64,000 nt of DNA from Chloranthus sessilifolius (taxonomy: Eukaryota > Streptophyta > Magnoliopsida > Chloranthales > Chloranthaceae). Under the pieces are notes generated by a model. It saw only the letters and a program-made list of their open reading frames with translations. It had not been told where the DNA came from and searched no databases. The DNA lies in the NCBI GenBank assembly GCA_021018995.1, contig CM037588.1:138629725-138693724 (forward strand), written 5' to 3'. Position numbers and translations under genes: made by a program. Below are positions 1 through 64,000 of this stretch, piece after piece. Positions within the stretch are counted from its first letter, which is position 1; the number at the start of each line of letters is the position of its first letter.

Positions 1-380
1 TGATCGATCAATGATGGTGAGGTTAGTACTCACAAATTGGGTGATTGATCGATCAATAGAGGTATTGATCGATCAATGTTCAGGGTATTGATCGATCAAC
101 AAGGTTGGTTGATCGATCACAGTAAGCTATTGATCGATGAACATGGTATTGATCGATCAATAAGGAAGTCATTGATCGATCAACATAGTAGTGATCGATC
201 AATTAATGGACCATTGATCGATCAATAGAGAGTATTGATCGATCTATGAATCGGGCTAGGGCATAAAGATGCTTCATTGATCGATCAATAAAGGCATTGA
301 TCGATCAATCCGGAGGTCTTAAGTTAAAAATGGGTTTTCGAATGGTCATTTGCACTGAGCTTTGGAGTGATCGATCAAAG
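1..380. repeat. Palindrome array of element A, upstream of ORFX
   Basis: About 14 copies of the 12-bp perfect palindrome TTGATCGATCAA, or one-base variants, lie at irregular 15-45 bp spacing. The array directly precedes the 3' ORF that starts at 543. The same motif fills the LTR of this element (2895-3535) and both equivalent positions in element B. Spacers vary in length and sequence, so this is neither a satellite nor a CRISPR array. It looks like a cluster of binding sites; the binder is unknown. Confidence 0.9.
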
Positions 381-542
381 GCGACTTTGCACCGACCGTT
401 CAACCTCCTTCCCAACTGATTTTTTGGCCATCTAGCTCCTTCCTTCTGCGTGAATCGAGTGGTTTTCATACCATTTGTTTGGTAACACTCTCCTTTTCAT
501 TCATTTCGATTCTAGTTCTTGTATTTTTGCGAAAATTTGACC

Positions 543-1965
543 ATGGGGCCTCGCACGAAGAACCCTTCGCATAAGGTACCCATTTCTCAGGCTCGTACAC
601 CCGTACCACCCACCGATTCTAACCCCCAACCGTCCGTGCCACCTGTGGCATCAGTTTCAGACGTGGTACCACCCGTCCCAACCCCCGTCCTGACCCCGAT
701 AGAACACGAAGTCCCCAATCCATGGTGGACTTCTAAGTCTTTCCTCCCCGAGTACATGTTCACCTCGTCCCTTTACGAGGATCGGCCCGAAATGATTTGG
801 GCCAAGGGTTATATTCAACGTCTCGGGTTGAAACCCTTGTTAGAGCCATTCCACAATCACTACTGTCCCCGGATCGTGCGGCTCTTCTTTCAGAACCTAC
901 GTTGGGGTGATAGTTGACACCGACTCGTCACTACCATTGATGGGTTCGAGTACAAATTCAATCAATTTCATGTAGCGGCTGTATTACAGTGCCCGTCCGT
1001 TTACATTGAGACCACTGGTTTGGATGCCCCCTATGTAAAGGAGGTTCCTTTTACTGACGTGGTCACCAAAATGACCCAAGGTCAGCATGGGAAGGGGCAA
1101 TCCATCTCGTGGGCCCAATTGCCCGACAAATTGTGGATGCTTGATACTTATATCAAGTGTGCACTTAACCCGTTTTTGCACAAGTCCTCACGGACTAGTA
1201 CTGTGCAACAGGCCCTGTTTTCGACCTTTGAGAATCGTTGGTTCTCTATGGCTGATTTGGTCATAGATGGCATCATAAATGCCAATGACCTTATGTCCAA
1301 GAAGGTCAAATCTGGGGTTAAGAAACAAATTCCCTACACCCACCTCATCACCAAGATGGTGGAGCAATATGCCGCTTTACGCGAGGCATACATTATGGCT
1401 CCTAATGAGCCGCGCTTGGTCGACAACACCAAGGTCTTCTACCTGAAAGACTGAACCAAGAGATATAATTTATTGGTTCGACGGCTCCCCGAGGAGGAGG
1501 AGGGCGCAGCTGAGCCTGTCCCGCCTGCCGTCGCAGAGGGTGCGGCACCTGCCGAGCCTGCACATGGAGAGGGGGAGGCCCCACGTGATCCACCACCTCC
1601 GCCTGAGGTGTCTACCCGCCCTGCCCCCACTACACCCCGTAGACCACCCCGTCACACCCCATCACATCCCCCACCACCTTCCTCAGTCGACGTAGCATCC
1701 ATGCTTCGCGAGCTTGTGGAGGGTAACCGGCGCATTCACGAGCGTCTGGATGGTATGGAGGCATTCCAGCGACAGATACATCATCGTTTGGATTATCACG
1801 AGGGCATGCATGAGCTCGTCATGCAGCATTTGTACACCACGACATCCACACCTATGATTGCTCACGCACGTCAGCACGTCGTGGATCCTCGGGACTACCG
1901 CACGCCACCACCCTGTCCCAGCAGACCCACGCCTGACGAGGCCAGACCATCTGACGTCCCGGCAG
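543..1965 (+). pseudogene. ORFX-A: 3' ORF of a chromovirus-like element, putative plant transposon protein family
   Basis: One reading frame runs from ATG 543 (protein start MGPRTKN) to a splice donor at 1965/1966 and is interrupted by only two stops, TGA 915-917 and TGA 1452-1454. Copy B has CGG and TGG at those places. The parts in order are a basic and proline-rich N-terminus; a conserved globular core containing WAKGYIQ, RIVRLFFQNL, LPDKLWMLDTYIKC and QQALFSTFENRWF; a Glu/Pro-rich linker; and a coiled-coil-like segment around MLRELVEGNRRIHERLDGM. The core resembles the family annotated in plants as putative plant transposon protein, whose biochemical role is not established. No signal peptide or catalytic motif is visible. 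It sits between pol and the 3' LTR. The exon ends CGGCAG|GTAATT in phase 1, and a compatible acceptor lies in the LTR at 4319/4321. Confidence 0.75.
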
Positions 1966-2392
1966 GTAATTGCTTTACTCTTCTCTTTAATTTCGTTGAT
2001 TATTCTATATGTTTACTGTAATATATTTATTCTGCATTTCACTTCATGTTCTGTCAGTATACTTTCATTCCTGCTTGTCATACTTGTCTGTTACTTTTAT
2101 TCACTACAAACCCTACGCCCACCCTGACATTTTTGACGACGAAAATTCCTGAGGGGGGGATAATGTAACGACCCTAAAATTCTGAACAAGAACCTGAAAT
2201 TCTAGCACGAAAATTGAGACAATTTTTAAAATTTAATAATCAATATTGGTTGAGATAAAGATAACCCATAGTTAGTTGAATTCACATGTGAATTCTCGTT
2301 TCAATCTAAGTCGTTTAGGATGTTGATACAACACATTGTGCCGTAGCGACCGTGTTCACGCTTCACGCTGGAGTCGAACTTAGGATTAAAAT

Positions 2393-2429
2393 GAAATATC
2401 AGAGATATTTCATTTTGATAGCTTATAAG
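2393..2429 (+). promoter_or_regulatory. Probable LTR core promoter: near-palindrome plus TATA
   Basis: A near-palindrome GAAATATC-AGA-GATATTTC (2393-2411) lies 12 bp upstream of TATAAG (2424-2429). The same pair occurs in the LTRs of element B, and on the minus strand in C and E with related AAATATCATGATATTT or AAATATCAAGATATTT palindromes. If TATAAG is the TATA box, the palindrome array and the splice-acceptor box lie downstream in transcribed R/U5. Transcription itself is not shown. Confidence 0.5.
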
Positions 2430-2894
2430 GGAAGGAAGAGACCTGGAGAGGTCCCCTTTCTTCTCCTTCCTCTTGTTTTTGAGCTCGAACTCTATAGCTA
2501 AGTTGAAAGTTGAACGAGTTCTTCAACGGAACAAGGTTAAAGATGCGAAGATCGTGCGCCAGTGTGAATTAGGGTAAGTTGAGTTCAATAAAACGAACTC
2601 AAGAGTAGTCCAAGTGTGTGTAAGACCTACGCGTGTTGCATCGGAGTCGATACGTTACGTATCGGAGTCATACCGGCAATACAGCCTGAGTTTCGGATCC
2701 AAAACCCCCTTCCGAATCGTTTTGCCTGAACCCGAAAGGGCCCAAATAAAGGTATGCCTGTGTAACTAAAATGGGCAAAATTGAAGCCCTTGTTCTTGTA
2801 TTAGTGTGTGTATCAATGGTTGTTGGAAACCATAAATGAAAAAGGGTGAAATTAGGTCAAGAAAGTGACCTCCATTAATGACAGAGGTGCTATC

Positions 2895-3535
2895 ATTATT
2901 GATCGATCAATGCTAGATTGATCGATCAATGAGATGTGTTGATCGATCAATGAAGGCATTGATCGATCAATTTGTATAGGACAAATAAGGGAACATAACA
3001 CTAAAGATTTCTGGAAATTCAATGCTCGAAGGGCATTGATCGATCAATTAGTGAATTGATCGATCAATCCTGAGTATTGATCGATCACAAAGAGTGTGAT
3101 CGATCAATGACTGGTATTGATCGATTGATGAAGGCATTGATCGATCACTTGTGTGTAGTGATCAATCAATGCCATACAAGTGATCGATCAATGAAGGCAT
3201 TGATCGATCAATCTGTATAAACTATAAATGTGAACAGAAGGTGGGAAATTTGAAAATTTAAGCTATTGATCGATCAATGAAGACATTGATCGATCAACAG
3301 GACACATTGATCGATCAACCAAGCTGGTGATCGATCAATTTGGCTATGCCAAAGTGTGAAGAAATGGGAGTTATTGATCGATCAATGAAGGGTGTTGATC
3401 GATCAATAAAGGTCATTGATCGATCAACTACCTCTCTTACTTGTGAGAAAGTTTAGGTTATTGATCGATCAATGAAGACACTGATCGATCAACAAGGAGG
3501 ATTGATCGATCAATAAGGGTGTTGATCGATCAATC
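2895..3535. repeat. Palindrome array in LTR A
   Basis: About 24 copies of TTGATCGATCAA and near variants with variable spacers. It is the same motif as the array upstream of ORFX-A (1-380) and the arrays of element B. It lies about 470 bp downstream of the putative TATA box, so it is probably transcribed. Confidence 0.9.
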
Positions 3536-4275
3536 ACCCCTATTTTTGTCCTGTTTTGGTTATGTGAATTGAATGCTACTGGACATTGTACCAGTTGACT
3601 TTCTGACCTGCCTGACAGTTAGTATACAATATTTATGGTCTAGGATCGAACCATGACGCTTTAAAAAGCTTTGGAATTGGTTAGAAAGAGACTGATCTGA
3701 GGTAGGGGAATTCAATTGAAATTGCATTTATTCTTGATCTCATGGATTCCAAATGTTCTACATATAACTGCATAGTCTGATTTTACTTTCAGTCATGTTT
3801 TAGCATTGTGGTAACTCTGTTATGTATTTAACTTCTGCTATCTGACACCTGTCGTCTATCATCTGAATTCTGTTAAAGTATAATATGTCTGCATGTGATT
3901 TGAGATTTATTAATCTGACGAATCTCATCGACTCGGTGGTATATCCGTGTCTGGCACACTCGTGCATCTGCTTAGAATCTTCGGCACAATTGCACTCCAT
4001 AGTTGAGGCATTGTTGCATTTCCTGAAATTGTTCATGTGAACGACGATGATTAGGATTACCCATCGGACCAAATCTAGCTACCACGTGCTATACTCATGG
4101 GAGTTATTTAAGTTTATTATTCTAAGTCATTAAACATTATATGCATTACATTCCGTAAATTCCGATACGAATTGCCTGCTTTGATAAATTCTACATTTCT
4201 GAAATATCTGTTTACATCTGTTCAATTTTGACCATGTTTTACAATTAAGATGTAATTTGAACTGAAATTCTTCTA

Positions 4276-4434
4276 CTGAGCTTAGATGGTTAGCTCACCC
4301 TGTTTTCATCAACATTTTAGGTTCGAAGGCTTTGAGTTCCTGGCACCGAGAGTGACCCTCACTATCAGCCTGATCTAGAGGCTGAGACAGAGGACGAGGA
4401 GACGGACGTCCAGGCGGACGACTTTTACCCTTAG
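4276..4434 (+). promoter_or_regulatory. Conserved splice-acceptor-like box and acidic terminal frame in LTR A
   Basis: The box reads GAGCTTAGATGG then TTAGCTCACC and ends TTTTAG|GTTC at 4320/4321. It matches boxes in LTRs C, D, E and F. Downstream, a frame ending at TAG 4432-4434 encodes an acidic tail with the pieces TESDPHYQP and ADDFYP before the stop. Related pieces (ESDP, YIP, EEFFP, EDFF) follow the box in the other families. In this copy the acidic frame is phase 0 relative to the AG and has an early TGA, so it is probably decayed. Confidence 0.5.
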
Positions 4435-4612
4435 TCTGGGTATACTATTCTGATGTTTTGTTGGGATTTGTATAACCTTTGGATTATTGTGTGCCTGGTG
4501 GCCACTTTTGTGTTTATTTTGTAGATATTTTCTTTTTTGTATTACTATGCATTCTATTGGAACCATTGTTTTGGGTGATGGATGTCCATCACCAGTGGTT
4601 CTTCTTGGTTCC

Positions 4613-5430
4613 TGTAACGACCTAAAAATTCTGAATAATAAACTAACTGTTTCAATCTACGTGCCTGGCACAGAAATCGAGACCAATTTAAAAATTTATA
4701 ATTAATATTGGCTGATATAGGGTTGCACCATAGTGAGATGAGTTCGCACGCATATTTTTGCTTAAGTCTAAGTTGTGTGACATGTCAACGTAGCACGTTA
4801 CGCTGTAGCGACATGTGCGCGCTTAACATCGGAACAAAGCTTAGGAATGAACTGAAATATCAAAGATATTTCAGGTCATTAGCTTATAAGAGAAGGAATG
4901 GGACCTGGGAGTACATTTTCCTTCTTCTTCTTCTTCCTATTCTGTAAACCCTAGGTTTCTTTGTTGAGGGTTTTGTTGGTCCTTGAAGAACCACGAGCCG
5001 AGAACACTTAGGTTAGTGTTTATGTGACCTTGGGCTGTGAGAAATCGATGTTAGTACGTCATCTCTGATTTGGCAAGAAGGTGTGCCCTCGCTACGCGTC
5101 AAAGCGAAGCCGCTAACTGCCAGTTCCGAGTCAAGGGGGTGACAAATCCCAAGTTCCAGATCCGAAACCCTCTTTCGGATCAATTTGCCGAAACCCCTAA
5201 AGGGCCCAACTAAAGGTGAGTTTGTGCGTTTAAATTGGGCAAATGAGAGCCCTTATGTATGTGTGTGTGTGTATTAATGGTTGCAAGAAACCATTAGTGA
5301 AGATGGGTCAAAAATAGGGAAGTAGATGACTTCCATTAATGACAGAGTTTCTGTCATTATTGATCGATCAATACTTGGGTGATCGATCAATGAAGGCCAT
5401 TGATCGATCAATCTATATAGGACGAATAAG
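4613..5430 (+). mobile_element. 5' LTR of element B, 3' part deleted
   Basis: It starts TGTAACGACC and is nearly identical to the 3' LTR at 11236. It includes the near-palindrome GAAATATC-AAA-GATATTTC (4854-4872) and TATAAG (4885-4890). Similarity ends near 5430, after three palindrome copies. The rest of the LTR, the primer-binding site and all of gag are missing; the sequence passes within about 45 bp into the protease coding region. No target-site duplication is visible at 4612/4613. Confidence 0.8.
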
Positions 5431-5462
5431 TTAGCTGAAATTATATACGAGTTGTGACATTT

Positions 5463-8400
5463 GCTTCCATAGAGCTCGAGTCTTGATAGACCCAGGCTCT
5501 ACGCATTCATTTGTAAGGCCTCAATTTACAACAGAATTGAGTGCCACTCCAGAACAGCTAGATTTCATTTTGACAGTGTCCATTCCTACGGGTAGTGCAG
5601 TGAATGCACTCACTGTGTGTAAATCGGTGATAGTGTCAGTAGATGATCACGAGACACTGGCTGACTTAATTCTGTTAGATATGAAGGGATTCGACATCAT
5701 TCTGGGAATGGACTGGCTATCCGCTTACCACGCGAGCGTTGATTGTCTTCGAAAGATAATGGTTTTTTGCCCTCCAAAGGAGCGATCTTTCAGATTCTTC
5801 AGGGTAAAGTCTAAGATAGCTCTGTTGATATCTGCTATTCGGGCTGAGAAGATGATGAAGAGTGGATGCAGTGGATATATGGCCTTTCTACAAGAGCAAC
5901 GAGAAGAGATGAATGGGATATCCGATATTCACGTTGCATGCGAGTATCCTGATGTGTTCCTTGAGGATTTGCCAGGACTACCACCAGCTCGAGAGATTGA
6001 GTTTACAATCAATCTGGTTCTAGGCATTGAACCAGTATCTAAGGCTCCTTATCGGATGGCTCTAACAGAATTACAAGAGTTGAAGGAGTAACTGCAGGAA
6101 CTGCTTGACAAAGGGTTCATCCGATCGAGTGTGTCTCCTTGGGGAGCACCCGTGTTGTTTGTCAGAAAGAAGGATGGCTCAATGTGTCTGTGCATCGACT
6201 ATCGGCAGTTGAACAAGTTGACGATTAAGAATCGTTACCCACTCCCTATGATCGATGATCTGTTTGATCAGTTACAAGGAGCGAGGTTCTTTACGAAGAT
6301 TGACTTGAGATCAGGTTACCATCAGCTACGAGTCAAAGCAGAAGATATTGAGAAGACGACGTTCAGAACCAGATATGGGCACTATGAATTCTTGGTTATG
6401 CCATTTGGATTGACGAACGCACCTGCGTCTTTCATGGCCTTAATGAACTGAGTGTTCAAACCACACTTGGTTAAGTCTATGGTTGTCTTTGTAGATGACA
6501 TCCTTGTCTATTCCAAGACAAAGGAAGAACATGAAGAACATCTACACATAGCTTTACAGACCCTCAGAGAGCACAAATTGTGTGCAAAGCTCAGTAAGTG
6601 TGAGTTTTGGCTTGACCAAGTGAGTTTCTTGCGTCATATTGTTTCTGTAAAAGGTATAACAGTCGATCCGACAAAGATAGAAGCGATCATGAACTGAGAA
6701 CAACCTAGAATAGTAACTAAGGTCCGTAGTTTCCTTGGTTTGGCAGGATACTACAAGCGATTTGTAGAGGGGTTCTCCAAGCTCTCGAGTCCACTTACTC
6801 AGCTTACTAAGAAAAATGCTAGGTTTGATTGGACTGATCAGTGTGAGAAGAGTTTTCAGGAACTGAAGACGCGTCTGACTACAGCACCAGTATTGGCTAT
6901 ACCTTCTGGTAGAGGAGGTTTCGCTATCTACAGTGATGCATCATATAGTGGTTTGGGTTGTGTCCTCAACCAGCACAAGAAGGTTATTGCGTATGACTCT
7001 AGACAGCTTAAGGAACATGAGAGAAATTACTCGACTCATGATCTGCAGTTAGCGGCGGTGATCTTTTCTTTGAAGATTTGGAGGCACTACTTATACGGTG
7101 AGACATTTGATATCTACACCGACCACAAAAGCCTTAAGTATCTGTTTACCCAGAAGGATTTGAACATGCGACAGCACAGATGGATGGAGTTCTTGAAAGA
7201 TTACGATTGTTCCATCTAGTATCACCCTGGGAAGGCCAATGTTGTGGTAGATGCTTTGAGTAGGAATTCTTTAGCACAGCTGACACATCTTATCACCAGA
7301 GTACAGCGGTGGCATCTACTTGAGGACCTGGCCTTGTGCGGTACACTGATTGATGTCAAAGGTTCAGGGGCATTGATGGCTACTATTGTGATATGACCCA
7401 CGTTGTTTGATAACGTGCGTAAGCTCCAGATGATTGACGATGAACTTATGGCCATTAGAAAGGATGTGATCAACGGGATCTGACCCGATTTCTCCATCAA
7501 GGATGATGGTACATTACTATTTAGAGATCGGATGTGCATACCTGATATGAAAGATCTTAAAGATACAATTTTGGAGGAAGCGCACAAGTCTACGTATGCT
7601 ATACATCCTGGAGTACCAAGATGTACCAAGATCTCAAGCGAAGTTTTTGGTGGAGATGATTGAAGAAAGATGTTGCAGATTATGTTTCTCGATGTCTGGT
7701 CTGCCAGTAGGTGAAAGTAGACCATCGAAATCCGGCAAGTTTATTACAACCATTGCCAATACTAGAGTGGAAATGGGAAGCCATTTCTATGGATTTTGTT
7801 TTGGGATTACCAAGCACATTGAGGAAGAACAATGCCATCTGGGTTATTGTAGATCGACTGACGAAATCTACATATTTTCTGCCGTATCGGATTACATATA
7901 CAGCCAATAAGCTAGCAGAGCTGTACATGAAGGAGATAATTCGGTTACATGGCATACCAGTCAGCATCGTATGTGATAGAGATCCGCTCTATACGTCGCA
8001 ATTCTGGTGATGATTTCAAGAAGGCATGGGGTCTAAATTGGAGTTCAGCTCAGCGTTTCATCCTCAGACTGATGGGCAGACTGAGAGAGTGAACCAGATC
8101 ATAAAGGATATGTTACGTGCATGTATGTTGGACTTTCATGGTTCATGGGATCAACATTTGCCTCTGATTGAGTTCACTTACAATAACAGCTATCAGTCGA
8201 GTATTGGGATGGCGCCTTATGAGGCCTTGTATGGACGTCGATGTAGATCTCCATTGAATTGGAAAGAAGTCGGCGAGAAGCTTGTTTTGAGACCTGAGAT
8301 CGTGGACAGTACCACCGAGACGGTTCGATTAATCCACGAAAGATTGAGGGTTGCTCAAAGTTGCCAAAAGAGCTATGCCGATCTCCATCGAACACACATC

Positions 8401-8907
8401 GAGTTTCAGGTATACTCCGATGCATTTAGGAAGCTTATAATTCCATAGTTCAATTGATTTGCTATAGAATTAACACTAGTTTTTCAAGTTGGAGACAAGG
8501 TCTTTGTGAAGATCTCGCCAACCAAGGGCGTGATGCACTTTGGAAAACGCGAGAAGATGAGTCCTCGATATATCGGTCCATTTGAGGTACTCGAAAGGGT
8601 TGGTGAAGTCGCGTATCGGATTGCCTTGCCACCGCAGTTGGCAAACATGCATAATGTTTTCCATGTGTCTATGCTACGACGCTACGTGCGCGATCTGACT
8701 AACGTCTTGGATTTCCAACCGATTAAGTTACAAAAGGATTTGACGGTCATTGAAGAACCAATCGCGATTTTGGATCATCGAGATCAAGTTTTGCAAGCCA
8801 AGCTGATTCCATTGGTGCTTGTCAAGTGGAGAAATCATTCGGATTCGGAAGCTACTTGGGAACACACAACTAAAATCCGCGAGCAGTATCCACATTTGTT
8901 TACTTGA
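5463..8907 (+). pseudogene. pol: Element B pol: protease-RT-RNase H-integrase-chromodomain, degenerate
   Basis: This is a Ty3/gypsy polyprotein of chromovirus type that would replicate and integrate the element. Order: aspartic protease with DPGSTHSF (from 5483) and ILGMDWL; reverse transcriptase with [22 protein letters not shown] and the FVDD catalytic motif near 6490; RNase H with [12 protein letters not shown] and [11 protein letters not shown] (about 6920-7160); integrase with a damaged HHCC region, VIVDRLTKS and FHPQTDGQTERVNQ; a GPF module (RYIGPFEVL); and a C-terminal chromodomain-like WRNHSDSEATWE. Stops occur at 6089, 6449, 6695, 7217, near 7394, near 7483 and at 8008. There is one frameshift near 7612. 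A 78-bp insertion-like block (8410-8487) separates the integrase core from the GPF module. Gag is missing, so the copy is non-autonomous. Confidence 0.9.
8410..8487 (+). other. Non-coding interruption between integrase core and GPF module (possible intron remnant)
   Basis: After codons for EFQ the sequence reads CAG|GTATACTCC and runs 78 bp with two in-frame stops before VGDKVFV resumes. Elements C and E have donor-like sequence at exactly the same codon (CAG|GTAAGT and CAG|GTGAGC). Element F has no interruption there. The nearest AG, in TTTTTCAAG, would leave the protein one base out of frame, so an intron is suggested but not proven. Confidence 0.4.
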
Positions 8908-9069
8908 CGTCAAAGGTACTTTCACGGATCGATTTATGTTCATAATTGTACGTATATGCATGATTTACCTAGGTACTGTCTGTAGCTTAAAATGTACCTT
9001 TATTGTTATGAATACCTTAGATCCGCATTGTCAAATTAAAAAGAATAAAAATAAAGAGGTTGGTTTCTG

Positions 9070-9445
9070 GTGTAATTGATCGATCAATAGGAGTTATTGA
9101 TCGATCACCATGGTTGATTCATCGATCAATGAGGTCATTGATCGATCAACAATGTCTGACTAAGGGTTAGAGATCGATTGATTGATCGATCAATTTGTGT
9201 ATTGATCGATCAATGTAAAGAGTGTTGATCGATCAACATGGTAGTGATCGATCAACAATGAAGTCATTGATCGATCAACAGGGTAGTGATCGATCAATTA
9301 AGGGAACATTGATCGATCAATAGAGGGTATTGATCGATCTCTGAATCGGGCTAGGCCATAAAGATGCTTCATTGATCGATCAATTCTGGGGTTTAAGTTA
9401 AGGTTTGGGGTTTTCCAACGGTCATTTGCACCAAGCTTGTGAGTG
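9070..9445. repeat. Palindrome array of element B, upstream of ORFX
   Basis: About 15 copies of TTGATCGATCAA or close variants lie between the end of pol (8907) and the ORFX start (9618). The position and motif match those of element A. The stretch 8908-9069 and the 170 bp after the array hold nothing else I recognise. Confidence 0.9.
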
Positions 9446-9617
9446 ATCGATCAAGGGCTCTTTGCAACCGACTGTTCGACCATCCATTCGCCATCTTTTT
9501 CAGCTATCCGACTTCCTTCTTACGTGTCTTTTGCTTTGATTTTGCTCGGCCGAATCGGTAAAACCTTTCATTTCTCTGTCTATTGAATTTTTTCTCAATC
9601 TTTTGCAAATTTTGACC

Positions 9618-11040
9618 ATGGGGCCGCGAACGAAGAACGCTTCGCGAAAGATCCCGACATCCCGAGCTCGTACACCCGTATCGCCCTCTGTTTTCGTTCC
9701 CCAACCAACCGTGCCACCCGTGGCATCGGTTTCGAACGTGGTACCACCTGTTCCACACCCCGTCCCGGCCCAAATCGAACGTGAAGTCCCCAAACCTTGG
9801 TGGGCTTCCAAAACTTTTCTACTCGAATACGTCTTTACTTCCTCGCTTTACGAGGACCGACCTGAAATGACTTGGGCCAAGGGTTATATTCAAAAGCTCG
9901 GGTTGAAGCCCTTGCTTGAACCATTCCATGACCATTATTGTCCCCGTATTGTGAGACTCTTTTTCCAAAACCTACGATGGGGTGATAGTCGGCATCGACT
10001 CGTCACGACCATCGATGGGTTCGAATACAAATTCAACCATTTTCACGTGGCGGTGGCACTTCAATGCCTGTCCGCTTACATTGAGAGCGCGGGTTTGGAT
10101 GCCCCGTATGTCAAGGAAGTCCCCTTCACTGACGTGGTCACCAAAATGACCCAAGGTCAGCATGGGAAGGGCCAATCCATTTCTCGAGCCCAATTACCCG
10201 ATAAATTGGGGATGCTTGATACATACATCAAGTGTGCACTTAACCCATTTTTGCACAAGTCCTCGCGGACTGGTGTGGTGTAACAGGCACTATTTTCGGC
10301 CTTTGAGAACCGTTGGTTCTCTATGGCCAACTTGGTCATAGATGGCATCATAAATGCCAATGACCTTATGTCGGAGAAGGTCAAATCTGGGGTTAAGAAA
10401 CAAATCCCCTACGCCCGCCTCATCACCAAGGTGGTAGAGCAATATGCCGCTCTACGCGAGGCATATATCTTGGCTCCTAACAAGCCACGCTTGGTCGATA
10501 ATACCAAAGTCTTTTACCTAAAAGACTGGACCAAGAGTTACAATTTCTTGGTTCGACGGCTCCCGGAGGAGGAGGAGAGCGCAGCTGAGCCCGTTTCGCT
10601 TGCCGTCGCCGAGGGTGCGGCACCTACCCAGCCTGCACTTGGAGAGAGGGAGGCCCCACGTGATCCACCACCTCTGCCTGAGGTGTCTACACCACCTGCC
10701 CCCACTACACCCCGCCGACCGCCCCGTCACACCCCATCACATCCCCCACCACCTTCCTCAGTCGACGTCGCAGCGATGCTTCGTGAGCTTGTAGAGGGTA
10801 ACCAGCGTATACAAAAGCGGTTGGATGGCATGGAGGCATTCCAAAGACAGATCCATCATTGTCTGGATTATCACGAGGGCATGCATGAGCTCGTCATGCA
10901 GCACTTATACGCCACGACGTCCACGCCGATGATCGCCCACGCTCGTCAGCACATGGTGGACCCTCGTGACTACCGCACACCACCACCTCGTCCTAGCAGA
11001 CCCACTCCTGACGAGGTCGGACCATCTGATGTCCCGGCAG
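9618..11040 (+). pseudogene. ORFX-B: best preserved plus-strand 3' ORF, putative plant transposon protein family
   Basis: The frame from ATG 9618 is open to the splice donor at 11040/11041 except for a single stop, TAA 10281-10283, where copy A has CAA. It encodes about 474 residues: basic N-terminus MGPRTKNASRK; a core with KPWWASKTF, RIVRLFFQNL and MLDTYIKCALNPF; then QQALFSAFENRWFS and IPYARLITKVVEQY; an acidic-proline linker; and a coiled coil (MLRELVEGNQRIQKRLDGM). It lies downstream of pol and 200 bp before the 3' LTR, the env position, yet has no signal peptide. The exon ends CGGCAG|GTAATT in phase 1. The acceptor box it would need is deleted from this LTR. Family assignment is by resemblance; function is unknown. 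Confidence 0.8.
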
Positions 11041-11235
11041 GTAATTTCTTGACTCTTCTCATAAATTTTGTTGATAATTTTATATGTTTATTCAATCTAT
11101 TTATTTACATTTCAATTCATGATCTGTCTATATATAGTTCATTCCTGCTCGACGTAGTACTGTTACTTTTCGTCACTGTAATAACTATGACCACCCTGAC
11201 ATTTTTGAGGATGAAAATCCCTAAGGGGGGGATAA

Positions 11236-12483
11236 TGTAACGATCTGAAAATTTTGAACAAGAAACTAACTATTTCGATCTACGTGCCTGACACAGAAAT
11301 CGAGACCAATTTAAAAATTTATAATTAATATTGGCTGATATAGGGTTGCACCATAGTGAGATGAGTTCGCACATATATTTTCGCTTAAGTCTGAGTTGTG
11401 TGACGTGTCAACGTAGCACGTTACGTTGTAGCGACAGATGCGCGCTTAACACCGGAACAAAGCTTAGGAATGAACTAAAATATCAGAGATATTTCAGGTC
11501 ATTAGCTTATAAGAGAAGGAATGGGACCTGGGAGTACATTTTCCTTCTTCTTCTTCTTCCTATTCTGTAAACCCTAGGTTTCTTTGTTGAGGGTTTTGTT
11601 GGTCCTTGAAGAACCATGAGCCGAGAACACTTAGGTTAGTGTTTATGTGACCTTGGAGTGTGAGAAATCGATGTTAGTACGTCGTCTCTGATTCGGCAAG
11701 AAGGTGTGCCCTCGCTACGCGTCAAAGCGGAGCCGCTAATTGCCAGTTCCGAGTCAAGGGGGTGACAAATCCCAAGTTCCAGATCTGAAACCCTCTTTCG
11801 GATCAATTTGCCAAAACCCCTAAAGGGCCCAACTAAAGGTGAGTTTGTGCATTTAAATTGGGCAAATGAGAGCCCTTATGTATGTGTGTGTGTATTAATG
11901 GTTGCAAGAAACCATTAGTGAAGATGGGTCAAAAATAGGGAAGTAGATGACCTCCATTAATGACAGAGTTTCTGTCATTATTGATCGATCAATGACAAGA
12001 TTGATCGATCAATACTTGGGTGATCGATCAATGAAGGCCATTGATCGATCAATCTGTATAGGACAAATAAGGGAACATAAACCTTGAAAATTCTAGAAGA
12101 TCAATGCTCGAAGGGCATTGATCGATCAATTAGTTGATTGATCGATCAATCCTGAGTATTGATTGATCACAGAGAGGGTGATCGATCAATGACTGGTGGT
12201 GATCGATCAATGAAGGCATTGATCGATCACTGGTGTGTATTGATCGATCAATGAAGGCATTGATCGATCAATCTATATAAATTTTAAATGTGAACAGAAG
12301 GTGGGAAAATTGAGATTTTAGGCTATTGATCGATCAATGAGGGTATTGATCGATCAATAGGAGGCATTGATCGATCAACCAAGCTGGTGATCAATCAATT
12401 TTGACTGTGCTAAAGTAAGGAGATCATCCAGAGTATGATCTTGATGGCATGGATTTTCGGGCGCGAAAAACCGGGCTGTCACA
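11236..12483 (+). mobile_element. 3' LTR of element B, internally shortened
   Basis: It starts TGTAACGATC after the polypurine tract AAGGGGGGGATAA and ends CCGGGCTGTCACA at 12483, the same terminus as the 3' LTR of F. It keeps the TATAAG (11508) and a palindrome array (11975-12405). It lacks the 1.2-kb region that in LTR A holds the ATATCCGTG motif, the splice-acceptor box and the acidic frame. The right junction falls inside integrase coding sequence of element C, so B probably inserted into C, but the left flank does not match and no duplication is seen. Confidence 0.85.
11975..12405. repeat. Palindrome array in 3' LTR of element B
   Basis: About 16 copies of TTGATCGATCAA and variants, collinear with the first part of the array in LTR A. 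Confidence 0.9.
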
Positions 12484-15461
12484 TGAAAAGTAAGTGTTAG
12501 TGACAATTCCATCGCCCAAAGACATATTAAGATTAATGCACGTAAACTTACCTGAAAATCTACATGTCTCCTCTTGAGATCGGCGTAGCTCTTCTGACAA
12601 CTCTGAGCTGCACAGAGTCTCTCAGGAATTAATCGAACTGTCTCGGTCGTACGCTCTACAATCTCAGGGCCTCGAACGGTGCCATACCAATGCTAGCTTG
12701 GAAGCTATTGTTGTAAGAGAACTCGATCAGACGTAAGTGTTGGTCCCATGACCCGTGAAAATCTAACATGCAAGCTCGTATCATGTCCTTAATGATCTGA
12801 TTCACTTGCTCAGTTTGGCCATCGGTCTGTGGGTGAAATGCTGAGCTGAAGTCAAGACGAGAACTCATTCCTTCTTGAAACCGTTGCCAAAACTGTGAAG
12901 TAAACAATGGATCCCTGTCTGATATAATACTGGTCGATATACCGTGCAGTCAAACGATCTCCTTGAGGTATAACTCTGCAAGTTTGCTGACAGTATATGT
13001 CGTATTATAAGGTAGGAAATGTGCGGACTTGGTTAGCCGATCGACAATGACCCAGATGCATTGTTCTTCCTCAGTGTTTTCGACAAACCTAGGATGAAGT
13101 CCATTGAAATGCCTTCCCATTTTCACTCGGGTACAGGTAAAGGTGCAACAAACCTGCTGAATTCTGATGGTCAACCTTAACCTGCTGACAAACCAAGCAT
13201 CGCGATACGTACTCAGCGGCGTTGTATTTCAAACCTCGCCACCAGAAGCTCTTCATCAAATCTTGATACATCTTAGTCCTACCCGGATGTATAGCATACA
13301 TCGACTTGTGAGCCTCTTCCAGAATGGTGTCCTGAAGTTGGTATTCATCGATACACATACTTGGTCTCAAAATAGCAAGGTCCCATCGGCCTAAATGGAG
13401 AAATCCTTCTTGCTTCCAATATCCACATCTCGCCTAATAGCCATAAGCTCATTGTTTGTCATTTGTAGCTTCCTGATATTCTCGAAGAGCGTAGGGCAAA
13501 GAACAAGAGTAGCCATCAGTGCTCCTGAGCCTTTCACATCAAATAGTGAGTTGCCAAAAGCCATATCTTTCATTAGCTTCCATCTCTGTATCCTACTGAT
13601 AAGATGCGATAATAGCACTGAAGACTTCCTACTAAGAGCATCGGCAATGACGTTTGCCTTTTTCGAATGATACTGGGTAGAACAATTATAGTTTTTCAAG
13701 AACTCCACCCACCATCGTTGCCTCATATTCAAGTCCTTCTAAGTGAATAGGTACTTGAGGCTCTTATGATTGGTGAATATATCAAAAATCTCACCGTAAA
13801 AGTAATATCGTCAGATCTTCAGGGTGAATATAATTGCTGCTAACTCGAGATCATGCGTCGGATCATTTCTTTCATGGTCCTTCAACTGCCTAAAACCATA
13901 TGCAATGACCCGCTCGTGTTGATTAAGCACGCTGCCTAATCTGTCATAAGAAGCATCACTATACACTGCGAAGCCTCCACTGCCTAAAAGTATAGCAAGT
14001 ACCGGTGCTGTAGTCAATCGACGCTTCAGCTCCTGAAAGCTCTGCTTACACTGCTCTGTCTATTCAAACTTCGTATTCTTTCTCGTAAGCTGTCTAAGCG
14101 AACCAGATATCTTTAAGAAGCCTCGACAAAGCTCCGATAGTATCCTGCCAGACAAAGAAAACTACGGACCTCTGTAACTGTCGTCGATTGTTCCTAGTTC
14201 ACCACGGAGTCAATCTTCGTAGGATCAATAGATATACCATTTTCAGAGACAACGTGGCCCAAGAAACTGACCTGATCTAGCCAAAACTCACACTTGCTGA
14301 GTTTGGCATACAACTGGTAGTTCCTGAGTGTTTGAAGAGCCACTCATAGGTGTTGTATGTGCTCCTCTCTGGTTTTCGAATAGATGAGGATGTCATCTAC
14401 AAAAACTACCACAAATTTATTAAGGTGTGACTTGAATACGCGGTTCATCAAGTTCATAAACAATGCAGGCGCATTCATCAACCCAAACGGCATCGCTAAG
14501 AACTCGTAGTGACCATATCACATGCGAAATGTCGTCTTGGATACATCTTCCGCCTTGATCTTGAGCTGATGATAGCCTGACCTCAGATCAATCTTCGAAA
14601 AGAACTTTGCACCCGGTAGTTGATCAAATAATTCATCTATCCATGACAGTGGATAACGATTCTTAATTGTCATCTTGTTGAGCTGGCGATAATCGATGCA
14701 CAGACACATCGATCCGTCTTTCTTCTTCACAAAGAGTACTGGTGCTCCCCAAGGCGAAATACTCTGTCGAATAAAGCCTTTATCCAACAGCTCCTATAGT
14801 TGTTCCTTAAGCTCTTTCAACTTTGCAGGCACCATCCGATATGGTGCCTTAGACAGAGGGTCGGTACCTGGCGTTAACTCGATCGCGAAATCGATCTCTC
14901 GATCAGGTGGCAACCCAGGTAAGTCTTCAGGAAAGACATCAGGAAACTCACAAGCAACCGTGATAAGAGCAATGTCCAACTTCTCTTCTTTGTGATCTTG
15001 CAAGTAAGCAAGATATCCACTGCAACCGTTCCTCATCATGTGCTCGGCTCGAATAGGAGAAACAAGCAGCGCAACCTTCGATTTCACTCCATAAAATCGA
15101 AAGAATTTTCACTTTGGCGGTCAGAAGGTCACGATCTTTCCTAGACAGATCACGCTCGCGTGATATGTCGCCAACCAATCCATCCCTAGAATCACGTCTA
15201 ACCCTTTCATGTTTAGCATAATCATGTCAGTCACTGTCTCGTGATCATCAACCATCACGATGACTGACTGACACCCCGTATCCATACTCACCGAGCTTCC
15301 CGTAGGAATTTTCACATCCAAAATGAAAGCAAGGGGCTTGGGAGCAATACCCAACTTCTCAGAGAAAAGAGGAGTGATAAACGAATGCGTAGACCCGGGG
15401 TCTATCAAAACTCGCGCTTCAGTTTTACTCAAGTCGCCTTCACGACTCATCATAAGGGTAC
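12484..15461 (-). pseudogene. pol: Element C pol: degenerate chromovirus polyprotein, 3' end missing
   Basis: Read on the minus strand, this is a Ty3/gypsy pol in the order protease, RT, RNase H, integrase. Protease shows DPGSTHSF (about 15395-15375) and VILGMDWL. RT shows [22 protein letters not shown] and FVDD near 14400. RNase H shows VYSDASYDRLGS and [10 protein letters not shown]. Integrase shows the zinc-binding pieces HKSMYAIHPG and CLVCQQVK, then [12 protein letters not shown] and FHPQTDGQTEQVNQ. Several frameshifts and stops (for example TGA at 14518) break it. Coding ends at codons for RRHVDFQ followed by CAG|GTAAGT at 12551, and 67 bp later the 3' LTR of element B begins. The GPF module, chromodomain, any ORFX and the 3' LTR are lost or displaced. 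Confidence 0.88.
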
Positions 15462-15587
15462 CTTTTATCATAAATTATTATTAATTAGATGTAATGATTT
15501 TTATTTTTTTCAAAGGTTCTTTAATGAAAACACGATTGAAATCAACTTAAACTACACAAGAATTGACAATCTGAACTTTAATGATAC
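15462..15587 (-). other. Probable 126-bp intron between gag and protease of element C
   Basis: On the minus strand, codons for DVIQ end CAAG|GTATCATT and coding resumes after GATAAAAG|GTACCC. Removing the 126 bp joins the frames in phase 1 to give DVIQGTLMMS, leading into the protease. Elements E (131 bp) and F (165 bp) have the same boundaries at the same codon, which argues for a real conserved intron. Splicing is inferred, not observed. Confidence 0.6.
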
Positions 15588-16883
15588 CTTGGATCACGTC
15601 ATTCAACATTTGGGCATCATGTGCAGTCACCGCATATGCTTGACCCTGAACTGTAGGTCGCGACGATTTCTGCGTAGAGACTGACATAGCCCTCCCCTTG
15701 TTCGCCTCAGGGCAATCCCTGATCATATGACCAACCTTTCTGCACCTGAAGCATCCTCCAGTATTCCGTCGACAATCCTTCGTCTTATGTAGTTTCCCAC
15801 ATTGTGTACATACTGGAGCAGGAACAGGAGTGACAGCTAGTCCCCACGATGATCCCTGAGCCATAGAAGCTCCACTCGCAGTAGTGCTCACAGCTCTGAA
15901 AGTCACACTGGTGAAAAACTCTATGGTCGTTGATAGGAAGAAGATACATGTCTTGAATTAACAGTCGGCTTGGAATACGATGGCTGAGTAGGATAGTGAG
16001 GAGGTTTCTAGAACCTCGGCTTTTTATTTGCCTGCTCAGGCGCACTCGACTGTCCATGGCCGAACCGATTCCTATTACCTTATTCTCGCCTCAGATATTG
16101 TTTCTGGATGTCTTCCTCACCAATGAGGGCCTTTGACATAACGCCCGCAAAAGTCTCCATCTCCCACATTGACACCCTCACTTGAATATTTGGCCTCAAG
16201 CCCCTCTGAAATTTCTGGGCCCTCATCAACTCAGTGGCCGCGTGCAAAAGTACGAATTGTGCAAGCCTGTCAAACTCTGTGCTGTACTCGCACACAGAAA
16301 TCTCATTATGTTCCAGTTTAATGAACTAGATTTCCCACTGATTACGCACGATCTTTGGAAAGTATTGATCGTTGAACGCGCCCACAAACTCTGCCCAAGT
16401 CCATGGAGTATTAGGGTAGTCCTGCTCTCGAGTCCTGGATACAGATTTCCACCAAGGATTGGCCTCACCCAATAGCTTAAAGGTTGCCCAGCGCACCTTC
16501 TCAACATCGATGCACTGCAACACCTCAAAGATTTTCTCCATTTCATCGATCCATCCCTCGGCTTCTATCGGATCCGTCTGACCCATGAAGGTAGGTCTCA
16601 TCCTCCTGAACTCAGCAAAACCTCCTGACTGATGTCTTGCTGCCAATAGCTCTATCTGCTGAGCTATTATCGCAGTCTGCTGAGCCATATTGTTGGCCAA
16701 AGCTGCCAACACCTGGTCAACATTTCCTCCCTCAGGTCCAGCAGTTCCCAAGGGATCCGCATTAAGACCCGACACAAATCTCTCTCTGCCGTGTGAGGTA
16801 CCTATGCCCTCATCAATCTCTTCGACCTGTGCCATGCGAGGTCCTTCTCTACCTCGGCCCCTGCCTCTGAACCGTGGAGGCAT
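15588..16883 (-). pseudogene. gag: Element C gag, degenerate
   Basis: The minus-strand start codon at 16883 opens MPPRFRGRGRGREGP, a basic RG-rich N-terminus typical of this gypsy group. A capsid-like region follows with SGGFAEFRRMRP, EMEKIFEVLQC and PWWKSVSRTREQ. A stop near 16326 interrupts WEI/FIKLEH, where related copies read a glutamine. Further stops and a frameshift lie between 16080 and 15910. The C-terminus carries two zinc knuckles, C-TQ-C-GKL-H-KTKD-C (one residue short of the classical spacing) and the canonical C-FR-C-RKVG-H-MIRD-C. The product would package element RNA. It lies 110 bp from the LTR, directly after the PBS. Confidence 0.85.
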
Positions 16884-16978
16884 GCTGATCTATCATTGTT
16901 GAACAACAATAACAAAAGATCAGTATTAATTGTCAAGACAATCATGCCCTTAGTCCTAAGACTCTGAATCTAGAGCCA

Positions 16979-16992
16979 CGCTCTGATACCAA
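16979..16992 (-). other. Primer-binding site of element C (tRNA-iMet type)
   Basis: The minus strand reads TTGGTATCAGAGCG one base after the LTR terminus ATCACA. TGGTATCAGAGC is the usual complement of the plant initiator methionine tRNA 3' end. It fixes the element's orientation and LTR boundary. Confidence 0.92.
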
Positions 16993-17318
16993 CTGTGATG
17001 ACCCGACTTTTCCAATCCTTAAAGTATAGGAAAGGCCAATTCATCAACTTATTGATTTCTCAATAAGCTGCAAAATTCAGACAAAAGCCGTCAGCATAAG
17101 TATAGTTCTAAACATAAGCATAGCTAACAAAAGCTCAAACAAAATATATCATCAAGAGGAACCAGGAAGAACCACCGGTGACGCCCAATCCATCACCTAA
17201 AATAGTGGTTTCTAATGATGGTTCCTCAAGTGACATCAAAAATGACAAAACAATGGCCTTGGGCCTATAATTCAAAAATAATTCTAAACAAAAGTACCAA
17301 AAAAAAAGATAGTCCGAA

Positions 17319-17460
17319 TCAGGGAAAGAACTCCTCTGCTGGGGTCTCTAATTCCTCCTCAGGAATGTAGTAAGAGTCTTCCACATCAAGATCGTCCGAT
17401 CCGAAGTCATCTCAGCACTTGTGACGTATAGTCGAGGTGAGCTAACATCGAAGCTCAATA
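17319..17460 (-). promoter_or_regulatory. Acceptor-like box and acidic terminal frame in LTR C
   Basis: The minus strand gives TTGAGCTTCGATG, TTAGCTCACC, then GACTATACGTCACAA|GTGC; the final AG expected from other families is AA. A downstream frame ends at 17319 and encodes acidic pieces SDDLDVEDSYYIP and EEELETPAEEFFP followed by stop, the clearest version of the tail shared among the LTRs. Its phase relative to the box differs from E and F, so this copy may carry an indel. Confidence 0.5.
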
Positions 17461-18244
17461 GAGGAAACTTATCTATTTATATTTTATCATAAGTAAATGT
17501 TTTTTAAAGATAAAAATCGGATCAGATATGGTTTTCTAAAGATGCATTGATGTCTAAATTCCAATTCTAAAATAGTAAGTCAAAAATGATTCAATAGATC
17601 TGATTTTCTGATGTTTTTCAAATTTCTGAATTAGGCATGCTTCTTATCTTAAATTTATAACTTAATTTTATCTCCCAAATTATATATAGCATGAGAGCAT
17701 GAGTATCACCGATGGAAAACCCAACTGACCATCGTCGTTCATGAACCCTTTTTCGAAAAGACCAACGAGCTCCTATATAATGAGGGAAACTTGCGCAAGG
17801 CTGAGTTACCGTCAACACGGTTGGCAAAATCTAGGATTTCGTTCGTATGTACCTCAAATCGAATGCAAATGCTAAAATATCAGATTTTCGTGTATATAAC
17901 ACATTTTCGGATTTTTGGGAGTTCTAATACAAAATTCACATTCAAAGATGAGGTTCGGAATTTCCAAAAGTTATGAGTTCTCATATATGTCACAATTCAA
18001 AGTTCTTATTCATGCTGTGTTGGAATTTATGCTTTAAACAAAACTAACCAATATTTAGAATAGAATGCAAATTAGGTTTAAGGTTCCCCTACCTCCACTC
18101 GGTCAAAAATTACACCAAGAAGTCCTCACAATAGACTCATTATCACAAAGCCTACAATGATTAACACCACAAGTGTTAATGAAGTCCACAAAGTCAAACC
18201 CAGAAGGTCCCCATAAATTTTCCAAAGTCCAGAAAACAGAGCAA

Positions 18245-18425
18245 AATTCGATCATCGAATTCCAAATTCGATGGTCGAATTTTAATTCAATGCCCGAATT
18301 TTAATTCGAGCATCGAATTCACCCAAAAGTGCATCTATCATATTTGCAAAATTCGATCATCGAATTTAATTTCGATGCCCGAATTTTGAATTCAAGGGTC
18401 GAATTTGAATTCGACCCTTGAAGTT
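18245..18425. repeat. Quasi-palindrome cluster in LTR C
   Basis: About eight copies of TTCGAT-C-ATCGAA or variants (TTCGATGGTCGAA, TTCGATGCCCGAA, TTCGACCCTTGAA) with short spacers. It occupies the same LTR position as the arrays of A/B, E and F but uses a different sequence. Confidence 0.75.
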
Positions 18426-19365
18426 TCCCTAGTCTGTGCTGTTCGAATTTTGTCCTTCAGATTTGATTTTTCAATCCAAAGCACACATCCATTTTATCTT
18501 TTCTAGCTGCACCACAAATCTAACTAATCTAGGCATAAATAATCTTAATCAAAGGAGTTTAAAGAGCCTACTTTTCAAGGTCTACTCCTAGCTTCCGTTG
18601 ATCCAATCTCAAGCACAGGATTAAACCGCACCTCAACTAGCTGAACTCCAATTCAGTCTATTTATAACCTTGCTGTTGGAGCAGAGGTTGCCCAGATTAA
18701 TTTGTCAACTCTCCCCTAGCCTTCCAAATATAATTAACAATTCCGAAGCTAAGCACAAGAGTTTTCAATGGCTAAGATGGGGAGAGGGATTTTCAATCAC
18801 AAGGGATCTAGGATCTAAGCAAGGCAGCAAAGGTTGTAGGGAGTGCAAGATTTTAGGTTCTCACATGAGGAAGAAGAGATCAACTTCTCCTTCAATCCTC
18901 TTCCTTTATAACCAAATTTCTCACCTCAAAATATCATGATATTTCACAAAAATATCATGATATTTATGCTTAAAACTCTATCCACTTAACATGCATATAT
19001 TTTCGGTGTTAAGCGCATACACATAACTTAGCGCATGAGTTACTAATCAAATAGCTTGCATAAGTCCGAGACCAAAATCCTTTGGTCACATTCCATCTCA
19101 TACCCTAACTTATCTAATTAAACCCTTTTCGTCCCATAAGTTTTTCGGGCATGCTTATCAAGGTAATCGAAATCAGGTCTAAAATATCAGGGATATTACA
19201 TTTTCTGCCTCGTTTGTTATATGAGATGGGGAATGAAGGAATATATCAATAGTAACAGACCTCATGGTGGACAAATCACCTCAGCATATAGTTTCTTCAT
19301 TTTTTTAGGGTTTTGATGAGCGAGAAATGATAAGAGAAGATAGAGAAGATGATGAACATGCAAAG

Positions 19366-19890
19366 GGGGACTATTCTAATACGCCCCAGCACGTGTTTGC
19401 AGGATTGAGCCAAGCCAAATCACGTGGACAATTGAATTGGGTGATGTGGAGCAGAGAAATACCCGCTCTGATACCATAATTGACCTGATCGTGAGATCAG
19501 AACCGACCATGGCTATGATACTATGATAAGGAACCCATGGGCCTAACTCAACCTCACAAAACTGGCTTGTAAGGTGACGAGTGCCAAGATTATATATAGT
19601 CCAATTCCTCTATGCCCTCAGGCAAAGTGGGACTATTCTAGCACGCCTCGCACGTGTTGGCAGGATTGAGCCAAGCCAAATCACGTGGACAATTGAATTG
19701 GGTGACATGGAACGGAGAAATACCCGCTCTGATACCATGGTCGACCTGATCGTAAGATCGGAACCGACCATGGCTATGATACCATGATAAGAAACCCATG
19801 GGCCTAACTCAACTTCACAAACCGGCTTGTAAGGTGAGGAGTGCCCAAATTATATATAGCCCAAGACCTCCAAACTCACAGGCAACGTGT
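19366..19890 (-). mobile_element. TRIM-like LTR fragments in tandem (about 261-bp period)
   Basis: Two diverged direct copies begin GGGACTATTCTA (about 19366 and 19628). Each contains GCTCTGATACCA (19465-19476 and 19726-19737), which on the minus strand is the initiator-tRNA primer-binding sequence TGGTATCAGAGC, and each contains GGGCCTAACTCAAC. This matches widespread small plant TRIM-type retrotransposons without coding capacity. The 19201-19365 stretch before it holds nothing I recognise. Confidence 0.6.
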
Positions 19891-20135
19891 CACTACTCTA
19901 ACACAAAGATGGTATTGTTTTATTAGTCGATGTGTAGGTTGAGAAAGTTTGGGTGTTACAAGTAATTTTACTAAGTGATACGAGTGTAACAAATCTAGGT
20001 GTATGGTAGTTAACAGCTCACAATAAAAAATAATACTTGTAAACATGATTACTCGACTCGACTCGAAAGTCAATTGGTTCGTGTTAACTCAAAGACTCGG
20101 ATAAATTTGACTCATCCCAACTCGGTAATTTATAA

Positions 20136-20138
20136 AAT

Positions 20139-20218
<80 letters not shown>
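20136..20218. repeat. (TA)n microsatellite
   Basis: About 80 bp of nearly pure AT dinucleotide. The surrounding 19900-21173 is AT-rich intergenic DNA in which I see no gene. Confidence 0.95.
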
Positions 20219-20221
<3 letters not shown>

Positions 20222-21173
20222 AAGTAAAAGAATTACAAAGAAAAAGATGAAAAAATATACCGGTAAATTGAGTAATATGATACTTTCTGAAAAGATACAA
20301 TTTCTAAAATCTTATCCAATGAAAATATTTTATAGACAAGGGTAGTTTATGAACTGTAGCGGTATCATCCTAGTGAAGTTTCTACCCGACCTGGACTGAT
20401 CTAACTTGAAATCCTGGCGAGTTGACTACTCGGCCAAGTTACTCAATGGCTGGATTTTATAAATACTTGTAATGAGGATACTTTTATGAAAGTAAGGTAA
20501 GATCCAAGTCCACTAGAGTGACTCTCTCATAAAACCTTCTACAAATATATTATACAATATTGATAAGATTATTTAAAAATTAATCAACTAAATTTTAAAA
20601 GTATTTTATCCCTTGGAAAAAGGTTTCCTAATGATAGTTAGCCTTCTATTAAAAAATAATAATAAATAATTAATTTATATAGTTGAGAAATATTAGAATG
20701 CATTAAATCACAAATTCCTAATATATCACAAATATGAAATACCAATTTAACAGAGGAGTGATAAATATAGTGGATTTGAGGGATTTAGAACAGGCATAAT
20801 ACTGGATTTGTTACAGAATTTTATATAATGTAAATATTAGTTTTGCCTTTGGTTATAGATGTCCATAGCAAGTTTCTAAATATCGTCCAAGACGAGACGT
20901 CTCAGGTGATACTTGTCTCGTAGCAGGGCTGAGCGAAATGATAATCAAACCACTTTTCACCCCGAGACGCCAAAAGGAAATATATATTTCCACAATCGAA
21001 TTTGTATAAGTTGTTATATTAGTACACACTTAAAATTGTACAAGTGTCACTAATTTTTGTTACCTGATACAATTTATTTAGATGAGGCCCTGGATGCTAG
21101 TCATGCTTTGTCCAACTTTGTACACTTTTAATTTTTACTATTATCCTTACTTTTTTAAAAGTTAATGTTGAAG

Positions 21174-24018
21174 CTCATTGATCCTTGAGAGGGTGCACAC
21201 TTTTAATCTGGTCTGGACGGTATGCCAATTATTTTCTTTTAAAAAATTTGGAACATCGTTCATGTTGATGTGCTTTCAACTGTTCTAGGTTTCCTAAACG
21301 ATATCTCTGATATTTCAACCATTAACAAAGCCAGCATTGTCCTAATTCATAAAAGAAAAAAATCGAAAAATGTCAAAGATTTTCACCCTATCAGCCTTTG
21401 TAATATTATTTATAAGATTATATCCAAAGTTCTAACCAATAGACTGAAGAATGCTCTCCCCCACATCGTCTCTTCAAATCAAAGTGCATTTGTTCCTGGC
21501 CGTCTCATTATTGATAATATATTGATTGCTTATGAAATCGGACATTACCTGAAAAACAAAAAGACTAAATCTAGCGGATGTTGTGCTCTCAAACTTGATG
21601 TAAGCAAGGCATATGATTGGGTAAATTGGAATTTCCTTGAGGGTTGCTTGCACTGATTCGGGTTTCATCACCGATGGATCTCTTTGATCATGAAATGTGT
21701 TAAAATTGTATCTTTTTCTTTTTTGATAATTGGTGTCATTTGTGGAATAATTATACCATCCAGGGGACTAAAGCAAGGAGACCCGCTATCCCCTTACCTT
21801 TTTCTCCTAGTGTTTGAAGTTTTTTTTAATATGTGCACTAATGCCATGAATGAAGGAAGAATTTCAGGAATTCAGGTGTGCAGAAATGCTTCAAAAGTCT
21901 CTCATCTCCTCTATGCGGATGATAGCCTTGTATATTTTAGGGAAAAAAAGGAGGAGACTCAATACACCATTGAAATGCTATACAAATATGAAAGAATTTC
22001 AAGGTAATAGGTGAATCTTGAGAAGTCGTCCCTAGCGTTCAACAACAATGTACAAACTGATGAACGAGCGTCATTGTAGAATTCTCTCTCTATAAAAAGT
22101 GTCAACTCCCATGAAAAATATCTCAGATTGCCTTCTTTCCTAGGGCGTACAAAAGGGAAGAGATTCAATTACATAAAAGAATGAGTTTAGGCGAGACTAA
22201 AATGGTGGAACAATAAATTATTATCAAAAGCTAGCAAAGAAACTTTAATTAAAACTGTAGCACAGGCGATCCCCACTTAGCGATGAGTTGCTTCCAACTC
22301 CCTATAAGACTTCTGAAGGACATTATATCTAGTATCATCAGATTCTGGTGGGGACAAGGAGATCAACGAAAAGGAATTTGTTGGATGACATGAAGAAAAT
22401 TGTGTTACTTGAAAGTGAAAGGTGGTTTGCGATTCAAAGACATGAGGGCTTTCAATAAGGCCATGCTCGCCAAATAGGGATGGCGCTTGATTACTAATCT
22501 ACAATTATTGATTGCTCGAATTCTAAACGCAAAATATCATCCATCAACGGACTTTATAGAAGCAAGACTGGGCACCAACCCATCCTACATGTGGCGAAGC
22601 ATTTAGGGATCGGAAGATCTTCTTGATAGGGGCTTGATAAAGAGGGTGGGTAATGGATAAAGTATCAATATATACGGAGACCGTTGGCTACCGCGAGAAA
22701 CAACCTTCAAAATTTTCACTCCAAAGGGAAACCTACCTTTTAACACGGTTGATTATCTTATTATGGGAACACCACAACAGTAAAATCCAAATCATTAAGG
22801 AGTTCTTTTTTCTTGAGGATATGGACAGCATCCTCCAAATCCCCCTTCCAAGTGTGGGCTGTGCGGACAAATTGGCTTGGGCATTCTAAAAAAATGAAAA
22901 TTTTAGTATACGCAGTGCTTGTCATGTGGCACATAGTATTATGGACAATGATGCTCTTTCGGTGGGATCAAGTAGCCAATCACATGAGAGAGTTTGGAAA
23001 AGGTTATGGAAATGCAACATTTCGAATAAATTAAAATATTCGCTTGGAGAGCCTGCAAGGACATCCTACCAGTGAGAAGTAATCTAGCAAAGAAATTGGC
23101 GGTAGTTGATCATAAATGCGGAATGTATGGAATCGAAGCTGAGACTACAATACATGCTCTTAAGATTATCCTTATATTGCATGACTTTGGTTCAACTCTT
23201 CCTTGAGCCTTAAAAGTGATGAACATCGCATAAGCAATTTCTTTGGACTGGTTTCAAGTAATCTTATCGGAGATGAAGGAAAGCGCAAATAGATTTCTCA
23301 TGATAGTGTGAGCGATATGGAATTACCGAAATAAGCTAACAATGGGCGGTACCGCAATCAACCCTGTAAATCATATTATTGGGGCAGAGAGGATGCTAAA
23401 TGAATTCATTGTCGCAAACTCTCGAGACTCCAACCCGCAAGTGAGATCGTCAACCATAGGTTGTATAGGATGGAAGAAACTAAACTTGGGCTTCTTCAAG
23501 GTTAATGTTGATGGAGCATGAAAACAAAACTGGTCGTCAACAGGGGTAGGCATTGTGATTCGAGGTAGCGACAGAAATATACAAGCCTATATGAGTAGAG
23601 GCTTGGCTCATATTCCAAATGCCCTCCATGCGGATATGATGACTCTCCTTGAGGGAGTCAAAATGGCTAAGGATATTGGATTTAGGAATTTTAGTCTTGA
23701 AAGTGATTCATGTGTTGTGGATTTAATAACATAAGAAAAAGACAATTACTCACCCCCTATTTATGATTACCTCTCAAATTAGAATTCTATTGTCTATTTT
23801 CATATTAAATAATTGTATTAAGATTAGGAGAGCGGATAATCTTATGGGTCATTCTCTAACAAAAATGGGTACAACTTTTACCACCTCTCATGTATGAATG
23901 GAGGATGTCCCACATCCTATCTCTTAAAATATATCTATGGAATTGAATCAATGATATATTTATATCTTTCACAAAAAAAATTAAAAAAAAAAAAAAAAAA
24001 AAAACTCATTGATCCCTT
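21174..24018 (+). mobile_element. LINE-1 copy 1, 5'-truncated, with poly-A and target duplication
   Basis: A degenerate plant L1 ORF2 fragment runs from about 21187 to a poly-A run ending near 24004. It is flanked by CTCATTGATCCTT (21174-21186) and CTCATTGATCCCTT (24005-24018), a target-site duplication with one indel. RT motifs are IISKVLTNRLKNALP, NQSAFVPGR, KLDVSKAYDWVNW, GLKQGDPLSPYLF and the catalytic YADD near 21916. A C-terminal RNase H-like segment is recognisable near 23490-23740 (FFKVNVDGA, GVGIVIRGS, LESDSCVVDL). The 5' end including the endonuclease is missing. Frameshifts and stops are frequent, so it is dead. Confidence 0.88.
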
Positions 24019-24742
24019 ATTTTAAGCATATGTTTCATTTTACACCGACTCGCCCGAGATATAAGACATATATCCGTTTCAGGCTATCAGCCAATTTCAA
24101 ATTATGGTCTTCATGTCACTAGGCCATCCAGTGCCATATGTTTGGGGAGATAAGGCTATGATCATGAAGATGCACGAGACGCAGATTCATTGGGCCATAA
24201 ATATCCGATATTGTTGTGGGGATATATACCGGGCTCCCGATAGGGCCGATACGATATAGACGACAAACCTGTATAAATCTTGACATTTTGTGAAAATTTC
24301 AACGCTGTATTAAGTACCAGACTACCAGGCTACCAGCTGTCCCAATAGAAAAAACATAACCGTCCGTTGGTCGCCATCTGGCAAGGTCAAAAGCCAACCC
24401 ACCCCCATTACCAGAACGCAACGTTTCTAATTTAACCGTTCCGTGTCGGCGACGAAAACACACACCAACATCTCTCCGTCCAGATCTGCCCACGTGGCCA
24501 GACTGCAAAACCTCCAGCTACAATAGAAATGAACCTCCAACCATTAAATCCCTGTAATCCATCTCCTTCGCCTCCTTTGTCTCTCCTCCACCAAGAATTT
24601 CAAGCCCCAAAACACAAAACCATCCTCTTCCCAACCCCACTCTCTCTCTTCATCCTACCCTTTTTTTTTCTCTCTCTCTCTACATCTCATCTCCCTGGGC
24701 GTGATCTGATCCACAACCGTTTCCCGACGTTCATCTCAGGCG

Positions 24743-26964
24743 ATGGCGCCCCGTTTATTCACATGCTTCGGCCGGGGCTCGTCGTCTTTCGGGAAAGAAC
24801 CGTCACCGGGGAACGCCACGGCCGATCAGACGGCTGAGGAGCAGCGAAGGGCCAGCCCTGTGATCGTAGAGCTGTTCTCGTCGCAGGGATGCGCCGCGTC
24901 GCCGGAGGCGGAGTTGCTTTTGTCGAGGCTCGGCAGGGGAGATTTCCAGCTGGAGGTCCCCGTCATCGTCCTCGCTTACCACGTGGACTTCTGGGATTAT
25001 AATGGGTGGAAGGACCCTTTTGGTTCTAGCTTGTGGACCGTACGGCAGAAGGCTTACGTGGAGGCTTTACAGCTTGACACGTTGTTCACGCCCCAGGTGG
25101 TGGTGCAGGGGAGAACGCAGTGCATGGGCACCGACCAAGATGCGCTTCTCTCTAATATCGGATCGGCGAATCGGTTTGCTGCTCCTACGCTCCAGGTAAT
25201 TTGTCTAAATGTTTTATTATTTTTATGAGGAGTTACACCGTGGTGCTCGGTAACACTCCACACAATCATCCATCTCTACCATCCAACCAACCGACCTTAA
25301 TCTGTCCTACAAAAAATTGTCTTCTAACAGCTATCAGGGTCCCTGAAAATCTGTGGGAGTCAGCGGTTGAGTGTATTCAGCCGATCTTACGTTAAATTAC
25401 ATTTAGATGGTCCGAAAACCGTTATATTTTCGTTATGTAAATCTGACCACTTGGTTAATTTACAAACAGTTTGTTTTGGGTATTTTAATTCATTTATATT
25501 ACCTTTTTTTTTTTTTTTTTTCTCTTTGCATTTTTCCTCTCTAGTGCCTAACGGTAGCTGTTTTATAGTAGAATATATATATGCTGTGTTGAGCACCCTG
25601 TTTATATGATAACGTTAATTTAATTAATTTACTATTAACGCTATGTCGGAGGAATTACTTACACTTTTATCTAGTGGCTATTATAAAGTACATATCCACT
25701 CAGCTAACTTTATGTTTTTTTTTTTAATAAATTTATTTATTTATTATATTGTGAATGATAAGTTGGAACTTGGAAGGTTGGGTACTTGGGTTGCACGTTT
25801 CCAACTTGTATATGGGTGGCAGTTCTCCCTCTCTTACTTGTACTTTACCTAACTCTGAAGAGCATATGCCACCTGCATGCCAAGATAAGATCTAAACCTA
25901 AATTTAATATGGGTGGCTAGTAGTATTCATCGTGACCGTTCAACCTCAATCAAAGTTCGCATGCACCACCATGCATGCTATCAAAACACAGATGATTCCG
26001 ATCAGAGATGTCGATGATATCGAACTATATGTATCACTTCATCATTTGATTCAAAGCAATCAAAAGTGTATGAAATAAATGATTATCATGTAAAGTTTAG
26101 CGGTTAGCTTATTATTTTAATTGCTTTGAAACACATGATATATAAAAATACTTTTCAACATTATTGATCTTTTGATTTTGATTATGCTCTTCAAATTATA
26201 GGACACACTCATGGATCAAAATATCGTCCGATACCGATACGTATCGGTTTTGGACCTCACCGATACGATACAATGGGTTTTTATCGCCCCCTGAAAAAAC
26301 AGTCAAATTATCGTTCAATGTATCGTTCGTATCGTCCGTATCGTTCAATGTATCGTTCGTATCGGACGATAATTTGAAATTATCGTCCGATAATTTCAAA
26401 TTATCGATTTTAATGTTTTTTTTGTTTTTTTTTTTTTTTTTTTGGGGAAAAATTCGGAAAGTATCGTCTGGAACCGATACATATCGTCCGATACGTATCG
26501 GTTTTGGGGCTGGACGATACGTATCGAAAAAACGAGATTTTGATCCTTGGACACACTTCATGAAATGTGGTATTATATGTTAAAAAAAAGTGACAACAAA
26601 TTCTTCTTGCGGCATTATTGGTTACATATATACAAGCTGGAGATCGTTCATTAAATGTGTCATGGGATGCAAAGACCATGATCTATAGATATGTCATGTG
26701 GAAGATTTCATTGAAAATAATCTCTCTCCAAATGTATTAAAATCAACATCTTAATTATTTTGGAGATATGCATACATTTTTCGATACAATCTTAGATTCA
26801 ACCGATCCGAACAAAAGGTCCTTTGCGTCACATGGTACACATGATGGAAATGATGTTCCAAGTGTAGATTTGGAATGAGTCAGTTTTCATATAGTATGAT
26901 TTAAGGAAATATTCAAGTGACAATAGTAATTAATCCTCAATTATAAATATTTGAGCGTGCGTGT

Positions 26965-27010
<46 letters not shown>

Positions 27011-27903
27011 AGCGTGTGACACCTTCTTATATGGAGGAGGTTGACTTTTTTTTTTAAAATGATATCATATATTCATATGGCATTAACAATCTTAGGGGCA
27101 CTTGAGCGAGTAGCTTTATAAGCAGCACTTTTGGGAAATAAATCTCATATAGCAAATCACTTACCTTTCTTAATACAAAGGGAAGAAGTAATCATGGAGT
27201 GAAAAACCCACACAACCTCATGCCCCACAAAGGGGGAGGAGGTTGACTGCCATGGCAGTCTAAAACAGATTACCTCATAACCCTTCACTGGAAGGACATG
27301 GGGCCTAAACCCTTTAGATCCTCTATGGCTCACTTTAGTTCTATGTGGTATGTACTAATTTTTATCTGGATGACACTTGGATTGGTAGAGGCCATGGCCC
27401 AATAGTTTATGAAACAAGCTGTTTTAACAGAGGTCGCATGCTATTATACTTTGTAGATGATAATTCTCAATTCAGCTTTAAGTAACAGAGATTAGAGATT
27501 CTATTAAGTCAGTTTGACCATTCTGCCCCTCTTCTTCGAGCAGGCGACTTTCCAAAAGCCATCGCCGGACACTTTGCAGGTCTCTCTAACGGGAGCCCTA
27601 CGGACAAAAGTAGACCATAACGGCGTTGACGTCATGGTGGCACTATACGAGAGCGGGTTGGTGACCGACTGCACAAAAGGCGAGAACAAAGGCCGCGTTC
27701 TGTCCAACGACTTCGTCGTACGGAAGCTGGAGAAACTTTGCACCATCAAAGATGCGTCGGCGAAGAAAACAATAACGGGAACCGTCAACTTTCCATTATG
27801 GGAAGGTTTCAACAGCAGCAAATGTGGTGTCGCGGTCTTCGTTCAGAACGGGTCGTTTCACATGTTCGGGTCACAGCAGTTCCAGTTGCCGGAGAATATC
27901 TGA
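24743..27903 (+). CDS. DUF1223 family protein (thioredoxin-like fold), two exons
   Basis: This is the only convincing host gene. Exon 1 is 24743-25195 and exon 2 is 27544-27903. The intron has CTCCAG|GTAATT and TTCGAGCAG|GCGACT boundaries in phase 0. The joined product is 270 residues, a normal length for plant members of this family. The start MAPRLFTCFG is the first in-frame ATG after a CT-rich leader (about 24590-24690). Recognised pieces are VELFSSQGCAAS (residues 42-53), AYHVDFWDYNGWKD (78-91) and FTPQVVVQGR (115-124). Bacterial relatives usually have SQGCSSCP, a CxxC site; here it is C50-A-A-S53, so redox chemistry is probably altered. There is no obvious signal peptide. Exon 2 carries the family's C-terminal beta-rich part and ends LPENI. 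Both exons are open and GC-richer than the flanks, so the gene looks functional. Its cellular role is not established. Confidence 0.9.
25196..27543 (+). other. Large intron of the DUF1223 gene
   Basis: A 2348-bp AT-rich intron with canonical GT and AG ends. It holds a poly-T run (about 25503-25522), a MITE-like element (26213-26548) and a (TA)n tract (about 26967-27007) flanked by repeats of ATTTGAGCGTG. No other gene is seen in it. Confidence 0.85.
26213..26548. mobile_element. MITE-like element rich in GATACGTATC palindromes
   Basis: Terminal inverted repeats GGATCAAAATATCG at 26213 and, inverted, ...GATTTTGATCC ending near 26546 enclose about 335 bp. Flanking copies of GGACACACTCAT (26201-26212) and GGACACACTTCAT (26549-26561) look like a target duplication. 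The interior repeats CCGATACGTATCGG and ATCGTCCGAT, and includes a poly-T run. It has no coding capacity, and its superfamily is not identified. Confidence 0.65.
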
Positions 27904-27990
27904 AAAAAATGGCCGTGGAATTTTGAGGGCCACTCTATGGCCATCGTTTCCGGTTGTTCTGTACAGAGATGTGCTTGGGTTTGAGGGGTT

Positions 27991-27992
27991 TG

Positions 27993-28030
<38 letters not shown>
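27991..28030. repeat. Poly-T tract in the 3' flank of the DUF1223 gene
   Basis: About 37 consecutive T residues lie roughly 90 bp downstream of the stop codon, probably in the 3' UTR or just beyond it. Length polymorphism is expected. Confidence 0.9.
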
Positions 28031-28339
28031 CTCTCTTTCTGTTTTTCATTTTATTATCATATTGAGTTCATCTTTTCTTTTTCTTTTGGGTAGTGAGGAG
28101 GTTGGAATTTTTATATGATTTGGGATGTCTCTTTCGGAGATTTGGATTGATTATTTGTGTTGAACGTTGATGGGGGAATTAAACAGTACTTTATTTTATT
28201 TTTTAGCGTTTTGATTGTCTAATATTTGGGTTTTTTTCCGCATTTACCCTGTAATATGTCTAGTCTATTACACTTCCTCCAACCTGTACTTATTTCCTCT
28301 TATGATAAAGGATCTGTCGTCGACCGCTGGAGAACTAAA

Positions 28340-28640
28340 ATTTGACCCCATTTAATCAGGCGACAGAGATCATTTTTCATCATAATATTCTACCTAATGG
28401 ATCTTGAGATTGGGAGTCCACCATCAATCGGTCAGATTTTGATTAATCATGGTTGTACATTAAATATGGACCTTGCATTACTTTTCGAGATGTGTACCAT
28501 GTGAATCAAAATCTGACCGTTTGATTGTAGGCCCATCATCTCAAGATCCACTAGGTCAAAGACCAGGGCAAAACATAATCTCCATCATCAGATTTAAAGC
28601 AGTTAAAATTTATTTTGTTGCAGCCCATGTCAATAGTGTA
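28340..28640. mobile_element. Foldback (MITE-like) element, copy 1
   Basis: The arm around ATGGATCTTGAGAT ... GGTCAGATTTTGATT (28395-28445) is repeated inverted as AATCAAAATCTGACC ... CATCTCAAGATCCA (28503-28552). The distal part TCATCAGATTTAAAGCAGTT is shared with copy 2. The 28640-29170 interval between the copies holds nothing I recognise. Confidence 0.55.
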
Positions 28641-29169
28641 CTAAGGAAAAGAAACATAAAAGCAAGGGGTACACTGTAAATAGGTGAAACACGGACGGCA
28701 GAGTGGAAATAAGGCACAACTTGGGGGGTAATGCAAAAAACAAATTGTGAGTTTGGACAAAAAACTTAGGGCCCGCTACTAACCCCCACGAAATACTCAA
28801 TGGTTGCATATGACATAGCTATCTGCTAGCCTATGTTATAACAGAGTTCATCTGCTTTAGTTGGTTCTCATTCTCTTTTCTAACTCCCTGTAAAGGAGGA
28901 TTTATCTACTCTAGCAGCAATCTCCCTGCTCGATTCCTATCAGAGTAAATAAAATCTGCTCTGGCAAGAAGTGAGTAGAGAGGAGGGTAGAACTACTAAA
29001 CAAGTAAATTTTACATAAAATCTTGTTATGCAAGGAGTTATCAAGGAGAAGGGGTTCCTACTAAAGCAAGTATCGGGATGTTAGCAAAGAAGATGAGAAC
29101 TTGCTAAAGCTGGTGAACTCTGGTATTATAGGAGCTAGCAGAGAGTTATGTCATACGCAACCAATATCT

Positions 29170-29490
29170 CTAACTAGCCACAATTGAAAAGAATAGATAT
29201 CTTGGAGTCAAATGATATACGATAATTTTTCGTTCTATTCTTTCACACAATGGATCTTAAGATTATTAACATATGTTTTTGTTCTGCATGGCACACATCC
29301 CAAAAACAAGGAACTTGATCATGCATGCATTAAATGTAGTTCTCAGATTACTTTTTGGGATGTATGTCATGTTAAACAAAGTCTTACGTTTTAATGGTAT
29401 GCCCATGATTTCAAGATCCATTGTGTCGGAGATTGGAAAGAAAAAAATCTTCATCATCTAATTTAAAGTAGTCAATGATTTTTTGTTGTC
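29170..29490. mobile_element. Foldback (MITE-like) element, copy 2
   Basis: CAATGGATCTTAAGAT (about 29248-29263) and inverted ATTTCAAGATCCATTG (about 29408-29423) enclose about 145 bp, with CATCCCAAAAA and TTTTTGGGATG as inner arms. The tail TCATCATCTAATTTAAAG matches copy 1. Boundaries are approximate. The 29490-30420 stretch holds no gene; a weak inverted GGCCATGTT pair (about 29989 and 30205) hints at another MITE. Confidence 0.5.
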
Positions 29491-30419
29491 CTTAGAGGAG
29501 TATATTTAAGTATTTGGTGGGGGCTTACATAGCAGCCCCTCAAATTCATGGGAGCCATTACTTGAACATGAAAAGTTGGCCCTTGTACGTAGTTTAAAAG
29601 GAAGATATGGTATTTTGGAGGTTCGTGTGTGAAAATGCAATCTAAGCCGTCCAATTTAAAGGCCATGATCTAAAAATTATAGGTGCAAAAAATTGAAACA
29701 AAACACGATCTTTGTTGTATTATCTAATGTAGTAAAAAACAATTATCAAATTCAAGTTGACTGCATTGAATCATATACGACGAGATTTTATTTTTGGCCA
29801 ATCTTTTGCACTAGAGATCTATAGATCGTAGCCTTCGAAGTAGACAGCTTAGATGATGTTTTCAAATGATTCATGTCCCCTAAATATCAAATTTCTCTTT
29901 TATAGGGGTCAACTTCTCGTATGCAAGAGGACATCCCTTAGGGATTAGTCCATGCGTAAGCTTGGGATTTACCCTAAGGCCATGTTTGAACACAGGAAAT
30001 CCTAAAGATTTCCTATGTTCTTTTCTGTTTGACAATTTTTGTGAAATGGGTAAACCCTAAAGCACAGAAATCCCAAGAATCCCAAGAATCTTAAGTAGAC
30101 CGATCCTGTGTTCTTTTAAGGGGACACAGGAAATCCCAAGAATATGTAGGAAACTGAGTTGTCAGGAATCAGAGCTTTTCTGAGATAATTGGAGAAATAC
30201 CTGAACATGGCCTGAGGATTTGTTTGACAATTTTTCGAAAAACATAAGAAAAGGATTTGTAGATCCAATAGATTCTAGCTCTTTGTGAATTCATTGTTTT
30301 CCCGTATTTGGATTGAGTAATTACACATAGAAAATAGAAAAGGAGCACATCAATAATATACATTTCACACACCCAATAAATCCAATTTTTATTGTGATTA
30401 ATGTGAGAAAAAAATTAGG

Positions 30420-31076
30420 AGAAAGAAAGAGAGAAAGAGAGAAAGAGAGAGAGAGAGAAAGAGTGAATATAGGAGAGAGAAAGGAAAATATAGAAAAAAG
30501 AGATTATGAGAGAGAGAGATTCAGGGAGAGAAAGAGATATCTAAAAAATAGAGATTAGGTGGGAGAGATTCGGATATAGAGATTAGGAAAGAGAAATGAG
30601 AGCACCATCATTAGTTTACACGACACACACCAAATAAAAAAGGTAAAGAGAGATAGAATGGAGAAGAGAGAGAAATTGTGGAGAGAGATTCAGTGAGAGA
30701 GAGAGAGAGATTTTTTAATTTTTTATATTTTTATATTTACATTTTATTTTTTATATATTTATATATATTTTATTATTATTTATTATTTTAATTATTATTA
30801 TTTTTAATTTTCTATTTTTATTATTTATTACTTATTTATTTATTATTTTCTATTTATTTATTATTTTATGATTTTTAAATTTTTTTTACAATTATTATTA
30901 TTATTATTAATTTTTAATTTTGATTTAATTTTATTATTTATTATTTTTTCTATTTTAAATTTTTTCATTTTATGTTCTATGTTTTATTATTATTATTTTA
31001 ATTATTTTAATTTTATTTTTTATTTTTCGCTAGTTGATTTTATTTTAATTTATTCATCCAAAAAGTGAGAGAGATC

Positions 31077-31122
<46 letters not shown>
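30420..31122. repeat. Low-complexity block: GA-rich, then TTA/AT-rich, then (TA)n(GA)n
   Basis: Purine-rich GAGAGA tracts (30420-30715) are followed by about 350 bp of A/T-only-like sequence with TTATTA repeats, then (AT)n and (AG)n up to 31122. No coding signal; the long open frame here reflects composition only. Confidence 0.85.
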
Positions 31123-31123
<1 letters not shown>

Positions 31124-33965
31124 TCTATTGCCACAACCATTCAGAATTCCATTCAGGGTGATCCTCTTAATGGGGAACTAGCAAAGCAAGAGAAGAAAGC
31201 ATTGAATGAACTTAACAGAGAACTAAATACAGAAGCGAAATTCTACTTCCAAAAGTCTCGACATCAACGCATCAATGATGGGGATCGAAACACCAAGTAT
31301 TATCATGCTATTGTCAATATTAGAAGGGTTGTGAATAATCTTTATGAGATGGTGGATCATGTTGGGAACAGAGTTGTTGATCCGGGTCAAATTGAGAACT
31401 ATCTTGTTCAACACTATAAAACTATTTATACCCCTTCCAACACTGATCCTGTTCCTGTCATTCCTTTTAAGAGACGGCTTCTTCCCGAAGATAGCATAAT
31501 GCTCTCGTGGCCGGTTTCTAATGATGAAATCACCAAGGTGGTGTTTGCTTCACCAAATGGAAAAGCGCTTGGACCTGATGGCTTCCTTGCTGACTTTTTC
31601 AAGATATACTAGGATATTGTCAAGGAGGATTTATCTCGTGCGATAAGAAATTTCTTTCATAAGAAAAAAACTTTTAAAGTCTATTAATTCCACTTTTATT
31701 AGACTCATTCCAAAAGAAAGTGATGCAAATACCGTTGACAAGTTGAGACCTATCGTCCTTTGCAACTTTGTCTATAAAGTTATAACAAAAATTATCTCAA
31801 ATAGACTGGCTTTGGTGCTTCCGAATCTTGTGAGTCCGAACCAATCTGCCTTTGTGAAGGGAAGGCGTGTCACAAAAAATATTTTATTTACTCATGAGAT
31901 GGTTAGAAAGTTCCACCTCACTAGTAGTGTGAAAGTTTTGTGTGCAAAAATTGATATCTGAAAAGTTTACGACCGGGTGAGATGGGATTTTGTCATTGAT
32001 ATCCTTAGACAAATTGGTTTTGATGACATCTGGATAGCATGGATTACACAATGTATTACTACTCCCACCTTCTCCATCCTTGTTAATGGGTCCCCTCATG
32101 ATTTCTTTAGTGGAACATGTGGTCTTAGATAAGGGGACCCTCTGTCTCCTTTATTATTTACTCTTGTAATGGAAGCATTTATATGTATTCTTGAGTAAAA
32201 GATTGATGAAGGGAGGATTCGTATTCTTCACTTGCTAGGTGGGCCTAGTGTTTCTCATCTCATGTTTGCAGATGATCTCCTTCTCTTTTTGGATGATGAC
32301 ATTGGTTCAACAAATGTGGTGAAAGAAGCTCTTGAACTCTTTCATAGATGCTCCAGTCTTATGGCGAATGATAATAAAAGTTCAGTTATTTTTAGTAAAG
32401 TTTGTCATGCCAAAAAAGATATCCTGGATGGTTTAAATTTCAAGCAAGGATATCTACCCATTCGTTACTTGGGCATTCCCTTATTCTCTTCAAGAATGAC
32501 TCATTCCATGTGCAGTCCTCTCATTCAGAAAATCAGAAATAGACTGGAGAGTTGGAAGGGACACTTTCTTTCTCATGCTGGCAAGACTTGTTTTGATTTC
32601 TTTAGTTCTGAGTAGATTTTAGGTTTACTGGACGGGTGCCTTTATCATTCCAAAGAGAACTATTAAAGAGATTTAACATATATTTTGTCGGTTTCTTTGG
32701 AGAGGACCGTCCTTGGCCTAGTCTATGCATCTCATCAGTTGGAAGATAATTTGTAAACTGAAAGAGGAAGGAGGTCTGGGCATTCACAATCTTGTTGATT
32801 GGAATCGAGTTGGTATGACTAAACTCTTTTGGTCTATTGTTTAGAATGATTTTCTTTGGGCCCAAGCTATGTGGACTAAGTATGTTGGGAGACAACATTT
32901 CGAATTGTTTTTGGCCAAGGGATCCTTCATGGGCGTGAAGGGGAATTCTTGCTGCCATAGACATTGTTTTAAGAAACTACCAACTAGTTTTGGGGAAAGG
33001 GGCTACTGCTAGCTTCTGGTTTGATTATTGGGTTAATGGCAAATCTCTTATTCCTACCTATAGCAGAAGACTTTTACTTCAGTCTGGTCTTGATGAGAAC
33101 ACTATAGTTAACGATGTGGCACATGATGGAGTGTGGAATTTACCACTTCCATCAATGATTCGCTTGGAAGAAACTTAGAAGGATGTTCAGATTATTGCTG
33201 CGCCAAATTTGGATCGACATGATAGATAGAGTTGGGAACCCTCAAGAGATGAAATTTTTTCTCTTTGATCAGCTTGGCATGCAATTAGAACCAAAGGAAT
33301 GGTGGTTGATTGATAGGCCTTCATTTGGAATTCGGGTAATATTCCAAAGTACTCTTTCTGTGCATGACAAGCAATAAATTTTAAGCTTATGATCAGGGAC
33401 AATCTTTGCAAAAGGAGTATTAATATCCCTTCTAGGTGTGTTTTATATTGGGCGGATTCGGAGAACACTAAGCATTTATTTTTTGGGTGTGGTTATTCTC
33501 AATGGATTTGGAGATCCATCAAATCCAGGCTGGGAATCAAAACTATCAACAAACTTCCGTTACTTGAAGAATTGAAAGCATGTATGGAAAAGTCTAAGGG
33601 GAAGAAAAGGAAAGACAATCTAATTCGTAATACTTTTTGCACTGCCATCTCTTTTATTTGGAGAGAGCGGAATGACCGTATCTTCAATGATGCGATTACT
33701 CCAAACAAGATAATTTTTCATAATATCATTAGACATGTCTCATTTCGCGTCGATTCTCTTAAGATTTGCGATGATGAGGATGATATTGGGGCGGTATGGA
33801 ATTTGCAATAGGGTGATTGTAGAGATTAATAGGGGTGATGGCATTGCCAAAGCTCCTATTGATCTTTAAAGTTTGATTTATTTGGATTCTTTGTACTATG
33901 TTACTTCCTTTTTAATAAAAGGGGTGAGGACCCTATAACCTCAAGCTTACCTATAAAAAAAAAAA
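31122..33965 (+). mobile_element. LINE-1 copy 2, 5'-truncated, with poly-A
   Basis: A degenerate plant L1 ORF2 fragment starts upstream of the RT in a segment with EAKFYFQKSRHQRINDGD and NTKYYHAI. RT follows with GKALGPDGF, ISNRLALVLPN, NQSAFVKGRR and the catalytic FADD near 32270. A reverse-transcriptase zinc-binding region lies at about 33389-33811 (CVLYWADSENTKHLFFGC, FIWRERNDRIF). Several frameshifts and stops break it. A poly-A run ends near 33965. AGAGAGAT at both ends may be the target duplication, but the site is itself a GA repeat, so this is uncertain. No RNase H was seen. Confidence 0.85.
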
Positions 33966-35560
33966 GAGAGATATTTTATATATAGAGAGAGAGTTCTCAC
34001 GCAAAAAAAAAGGGGAGGGGAGGGAGGCAAAAGATTTTCGATGAAATCTCGCTATTATAGAGAGATTCGTCTTTTCTAATGGAATTTTTTTTTTTGAAAT
34101 TTTCAATTATTTTCAATAACACAACTTTGTTGCTAAATATAAAAAATTAACATATTTCTTTTTCCCCATAATTTGTTTTCCTTTCCTCCTATTCAAACAG
34201 GCCGTAAGTTATAAAAAAAATAAAACTTCTCAAATGCAAGTAATGATCCCTAAATTTGACTAGATTGAGTAAAATGTTTGGATAAAGGGAAAATAGAGGA
34301 ATGAATCGTAAGAGTACGGTTCAGAAATCTTATTTAAGTCCGTAGCTTGGATGCTATTTGAGACTCGAATCACTGAGTTCAAAAATCTTTTGGGTGTGTT
34401 TGGAAATTGACAAAATCCGAGGGATTGACTTTATAAATACCTCAATGTTTTTAACATTGCAGAAATTTAGATCTCAGTTTTCAACTGTTTTTCGAGTTTT
34501 GAGTACATGATGGTACTGCTTCAAATTTTAATTTACTGAGTTGAAAATTTTAAAACATCTAATGTTTGGATATAACTTATGTATAAAAAAAATATAGATC
34601 TAATTTTTTTACTATTTTTAGAGTTTAGAGTACTCTTCAAATTTCAATTTGCGGAATTCAAGAAATTAAGTGCTCCCTTAAGTCACAAAATGTGTCATCC
34701 ATCTTTTTCCTCCATTTTCTAGTCTATCATTATGGTTATCCAAAGACAAAGAATGAAAAATTAGAGACAATAAAGAAATCCTCAAGATTCTTGTCGGTTA
34801 AGAATTTACGAAAATATGAATAAATGTTTTTCTTCCATTTTGGTGTTATCATCTAAACATCTCTATTCTCGATTTTTTTTTTTAATGTAAGAAATATTAA
34901 AATCTCCTATATGCGATTCAATAGAGTTCTTATAGAATCTTGCAAACTTAAAGTTTAAGTAAATTAAAATTTGTTACTATCTCGATTTTTTTATCTCTAT
35001 AGAGCTGTCGTGTTATATATTTCATCGGTAAAAATAAGAAAAATAAGCTCTTCTATGGGCTCGTTTGGATCAAAAGTAATTTTAGAAAGTAATTTTCAAT
35101 TTAAATTACTTCCTATTTTTTCTACTTTTAGAAAACTAGAAGTAAGTTTGGTAACATAATTAGTATAATACAAAAATGAAAAGAATTACTAAAGCTTTAG
35201 TTAAGTACATACTTATATTATCATGTCACACTAACTAAAGATTGAATAAACAAATTTTGCTCAAAAGCAAAATTTTGATTAAAAGTCAATTAATATTGGA
35301 CAATAAAATTTTGGATAATATTTTACAAAGTTACAAACTAACATAACACTAAGGCCCTGCTTGTGTACGTTGAAAGACTCGGAATCAGAGTTATATGCTT
35401 AGAAAGTGACGATTCTGAGTAATTTCTGATCAATTCTGGCGTTTGGCAATACAAGTGGGACCCACACCAGTTCTGCCTTTTTCTGAGTCAGGTCCACTTT
35501 TTGGTTTTCGAGTAAATTAGTAAAAAAGAAGTAGATTCTGAGTCAGTAGCAGTATGCCAC
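33966..35560. other. AT-rich intergenic DNA
   Basis: I see no gene here. A GA/A-rich tract follows the LINE tail, and a CAAACAGGCC sequence near 34195 and GGCCCTGCTTGTG near 35354 look like fragments of MITE termini. Confidence 0.6.
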
Positions 35561-37834
35561 TGTAACAACCCAAAATTTTCGTAAATGTTGAATCGTTGAC
35601 CTTTGACGAGAATGCGACCTTTTGACTGATTTGACCTGAGTCAAACATTTGACCTAGGTAACGTGGCCTCAAACCCCACTTGTTATAATTGGGGTTACGT
35701 GCCAAACACGTTAAATCCCAACTCGTACCCTAGGTAGAGCATATGCATGTTTGTGCATGTTGCACACGAACCCGAACCCAATAACCCAACCGAGTGTACA
35801 TGTTTGGCAGGTCGCACGATGCCGCCTTAAATTTTTAGGATAAATAATTAGTAAGAATGAAATTTCGTGTGAATAGTGAGGTTAGATCTTGTGTTTTGGC
35901 CTTTAGAGAGGAGTTCGTATACCGACTCACGGTGTGCCCGCCTAACACTAAATTTGGCCCATGAGTTAAAAGTGGATGTGAATGAGTTTCGTGAGAACAT
36001 CAGTGGGGAGAGATCTGGTTATAGGTGAAGATGGACCACATTTTGACCATTGATAAGGCTTGCACACCGACTCGCGGTGTGCTGGTTTCACACTGGGCCA
36101 AACGCCAATTGATTATAAGTGAAACTTCCTTTGGAAGTTTCACTCGTTTGAAAGAAAAGGGGAGGAGTGAAAGAGAGAGCTTAGAGAAAAAGAGGGAGCT
36201 AGAGAGAGGAGCAACCCCCTTGGGTTTTTGGTTGATTTCTCATTATTTTTATTCTTCTTCTTCATCAATTGCCGCAAGGGAATGTCGTTCGTCGACGTGG
36301 TGACAATTCAAGAGCATGGGAACCCATTTTTCCCAAACCCTCTTTCATTTTGGTTAGAAACCCCGATTTGAAACCCCTTTTTAACGATCGGCATCTCGCA
36401 AGGATCTAGTGAGTTCATAGGGCACAATCTGTGGAGATTGACCTTGGGTTTCATCCCGTTGCGATTGTGAGAAGATTGGGTTTCGAAATCATTGGATTCA
36501 AGAGGAGCATGGGTTTCGGCATTGTCGGTGCCATCCATTGTGTTCTCCGACTTCACGAGTTAGAAAGGTAAGATCTAATTTAATTTGTATGGAATTAGTT
36601 TAGTATTGGTTTATCTGTGTTTGGAATGCGTGAGATGAGTTTTTGGCGATTTGGATCAAGAAAGAAGAAACTCGAATGAGTTTTGAATCTGTCAAAACTG
36701 TTCGATCTATTTTAAAATTGATCGATCATATTGGATAGAACAAAGAAGTATAAAAATTCTGGAGAAAAATCGAACGATCGGATTTGAATGTGGTGCTGAT
36801 ACAACCCCAGTATTTTAGCCGTAACGTTCTGCTCTGAACTCCGATTGATTCAATTTTTATGGCGTTAGAAAGAGGACAAAGACCTCTACAACTTTTGTGA
36901 ATTAACTAACTTACGAATCAAAAGTTTTAAAGGTAAAAAATTGAGTAGGATGTTGGGTCAAGTTTCGAGTTAGCACAAACTTGCCCATTTCTGCCTCGAT
37001 TTTAAGAAAACACTTAAATACGTCGGAGTTGTTAGTAATTAAGATAAATCCTTGATACATCATCATAATTGTGATGTAGATTAAGGGTGGGGAAGCTATC
37101 GATAGGACTTTGCTTGGCTTCGCACAACTTTAAGGTTAAGGTGGGAAAAATTTGACTCACAATCTCATTTTGTACTTGAATTCATGGTTGCTTTGATATG
37201 ATCGAACGCAATGTGATTTGAATTTGATTGGAATTTGAACTAGTATTTGAAATTGGAATTTAGAATCTTTGAGCTTGGAATTTAATTCATGAATTTCATG
37301 AATATGTGATAACTAGCACTTAAATTGTTTCGAATGCATCGAATGTTGAAAAATTTTAAAGTATAAACTCGTATGATTTTGAACTGATTTTAACACGGTT
37401 TTAAAACTTGATATTTGACTGTATTTGAATAATTGAAAGTTTTAAATCATTGGCTAGTACTTGAAATTTTAAATGTGGAACTTCGAAAATGAATTTGAAT
37501 TAAGAACTCTAAATCTGAATTTAGAACTCGAATCCCAACTTGAATCTTGATCAGAACCTTGAATCCCTGAATTTCATACATTGATTCTGTGGACTTTGAA
37601 CCAAGAATCAAAATTTTGGTCGAAATGATCGAAATTTTGGCCGAAATTATCGATTTCGGTCCCCACCGAAATGATAATTTGGATTGAAATTTCGGTCTAA
37701 ATTTGTATGGGATCCAAAATTTCAATTTTCGATCGAAATTTCGGTTCAAAATTTTGATTTCAGTCAAGCCCGAAACCAAAATTATACCCGAAATTTTGAT
37801 CCTTGCTCTGAACTGAAATAAGAACTTGAACTCT

Positions 37835-38165
37835 GAATCGAACTGGCATGATGGCATAACCATGAATCAAACTGGTACGACAGTAAATCCGTGAATTGAA
37901 CTGGCACAGCGGCATATCCGTGAATCGAACCGACACGGTGGCATATCCGAGAATCGAACTGGTACTACAGTTAATCCGTGAATCGAACAGGTACGACGAC
38001 ATATCCGTGAATCGAACCAGCACGACGGTATTTTTGTAAATCGAATAATAAGTCAGGTAAATTGAAGTAGACCGCTATGACGGATTATAAGTACACACTG
38101 TGGACCGCTAGGGCGGATTATTCGTACAATTGTGAACCGCTAGGGCAGATTATATGTAAGTGAAT
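37835..38165. repeat. Tandem subrepeats in LTR D
   Basis: About six diverged units near 30 bp, built on GGCATATCCGTGAATCGAAC (37845-38045), are followed by three units near 33 bp built on GACCGCTAGGGCGGATTAT. Related ATATCCGTG copies occur at the same LTR position in A (3942), E (41165-41225) and F (51180-51300 and the 3' LTR). Confidence 0.8.
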
Positions 38166-38508
38166 CGGACCTAATCTTTGAATCCGAATTGAACTTGATC
38201 TTTGAATTCGAATCAAACTTGATTTTTTGAATCGAACTTGAACTTAAATCTTTGTGAAACTCCACCTAAGACTTATGATTTTCAATTTTTATTTTGATAT
38301 GAAAATGTCCTTGAAAATTTCGTTTGATATGAAAATGACTTGACCGTTCTGAGATGATGGCTTTGAAGCATATCCCTATTTTAAAATGAAATGTTTTTTA
38401 AAAACTTGTATTTGAATCTGCATTTTGATGAGAAACTGCTTTGAAATCTTGTTATTGAATCTATGCATGATCTGATAAAATATAAGTGTTCTTGAGTTTT
38501 CTCTAATG

Positions 38509-38638
38509 AGCTTAGACTGTTAGCTCACTCCGACTATACGTCACAGGTATAACACTTGATCAGGACACCAGACTTGAAGAGAGTCTAATTTTGCGTACCG
38601 AAAGAAGGAGACCTTGCGTTTGAGGATTTTACCCATAG
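38509..38638 (+). promoter_or_regulatory. Acceptor-like box and short terminal frame in LTR D
   Basis: GAGCTTAGACTG, TTAGCTCACTC and GACTATACGTCACAG|GTAT end at 38546/38547. In phase 1 the following frame reads GITLDQDTRLEESL and ends GFYP-stop at 38638, with one internal TGA. The closing FYP matches the ends in A (FYP) and C (FFP). Confidence 0.5.
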
Positions 38639-39075
38639 ATTGGGGTTTGTGAACATTGGTAAGATTTTGGGGATTGTAGATTTCTGACTTGGCGCATCTA
38701 GGTGGGTTGTATAACTATAACATCAATTTTTGTACGTACATTGTACACTACAGTGTGGGTGATGGTCGGCCATCATCGGTAGTTTAGTTGCTTCTTTTGA
38801 ATTAAGTGTTCTTTATATATAAATAGAGATTTGATTTTAGTTCTGTCATATGTATATCTGTTTTGATTTCCGTTCCATATGTATATCTTCTTTGATTTTC
38901 ATGCTTATATGTGGATGTACCAAGTATTATGTTTTCAGATTGTGATCTATGATCTGGCGATTCGGGTTTTCCCAATTGATCAAAAAATAAATTATCTCTA
39001 AAAATTATGTTGGGAAAATCCTGGCTGTCAAAGCTACCCTTAAAGAATATGTAGGAGATAATTGTCTCGACATGT

Positions 39076-39259
39076 CACTACAAATATAAGGTGTTTCAGC
39101 GGCACTTGTTGTTAAGGCAGTTTTTTGTAGCGGTAGGATTAATAGCGCTAGTTTTTGGTAGCGGCAGGACTAATAGCGGCAGTTTTTGGTAGTGATAAGA
39201 CTAATAGCAGCAGTTTTTTGTTAAAAAAACTGCCACTAATAGGCTTATTTTTTGTAGTG
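39076..39259. mobile_element. Small non-autonomous CACTA element
   Basis: It starts CACTACAAATATAAGG and ends ...TATTTTTTGTAGTG, the inverted CACTA terminus. Subterminal repeats AGCGGCAGTTTTTGGTAG are visible. At 184 bp it has no coding capacity. The three flanking bases (TGT and CGT) differ at one position, so the target duplication is not exact. The stretch 39260-39816 holds nothing I recognise. Confidence 0.8.
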
Positions 39260-39816
39260 CGTGTGTAATAACTGCTACAAAACCTTCATCTCCTCCTTGT
39301 TTCTTCATTTAAAAAATTGCATTTACAACCTTCATTGCACGTATAGTTGGAATTACCTTCTTTCCACGTAGCGGCTATTTCCAACTGTTTTCCTTTCAAA
39401 AACAAATTGTGTTTTTGTAGAGAATAGTGGGTAGCAATGTACTTGGCTTCTTATATGCGATTCAAATAAATACCATCTCATATATTTATTTATAAAAAAT
39501 GCACTTGTTTATTTAAAATTAAAAAAATATCCATATTATATATGAAAGGGAGCTATAATTTGCACTCGAGATTTGTACTTTGGCATATGATTCAAAAATA
39601 AAGACCTAGTATTTTTGGGATTTGTGGCACGTTGAATACTATTTAAGCCGTCTGATTTAAAGGCCACGACATATAGATCTTTGGTGCCAAAGATGGGCAC
39701 AAAATGCATTCTCTATCATTCGTCGAGTAAGTCGTGCGACTCTCACTGCATACGCTCGCACTAAGACCCTTACTATTTGGGATGCATGCCCCGCGAAACC
39801 ACTAAAAAGTGATGGT

Positions 39817-40155
39817 ATGGGGTTACATGTGACATACCTCCTAAAAAGTGATCCAAGAATTATGTCTGATGTACGCCCATCCAACATACTCACTGCGAAA
39901 CTAGCCCTTTCGCCCTATCGGGCATCAGCTGTGCGGCCCATGCCTCAGATTATTCGACCACCAGGCATTGCAAATAACTCAGTTCTTCTAAGTTCGGACT
40001 TAGAGGATGATACTCTGGAGAATTCGATGGAGTCGAAGGATGAGGAGGACTCCTATTGGATACCTCTCATGCAACATCATCGCAATGATAGCTCGGACGA
40101 CGGGAGTAGCTCCCCCATTCATATGGTCACTGGTGGCAACGACGCAACCTTGTAG
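39817..40155 (+). CDS. Hypothetical 112-residue open frame
   Basis: An open frame with a Ser/Asp/Glu-rich C-terminal half (SSDLEDDTLENSMES, KDEEDSYW). I do not recognise a family. It lies between the small CACTA element and the end of element E, an area of decayed repeats. It could be the C-terminal exon of a degraded transposase or plain chance. No promoter or splice context supports it strongly. Confidence 0.2.
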   Translation: MGLHVTYLLKSDPRIMSDVRPSNILTAKLALSPYRASAVRPMPQIIRPPGIANNSVLLSSDLEDDTLENSMESKDEEDSYWIPLMQHHRNDSSDDGSSSPIHMVTGGNDATL

Positions 40156-40620
40156 TAATATTTGGATAAGTCGCTTTTTTTCCGCACTTGTATTTGTCTT
40201 AATTTTATAATTTGATTTCCAATTAACCTACTTTTGAATATAATGGCCTCATGTACTATGTACTTTCCTGAATCGTACAAGCGGCTATTATAGAGTTAGT
40301 GTGACGACCCCTCTTTACATTTCCAAAATACCGGGAAGGACGGCTTGCCAACCCATTGATAAATCGATAAGCCGGAAATAATTCATACATATATCAGAGA
40401 ATAACAAAAGATCTTTATTTCTATGCCAAAAAGTAAGAAAAAATAACGGTTCAAATTCCATGTGAAAACACATGAACAAAAGAATCGAAACGAACCACCG
40501 ACGGTTCACAAAAAAATATATAATAATTACAAAATAAACAGGCCGGACGTACAAAGCCAAAACTAGTCTCTAAAAAAAAAACACCAGAAACAAAGCAGTA
40601 TCTTAAACAGGAAAGAATTC

Positions 40621-40745
40621 TTATGGAGGAATCTTAGACTCTTCTTTAGGAATGTAGTCCGGGTCACTCTCGTAACCCCGAGCCTCTTTATCTAAATCAG
40701 TACCTGTGACGTATAGTCAGGGTGAGCTAACAGTCTAAGCTCAGC
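40621..40745 (-). promoter_or_regulatory. Acceptor-like box and acidic terminal frame in LTR E
   Basis: The minus strand gives GAGCTTAGACTG, TTAGCTCACCC and GACTATACGTCACAG|GTAC with AG at 40705-40704. In phase 1 the next frame is fully open, GTDLDKEARGYESDPDYIP then KEESKIPP and stop at 40621. ESDP followed by YIP or similar recurs in A, C and F. Confidence 0.55.
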
Positions 40746-41639
40746 AGACGAAACTCAATTTATCACATTTTATCATAATAAGAGGTTTTCAAAGACTGAA
40801 ATTTAATCAGGTGTTGAGTTAAATTTCAATTCTAAAATAATAAGAGGATTTCAAAACAGGTATTCGTTTACAAAATTCCAATTCTAAAATAATTAGGTGT
40901 TGTGTTATGAATGGAAAATCAAACAAGTCTAGAGTTCATATGGTTTCAGATTCTAATTCATGCATGCTTCCTTATTTAAATGACTTAAGCTATAACTTAG
41001 AGTTCTTCTTAAGTTACTATATCATGAGAGCAGGAATAAAATCGATGGGAGCCCCTAACTAACCATCGTTGTTCAATGAACCCTTTTAAGGAGAAATGCA
41101 ACAAGCCCCTACGTTATGAGGGTATCTTGTGTCATATAGATACTCAATCAAATAGGTTCAGAGAAAAACTCACGGATATCTCGCCGTGTTAGTCACGGAT
41201 ATCCTGCCGCGTCGGTGGGAATTTGTTCACGAGAATCTTAAATCACATGCAAATTCTAATACATATCTCAGATGCAAATTCTAGTATATAATTCAGATGC
41301 AGAAATTCAGGAGTCAGGATTTAAATTCACATTCAAATGTATTCAGAAATCATGGTTCAAAGTTTATGCTAATCAAATTCATGTCAGGTTTAAATCATAT
41401 TCGGAGTTCATATAAAAAAAACAGATTCATATTATTTTAGACAAGAATGTAATAAATATTAAGGTTCCTCTACCTTAGACTGGATTCGATCACGGCTATT
41501 CAAAAATCCTCACTAGGGTTTTCCACACTTAACCTATATTAATTTAACACCACATATGCGTTAATAATGTTTAAAACCAACAGACAAAATTTTCCCAGAG
41601 TTCTTCGAAGGAAAAATTAAAAGAGCCAGAAACAGGGGA

Positions 41640-41815
41640 AATTCGAACGCTCGGTTTCATTTTCGAACGTTTGATTTCAAATTCGAACATTTGATTTTCA
41701 AATCGAATGTTCGATTTCTTCAGAAATCGAACCTGTCACTCAAGGCCAAAATCGATCGTTCGATTTCAAATTTGAACGTTCGATTTTAGATTCGAACGTT
41801 CGATTCCTTCAGATT
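41640..41815. repeat. Palindrome cluster in LTR E
   Basis: Seven or eight copies of the perfect 12-bp palindrome TCGAACGTTCGA or near variants. The same motif reappears upstream of ORFX of this element at 45045-45225. Confidence 0.85.
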
Positions 41816-42593
41816 TCTACTGTTTTCAATTTCTTTCCCATGACTTGATTTTCTCCAAATAAATCTCGATTTCTTTCCTAATTTCTTATACTAACTAGTC
41901 TAAATTCAGGTATAATTCAAGCAACCAGTAAACATAAAAGAGCTAACCTTTCAAGGGGGATTTATTGGTTTCCAATGATTCAATCCCACGCATCAGATTG
42001 AATCTTGCGAAGTCCAATGTCGGTAGATTCCAGAAAGTGCTCCACTTTACCTCAGATTACACCTCACCTCTTAATCATGCGGATAATGCATTAAATCTGA
42101 TCGGTTCCCATACTATCTACACTACTTACTTTCAATATTCTCAAACAAAATAGTGGTGGATTCCAATGCCTTTCTATTGTCACGATCACGAGAATGATCG
42201 TAAATTTAGGCGATCTTTGCGAGGAATACAAAACTCCATATTTCAGGTTCTCACGAGAGAAGGGAACTGAGAATTAATTCTTCCTTCTTCTCTTCTTATA
42301 AGACAAACATGCCAAAACAAATATCTTGATATTTACCCAAAATATCAAGATATTTAGTTTACAAATTCTGTCCACTTAATTTTAAGTTGGTCTTCGGTGC
42401 TGAGCACGCATACACGAGTCGGTGTACGAGTCATTGGCTAAAGGTCTACACCAAGTCTAAACCAACTTTCTTTTCACCAATAGCATTCATTCAAGTTTAC
42501 TTACTCATAACTTCCAAAGTTATTGTGTATTTTTTTTTGGGCACACATACCGAGGTAAACGTGTTCGGGTTCAAAAATTTTCAAGTTATTACA

Positions 42594-43524
42594 TTCTCCC
42601 TTCCTTAGAAATTTTCGTCCTCGAAAATGCTATCCAGGGCATTGGATTGGAAAGGTAGAATGCATTCGAAAACAGAATGTCACCATTCAAGAGAATCAAA
42701 TCCTTTAACAAAATTAAAATTTAAAGATAACTTATTTAAAAGAAAATCATGCAAGGTCCACAATCACAAAATAGTCATGACCCCTAAACACATCCAGGTC
42801 AATCATGCCATCTAACATTGTGTAATCGAAGGCTTCAAATTGAGGAACGTCACTCGAATTTCAATACATATCGGTCAGGTCTATGGTTAACTCCCATCCT
42901 ATACAAAAGTTCTTAATATAACATATTAAATTCAGTCATAGACTTAATTAGTATGGGTCACAGTGTGACAGGCTTCACCAATCACGCTTTTAAGGGACGA
43001 GATCCGTAGTAACCTAAATGTACTTCGTGTGGTATCCCATACTGCTATAAAGGAGTTGCATCCGTACATGGATGCCTATATTTCAAGTGACACATGCCTG
43101 GGAAAAATACCCCACCGTGACTCAAGTTTAACAGTTAAGAATTTTATCATATTACATTGTCATATTAAACACACACATATATTTTGAACTGGATAGAATC
43201 AGTAAAGTATTCTTAAAATCGATCTAATCATACAGGTATTTTCAAAATTTGATATCTTGTAGAATTATAAATTCTCATATGAAATTTTGAATTAGGCCAT
43301 CGAAATAAAATAGCACGACACGCATTCAAAACCCAACAAAAGATCAAATATGCACACAGATCAAATCACAACAGTTATAAATATTTCACATGACCAGTTA
43401 AATATATAAATAGCAAAGAGAAGTAGAACCGCCAGGTTCTAATAATTCTCACCAAACATTTAATATTTACATTCCCCAAAAATTTTAAATTTCAAAAAGA
43501 AATTTTGCATCCACCGCCACCTCT
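42594..43524 (-). other. Non-coding spacer between ORFX-C and the 3' LTR of element E
   Basis: About 930 bp with no long frame on the element strand. The end next to the LTR (TTTTCGAGGACGAAAATTTC then the polypurine tract) matches the corresponding stretch before the 3' LTRs of A and B, so it belongs to the element. A donor-like TTTG|GTGAGAATT occurs about 90 bp after the ORFX stop. Confidence 0.6.
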
Positions 43525-44816
43525 CTAATCCTCGTCATCATCAGCTGATCCAGCCTCCTGATCTTCCGCATCCCCTGCTCCAAAAGTAGAAGCACGGGTT
43601 GTAGAGGCACGGATATCAGCCATGCAGGTGGCGTAATCCATAGGATAAGCATGCTGCATCAAGTAGGTTAGCATGCCCTCATGGAACTCTAATTGACTGC
43701 GCATGGAGCTCAAGTGCTGAGTCAATGAGTGTATCTGCTGACTCATTGCAGTCATCTGCTTGGTGAACTCCGATAAGGTGAGCACATCAGCATGTGGGAC
43801 CTATGGCTGGATAGGTGGTGGCATCTAAACAGGTGCAGGTGGCTGGTCTATAGGCACTGACTACTCTGGCTCCGGTGCGACTTGTTCAACAGCTTCTTGA
43901 TCAACTGCTTCTTGATCAGCAGCTTCCTGGGGAGCCTTCAGTAACTACCTGTAGCTCCTCCTCCAATCTTTTATTTTATAAGTCTTGACATTGGCGGTGG
44001 ACTTGGGTTCATCATTCGAAATTTCATACTCATCCCGCCATCGTAATCCTCAATCATGAGAGAGATTAGCCGGGCATATGAAATTTCTTTTATAGGGGCC
44101 TTCCTCTTTTTACCCATTTTCTCACGAGCCGCGATTATACCTTTAAATACAACCTCTGGGGCACTAAACCAATTTTCTTGAAAAGCGGAAAATAAAGCTT
44201 TTTGAATGATACCCCGCCTTTTCGATATGTGCCCAAATGGGTATAGGCTACTCTTGAATATCACATCGAGCATCCACATTGTTTTCGCCAATTGGACTCA
44301 GGTTACCGATTGCCTGGACCCATGTAGCCCATGTGTCATTGCTGCGATGACATCATGATATCCTACTGGTTTGGGGTTTGGTGCCAACAAACTCATGGTT
44401 GGTGAATACTCGGTAGGACAAGCCATCGCCTCAGAGATATCATCGAGATCGAACTCGTAATCTCGCCCATCTATCGAAGTATATATCTTCTTCCCATCAC
44501 CCTGACGCATGTGTTAGTAAAACAGTCGTACCTATCGAGGGTAAAAATGGGTGTGAAAAGGTTGGAGTAGGGTCCCCAACTCAACTTTTTCTAAATAATC
44601 ACGCGCCCATTGCGTGGTTGCCTATTGTTCAAACAGCTTGAGGTCAAAGGATCACTCGTCGTCAAAATCCTTTTCACTCCACCACTCATTGGGTTGTTCA
44701 CGTGGTGGAGGAGGTGGTGTTGGTTGTGGTGGTGGTGGTTGACTAGAAGAACTGGCCTTTGATGCGGGCCGTTTCGAAGTAGGAATTTTGGTAGTCGCAT
44801 GCTTCTTGGGCCCCAT
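43525..44816 (-). pseudogene. ORFX-C of element E: 3' ORF, putative plant transposon protein family
   Basis: The minus-strand ATG at 44816 opens MGPKKHATTKIPTSKRP, a basic N-terminus parallel to MGPRTKN of A and B, followed by a Pro-rich stretch and NEWWSEKDF. The conserved core contains IAAMTHGLHG, TMWMLDVIFKSSLYPF, IIQKALFSAFQENWFS and EISYARLISLMIEDY. The C-terminal part holds a likely coiled coil (FTKQMTAMSQQIHSLTQHL) and ends in an acidic AGSADDDED with stop at 43525. At least six stops or frame breaks occur, several in the first third. Unlike A and B, an acidic tail is encoded directly, so splicing into the LTR may not be needed. It lies between pol and the 3' LTR. Similarity to A/B is moderate, implying long divergence. 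Confidence 0.75.
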
Positions 44817-45044
44817 TTGAATCAAAAGGGAATCACACGAAAGTCTTAAAATGCAAAAATAACCAAGTTAGTGTTTTACCTCTTCAAGCGAGTTAGAATC
44901 CAATTCCGGCACCAAAATCTAGCTTGGATGGATCCTGAAGATAGAATGGTGAATTCGCACGAAAAAGGGAAGAAGGAAAACCCCCAAAAGTCTCGAATAG
45001 AAAACACAATTGAGGGAAATAACCCTCGAGTGTTAACTTAAGTC

Positions 45045-45225
45045 GACAAAATCAATCATTCGATTTATAATTCGAACGTTCGATTTTGAATTCGAATGTT
45101 CGATTTTGAATTCAAATGTTTGTTTTTATAGAAAGAATGCTCAGAAGCCCGGCAATTTCGAACGCTCGATTTTGATTTCGACCGTTCGATTTTGAATTCG
45201 AACGTTCAATTTTGACAGAAATTGT
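45045..45225. repeat. Palindrome cluster of element E, upstream of ORFX
   Basis: About seven copies of TCGAACGTTCGA or variants lie between the ORFX start (44816) and the pol end (45574). The motif is the one found in this element's own LTR. The rest of the spacer, 45226-45573, shows nothing further. Confidence 0.85.
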
Positions 45226-45573
45226 CAAGTTTGAAAATTTTAAAATTTTGAGGACTTTGAGGCCTCATTCAGGTTCTGTACTTGTAGTTCAAATTCAATA
45301 CAAACCTAAGCATCAAACAATTTATATAATCGACTTCTCAGTCCATGGATTTCCCATTTTTAGGCAACAAAGCAAATGATACTTGGTCCGTTCAGTTGCA
45401 TATATGTTATCTAAAGTGGACAAACTGTATAATCCTAGTTACAATAACTGAAACGACATCGATTCATATATATTTAAGAAATTTGTATATATATACAAGT
45501 CACATTGAATGTAATCCAAAAATAAAGTGTTATTACATTCCTTAAACAATCCACATTTACAAAATTTCCAATT

Positions 45574-48500
45574 TCACTCAAATAAGCGCGAAAATTGTTC
45601 TCGAATCTCAGCTTTGTGCTCCCAAGTGGCTTCCTCTGATGAATGGTTCTGCCGTTTCACAAGCAGTAAGGGAATCTGCTTGGTCCGTAAGATTTGTTCT
45701 TTGCGGTCCAAGATCTGTACTGGCTCATCAACCAATGTTAGACTATCCTGAATCTCAATGGGTTGGTAGTCTAACACATGAGTCGGGTCTTTAATATACC
45801 TCCGCAACATGGACACGTGAAACACATTGTGCATGCTGGATAGTTGCGGCGATAATGCTACTCTGTAAGCAACTTCACCGACTCAGTCCATTATCTCAAA
45901 AGGCCCAACATAACGAAGACTTGGCTTTCCTCGTTTGCCGAAATGCATCACGCCTTTTGTAGGTGAGATTCAGACAAAGACATTGTCTCCAACTCGAAAT
46001 ATAAGCATTAACTACTATCTCATAAATTAAAGGAGTGTAAGGTGATTAATGCAATTAAGCTCACCTGAAAATTAACATGTCTCCTCTTGAGATCGGCATA
46101 GCTCTTTTGGCGACTTTGAGCTACTTGTAATCATTCACGGATCAATCGAACTATTTCGGTCGTACTCCCCGTGATCTCTAGGCCTAAAATGAGCTTCTCG
46201 CCCACTTCTTCCCAGTTAAGCGGAGACCTGCATCTCGGACCATACAAAGCCTCGTAGGGAGCCATACCATTGCTAGCCTGGTAGCTATTATTATAGGCGA
46301 ATTCAATTAGAGGTAAGTGTTGGTCCCATGACCCTTGAAAATCCAACATGCAAGCACGTAGCATGTCCTCTATGATCTGGTTCACTTGCTCAGTTTGCCC
46401 ATCGGTGTGAGGGTGAAATACCGAGCTGAAATCAAGTCTAGAACCCATCCCTTCCTAAAATCGTTGCCATAACTGAGACATGTACAACGGGTCTCTATCG
46501 GACACAATACTGATCAATATACCATGCCACCTGACTATCTCCTTGAGGTATAATTTTGCGAGTTTGCTGGCAGTATATGTCGTATTGTAAGACAGAAAAT
46601 GAGCAGACTTAGTCAATCAATCAACAATGACCCAGATGACATTATTTTTCCTTAGAGTTCTCGGCAACCCGAGAATGAAGTCCATTGAAATGGTTTCCCA
46701 TTTCCACTTTGGTATAGGTAATGGTTGTGAAAACCCAGATGGGTTTCGGTGATCAACCTTGACCTGCTGATATACCAAACATCGTGATACGTACTCAACC
46801 ACATCTCTCTTTAAACCACTCCACTAGAAACTATTTTTTAGATCCTGATACATCTTGGTACTGTCTGGATGGATGGCATGCATAGATTTGTGAAACTCTT
46901 CAAAAATAGTATCACGAAGCTCAGTATTGCTTGGTACGCATACCCGGTCTCGAAACAGCAGGGTCCCGTCTTTTCTAATGGAGAAATCTGTCTTACTACC
47001 ACTAATCACAATCCGTCTGATAGCCATAAGATCATCATCGGTGATCTGTAGCTTACGGATGCTCTCAAATAGTGTAGAACGAATGACAATAGTAGCCATC
47101 AAAGCTCCTGAACCTTTAACATCAAACCGTGTGCTGCATAATGCCATATCTTCAAATAAGTGCCATCGATGCACTCTCGCAATAAGATGTGACAACTGAG
47201 CAAAGGACCTTCGACTCAATGCATTTGCTACGACATTCGCCTTATCAGGTTGATACTGGATGGAGCAATCATAGTCTTTCAAGAATTCCATCCATCGTCG
47301 CTGCCTCATATTTAAGTCCTTTTGGGTGAAAAGGTATTTAAGGCTCTTATGATCGATAAATATATTGAACGTTTCATCGTAGAGGTAATGCCGCCAGATC
47401 TTTAGCGCAAAGATTACAACTACCAACTCCAGATCATGAGTTGGATAACTCTTCTCGTTGTCTTTGAGCTGCCGAGAGCCATATGTAATGACTCTCTCAT
47501 TCTGATTAAGCACACAGCCTAACCCACCGTATGAAGCATCACTGCATACTGCGAAACCTCCACTGTTAGAAGGTATGGCAAGCACTGGCGTAATGGTTAA
47601 TTGCTTCTTGAGCTCCTGAAACTCTGCTCACACTGCTATGTCCAATCAAACTTAGTATTTTTTTTCGTAAGCTGTGTAAGCGGACCTGAGATCTTAGAGA
47701 AACCCTCAACAAATCTCCTGTAGTATCCCGCCAAATCAAGGAAACTACGAACCTCTGTAACCATCTTCGGCTGTTCCCAGTTCACAACCGACTTAATCTT
47801 TGTTAGATCAACTGATATGCTAGTCTCATAGATGACATGTCCCAAGAAGCTCACCTATTCAAGCCAAAACTCACACTTGCTGAGTTTTGCATACAACTGG
47901 TGGTCTCTGAGTGTTTGAAGAGCCACTCTTACGTGTTGTTCGTGCTCCGCTCATATTCTCGAATAGTTGAGAATGTCATCTACGAAAATAACCACTGATT
48001 TGTCAAGGTGTGGTTTGAATACCTGGTTCATCAAGTCCATGAACGATGCTGGCGCGTTCGTTGGTCCAAAAGGCATAACCAGGAACTTATAGTGACCATA
48101 CCTCGTGCGAAAAGCAGTCTTTGGAATGTCTTCCACCTTAATCTTTAATTGACGATAGCCTAATCTCAAATCGATCTTTGAAAAGAACCTTGTGACTTGT
48201 AGCTGATCAAAGAGGTCATCTATCCACGAAAGTGGGTAATGATTCTTAATCGTTAACCTGTTTAGCTGACGATAATCGATCCAAAGTCTCATTGATCCAT
48301 CCTTCTTTTTCACAAACAAAATTGGTGCTCCCTAAGGAGACATACTCGGCCTGATAAAGCCTTATTCTTACAGCTCCTAAAGTTGCTCTTTCAGTTCTTT
48401 CAACTCAGCTGACACCATTCGATATGGAGCCTTCGACAACGGTCGGTACTCGACACTAACTCAATCACGAACTCGATCTTCCAATCAGGTGGCAATTTAG

Positions 48501-49042
48501 GTAGATCCTCAGGAAAGACATCCAGATACTCACATGCAACTGTAATGTCAGTAATATTCTTATTCTCCTCCTTTTGATCTTGCAAGTAAGCAAGATATCC
48601 ACAATACCATCTCCTCATCATACGCTTTGCTTAGATAGCTGAAATGAATGGTGTGATACTGGATTTGACTCCACAAAATCAGAAGGATTTTCTCTTTGGA
48701 GGGCGGAAAGTCATAACTTTTCAAAGGCAATCTATGCTCGCATGGTAAGCGGATAGTCAATACATACCTAGGATCACGTCGAACCCTTCCATACTTAATA
48801 TAATCAGATCAGCTATCATCTCGTGGTCTTCAATCATCACGATCACTGATTGACACATAGTATCAATGCTCACTGAGCTTTTCGTAGGAACTAATACTAC
48901 CAATATGAAGTCAAGGTACTTGAGAACGATGCCCAACTTTTTAGAGAATAACGGTGTAATAAAAGAGTGAGTAGACCCAGGGTCTATCAATACTCGTGCT
49001 TCAGTCTTACACGCGTCGCTATCACGACGCATAACAAGGTAC
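45574..49042 (-). pseudogene. pol: Element E pol: complete order but degenerate
   Basis: Minus-strand Ty3/gypsy chromovirus pol. Protease: DPGSTHSF (about 48980) and [29 protein letters not shown] and FVDD near 47975. RNase H: VCSDASYGGLGC and [11 protein letters not shown]. Integrase: HKSMHAIHPDS, CLVYQQVK (second Cys of the zinc pair lost), VIVD and FHPHTDGQTEQVNQ. The C-terminus has a GPF-region remnant, then VFHVSMLRRYIKD and a chromodomain-like VKRQNHSSEEATWE. Frameshifts place the pieces in all three frames and many stops are present. A 71-bp interruption (45994-46064) starting CAG|GTGAGC separates integrase core and GPF module, as in elements B and C. Confidence 0.88.
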
Positions 49043-49173
49043 CTTGAATCGATACATACGATTTAATTAATTGTGCGTAATGGTTGTGGTGTTCATGCAT
49101 ATCTTAATAAAATAATTTGTAACACTAATCATCATAAACTAATATAATATTAACATCTGAATTTTAATGATAC
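49043..49173 (-). other. Probable 131-bp intron between gag and protease of element E
   Basis: Minus strand: codons DVIQ then CAAG|GTATCATT at 49173, and ATTCAAG|GTACCTTG at 49042. The same boundaries are found in C and F. Joining gives DVIQGTL; a one-base loss shortly after shifts the frame before the protease. Confidence 0.6.
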
Positions 49174-49642
49174 CTTGAATCACATCATTCGATGTTTGGG
49201 CATCCTGCACGGTTACGGCATAAGCTCAACCTTGAATAGTGGGTTGAGTCGATCTCTATGTAGAGGCCGAAGTGGTCCTTCCCTTGTCCTCCTCAGGACA
49301 ATCCTTGACCATATGTCCGATCTTTCCACACCGAAAGCACGCTTCACTGTTCCTCCTGTAGTCCTCAGTCTTGTGTGATTTCCCACACCTTATACACGAA
49401 GGGACCGGAGTGAAAGATGAAGCACGTGAGGATCCTTATGCCACTGAAGCTCCACTCGTAATAGTGCCTGATGGTCGAAAGGATCGTATAGGCGAAGACA
49501 CTGATGGTCTCTGACATGATATCGACCAAGAAGAAGCTGCAGGACTCCAATATTGCTGGTTGAATAGAATATCTCGTCGACCTCATAAACTTAGGTCTCT
49601 TATTTGCCTGATCATAGGCACTTGTCTGACCCTGTTCAGCTC
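49174..49642 (-). pseudogene. gag: Element E gag, C-terminal part (downstream of the F insertion)
   Basis: It contains two zinc knuckles, C-IR-C-GKS-H-KTED-Y, in which the last cysteine is tyrosine, and the intact C-FR-C-GKIG-H-MVKD-C. The upstream end contains AEQGQTSAYDQANKRPKF and stops at the target duplication AGCTC (49638-49642), where element F was inserted. The rest of this gag continues at 62794. Confidence 0.85.
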
Positions 49643-50237
49643 TGTAATATCCCAAGAAAATCACGTTAAATAGTGACCTCGGGATTCGTGCCAGACCGTC
49701 ATAGGTTTGACCAAATAGGAGTTCAATAGTTGGCATAGGGTGCGATGAACGGATGAGATGTGAGAATTCGAGTGAATGTGTGGAGATTGATATAAATCTG
49801 AAGTCACATACACCTATTACGATGCATGTGCTAAATACACAAGTTTGAGGGGAGATAAAAGGGTTTAATAACCCTAAAATGAATGTTGGTTGTTGAGAGA
49901 GAGTAAAGAAGAGAGAGAGAGAGGAGTAAAGAAGGTGGGTGATTAAGGAGTTATTGCAACGGTTTGGAAGGGGGATTCAAGCACTCAACACCAGATTCGA
50001 CGCGAAGGATCCGCTAGAAGCAAAGCTGGAACCCTAGCCTTTCCAACCCCTTTGACCAAATCAATTGGAGATTGATAGAAGGTAAAATTCTTATAAATTA
50101 AATGCATAGATTGAAGGGTTTAAATTGTAGTTACAAATAGCTAAACTCATAGGATAATGGCTTAGAAAAGAAAGAGAAATCAGTTGAAAGAAGATTGAGA
50201 AGAACAACCCAAAAGGGGGCTGAATCTGGCCATTTTG

Positions 50238-50688
50238 ATTAATCGAAAGTGAGATTCGATTAATCAATTTTTGCCAAGAAGTTGAAAAGTCAAAAGACAC
50301 GATTTCGATTAATCGAACTGAGTTTCGATTAATCGACTTTGGATTTTGATTAATCGATTTTAGAGTCGATTAATCTACTGGGAACCTCCAGTGGATGGAG
50401 AAATGTAGTCTGGGGAAATCGACTAATCGAATTGGGATTTCGATTAGTCGAGTTTGAATTTTGATTAATCGAGTTCGATTCGATTAATCGATTTTGGGAA
50501 TTCGATTACTCGAATTGAGAATCGAATGGATAGAGTAGAGAATTTCGATTAATCGAATGGGAATCTCGATTAATCGATTTTGGGAATTGATTAATCGACT
50601 TTGAATTTCGATTAATCAATTTTGGGAATCGATTAATCAAATCATATTCGATTAATCGACTTTGGAGTTCGATTAATCGACTGTGCCA
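50238..50688. repeat. Palindrome array in 5' LTR of element F
   Basis: About 18 copies of the perfect palindrome TCGATTAATCGA and variants with short spacers. The same motif occurs upstream of ORFX-D and in the 3' LTR. Confidence 0.9.
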
Positions 50689-51672
50689 GTTTTGTTGAAT
50701 TTTTTTAGTTTGACTTCAAGATTCTTGGGGGGTCTTGGACCTTCCTTATTACATCTTTAGTGATGTATTGCATGTGTTATATTGTACCATAGGTGGTACG
50801 TGTGAGCTTGGGCACAAGGAGCCACGAGGGACCTTGATGCATGATCAAACAGAGACTTGAGGTAGGGAACACCTTGAACATGTACTTTATTTTGCAAGAG
50901 CATGTATGTAGTGATATATAATTCAATTCAAACTGTTTTTGTTTCTTAAGAGTTTGTGAAAAGTGTGCGTGTGTGACATCTAAAAGAGTAATCATAATGA
51001 GCCATCCCCAGGGGATGAGGAAGTAAAGAAATAAGAGCATTAGGTGTGATGCAAGTGAATGGATACATCCCAGGGATGTATCCAAGATTGAATTATGTCT
51101 GATAAGGCCTAACTGATATAAGATAGCACACTTACACGGTGAATAACTATATGTAAAGCATCTGATATTTTTATTATTTGAGGTTTAATAGGATACCCCA
51201 CAGACGTGGCGGGATACCCACGACTGACGCGGCAGGATATCCGTGACCGATATGGCGGCGAAACCGTAAGCCAGTGCGGAGGCTTATCCGTACATAGTAA
51301 GTACACCCCAGGGGTGTTGAATTGAGAAAAGTGAAATCCCGCCACCAATCCCCAGGGAAAAGGGGCTTGGGTACTATTTGTATTCCCAGGGAATACGTTT
51401 AAAATTGTCTATATAGATGACGATGAAGGGTATCTCATCGGGGCTCGATGCTATATTGCTCGGGGATTACTTAAGTTGAAAGGTTAAGTTTTGCTTTAGG
51501 CCTTTTCAGTGTCATTCATGAATAATTAAAAGACCTGAGTAAACTATCAGTAAAATATGATTCTTTTCAAATTTGTTTTTCATCGAATCGATGCGCATAG
51601 ACACATCATGCATAGCATATCATGGAATATATGTGAGTTATAATTTATATGTTCAATTGTGTTCTGTTCCCT

Positions 51673-51819
51673 ATTGAGCTAGGATGTAGCTCACCCTTTT
51701 GACTATATGTCGCAGGTCCATTGTTAGCAGTTGTTGACGCTTCAGGGGACGTTGACCCTGGTGAGTCAGACCGGGTACCTGGTGACGAGTTAGAGCCACC
51801 TCCAGAGGACTTCTTCTAG
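51673..51819 (+). promoter_or_regulatory. Acceptor-like box and acidic terminal frame, 5' LTR of F
   Basis: TTGAGCTAGGATG, TAGCTCACCC and GACTATATGTCGCAG|GTCC end at 51715/51716. The phase-1 frame is open to TAG 51817-51819 and encodes GPLLAVVDASGDVDPGESD then VPGDELEPPPEDFF. The box carries a plausible branch-point region (AGCTCAC) about 25 bases before the AG. Confidence 0.55.
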
Positions 51820-52171
51820 AGGACTATGTTGCGCAGCTTTGAGAGTTTTGTGAGATTATTGGCGCGGCTTGGTATGTCAAGCCTGATTTTTGGTTAAACA
51901 ATGTAATTAAAGTTTGGGATTATTCTTTTGGGAGAACCATCTGTGATGATTAACTATCATCGATGGTTCGGATCGGTTCTCCATTCATGCAGAGGCATGA
52001 GGGTAGAACTGCCTTTTGAAAGGTTTTAAAATGATATTTATTCTGCAATTCTAATTACTATTTTCAGTTCATTATTGTTGCTTGATATACCAGTGTTCCG
52101 TGCTTAGTCAAGGGGCACGGTCAAGATGATCGTGCTGATGGCACGGGTTTTGAGTCAATCCGTCATCACAG

Positions 52172-52184
52172 TTGGTATCAAAGC
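52172..52184 (+). other. Primer-binding site of element F (tRNA-iMet type)
   Basis: TTGGTATCAAAGC begins one base after the LTR end; it matches the initiator-tRNA complement TGGTATCAGAGC except for one G-to-A change. Confidence 0.88.
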
Positions 52185-52260
52185 ATTTCTTTTAGCAATT
52201 CTGATAATCATTCTTTTTGTCAGAACATAGGGACTTCTACTAACGAAACTTTAGTGTCAA

Positions 52261-53638
52261 ATGCAGCCATCAATGCCATCTAGAGGAAGGGGCCGACCGA
52301 GGGGAGGCCAACAGAGAAGTTTGCGTAGTGGAGATGATTACATCTCTCCTACCAATCGAGTACCTTTAGGAGGTAGTGAGGCCCCAGGGGGCAGCAGTAG
52401 TAGACAACAGGAGGATGAGGATCGAGATCAAAGAGAACAGGAGAGAGTTAGAGAAAAACAAGAGGATAGAGAGGAGTGACAAAGGATGATGCATACCATG
52501 GAGACCATGGCAGCTGCCATGGCACAACAAGCCGCATCCTTTGTAGCTCATGCAGTGAGAGAACAGCAACCACCTACACCACCTGTAGGACCCGCACTGC
52601 CTGTGCCTTTATCCTTCACAGAGTTTAGGAGGATGAGACCTCCTTCATTTTCTGGGCAGGCATACACGTTGGCAGCAGAAAATTGGTTGATGGAAATGGA
52701 GAAATTTTTTAGCGTGCTGACATGCACGGAGGACGAGAGTGTAAGATGGGTAGCCTACATGCTAGACGGGGGAGCTGGGCCTTGGTGGAAGTCCGTGATA
52801 CGGAATAGGGCCCAGGAGACCCCAGAGTTGCCGTGGACTTGGGAGGAGTTTGTTGAGGAGTTCAACAAACAGTATTTTCCAGAGGTGGTAAGAAATCAAT
52901 TGAAAATTCAATTTTTGCAACTAGTGCAAGGGAGGATGACCGTGAGAGAGTATGGGGTTGAGTTTCTACGACTTGCCAGTTTTGCTCCGGATTACGTCGC
53001 TACCGACGTGATAAAGTCGAAGAGGTTTCAGCAAGGCTTGAAGCCTGAAGTTAGGGGAGGAGTAGCTCCATTTCAGTTAAGGACCTATGAAGAGGTCATG
53101 AGTAAAGCACTTGTGGTTGAAGAGGAGAATACAAATAGATATAGACAGAGAGAGCAACAAAGAGGACGCAATGATCAAGGAAGAACGGGGAACTACGAAC
53201 CGGTGAATAAAAAGCCGAGGTTCGTGGCCCAAAATCAGAGACCACAGCTCCAAGGGGGTTTTGGAAGACCGGCGCAGCAGCACCACCAACAGAGAGTTCC
53301 ACTACTTACGTCGGGGAGACCTTTACGCTATGAGAGCCCTGCCATGTCTACTGGCGCGACTGTCACACAGGGTTCTCGTACAGTTTCTTCCTCGCCTCGA
53401 GAGACTTGTGCCAAGTGTGGCAAGCCTCACAGGACCGTGGATTGCAGAGTGGGAACCAGGGGTTGTTTCCGATGTGGCAAGGTGGGCCACTTGATTAAAG
53501 ACAACCCCGTGGTTGATAAAGGAGAGACGGCTTCAGTTGCAGCGCCACGACCCATTCAAGCACAGAAGCCGGTCGTTCATGTGAGAGCCTATGCAGTCAC
53601 TGCTCAGGAAGCAGGGAACATGCACGACGTCAACCAAG
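52261..53638 (+). pseudogene. gag: Element F gag
   Basis: ATG 52261 opens MQPSMPSRGRGRPRGGQ, a basic RG-rich start, then an acidic-basic region. A TGA at 52477-52479 interrupts the frame; the rest is open to the intron. The capsid-like part shows PLSFTEFRRMRPP, EMEKFFSVLTC, PWWKSVIRNRAQE, EEFNKQYFPEVV and GRMTVREYGVEF. The zinc knuckles are C-AK-C-GKP-H-RTVD-C and C-FR-C-GKVG-H-LIKD-N, the last Cys being Asn. The product would form the particle and bind RNA. Only one stop and one lost ligand make this the best gag in the window. Confidence 0.9.
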
Positions 53639-53803
53639 GTGAGATTCTTTTAAATAAAGTAATTCCGATTTCATTAAAATTTTAGATAGAGAAGGTGATT
53701 TATTAGGAGTTGTGTAAATTCTTAGTCTAGACACTAAAATTATATGTGAATTAGGGGTGTAAATTGATGTGTAAATTATTATATGTATGTATGTATACTA
53801 TAG
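53639..53803 (+). other. Probable 165-bp intron between gag and protease of element F
   Basis: Codons VNQ end CAAG|GTGAGATT, and after a T-rich stretch TATACTATAG|GTACTT resumes the frame as GTLTIYEKG. Phase 1 at both sides; same codon as in C and E. Confidence 0.65.
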
Positions 53804-56800
53804 GTACTTTAACTATATATGAGAAGGGATGCTTCATAGGATATGATGCTAGAGTGTTGATAGACCCAGGGTCTACCCACTCATTCGTCACTCCACGTTT
53901 TGCCAAGAGGATGAAGATTGTTCCAGAGGCGTTGGACTTTGTCCTGTCTGTGTCTATTCCGACTGGAGAGTTAGTGGACATAGAGTTAGCTTGCAAATCC
54001 ATCATCGTAGCAATTCGAGATCGGGATGTGCATGAATTGGAGGCAAAGTTGATACTGTTGGACATGCAAGGCTTTGATGTGATCCTTGGCATGGATTGAT
54101 TGGCGTAGCATTGTGCAATAGTCGATTGTAAGAACAAGGTAGTCATTTTCAGACCCAACACAAGAAGATCATTTCGATTTCAAGGAGTGAGGTCATCACC
54201 TATGCCACTGATCTCAGCAGTAAGGGCCGAGCGAATGATCAGGAAGGGTTGCAGTGGGTACTTGGCTTTCTTAAAGGAGGACAAGGAAGAAAAGAATGTC
54301 ATCTCTGAGATAGCAGTTGTGCGAGACTTCGCCGACGTCTTTCCAGAAGAGTTGCCTGGATTACCTCTAGAGAGAGAAGTAGAATTTACCATTGACTTAG
54401 CACCGGGAACAGAGCCTGTTTTAAAAGCACCATATAGAATGGCTCCTGCTGAGTTGAAGGAGTTGAAAGAGCAACTACAAGAGCTCATGGATAAGGGGTT
54501 TGTCAGACCGAGCGTGTCTCCGTGGGGAGCATCGGTCTTGTTTGTTAAGAAGAAAGATGGGTCAATGCATCTGTGCATTGACTATCGACAACTGAACAAA
54601 CTCACTGTTAAGAACCGTTACCCTTTGCCTAGAATCGACGATCTATTTGATCAACTGCAAGGAGCGAAGTACTTTTCCAAGATCGACCTGAGATCTGGAT
54701 ACCATCAGTTGAGAGTCAAGGCAGAGGACATCCAGAAGACAACCTTCAGGACACGGTATGGACACTATGAATTCCTTGTAATGCCGTTCGGGTTGACGAA
54801 TGCTCCAGCGTCGTTTATGGATCTGATGAATCGAGTGTTTAAACCACACTTGGACTCCTGCGTAGTAGTATTCGTTGATGATATTTTGATGTACTCCAAA
54901 TCCAAGACAAAACACGAAGAACATTTGAGGATTGCTCTACAGATGCTACATGAACACCAATTGTACGCCAAACTCAGCAAATGTGAGTTTTGGTTGGAAG
55001 AGGTTAGCTTTTTGGGACATGTTGTCTCAAAGCACGGTGTCACGGTAGATCCAGCAAAGATAGAAGCAGTGGTTAAATGGGAGCAATCAAAGACAGTGAC
55101 CGATGTCCGAAGTTTTCTTGGGTTAGTAGGCTATTATCGACGTTTCGTCGAGGGGTTTTCAAGGATTTCGGGACCTCTCACGAAGCTGGCACGAAAGGAT
55201 TCAAGATTTGAGTAGAGTGAGGCATGCGAGAAGAGTTTTCAAGAACTCAAGATGTGACTCACTTCAGCTCCAGTGCTAGCGATTCCTTCAGGCAGTGGAG
55301 GATATGCGGTGTACAGCGATGCGTCATACAATGGTTTGGGTTGCGTGCTCAACCAACACAAGAAGGTGATAGCTTACGGATCAAGACAGCTGAAAGAACA
55401 CGAGAAAAATTACCCGACTCATGACTTGGAGCTAGCAGCAGTCATTTTCGCGCTGAAGATTTGGAGACACTACTTGTATGGGGAGACGTTTGAAATTTTC
55501 ACTGATCATAAGAGCCTCCGATACCTATTTACACAGAAAGAGCTCAACATGAGACAGCGCAGATGGATGGAGTTCCTCAAGGATTATGATTGTTCTATAC
55601 AGTACCATCTAGGCAAGGCTAACGTGGTAGCTGACGCTTTGGGTCGGAAGAGTTCAGCTCAGTTAGCTTGTTTGATTTTGGGTATGCACCGGTGGAAATT
55701 ATTGGAAGACCTGGCACTCTATGATGCAAACATTGAGTCGAAAGATACAGGATCCTTTTTAGCTAACATATCAGTGAGACCAGTAATATTTGAGCAGATC
55801 CATGATTTACAGATGAAGGATCCGATGTTAACAAAGATTCATCAAGATGTGATTGAAGGCATCAGGCCAGACTTCTCAGTGAAAGAAGATGGTTCTTTAT
55901 TGTTTAAGGGCCGTCTTTGCATTCCGGACAATGCCGAACTAAGACGAACGATTCTTGATGAAGCCCACAAGTCAAATTATGCTATCCACCCTGGTAGCAC
56001 CAAAATGTACCAAGACTTGAAAAAGAACTATTGGTGGAGAGGTTTGAAACAAGACGTGGCCGAATACGTGTCACGGTGTTTGACCTGTCAGCAGGTAAAG
56101 ATTGACCATAGGCATCCTGCTGGACTATTGCAGCCTTTACCAATACCAGAATGGAAGTGAGAATCAATCTCGATGGATTTCATTGTTGGATTACCACGTA
56201 CTGCCAAGAAATACAATGCCATTTGGGTAGTGGTCGATCGATTGACCAAGTCAGCACACTTCTTGCCTTACAACACGATGTACGGCGGGAGGCGGCACAA
56301 CTATATATGAAGGAGATTGTCCGTTTGCATGGGATTCCGAGTAGCATTGTTTCGGACTGTGACCCATTGTATACATCAAAGTTCTGGAAGAAATTTCAAG
56401 AAGGAATGGGAACACGACTGGATTTAAGTACGGCATTCCATCCGCAAACTGACGGACAGACTGAGAGGGTCAACCAGATTATCGAGGACATGCTTAGGGC
56501 ATGTATGTTAGAGCTACAAGGATCATGGGATCAGCACCTACCTTTGATTGAGTTCGCATATAACAACAGTTTTCAGACGAGCATTGGGATGGCACCATAT
56601 GAAGCACTCTACGGACGGCGATGTAGATCGCCCATTAATTGGGAAGAAACGGGTGAGAAGTTTATTTTGGGACCCGAATTACTTGAAGATAATGCAGCCT
56701 ATGTTCGTATGATAAGGGCAAACCTTAAAATGGCACAAAGCAAACAGAGAAGCTACGCCGATATCAAGCGGACGAGCGTAGACTACAAGGTGGGTGAACA

Positions 56801-57215
56801 CGTGTTTGTGAAAGTATCACCTATGAAAGGGGTGATGAGAATTAGAAAGAGAGGAAAGCTAAGTCCCTGCTACCTTGGACCATTTGAGGTTTTGGGACAA
56901 GTAGGGGAAGTTGCTTACCGCATTGGATTGCCACCGTTGTTTGATTCAGTACACAATGTCTTCCACGTATCAATGCTTAGGAAGTACATTAACGACCCTG
57001 ACCACTTGTTGAGCGGTCAAGAGTTAGAGATGCATGAGGACATGACCATGATTGAAGAGCCGGTGGAGATTTTGGATTGAAAGAAACAAGTACTACGAAC
57101 GAAAGTGATTCCACTCGTACTTGTCAGATGGAACCATCATACGGCCGAGGAAGCTACATGGGAAAGAGAGGCTGATGTGAAGGAACAATATCCAGCCTTG
57201 TTTCCAACCACTTGA
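53804..57215 (+). pseudogene. pol: Element F pol: protease-RT-RNase H-integrase-chromodomain
   Basis: This is the most readable pol here. Protease: VLIDPGSTHSFV (about 53856) and VILGMD. RT (54187-55215): [23 protein letters not shown] and FVDD near 54870. RNase [13 protein letters not shown] and [11 protein letters not shown], with MRQRRWMEF following. Integrase: H..H in [11 protein letters not shown], then CLTCQQVK; catalytic-core pieces [11 protein letters not shown] and FHPQTDGQTERVNQ; GPF module CYLGPFEVLGQVG; C-terminal chromodomain-like LVRWNHHTAEEATWE, ending at 57213. Stops are TGA 54097, TAG 54106, TAG 55213, TGA 55255, TGA 56158 and TGA 57078. There is a frameshift near 56280. No interruption occurs between integrase core and GPF module, unlike B, C and E. 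Clade Tekay/Del-like is inferred from the chromodomain end. Confidence 0.92.
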
Positions 57216-57437
57216 GAATCAATTGTACCCCCGCAAGTGTGTTTGTGGATTTTGACAAAACTTGTAATCCAATAAAATTTTTGATCAAAGTATGACGAAG
57301 ATATCATAAATTACCAAGACAAATAAAAAATTACCATGATGATGTGTTTTGTAGAACCAAGGATCACTTGATATCATAAATTACCAAGACAAATCAAATA
57401 GACAGAGAAATTTGAAAACCAACAGAATTTGATCAAA

Positions 57438-58190
57438 ATCGATTAATCGATTTTCAAATCGATTAATCGATTTGGAAATTTGATTAATCGATTTTGTTCT
57501 AATAATCGTGGCATGCGCCGGATATTTGAGAACGAATAAGGATTAGAAAAATGACAGAGTGAAATTTCGATTGATCGATATTGGTTTCGATCAATCGATT
57601 TAGAATTTTGATTAATCGAATTGAGGGTTCGATTAGTCAAACAAATTGAGAATTTTAAAAGAACTTAGAGGGATTTTATGAAATTTCGATTAATCGAGGA
57701 GAAATTCGATTAATCGATTTATGGTTTCGATTAATCGAACTGGAAGTTCGATTAATCGATTAACTTAAGGAAATTAGCAAATTTGAAGTATGAGAAACGA
57801 TTTCGATTGATCGATGTGGAATTCAATTAATCGATTTGAGATTTCGATTAATCGAATCATAGTTCGACTAATCGAGTAACTTAAAGAATCCTGAAAACTT
57901 TGGAAGGGACTGCACGATTTCGATTAATCGAAGTGAATTTCGATTAATCGATTTTAGAATTTTGATTAATCGAAATGGATTTCGATTAATCGACTGGCTC
58001 GCTCCAGTGAGCTCTAAAACTTGAAATTTTAAACGGATACTATTTCGATTAATCGAGATGGTTTCGACTAATCGATTTTGAGTTTTAACTAATCGATTTT
58101 GGAAATCGATTAATCGATTTCGCGCGGCTTAACCTAATTTTAAAATTCGATTAATCGACTTTAGAAATCGATTAATCGAGCCGGAGCCTA
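57438..58190. repeat. Palindrome array of element F, upstream of ORFX
   Basis: Nearly 30 copies of TCGATTAATCGA or variants (TTGATTAATCGA, TCGACTAATCGA, TCGATTGATCGA) fill the region between pol and ORFX-D. It is the densest array in the window, and the motif is the same as in the LTRs of this element. Confidence 0.92.
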
Positions 58191-58200
58191 TATATATGAA
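58187..58200 (+). promoter_or_regulatory. Possible own promoter (TATA box) of ORFX-D
   Basis: CCTATATATATG lies immediately after the last palindrome and about 235 bp before the ORFX start codon (58430). It suggests that ORFX may have its own transcript driven from the palindrome array. No other TATA-like sequence is as well placed in copies A, B or C. Confidence 0.4.
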
Positions 58201-58429
58201 TCGATGAAATTTTTTTCATTTCATCCGAAATCATTTGGGATTTTTGCATTTGGGCGCCATTGCCTCTCCTTCTTCCTTCAACCATCCGAGCTAGGGTTTT
58301 GGATCTCCTTCGTCGATTTTGGACCAAGGACGCTAACTTTTACCACGAAACCTACAGTAAACCCTAGTTCAACTCTTTTTCTTCAAATTCGAGCCATAAA
58401 AAACCCTAATTTCTTGAATTTTCACCATA

Positions 58430-60017
58430 ATGCCGCAGAAAACCCGATTGTCTTCGAAGAAGGTGACCTCTAAACTCTCGGTTCGACATAAGAACGCCGC
58501 ACCACCACCACCTACCCCATCGCCGGTGAGGACTCCATCACCGTCGGCATCGGAGACCACCTCCGGTTCGACGAGCGCATCCTCGCGCGAGTCTTCACGC
58601 AAATCGACACCCATGCCGCCACCACCCACTAACGTACTACAACCCAATGAGTGGTGGGAGGCGAAGACCTTTGAGGTCGAATACATCATCGACCCAACCC
58701 TCTTTACGAATCCCGATGTACCGGGCGAGACCCAATGGGCTCGCAACTACCTCCAAAATGCCGGTCTCTGCAACCTTCTCAAACCAATTCGGGGTTCCTA
58801 CTACCCTAGATTAGTTAGATTGTTTGGCCCGCCAGCACGTGGTTTTGACCAAGATAGAGGGTCGAGACTACACCATTACCCGTCGCCACATACACGAGGT
58901 ACTCGAGTGTTACCTCGATTTCACCCCAGAGACCACCTTCTTCCCACCCTTTGAAGAGGAAGTTAAATTTGAAGAGATTATGATCCGCATGACTAACGGG
59001 AAAAAGGGGTCAGGATCCTCCATCAAGAGGGTCGACCTTCCCCACTACATGTGGATGCTTGATTCCATAATCAAGTGTAACCTCTACCCGTTGCGGCACG
59101 ACACCGAGCGGATTGAGGTAGTGCAACAGGCACTATATGCAGCCTTTTGTGGCCGGTGGTTCGACGCGACCATGTTCATCCTAGAGGGGATAAAGTATAT
59201 AAAAGGAAAACTAATGAAGGGCAACTTGAGGCCCAAGGAGAAAATGCCGTATGCTCGGTTGATCTCGAGCATGTTGGAGTATTACTCTAACACTCCTGAG
59301 TATGCGGTATCGCCCCACGAGGTGCGGGCGACGGACCGAGTGAAGACATTTTCGAAGTCTTCATGGAGCCGTAGTTATAACTTGTTGAAGAGGACCCTAC
59401 CGGCTCCGGGTCCAGTTCCAACAGCAGCAGCAGCGGCAGTAGCACCACCACCACCCCCACCACCACATCAGGACCCACCCGTGGGTGGGGTTCACCCGGC
59501 TGAGCCTTCAGCGGAGGGGGCACCCTCTCATACCGCCGCTTCACCGACACATTGACCCATTCCGATTTCCTACACCCACATCATCCTACCGCCGGCGCGC
59601 AGCTCAATCCGGCCCTACCATCGAGGAGGTGTTGGCACGTATGGAGGCCAACAACGAACGGATGAACCGGAGGATGGACTTCCTTATGTTCCATACGCTC
59701 CGCTACATCTACCCGTCCGACTATCAGCGATACTTAGCTCAGGAGGAGGAGTGGACCACGGGACGGATCGCCTTCCATAGGGGTCCCGTCTTCCGTCCGA
59801 CCACTGCGACTACCGGCTATTTGGTACTTCCCTTACGCACCCGGTTTACGCCGACCAGAGGCATGATCCACACTGCTACCTCGACCACCCACCGGCTCCA
59901 GCAGACCCGCCCTTTGCCCCATAGCTCCTCGGATGGGCGACTGCTCCACCACCCGACCTGCCTGACGAGGGGACGGCATGAGCCTTGTGCTCTCATCTTC
60001 TTTTTGAGTGGTTTCCT
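58430..60017 (+). pseudogene. ORFX-D of element F: 3' ORF, putative plant transposon protein family
   Basis: ATG 58430 starts MPQKTRLSSKKVTSKLSV, a basic Ser/Pro-rich N-terminus. PNEWWEAKTFEVEYI and YYPRLVRLF follow, then a frameshift near 58830. The core (58824-59400) is otherwise open: KIEGRDYTITRRHIHEVLE, MIRMTNGKKGSGSSI, YMWMLDSIIKCNLYPL, VVQQALYAAFCGRWFDA and MPYARLISSMLEYY. A Pro/Ala-rich linker, a second frameshift near 59540 and a coiled-coil-like MEANNERMNRRMDFLMF come next. A third frame break near 59820 damages the tail. A strong donor-like CTT|GTAAGTATG lies at 60017/60018. The compatible LTR acceptor is at 62326/62327. It is homologous to ORFX-A, -B and -C and sits in the same place. 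Confidence 0.78.
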
Positions 60018-60255
60018 TGTAAGTATGAGTGTTTGTATGCCAACCTATCTGGCAATTTGTAAAAATTTTCAGACACTTAATAGAAATCACAAATTTTGGT
60101 GTAAATTTTCCAGTATCACCGTATTTTCTATTCTATACTTGTATTTTTTGTACTTGCCTTGCTATATCTGGAATCGACTGGACCACCTCACCTGAGAGTG
60201 TGGGGGGGGGGCTAGACCAACGCACCCTTGGGTTATTTTCGAGGACAATAATTCC

Positions 60256-60269
60256 CAAGGTGGGGAGGA
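60256..60269 (+). other. Polypurine tract of element F
   Basis: AAGGTGGGGAGGA lies directly before the 3' LTR. The same purine-rich stretch precedes the LTRs at 2164, 11236 and, on the minus strand, 42593. Confidence 0.8.
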
Positions 60270-62788
60270 TATAATATCCCGAAAAAATTATGTTAAACAA
60301 TGACCTCGGGATCCATGCCCGACCGGCATAGGTTTGACCAAATAGGAGTTCAATAGTTGGCATAGGGTGCGATGAACGGATGAGATGTGAGAATTCGAGT
60401 GAATGTGTGGAGATTGATATAAATCCGAAGTCACATACACCTATTACGGTGCATGTGCTAAATACACAAGTTTGAGGGGAGATAAAAGGGTTTAATAACC
60501 CTAAAATCAATGTTGGTTGTTGAGAGAGAGTAAAGAAGAGAGAGAGAGAGAGGAGTAAAGAAGGTGGGTGATTAAGGAGTTATTGCAACGGTTTGGAAGG
60601 AGGATTCAAGCACTTAACACCGGATTCAACGCGAAGGATCCGCTAGAAGCAAAGCTGGAACCCTAGCCTTTCCAACCCCTTTGACCAAATCAATTGGAGA
60701 TTGATTGAAGGTAAAATTCTTGTAAATTAAATGCATAGATTGAAGGGTTTAAATTATAGTTAGAAATAGCTACAATCATAGGATAATGGCTTAGAAAAGA
60801 AAGAGAAATCAGTTGGAAGAAGATTGGGAAGAACAGCCCAAAAGGGCGCTGAATCTGGCCATTTTGATTAATCGAAAGTGAGATTCGATTAATCGATTTT
60901 TGCCAAGAAGTTGAAAAGTCAAAAGACACGATTTCGATTAATCGAACTGAGTTTCGATTAATCGACTTTGGATTTTGATTAATCGATTTTAGAGTCGATT
61001 AATCGACTGGGAACCTCCAGTGGATGGAGAAATGTAGTCTGGGGAAATCGACTAATCGAATTGGGATTTCGATTAGTCGATTTTAAATTTCGATTAATCG
61101 AGTTCGGTTCGATTAATTGATTTTGGGAATTCGATTACTCGAATTGAGATTCGAATGGATAGAGTAGAGAGTTTTGATTAATCGAATTGGGATTCGATTA
61201 ATCGAATGGGAATCTCGATTAATCGAATTTGGGAATCGATTAATCGACTTTGAGTTTCGATTAATCGATTTTGGGAATCGATTAATCGAATCATATTCGA
61301 TTAATCGACTTTGGAGTTCAATTAATCGACTGTGTCAGTTTTGTTGAATTTTTTTAGTTTGACTTCAAGATTCTCGGGGGGTCTTGGACCTTCCTTATTG
61401 CATCTTTAGTGATGTATTGCATGTATTATATTGTACCATAGGTGGTACGTGTGAGCTTGAGCACAAGGAGCCACAGGGACCTTGATGCATGATCAAACAG
61501 AGACTTGAGGTAAGAGCATGTATGTAGTGATATAGAATTCAATTCAAACTATTTTTGTTTCTTAAGAGTTTATAAAAAGTGTGCGTGTGTGACATATAAA
61601 AGAGTAATCATAATGAGCCATCCCCAGGGGATGAGGAAGTAAAGAAATAAGAGCATCAGGTGTGATGCAAGTGAATGGATACATCCCACGGATGTATCCA
61701 AGATTGAATTATGTCTGGTAAGGCCTAACTGATATAAGATAGCACACTTACACGGTGAATAACTATATGTAAAGCATCTGATATTTTTATTATTTGAGGT
61801 TTAATAGGATACCCCACAGACGTGGCGGGATACCCACGACTGACGCGGCAGGATATCCGTGACCGATATGGCGGCGAAACCGTAAGCCAGTGCGGAGGCT
61901 TATCCGTACATAGTAAGTACACCCCAGGGGTGTTGAATTGAGAAAAGTGAAACTCCGCCATCAATTCACAGGGGAAAGGGGCTTGGGTACTATTTGTATT
62001 CCCAGGAAATACGTTTAAAACTGTCTATATAGATGACGATGAAGGGTATCTCATCGGGGCTCGATGCTATATTGCTCGGGGATTACTTAAGTTGAAAAGG
62101 TTAAGTTTTGCTTTAGGCCTTTTCAGTGTCATTCATGAATAATTAAAAGACCTGAGTAAACTACCAGTAAAATATGATTCTTTTCAACTGTTTTCATCAG
62201 TAACTGCATAGACACATCATGCATGGCATATCATGGAATATATGTGAGTTATAATTTATATGTTCAATTGTGTTCTATTCCCTATTGAGCTAGGATGTAG
62301 CTCACCCTTTTGACTATACGTCACAGGTCCATTGTTTGCAGCTGTTGACGCTTCAGGGGGCGTTGACCCTGGTGAGTCAGACCCGGTACCTGCTGACGAG
62401 TTAGAGCCACCTCCAGAGGACTTCTTCTAGAGGACTCTGTTGCGCAGCTTTGAGAGTTTTGTGAGATTATTGGCGCGGCTTGGTATGTCAAGCCTGATTT
62501 TTGGTTAAACAATGTAATTAAAGTTTGAGATTATTCTTTTAGGCGAACCATCTGTGATGATTAACTATCATCGATGGTTCAGATCGGTTCTCCATTCATG
62601 CAGAGGCATGAGGGTAGAACTGTCTTTTGAAAGGTTTTAAAATGATATTTATTCTGCAATTCTAATTACTATTTTCAGTTCATTATTGTTGCTTGATATA
62701 CTAGTGTTCCGTGCTTAGTCAAGGGGCACGGTCAAGATGATCGTGCTGATGGCACGGGTTTCAGGGTGCCGAAATCCGGGCTGTCACA
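60270..62788 (+). mobile_element. 3' LTR of element F
   Basis: A 2519-bp LTR, collinear with the 5' copy, whose initial TG has become TA. It ends CCGGGCTGTCACA and is followed by the AGCTC duplication. The palindrome array is at 60863-61330. The acceptor-like box ends TCACAG at 62326, and its phase-1 frame (GPLFAAVDASGGVDPGESD, then PVPADELEPPPEDFF) is open to TAG 62428-62430. Confidence 0.92.
60863..61330. repeat. Palindrome array in 3' LTR of element F
   Basis: About 19 copies of TCGATTAATCGA and variants, collinear with 50238-50688. Confidence 0.9.
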
Positions 62789-62793
62789 AGCTC

Positions 62794-63613
62794 TCTACCG
62801 GTCTCTCCTCTTGAATATCCTCTCGATGTCCTCCTCAGCTATTAGGGCTTTTGCCATCACCCCTGCATTGGTCTCAAGCTCAAGGACTGAGATCCTTTCA
62901 TAAATGTTTGGCCTCAGGCCAAGTTGAAATTTCATGGCCTTCATCAACTTGGTGGCCACATGCTGAAGTGCAAACCTCAAGAGTCTATCGAACTCAGCCC
63001 CGTACTCTCGCACCGTCATTTTGTTCTGCTCCAGTTTTATAAACTAGACTTCCCACTGATGACGTATGATCTTCAAAAAGTATTGATCATTAAACATCTC
63101 CACAAATTCTGCCCAGGTCTATGGAGTATTAGGAATCTCCTGCTCCCTGGTTCTAGGTACAGACTTCCACCATGGGTCAACCTCTCCATCTAACTTGAAG
63201 GGTGCCTATCGAACCTTCTCGAATTCGATGCATTATAGCACATCAAAGATCTTTTCCATCTCGTTCAGCCAAACCTCTGCCTCAATCGGATCAGTTTGAC
63301 CCAAAAAATTAGGAGGATGCATCCTCCTAAACTCTGCAAACCCAGAGGGTTGATGTCTGACTGCTAATAACTTTTCCTCTTGAGCTATCGTAGCAGTCTA
63401 CTGAGTCATAGAGGCTGTCTGCTGAGCCATATTGTTGGTCAATGCTTCCAGCACTTGATCAACATTCCCAGCTCGAGTTCTTCCCCTAATAGGAATATTA
63501 TTAGGATTGGTAGTAATCTCTATTCCTCAAGATGTATCGACACCTTTAAGTATATCCTCAAACTGAATCATCCTAGGTCCTTCTCTTCCTCTTCCTCGAA
63601 ATCTTGGGGCCAT
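62794..63613 (-). pseudogene. gag: Element E gag, N-terminal part (upstream of the F insertion)
   Basis: The minus-strand ATG at 63613 opens MAPRFRGRGREGPRM, close to element C gag. It continues with NNMAQQTASM, SGFAEFRRMHPP, EMEKIFDVL, PWWKSVPRTREQE and KMTVREYGAEFDRLL, and ends at KRRDR where element F interrupts it. Several stops occur, for example in TMTQ/TATIAQ and in the VL/CIE region. It is the same gene as 49174-49642. Confidence 0.87.
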
Positions 63614-63709
63614 GCTGATCTATCATGGTTAACCACAATAATATTTGATCAGTATTAATTGTAAAGACAATCATGCCCATAGTCCTATGACATCTGGATC
63701 TAGAGCTAT

Positions 63710-63722
63710 TCTCTTATGCCAA
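63710..63722 (-). other. Decayed primer-binding site of element E
   Basis: The minus strand reads TTGGCATAAGAGA next to the LTR end, versus the expected TTGGTATCAGAGC. The location, one base from the LTR terminus, supports the call. Confidence 0.75.
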
Positions 63723-63723
63723 C

Positions 63724-64000
63724 TGTGACTACTCGTCTTTCCCGATTCCTAAATGCCGGGAAGGAAGGCTCGCCAACCTATCGATAAATCGATAAGCCAG
63801 AAATTATTCATACATATATCAGAGTATAACAAAAGATCTTCATTTCTATGCCAAAAAGCAAGACAAAATAACAGTTCTAATTCCATGTGAAAACGCATGA
63901 ACAAAAGAATCGAAATGAATCACCGAAACATGGTTCATAAAAAAAAATATAATAATTACAAAACAAATAGGTCGGATGTACCAAGCCCAAAACTAGTCTC
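63724..64000 (-). mobile_element. 5' LTR of element E (continues beyond the window)
   Basis: The terminal 277 bp match 40300-40575 closely, including the CTAGTCTC stretch at the window end. This pairs with the 3' LTR at 40300-42593 and shows that element E spans at least 40300 to 64000 with F nested inside. Confidence 0.9.

What the first reader, a model, noticed from the sequence alone, without database searches (positions are those of the whole stretch)
57438..60017. Candidate self-regulatory system: 3' ORF plus family-specific palindrome arrays in chromovirus-like LTR elements
Seen: A, B, E and F each carry an ORFX between pol and the 3' LTR. Immediately upstream of it lies an array of a 12-bp palindrome that also occurs in the same element's LTR. 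Known: VANC proteins of VANDAL DNA transposons bind short motifs repeated in their own element and counteract silencing, with the motif changing together with the protein. Inference: ORFX may be an analogous sequence-specific activator or anti-silencing factor in an LTR retrotransposon, with dimers reading a palindrome. I know of no such system described for Ty3/gypsy elements.
Basis: partly seen in the sequence, partly recalled or inferred. Interest (0 to 1): 0.88.

Follow-up and report, generated by a model that had tools for sequence, protein, structure and literature searches.

The report
Palindrome arrays beside retrotransposon's extra gene
Several related plant jumping genes in this stretch each carry their own version of a short mirror-image DNA word, repeated both in their end repeats and in front of an extra gene of unknown function, which suggests a built-in control switch resembling one described in a different class of plant jumping genes.

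Summary
Chromodomain Ty3/gypsy elements A, B, E and F each have a sense ORF ("ORFX") between pol and the 3' LTR, a palindrome array 163-255 bp upstream of it, and the same palindrome arrayed in an LTR. Motifs are family-specific: A/B TTGATCGATCAA, E TCGAACGTTCGA (degenerate), F TCGATTAATCGA. I found a fourth, TTCGANNNTCGAA, in element C's LTR. Palindromes are better conserved than spacers between A and B, not between F's two LTRs. ORFX was under purifying selection (A-B dN/dS 0.10-0.16) yet is only 36-42% identical between families; it matches Pfam PF20167 only far below cut-off. No ORFX here is intact. The layout has a precedent: Ty1/copia Sireviruses carry palindromic motifs in the LTR and upstream of their env-like gene (PMC2829016). 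What I did not find in print is the layout in a Ty3/gypsy chromovirus with these half-sites and motif switching. Best reading: dimer-binding sites linking the LTR and ORFX promoters. Whether ORFX, a host factor or small RNAs read them is undecided; the VANC-like idea is untested. The own-genome search did not complete, so protein-motif co-evolution rests on three families.

The parts
57439..58179 (.). Element F, internal palindrome array (TCGATTAATCGA), between pol and ORFX
   Evidence: 23 sites with at most 1 mismatch, 14 exact
58430..59980 (+). Element F, ORFX, broken: pieces in three frames (58418-58954, 58815-59555, 59443-60195); end approximate
   Evidence: sub-threshold PF20167 match of the middle piece; homologous to A, B, E
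58189..58198 (+). TATA-like stretch between the F array and the ORFX ATG (candidate internal promoter)
   Evidence: sequence and TATA scan
49643..52170 (+). Element F 5' LTR; palindrome array at 50235-50680
60270..62788 (+). Element F 3' LTR; palindrome array at 60864-61329
   Evidence: AGCTC on both sides of F
52480..57217 (+). Element F gag-pol with integrase and chromodomain remnant
   Evidence: Pfam Retrotrans_gag, RVT_1, RT_RNaseH, Integrase_H2C2, SH3_Tf2-1; chromodomain-like peptide read by eye
1..378 (.). Element A internal array (TTGATCGATCAA), runs off the left edge
   Evidence: 13 sites with at most 1 mismatch, 8 exact
543..1970 (+). Element A ORFX, two in-frame stops; end approximate
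2164..4612 (+). Element A 3' LTR (right end uncertain); array 2899-3533
   Evidence: 22 sites with at most 1 mismatch, 16 exact
9076..9454 (.). Element B internal array (TTGATCGATCAA)
   Evidence: 13 sites with at most 1 mismatch, 8 exact
9618..11042 (+). Element B ORFX, one in-frame stop; end approximate
   Evidence: very weak PF20167 match of the N-terminal piece (12.2 bits, E 0.16)
11236..12483 (+). Element B 3' LTR (shorter than A's); array 11981-12378. A 5' LTR fragment lies at 4613-5434 with 3 sites
45072..45209 (.). Element E (minus strand) internal array (TCGAACGTTCGA, degenerate)
   Evidence: 5 sites with at most 1 mismatch, 1 exact
43540..44816 (-). Element E ORFX, several stops and a frame change; end approximate
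40300..42593 (-). Element E 3' LTR (inner end uncertain); array 41643-41803
   Evidence: 5 sites with at most 1 mismatch, 7 with at most 2, 1 exact
18247..18422 (.). Fourth motif, TTCGANNNTCGAA, in the 5' LTR of element C (minus strand, LTR start about 19200); not in the finding's list
   Evidence: 7 sites with at most 1 mismatch in the ten fixed bases; sequence

Best explanation
In this lineage of chromodomain Ty3/gypsy elements, arrays of a short dyad-symmetric DNA site serve two promoters of the same element: the LTR, which drives genomic RNA, and an internal promoter in front of ORFX. A dimeric DNA-binding factor reads the sites side by side, roughly every two helical turns. Shown: the arrays, their two positions, family specificity, conservation of sites over spacers between A and B, and past purifying selection on ORFX between A and B. 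Inferred: that the sites act as DNA, that they are promoter elements, that ORFX binds them, and the sign of the effect.
For: (1) The same motif occurs in an LTR and in front of ORFX in 4 of 4 ORFX elements (three motif families), and both places switch together between families. (2) With palindromes masked, blastn (E up to 1e-3) finds no similarity between internal and LTR arrays in 4 of 4 elements; in E only 88 and 74 bases were left, so power is low there. (3) Between A and B, aligned site bases are 140 of 145 and 187 of 196 identical against 161 of 187 and 213 of 247 for spacers (rotation test 2 of 331 and 3 of 442); between F's two LTRs, identical at insertion, sites are 210 of 218 and spacers 240 of 247. 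(4) Spacing is 18-23 bp in 98 of 127 neighbour pairs under 120 bp. (5) LTR arrays start 593-791 bp into the LTR in 6 of 6 LTRs; internal arrays end 163, 164, 250 and 255 bp before the ORFX ATG. (6) ORFX A-B dN/dS is 0.12, 0.10 and 0.16 in three stretches; the core stretch in the two shifted frames gives 1.1 and 2.5. (7) ORFX has a basic first 30 residues in B, E and F (K+R 6-7, D+E 0; A has 4 and 1), and hand-picked C-terminal segments are heptad-periodic in A, B and E (P 0.002-0.007), not in F (P 0.35); a weak hint of a nuclear oligomer. (8) Within A/B sites 22 of 22 single mismatches break the dyad pairing, which fits protein reading better than RNA pairing.
Against: No binding, expression or methylation data. 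Only three ORFX families are seen, and pol co-diverges (RT 72-74% identity), so correlation does not single out ORFX. ORFX has no recognised DNA-binding domain: only a sub-threshold PF20167 match (best 19.9 bits against a cut-off of 45). Structure models are too poor to use (pLDDT 47 and 39). A second LTR-pair control goes the other way: in the small stretch shared by B's two LTRs, sites are 36 of 36 and spacers 40 of 45 identical (Fisher P 0.06). Many columns are gaps and are left out of these counts (A-B internal: 42 site and 66 spacer columns; A-B LTR: 36 and 55). A TATA-like match lies between pol and ORFX in F and E but not in A or B; in the LTRs TATA matches lie on both sides of the array in F, inside it in A and B, and after it in E, so start sites are unknown. 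In Sireviruses the LTR palindromes persist without the env-like gene in 4 of 13 elements, and six ENV-bearing Sireviruses lack the motif.
Confidence: 0.4

Rival explanations
1. Same cis-regulatory arrays, but read by a host transcription factor. ORFX is a separate env-like or accessory protein that merely shares the promoter module with the LTR.
For: In Ty1/copia Sireviruses palindromic motifs sit in the LTR and upstream of ENV, and LTR copies persist in the 4 of 13 elements without ENV (PMC2829016). All four motifs here share TCGA- or TTGA-type half-sites, as one host factor family might read. A PF20167-matching 3' ORF is reported for a sunflower Athila element (PMC11728184, passages); sense 3' ORFs are usually discussed as env-like (PMC7264820, passages).
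Against: Within one host genome four families use four different sites, including a changed half-site distance in C. A fixed host factor does not obviously favour that.
Confidence: 0.33
2. The palindromes act as RNA: transcripts fold into hairpins that shape genomic RNA structure or feed host small-RNA silencing.
For: F's and B's internal arrays fold far better than shuffles as RNA (z -9.0 with 20 shuffles, z -8.9 with 100). In maize Sireviruses small RNAs are reported to map in excess to LTR palindrome clusters (Bousios 2016, not held; seen only as cited in PMC10760457 and PMC5311732 passages).
Against: Any array of palindromes folds well. Within-site changes are not compensated in A/B (0 of 22) and flanks do not covary, except one F offset (P 0.006, one of twelve tests). 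F's 15 of 30 and E's 4 of 8 G-U-compatible single mismatches are also what CpG decay gives. Small-RNA targeting may be a consequence rather than the function.
Confidence: 0.15
3. ORFX is a VANC-like anti-silencing factor: it binds its own element's repeats and removes methylation from the LTR and internal region. (A narrower form of the best explanation; the odds overlap.)
For: Works-like resemblance: a short motif arrayed in non-coding parts of its own element, differing between related elements beside a diverged ORF; VANC targets described in PMC5735166 (passages) and PMC10398659 (abstract).
Against: Pfam scans of ORFX pieces point to no VANC-like family, but I did not compare ORFX with VANC sequences. 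VANC21's site YAGTATTAY is not palindromic. No methylation data here. Arrays in these broken copies show CpG transitions above other changes (F 0.077 per CpG base against 0.035 per other base, 65 sites; E 0.115 against 0.077, 13 sites), as methylated copies would.
Confidence: 0.18
4. The arrays are neutral tandem duplications from slippage, with no function.
For: Tandem Repeats Finder reports these arrays, mostly with periods of 19-42 bp; [quoted passage not shown] Spacers of internal and LTR arrays keep slight likeness in B and F (2 of 300 shuffles each).
Against: The palindrome, far more than the spacer, is what copies and the two places share; sites outlast spacers between A and B; every one of the four motifs is dyad-symmetric.
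Confidence: 0.05

Closest known systems
Sirevirus repeated motifs (RM), Ty1/copia, Bousios et al. 2010 (PMC2829016)
   Same: High-copy, family-specific, dyad-symmetric motif in the LTR and again just upstream of a sense 3' env-like ORF (section 9 read whole).
   Different: Ty1/copia not Ty3/gypsy; CGG-CCG core (except Tnd-1) not TCGA/TTGA half-sites; LTR motifs start 200-400 bp into the LTR there, 593-791 bp here; the 3' ORF is called ENV there.
VANDAL transposons and VANC proteins (PMC5735166 passages, PMC10398659 abstract)
   Same: Short motifs arrayed in the element's own non-coding DNA, differing between relatives that encode diverged proteins.
   Different: DNA transposon; VANC21 motif YAGTATTAY not palindromic; binding and hypomethylation were shown there, nothing is shown here.
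PF20167 Transposase_32 / Athila 3' additional ORF (PMC11728184, passages)
   Same: Sense ORF between pol and 3' LTR; sub-threshold PF20167 match in F (profile 38-150) and a very weak one in B (2-58).
   Different: Scores far below the curated cut-off; carried by chromodomain elements, not Athila. Tekay additional ORFs in that paper are 5' ones.
Retand elements with TRP28 antisense ORF and tandem arrays (PMC11963269, passages)
   Same: Extra ORF plus family-specific repeat arrays between pol and 3' LTR; a DNA-binding regulatory role is suggested by its authors.
   Different: Antisense ORF, non-chromovirus; no shared LTR palindrome mentioned in the passages seen.

Membership tests
Sirevirus-type RM architecture | Dyad-symmetric motif in high copy in the LTR | tested here: met
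   6 of 6 LTRs of 5 elements, 5-22 sites with at most 1 mismatch each
Sirevirus-type RM architecture | Most LTR copies in the upper half of the LTR | tested here: inconclusive
   Yes for F's two LTRs (offsets 593-1060 of about 2520); A's runs past the middle of a 2449-bp LTR of uncertain end; B's LTR is shortened and its array lies in the second half; C and E LTR lengths uncertain
Sirevirus-type RM architecture | Further copies just upstream of a sense 3' ORF | tested here: met
   4 of 4 elements with a visible ORFX
Sirevirus-type RM architecture | CGG-CCG core | tested here: not met
   Motifs are TTGATCGATCAA, TTCGANNNTCGAA, TCGAACGTTCGA, TCGATTAATCGA
Sirevirus (Ty1/copia genus) | Ty1/copia gene order and domains | tested here: not met
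   Ty3-type capsid, RT-RNase H-integrase order, Tf2-1 SH3 and chromodomain
VANDAL/VANC system | Element is a Mu-like DNA transposon | tested here: not met
   gag, RT, RNase H, integrase, LTRs
VANDAL/VANC system | Own-element short motif arrays that differ between relatives | tested here: met
VANDAL/VANC system | Motif changes together with the encoded protein | tested here: inconclusive
   Only three ORFX families; A and B share the motif and 80-89% ORFX identity, other pairs 36-42%, but pol also diverges
VANDAL/VANC system | Protein is a VANC homologue | not tested
   No VANC sequence was compared
VANDAL/VANC system | Protein binds motif and removes methylation | not testable with these tools
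   needs binding and methylation assays
PF20167 Transposase_32 | Score above Pfam's curated cut-off (45 bits) | tested here: not met
   Best 19.9 bits, E 0.00074. Pieces matching at all: 1 of 10 (E up to 1), 2 of 7 and 1 of 6 (E up to 10)
Chromovirus (Ty3/gypsy with chromodomain) | Chromodomain after the integrase | tested here: met
   Pfam Chromo in B, E 1.8e-6; similar peptides read by eye in E and F
Tekay/Del clade | RT phylogeny placing it in the clade | not tested
   No named reference RT sequences were compared; the clade is my guess from long LTRs and chromodomain

The most novel reading that the evidence does not exclude
ORFX is a retrotransposon-encoded, sequence-specific DNA-binding factor that recognises its own family's palindrome in the LTR and in its own promoter, activating or de-silencing only its own family. 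Its specificity switches, including half-site spacing, separate co-resident families in one genome: a VANC-like system in an LTR retrotransposon.
Probability: 0.22. Interest if true: 0.9.

Novelty: new variant of a known kind. Interest (0 to 1): 0.62.

Why it matters
The roles of extra ORFs of plant LTR retrotransposons are described as unknown (PMC7264820, PMC11728184, passages). Here an ORF under selection sits beside a ready-made candidate target that differs cleanly between families in one genome, so reader-site matching could be tested directly by pairing each protein with each family's array. If the arrays prove to be shared control switches, similar architecture would exist in Ty1/copia Sireviruses and a Ty3/gypsy lineage with different half-sites, pointing to convergent self-regulation or a common way of exploiting host factors.

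Tried and rejected
Protein relatives: two searches of the large protein collection, with F's middle ORFX piece and with an alignment of B, A, F and E pieces, gave no hit (0 of 1474 candidates at E 0.001; 0 of 852 at E 0.01). Viral contigs: 5 scans. Integrase and ORFX queries matched patterns in 1 and 2 stretches, none confirmed as a relative; the A/B and E paired-site patterns gave 0; the F pattern gave one contig, L001, where the best tblastn match of the window proteins has E 0.087, so it was set aside.

Structure: two AlphaFold2 jobs on ORFX pieces gave mean pLDDT 46.9 and 39.2. No fold search was run because matches would be meaningless.

Own genome: the genome search 'own' did not complete (14 calls), so I could not collect intact copies or test co-evolution in number.

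Considered and set aside: the cluster of CGATACGTATCG-like sites at 26.2-26.5 kb as a further family, because I recognised no LTR or ORFX around it. The A/B mismatch tally is not used: its 3-mismatch limit picked up overlapping shifted matches (97 'sites').
Full report
What is there. The window holds nested chromodomain Ty3/gypsy elements. F (49643-62788, + strand) has two LTRs about 94% identical, gag, RT, RNase H, integrase with a chromodomain remnant, a sense ORF (ORFX) and AGCTC on both sides as a 5-bp target duplication. It is inserted in the gag of E, which lies on the minus strand. A and B (+ strand) and C (minus strand) are further, more damaged relatives. ORFX of A, B, E and F are homologous by tblastn. 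None is intact.

The arrays. Palindrome sites (at most 1 mismatch) number 62 (F motif), 66 (A/B motif) and 10 (E motif) in the window, against shuffle means of 0.30, 0.44 and 0.09. In each of the four ORFX elements the same motif is found both in an LTR and between pol and ORFX. With at most 1 mismatch the region-by-motif table has one off-diagonal site in 10 array regions; allowing 2 mismatches brings 1-4 cross matches to several regions. Element C, whose 3' part is not visible, has a fourth motif, TTCGANNNTCGAA, in its LTR: 7 sites with at most 1 mismatch, while 3 such sites also occur in 21 kb without array. The motifs are variants of a TCGA/TTGA half-site around a 3- or 4-bp centre. For A/B the nearly invariant part is TGATCGATCA; its outer bases vary. 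E is poorly preserved, with 2 exact sites.

Layout. Neighbouring sites are 18-23 bp apart in 98 of 127 pairs under 120 bp (sites with at most 1 mismatch, 2 for E). The angular concentration for periods of 10 to 11 bp is 0.64-0.74, rising towards 11, so I claim only a loose two-turn spacing, not exact helical phasing. LTR arrays start 593-791 bp into the LTR in 6 of 6 LTRs. Internal arrays end 164 (A), 163 (B), 250 (F) and 255 (E) bp before the ORFX ATG. F and E have TATA-like matches between pol and ORFX, A and B none; in the LTRs such matches lie on both sides of the array in F, inside it in A and B, after it in E. No start site is known, so calling either place a promoter is inference.

Is the motif selected? 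Between A and B, aligned site bases are 140 of 145 and 187 of 196 identical, and spacers 161 of 187 and 213 of 247 (internal and LTR). Rotating the site mask reaches the difference in 2 of 331 and 3 of 442 rotations. Two controls use LTR pairs that were identical when inserted. F's pair shows no excess: sites 210 of 218, spacers 240 of 247. The short stretch shared by B's pair does lean the same way as A-B: sites 36 of 36, spacers 40 of 45 (Fisher P 0.06). Gapped columns are left out (A-B internal: 42 site, 66 spacer; A-B LTR: 36 and 55; F pair: 10 and 12), and repeats are hard to align, so the effect is moderate evidence, not proof. With palindromes masked, blastn (E up to 1e-3) finds no similarity between internal and LTR arrays in any of the four elements, with little sequence left to compare in E. 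A spacer comparison shows slight residual likeness in B and F (2 of 300 shuffles each), less in A (21 of 300) and none in E (104 of 300). So the two arrays of an element share their palindrome and little else.

ORFX. A-B dN/dS is 0.12, 0.10 and 0.16 over 124, 177 and 171 codons; the core stretch read in the two shifted frames gives 1.1 and 2.5. It was a selected protein in that lineage. Between families its core is 36-42% identical (three pairs), against 72-74% for RT (three pairs), 66-73% for RNase H (three), 71-75% for integrase (two) and 45% for gag (one). It is the fastest-diverging protein measured, though gag is close. Pfam gives only a sub-threshold match to PF20167 in F (19.9 bits, cut-off 45) and a very weak one in B (12.2 bits, E 0.16); most pieces give none. 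A basic N-terminus (B, E, F; weaker in A) and a heptad-like C-terminal segment (A, B, E; not F; segments picked by hand) are weak hints of a nuclear oligomer. Structure prediction failed to give usable models.

DNA or RNA? As RNA, F's and B's internal arrays fold with z about -9, which any palindrome array would do. Within A/B sites 22 of 22 single changes break dyad pairing and flanks do not covary. In F 15 of 30 and in E 4 of 8 single changes are G-U compatible, which CpG decay also explains, and one flank offset of twelve tested is nominally significant. This leans to DNA but does not exclude RNA roles, and Sirevirus palindromes are reported small-RNA hotspots (as cited in PMC10760457 and PMC5311732, passages).

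Comparison with print. The decisive paper is Bousios et al. 2010, PMC2829016 (section 9 read whole; other passages): 13 Sireviruses have palindromic repeated motifs in the LTR; the 9 with ENV also have them in the linker, nearly all upstream of ENV; the 4 without ENV lack the internal copies but keep the LTR ones; six further ENV-bearing Sireviruses lack the motif. The layout is therefore known in Ty1/copia. PMC11728184 (passages) reports a PF20167-matching 3' ORF in a sunflower Athila and 5' ORFs in Tekay; PMC12844716 (passage) sets VANC beside the Tekay ORF and leaves an epigenetic role open. PMC4029996, on Del LTRs, has no occurrence of 'palindrom' or 'tandem' (find); PMC3605345 none of 'palindrom', 'tandem' or 'env' (find); PMC6317226 none of 'palindrom', 'env-like' or 'additional ORF' (find). 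My ten paper searches showed no title or abstract opening that describes this layout in a Ty3/gypsy chromovirus. Most lists were capped (20 of 89, 20 of 161, 12 of 84, 12 of 14, 8 of 46, 12 of 35 and 10 of 69 shown), and the library lacks most subscription papers, so this is not proof of absence.

Verdict. A real, non-random architecture with family-specific motifs and signs of selection; a Ty3/gypsy counterpart of the Sirevirus layout. I put 0.4 on ORFX as self-regulatory reader, 0.33 on a host factor, 0.18 on the narrower VANC-like anti-silencing role (which overlaps the first), 0.15 on an RNA role, 0.05 on no function.

Noticed in passing
8410-8488 (B), 45993-46064 (E, minus), from 12551 downwards (C, minus): Integrase of B and E is interrupted at the same place by 72-79 bases starting with an intron-like CAG|GT and ending in AG; C has the same start (CAGGTAAGT) but is cut off by B. 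F has none. Whether it is an intron is open.
   Followed up: partly
49643-62788 within E: F is inserted in E's gag (E gag parts at 49148-49643 and 62753-63457, minus) with AGCTC on both sides.
   Followed up: yes
26200-26530: Cluster of CGATACGTATCG and ATCGTCCGAT-like words near an AT-rich stretch, with no LTR or retroelement ORF recognised around it.
   Followed up: no
L001 4980-5700: A viral contig without clear relatives of the window proteins carries three TCGATTAATCGA (5021, 5046, 5683), the first two 25 bp apart inside a longer palindrome TGTCGATTAATCGACA.
   Followed up: partly
24710-25228: ORF matching DUF1223 (PF06764, E 2e-40), apparently a host gene or fragment.
   Followed up: no
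19357-19904: Two tandem copies of about 288 bp, 87% identical, next to the start of C's 5' LTR.
   Followed up: no
37834-38028: 29-bp tandem repeats, consensus TGAATCGAACTGGCACGACGGCATATCCG.
   Followed up: no
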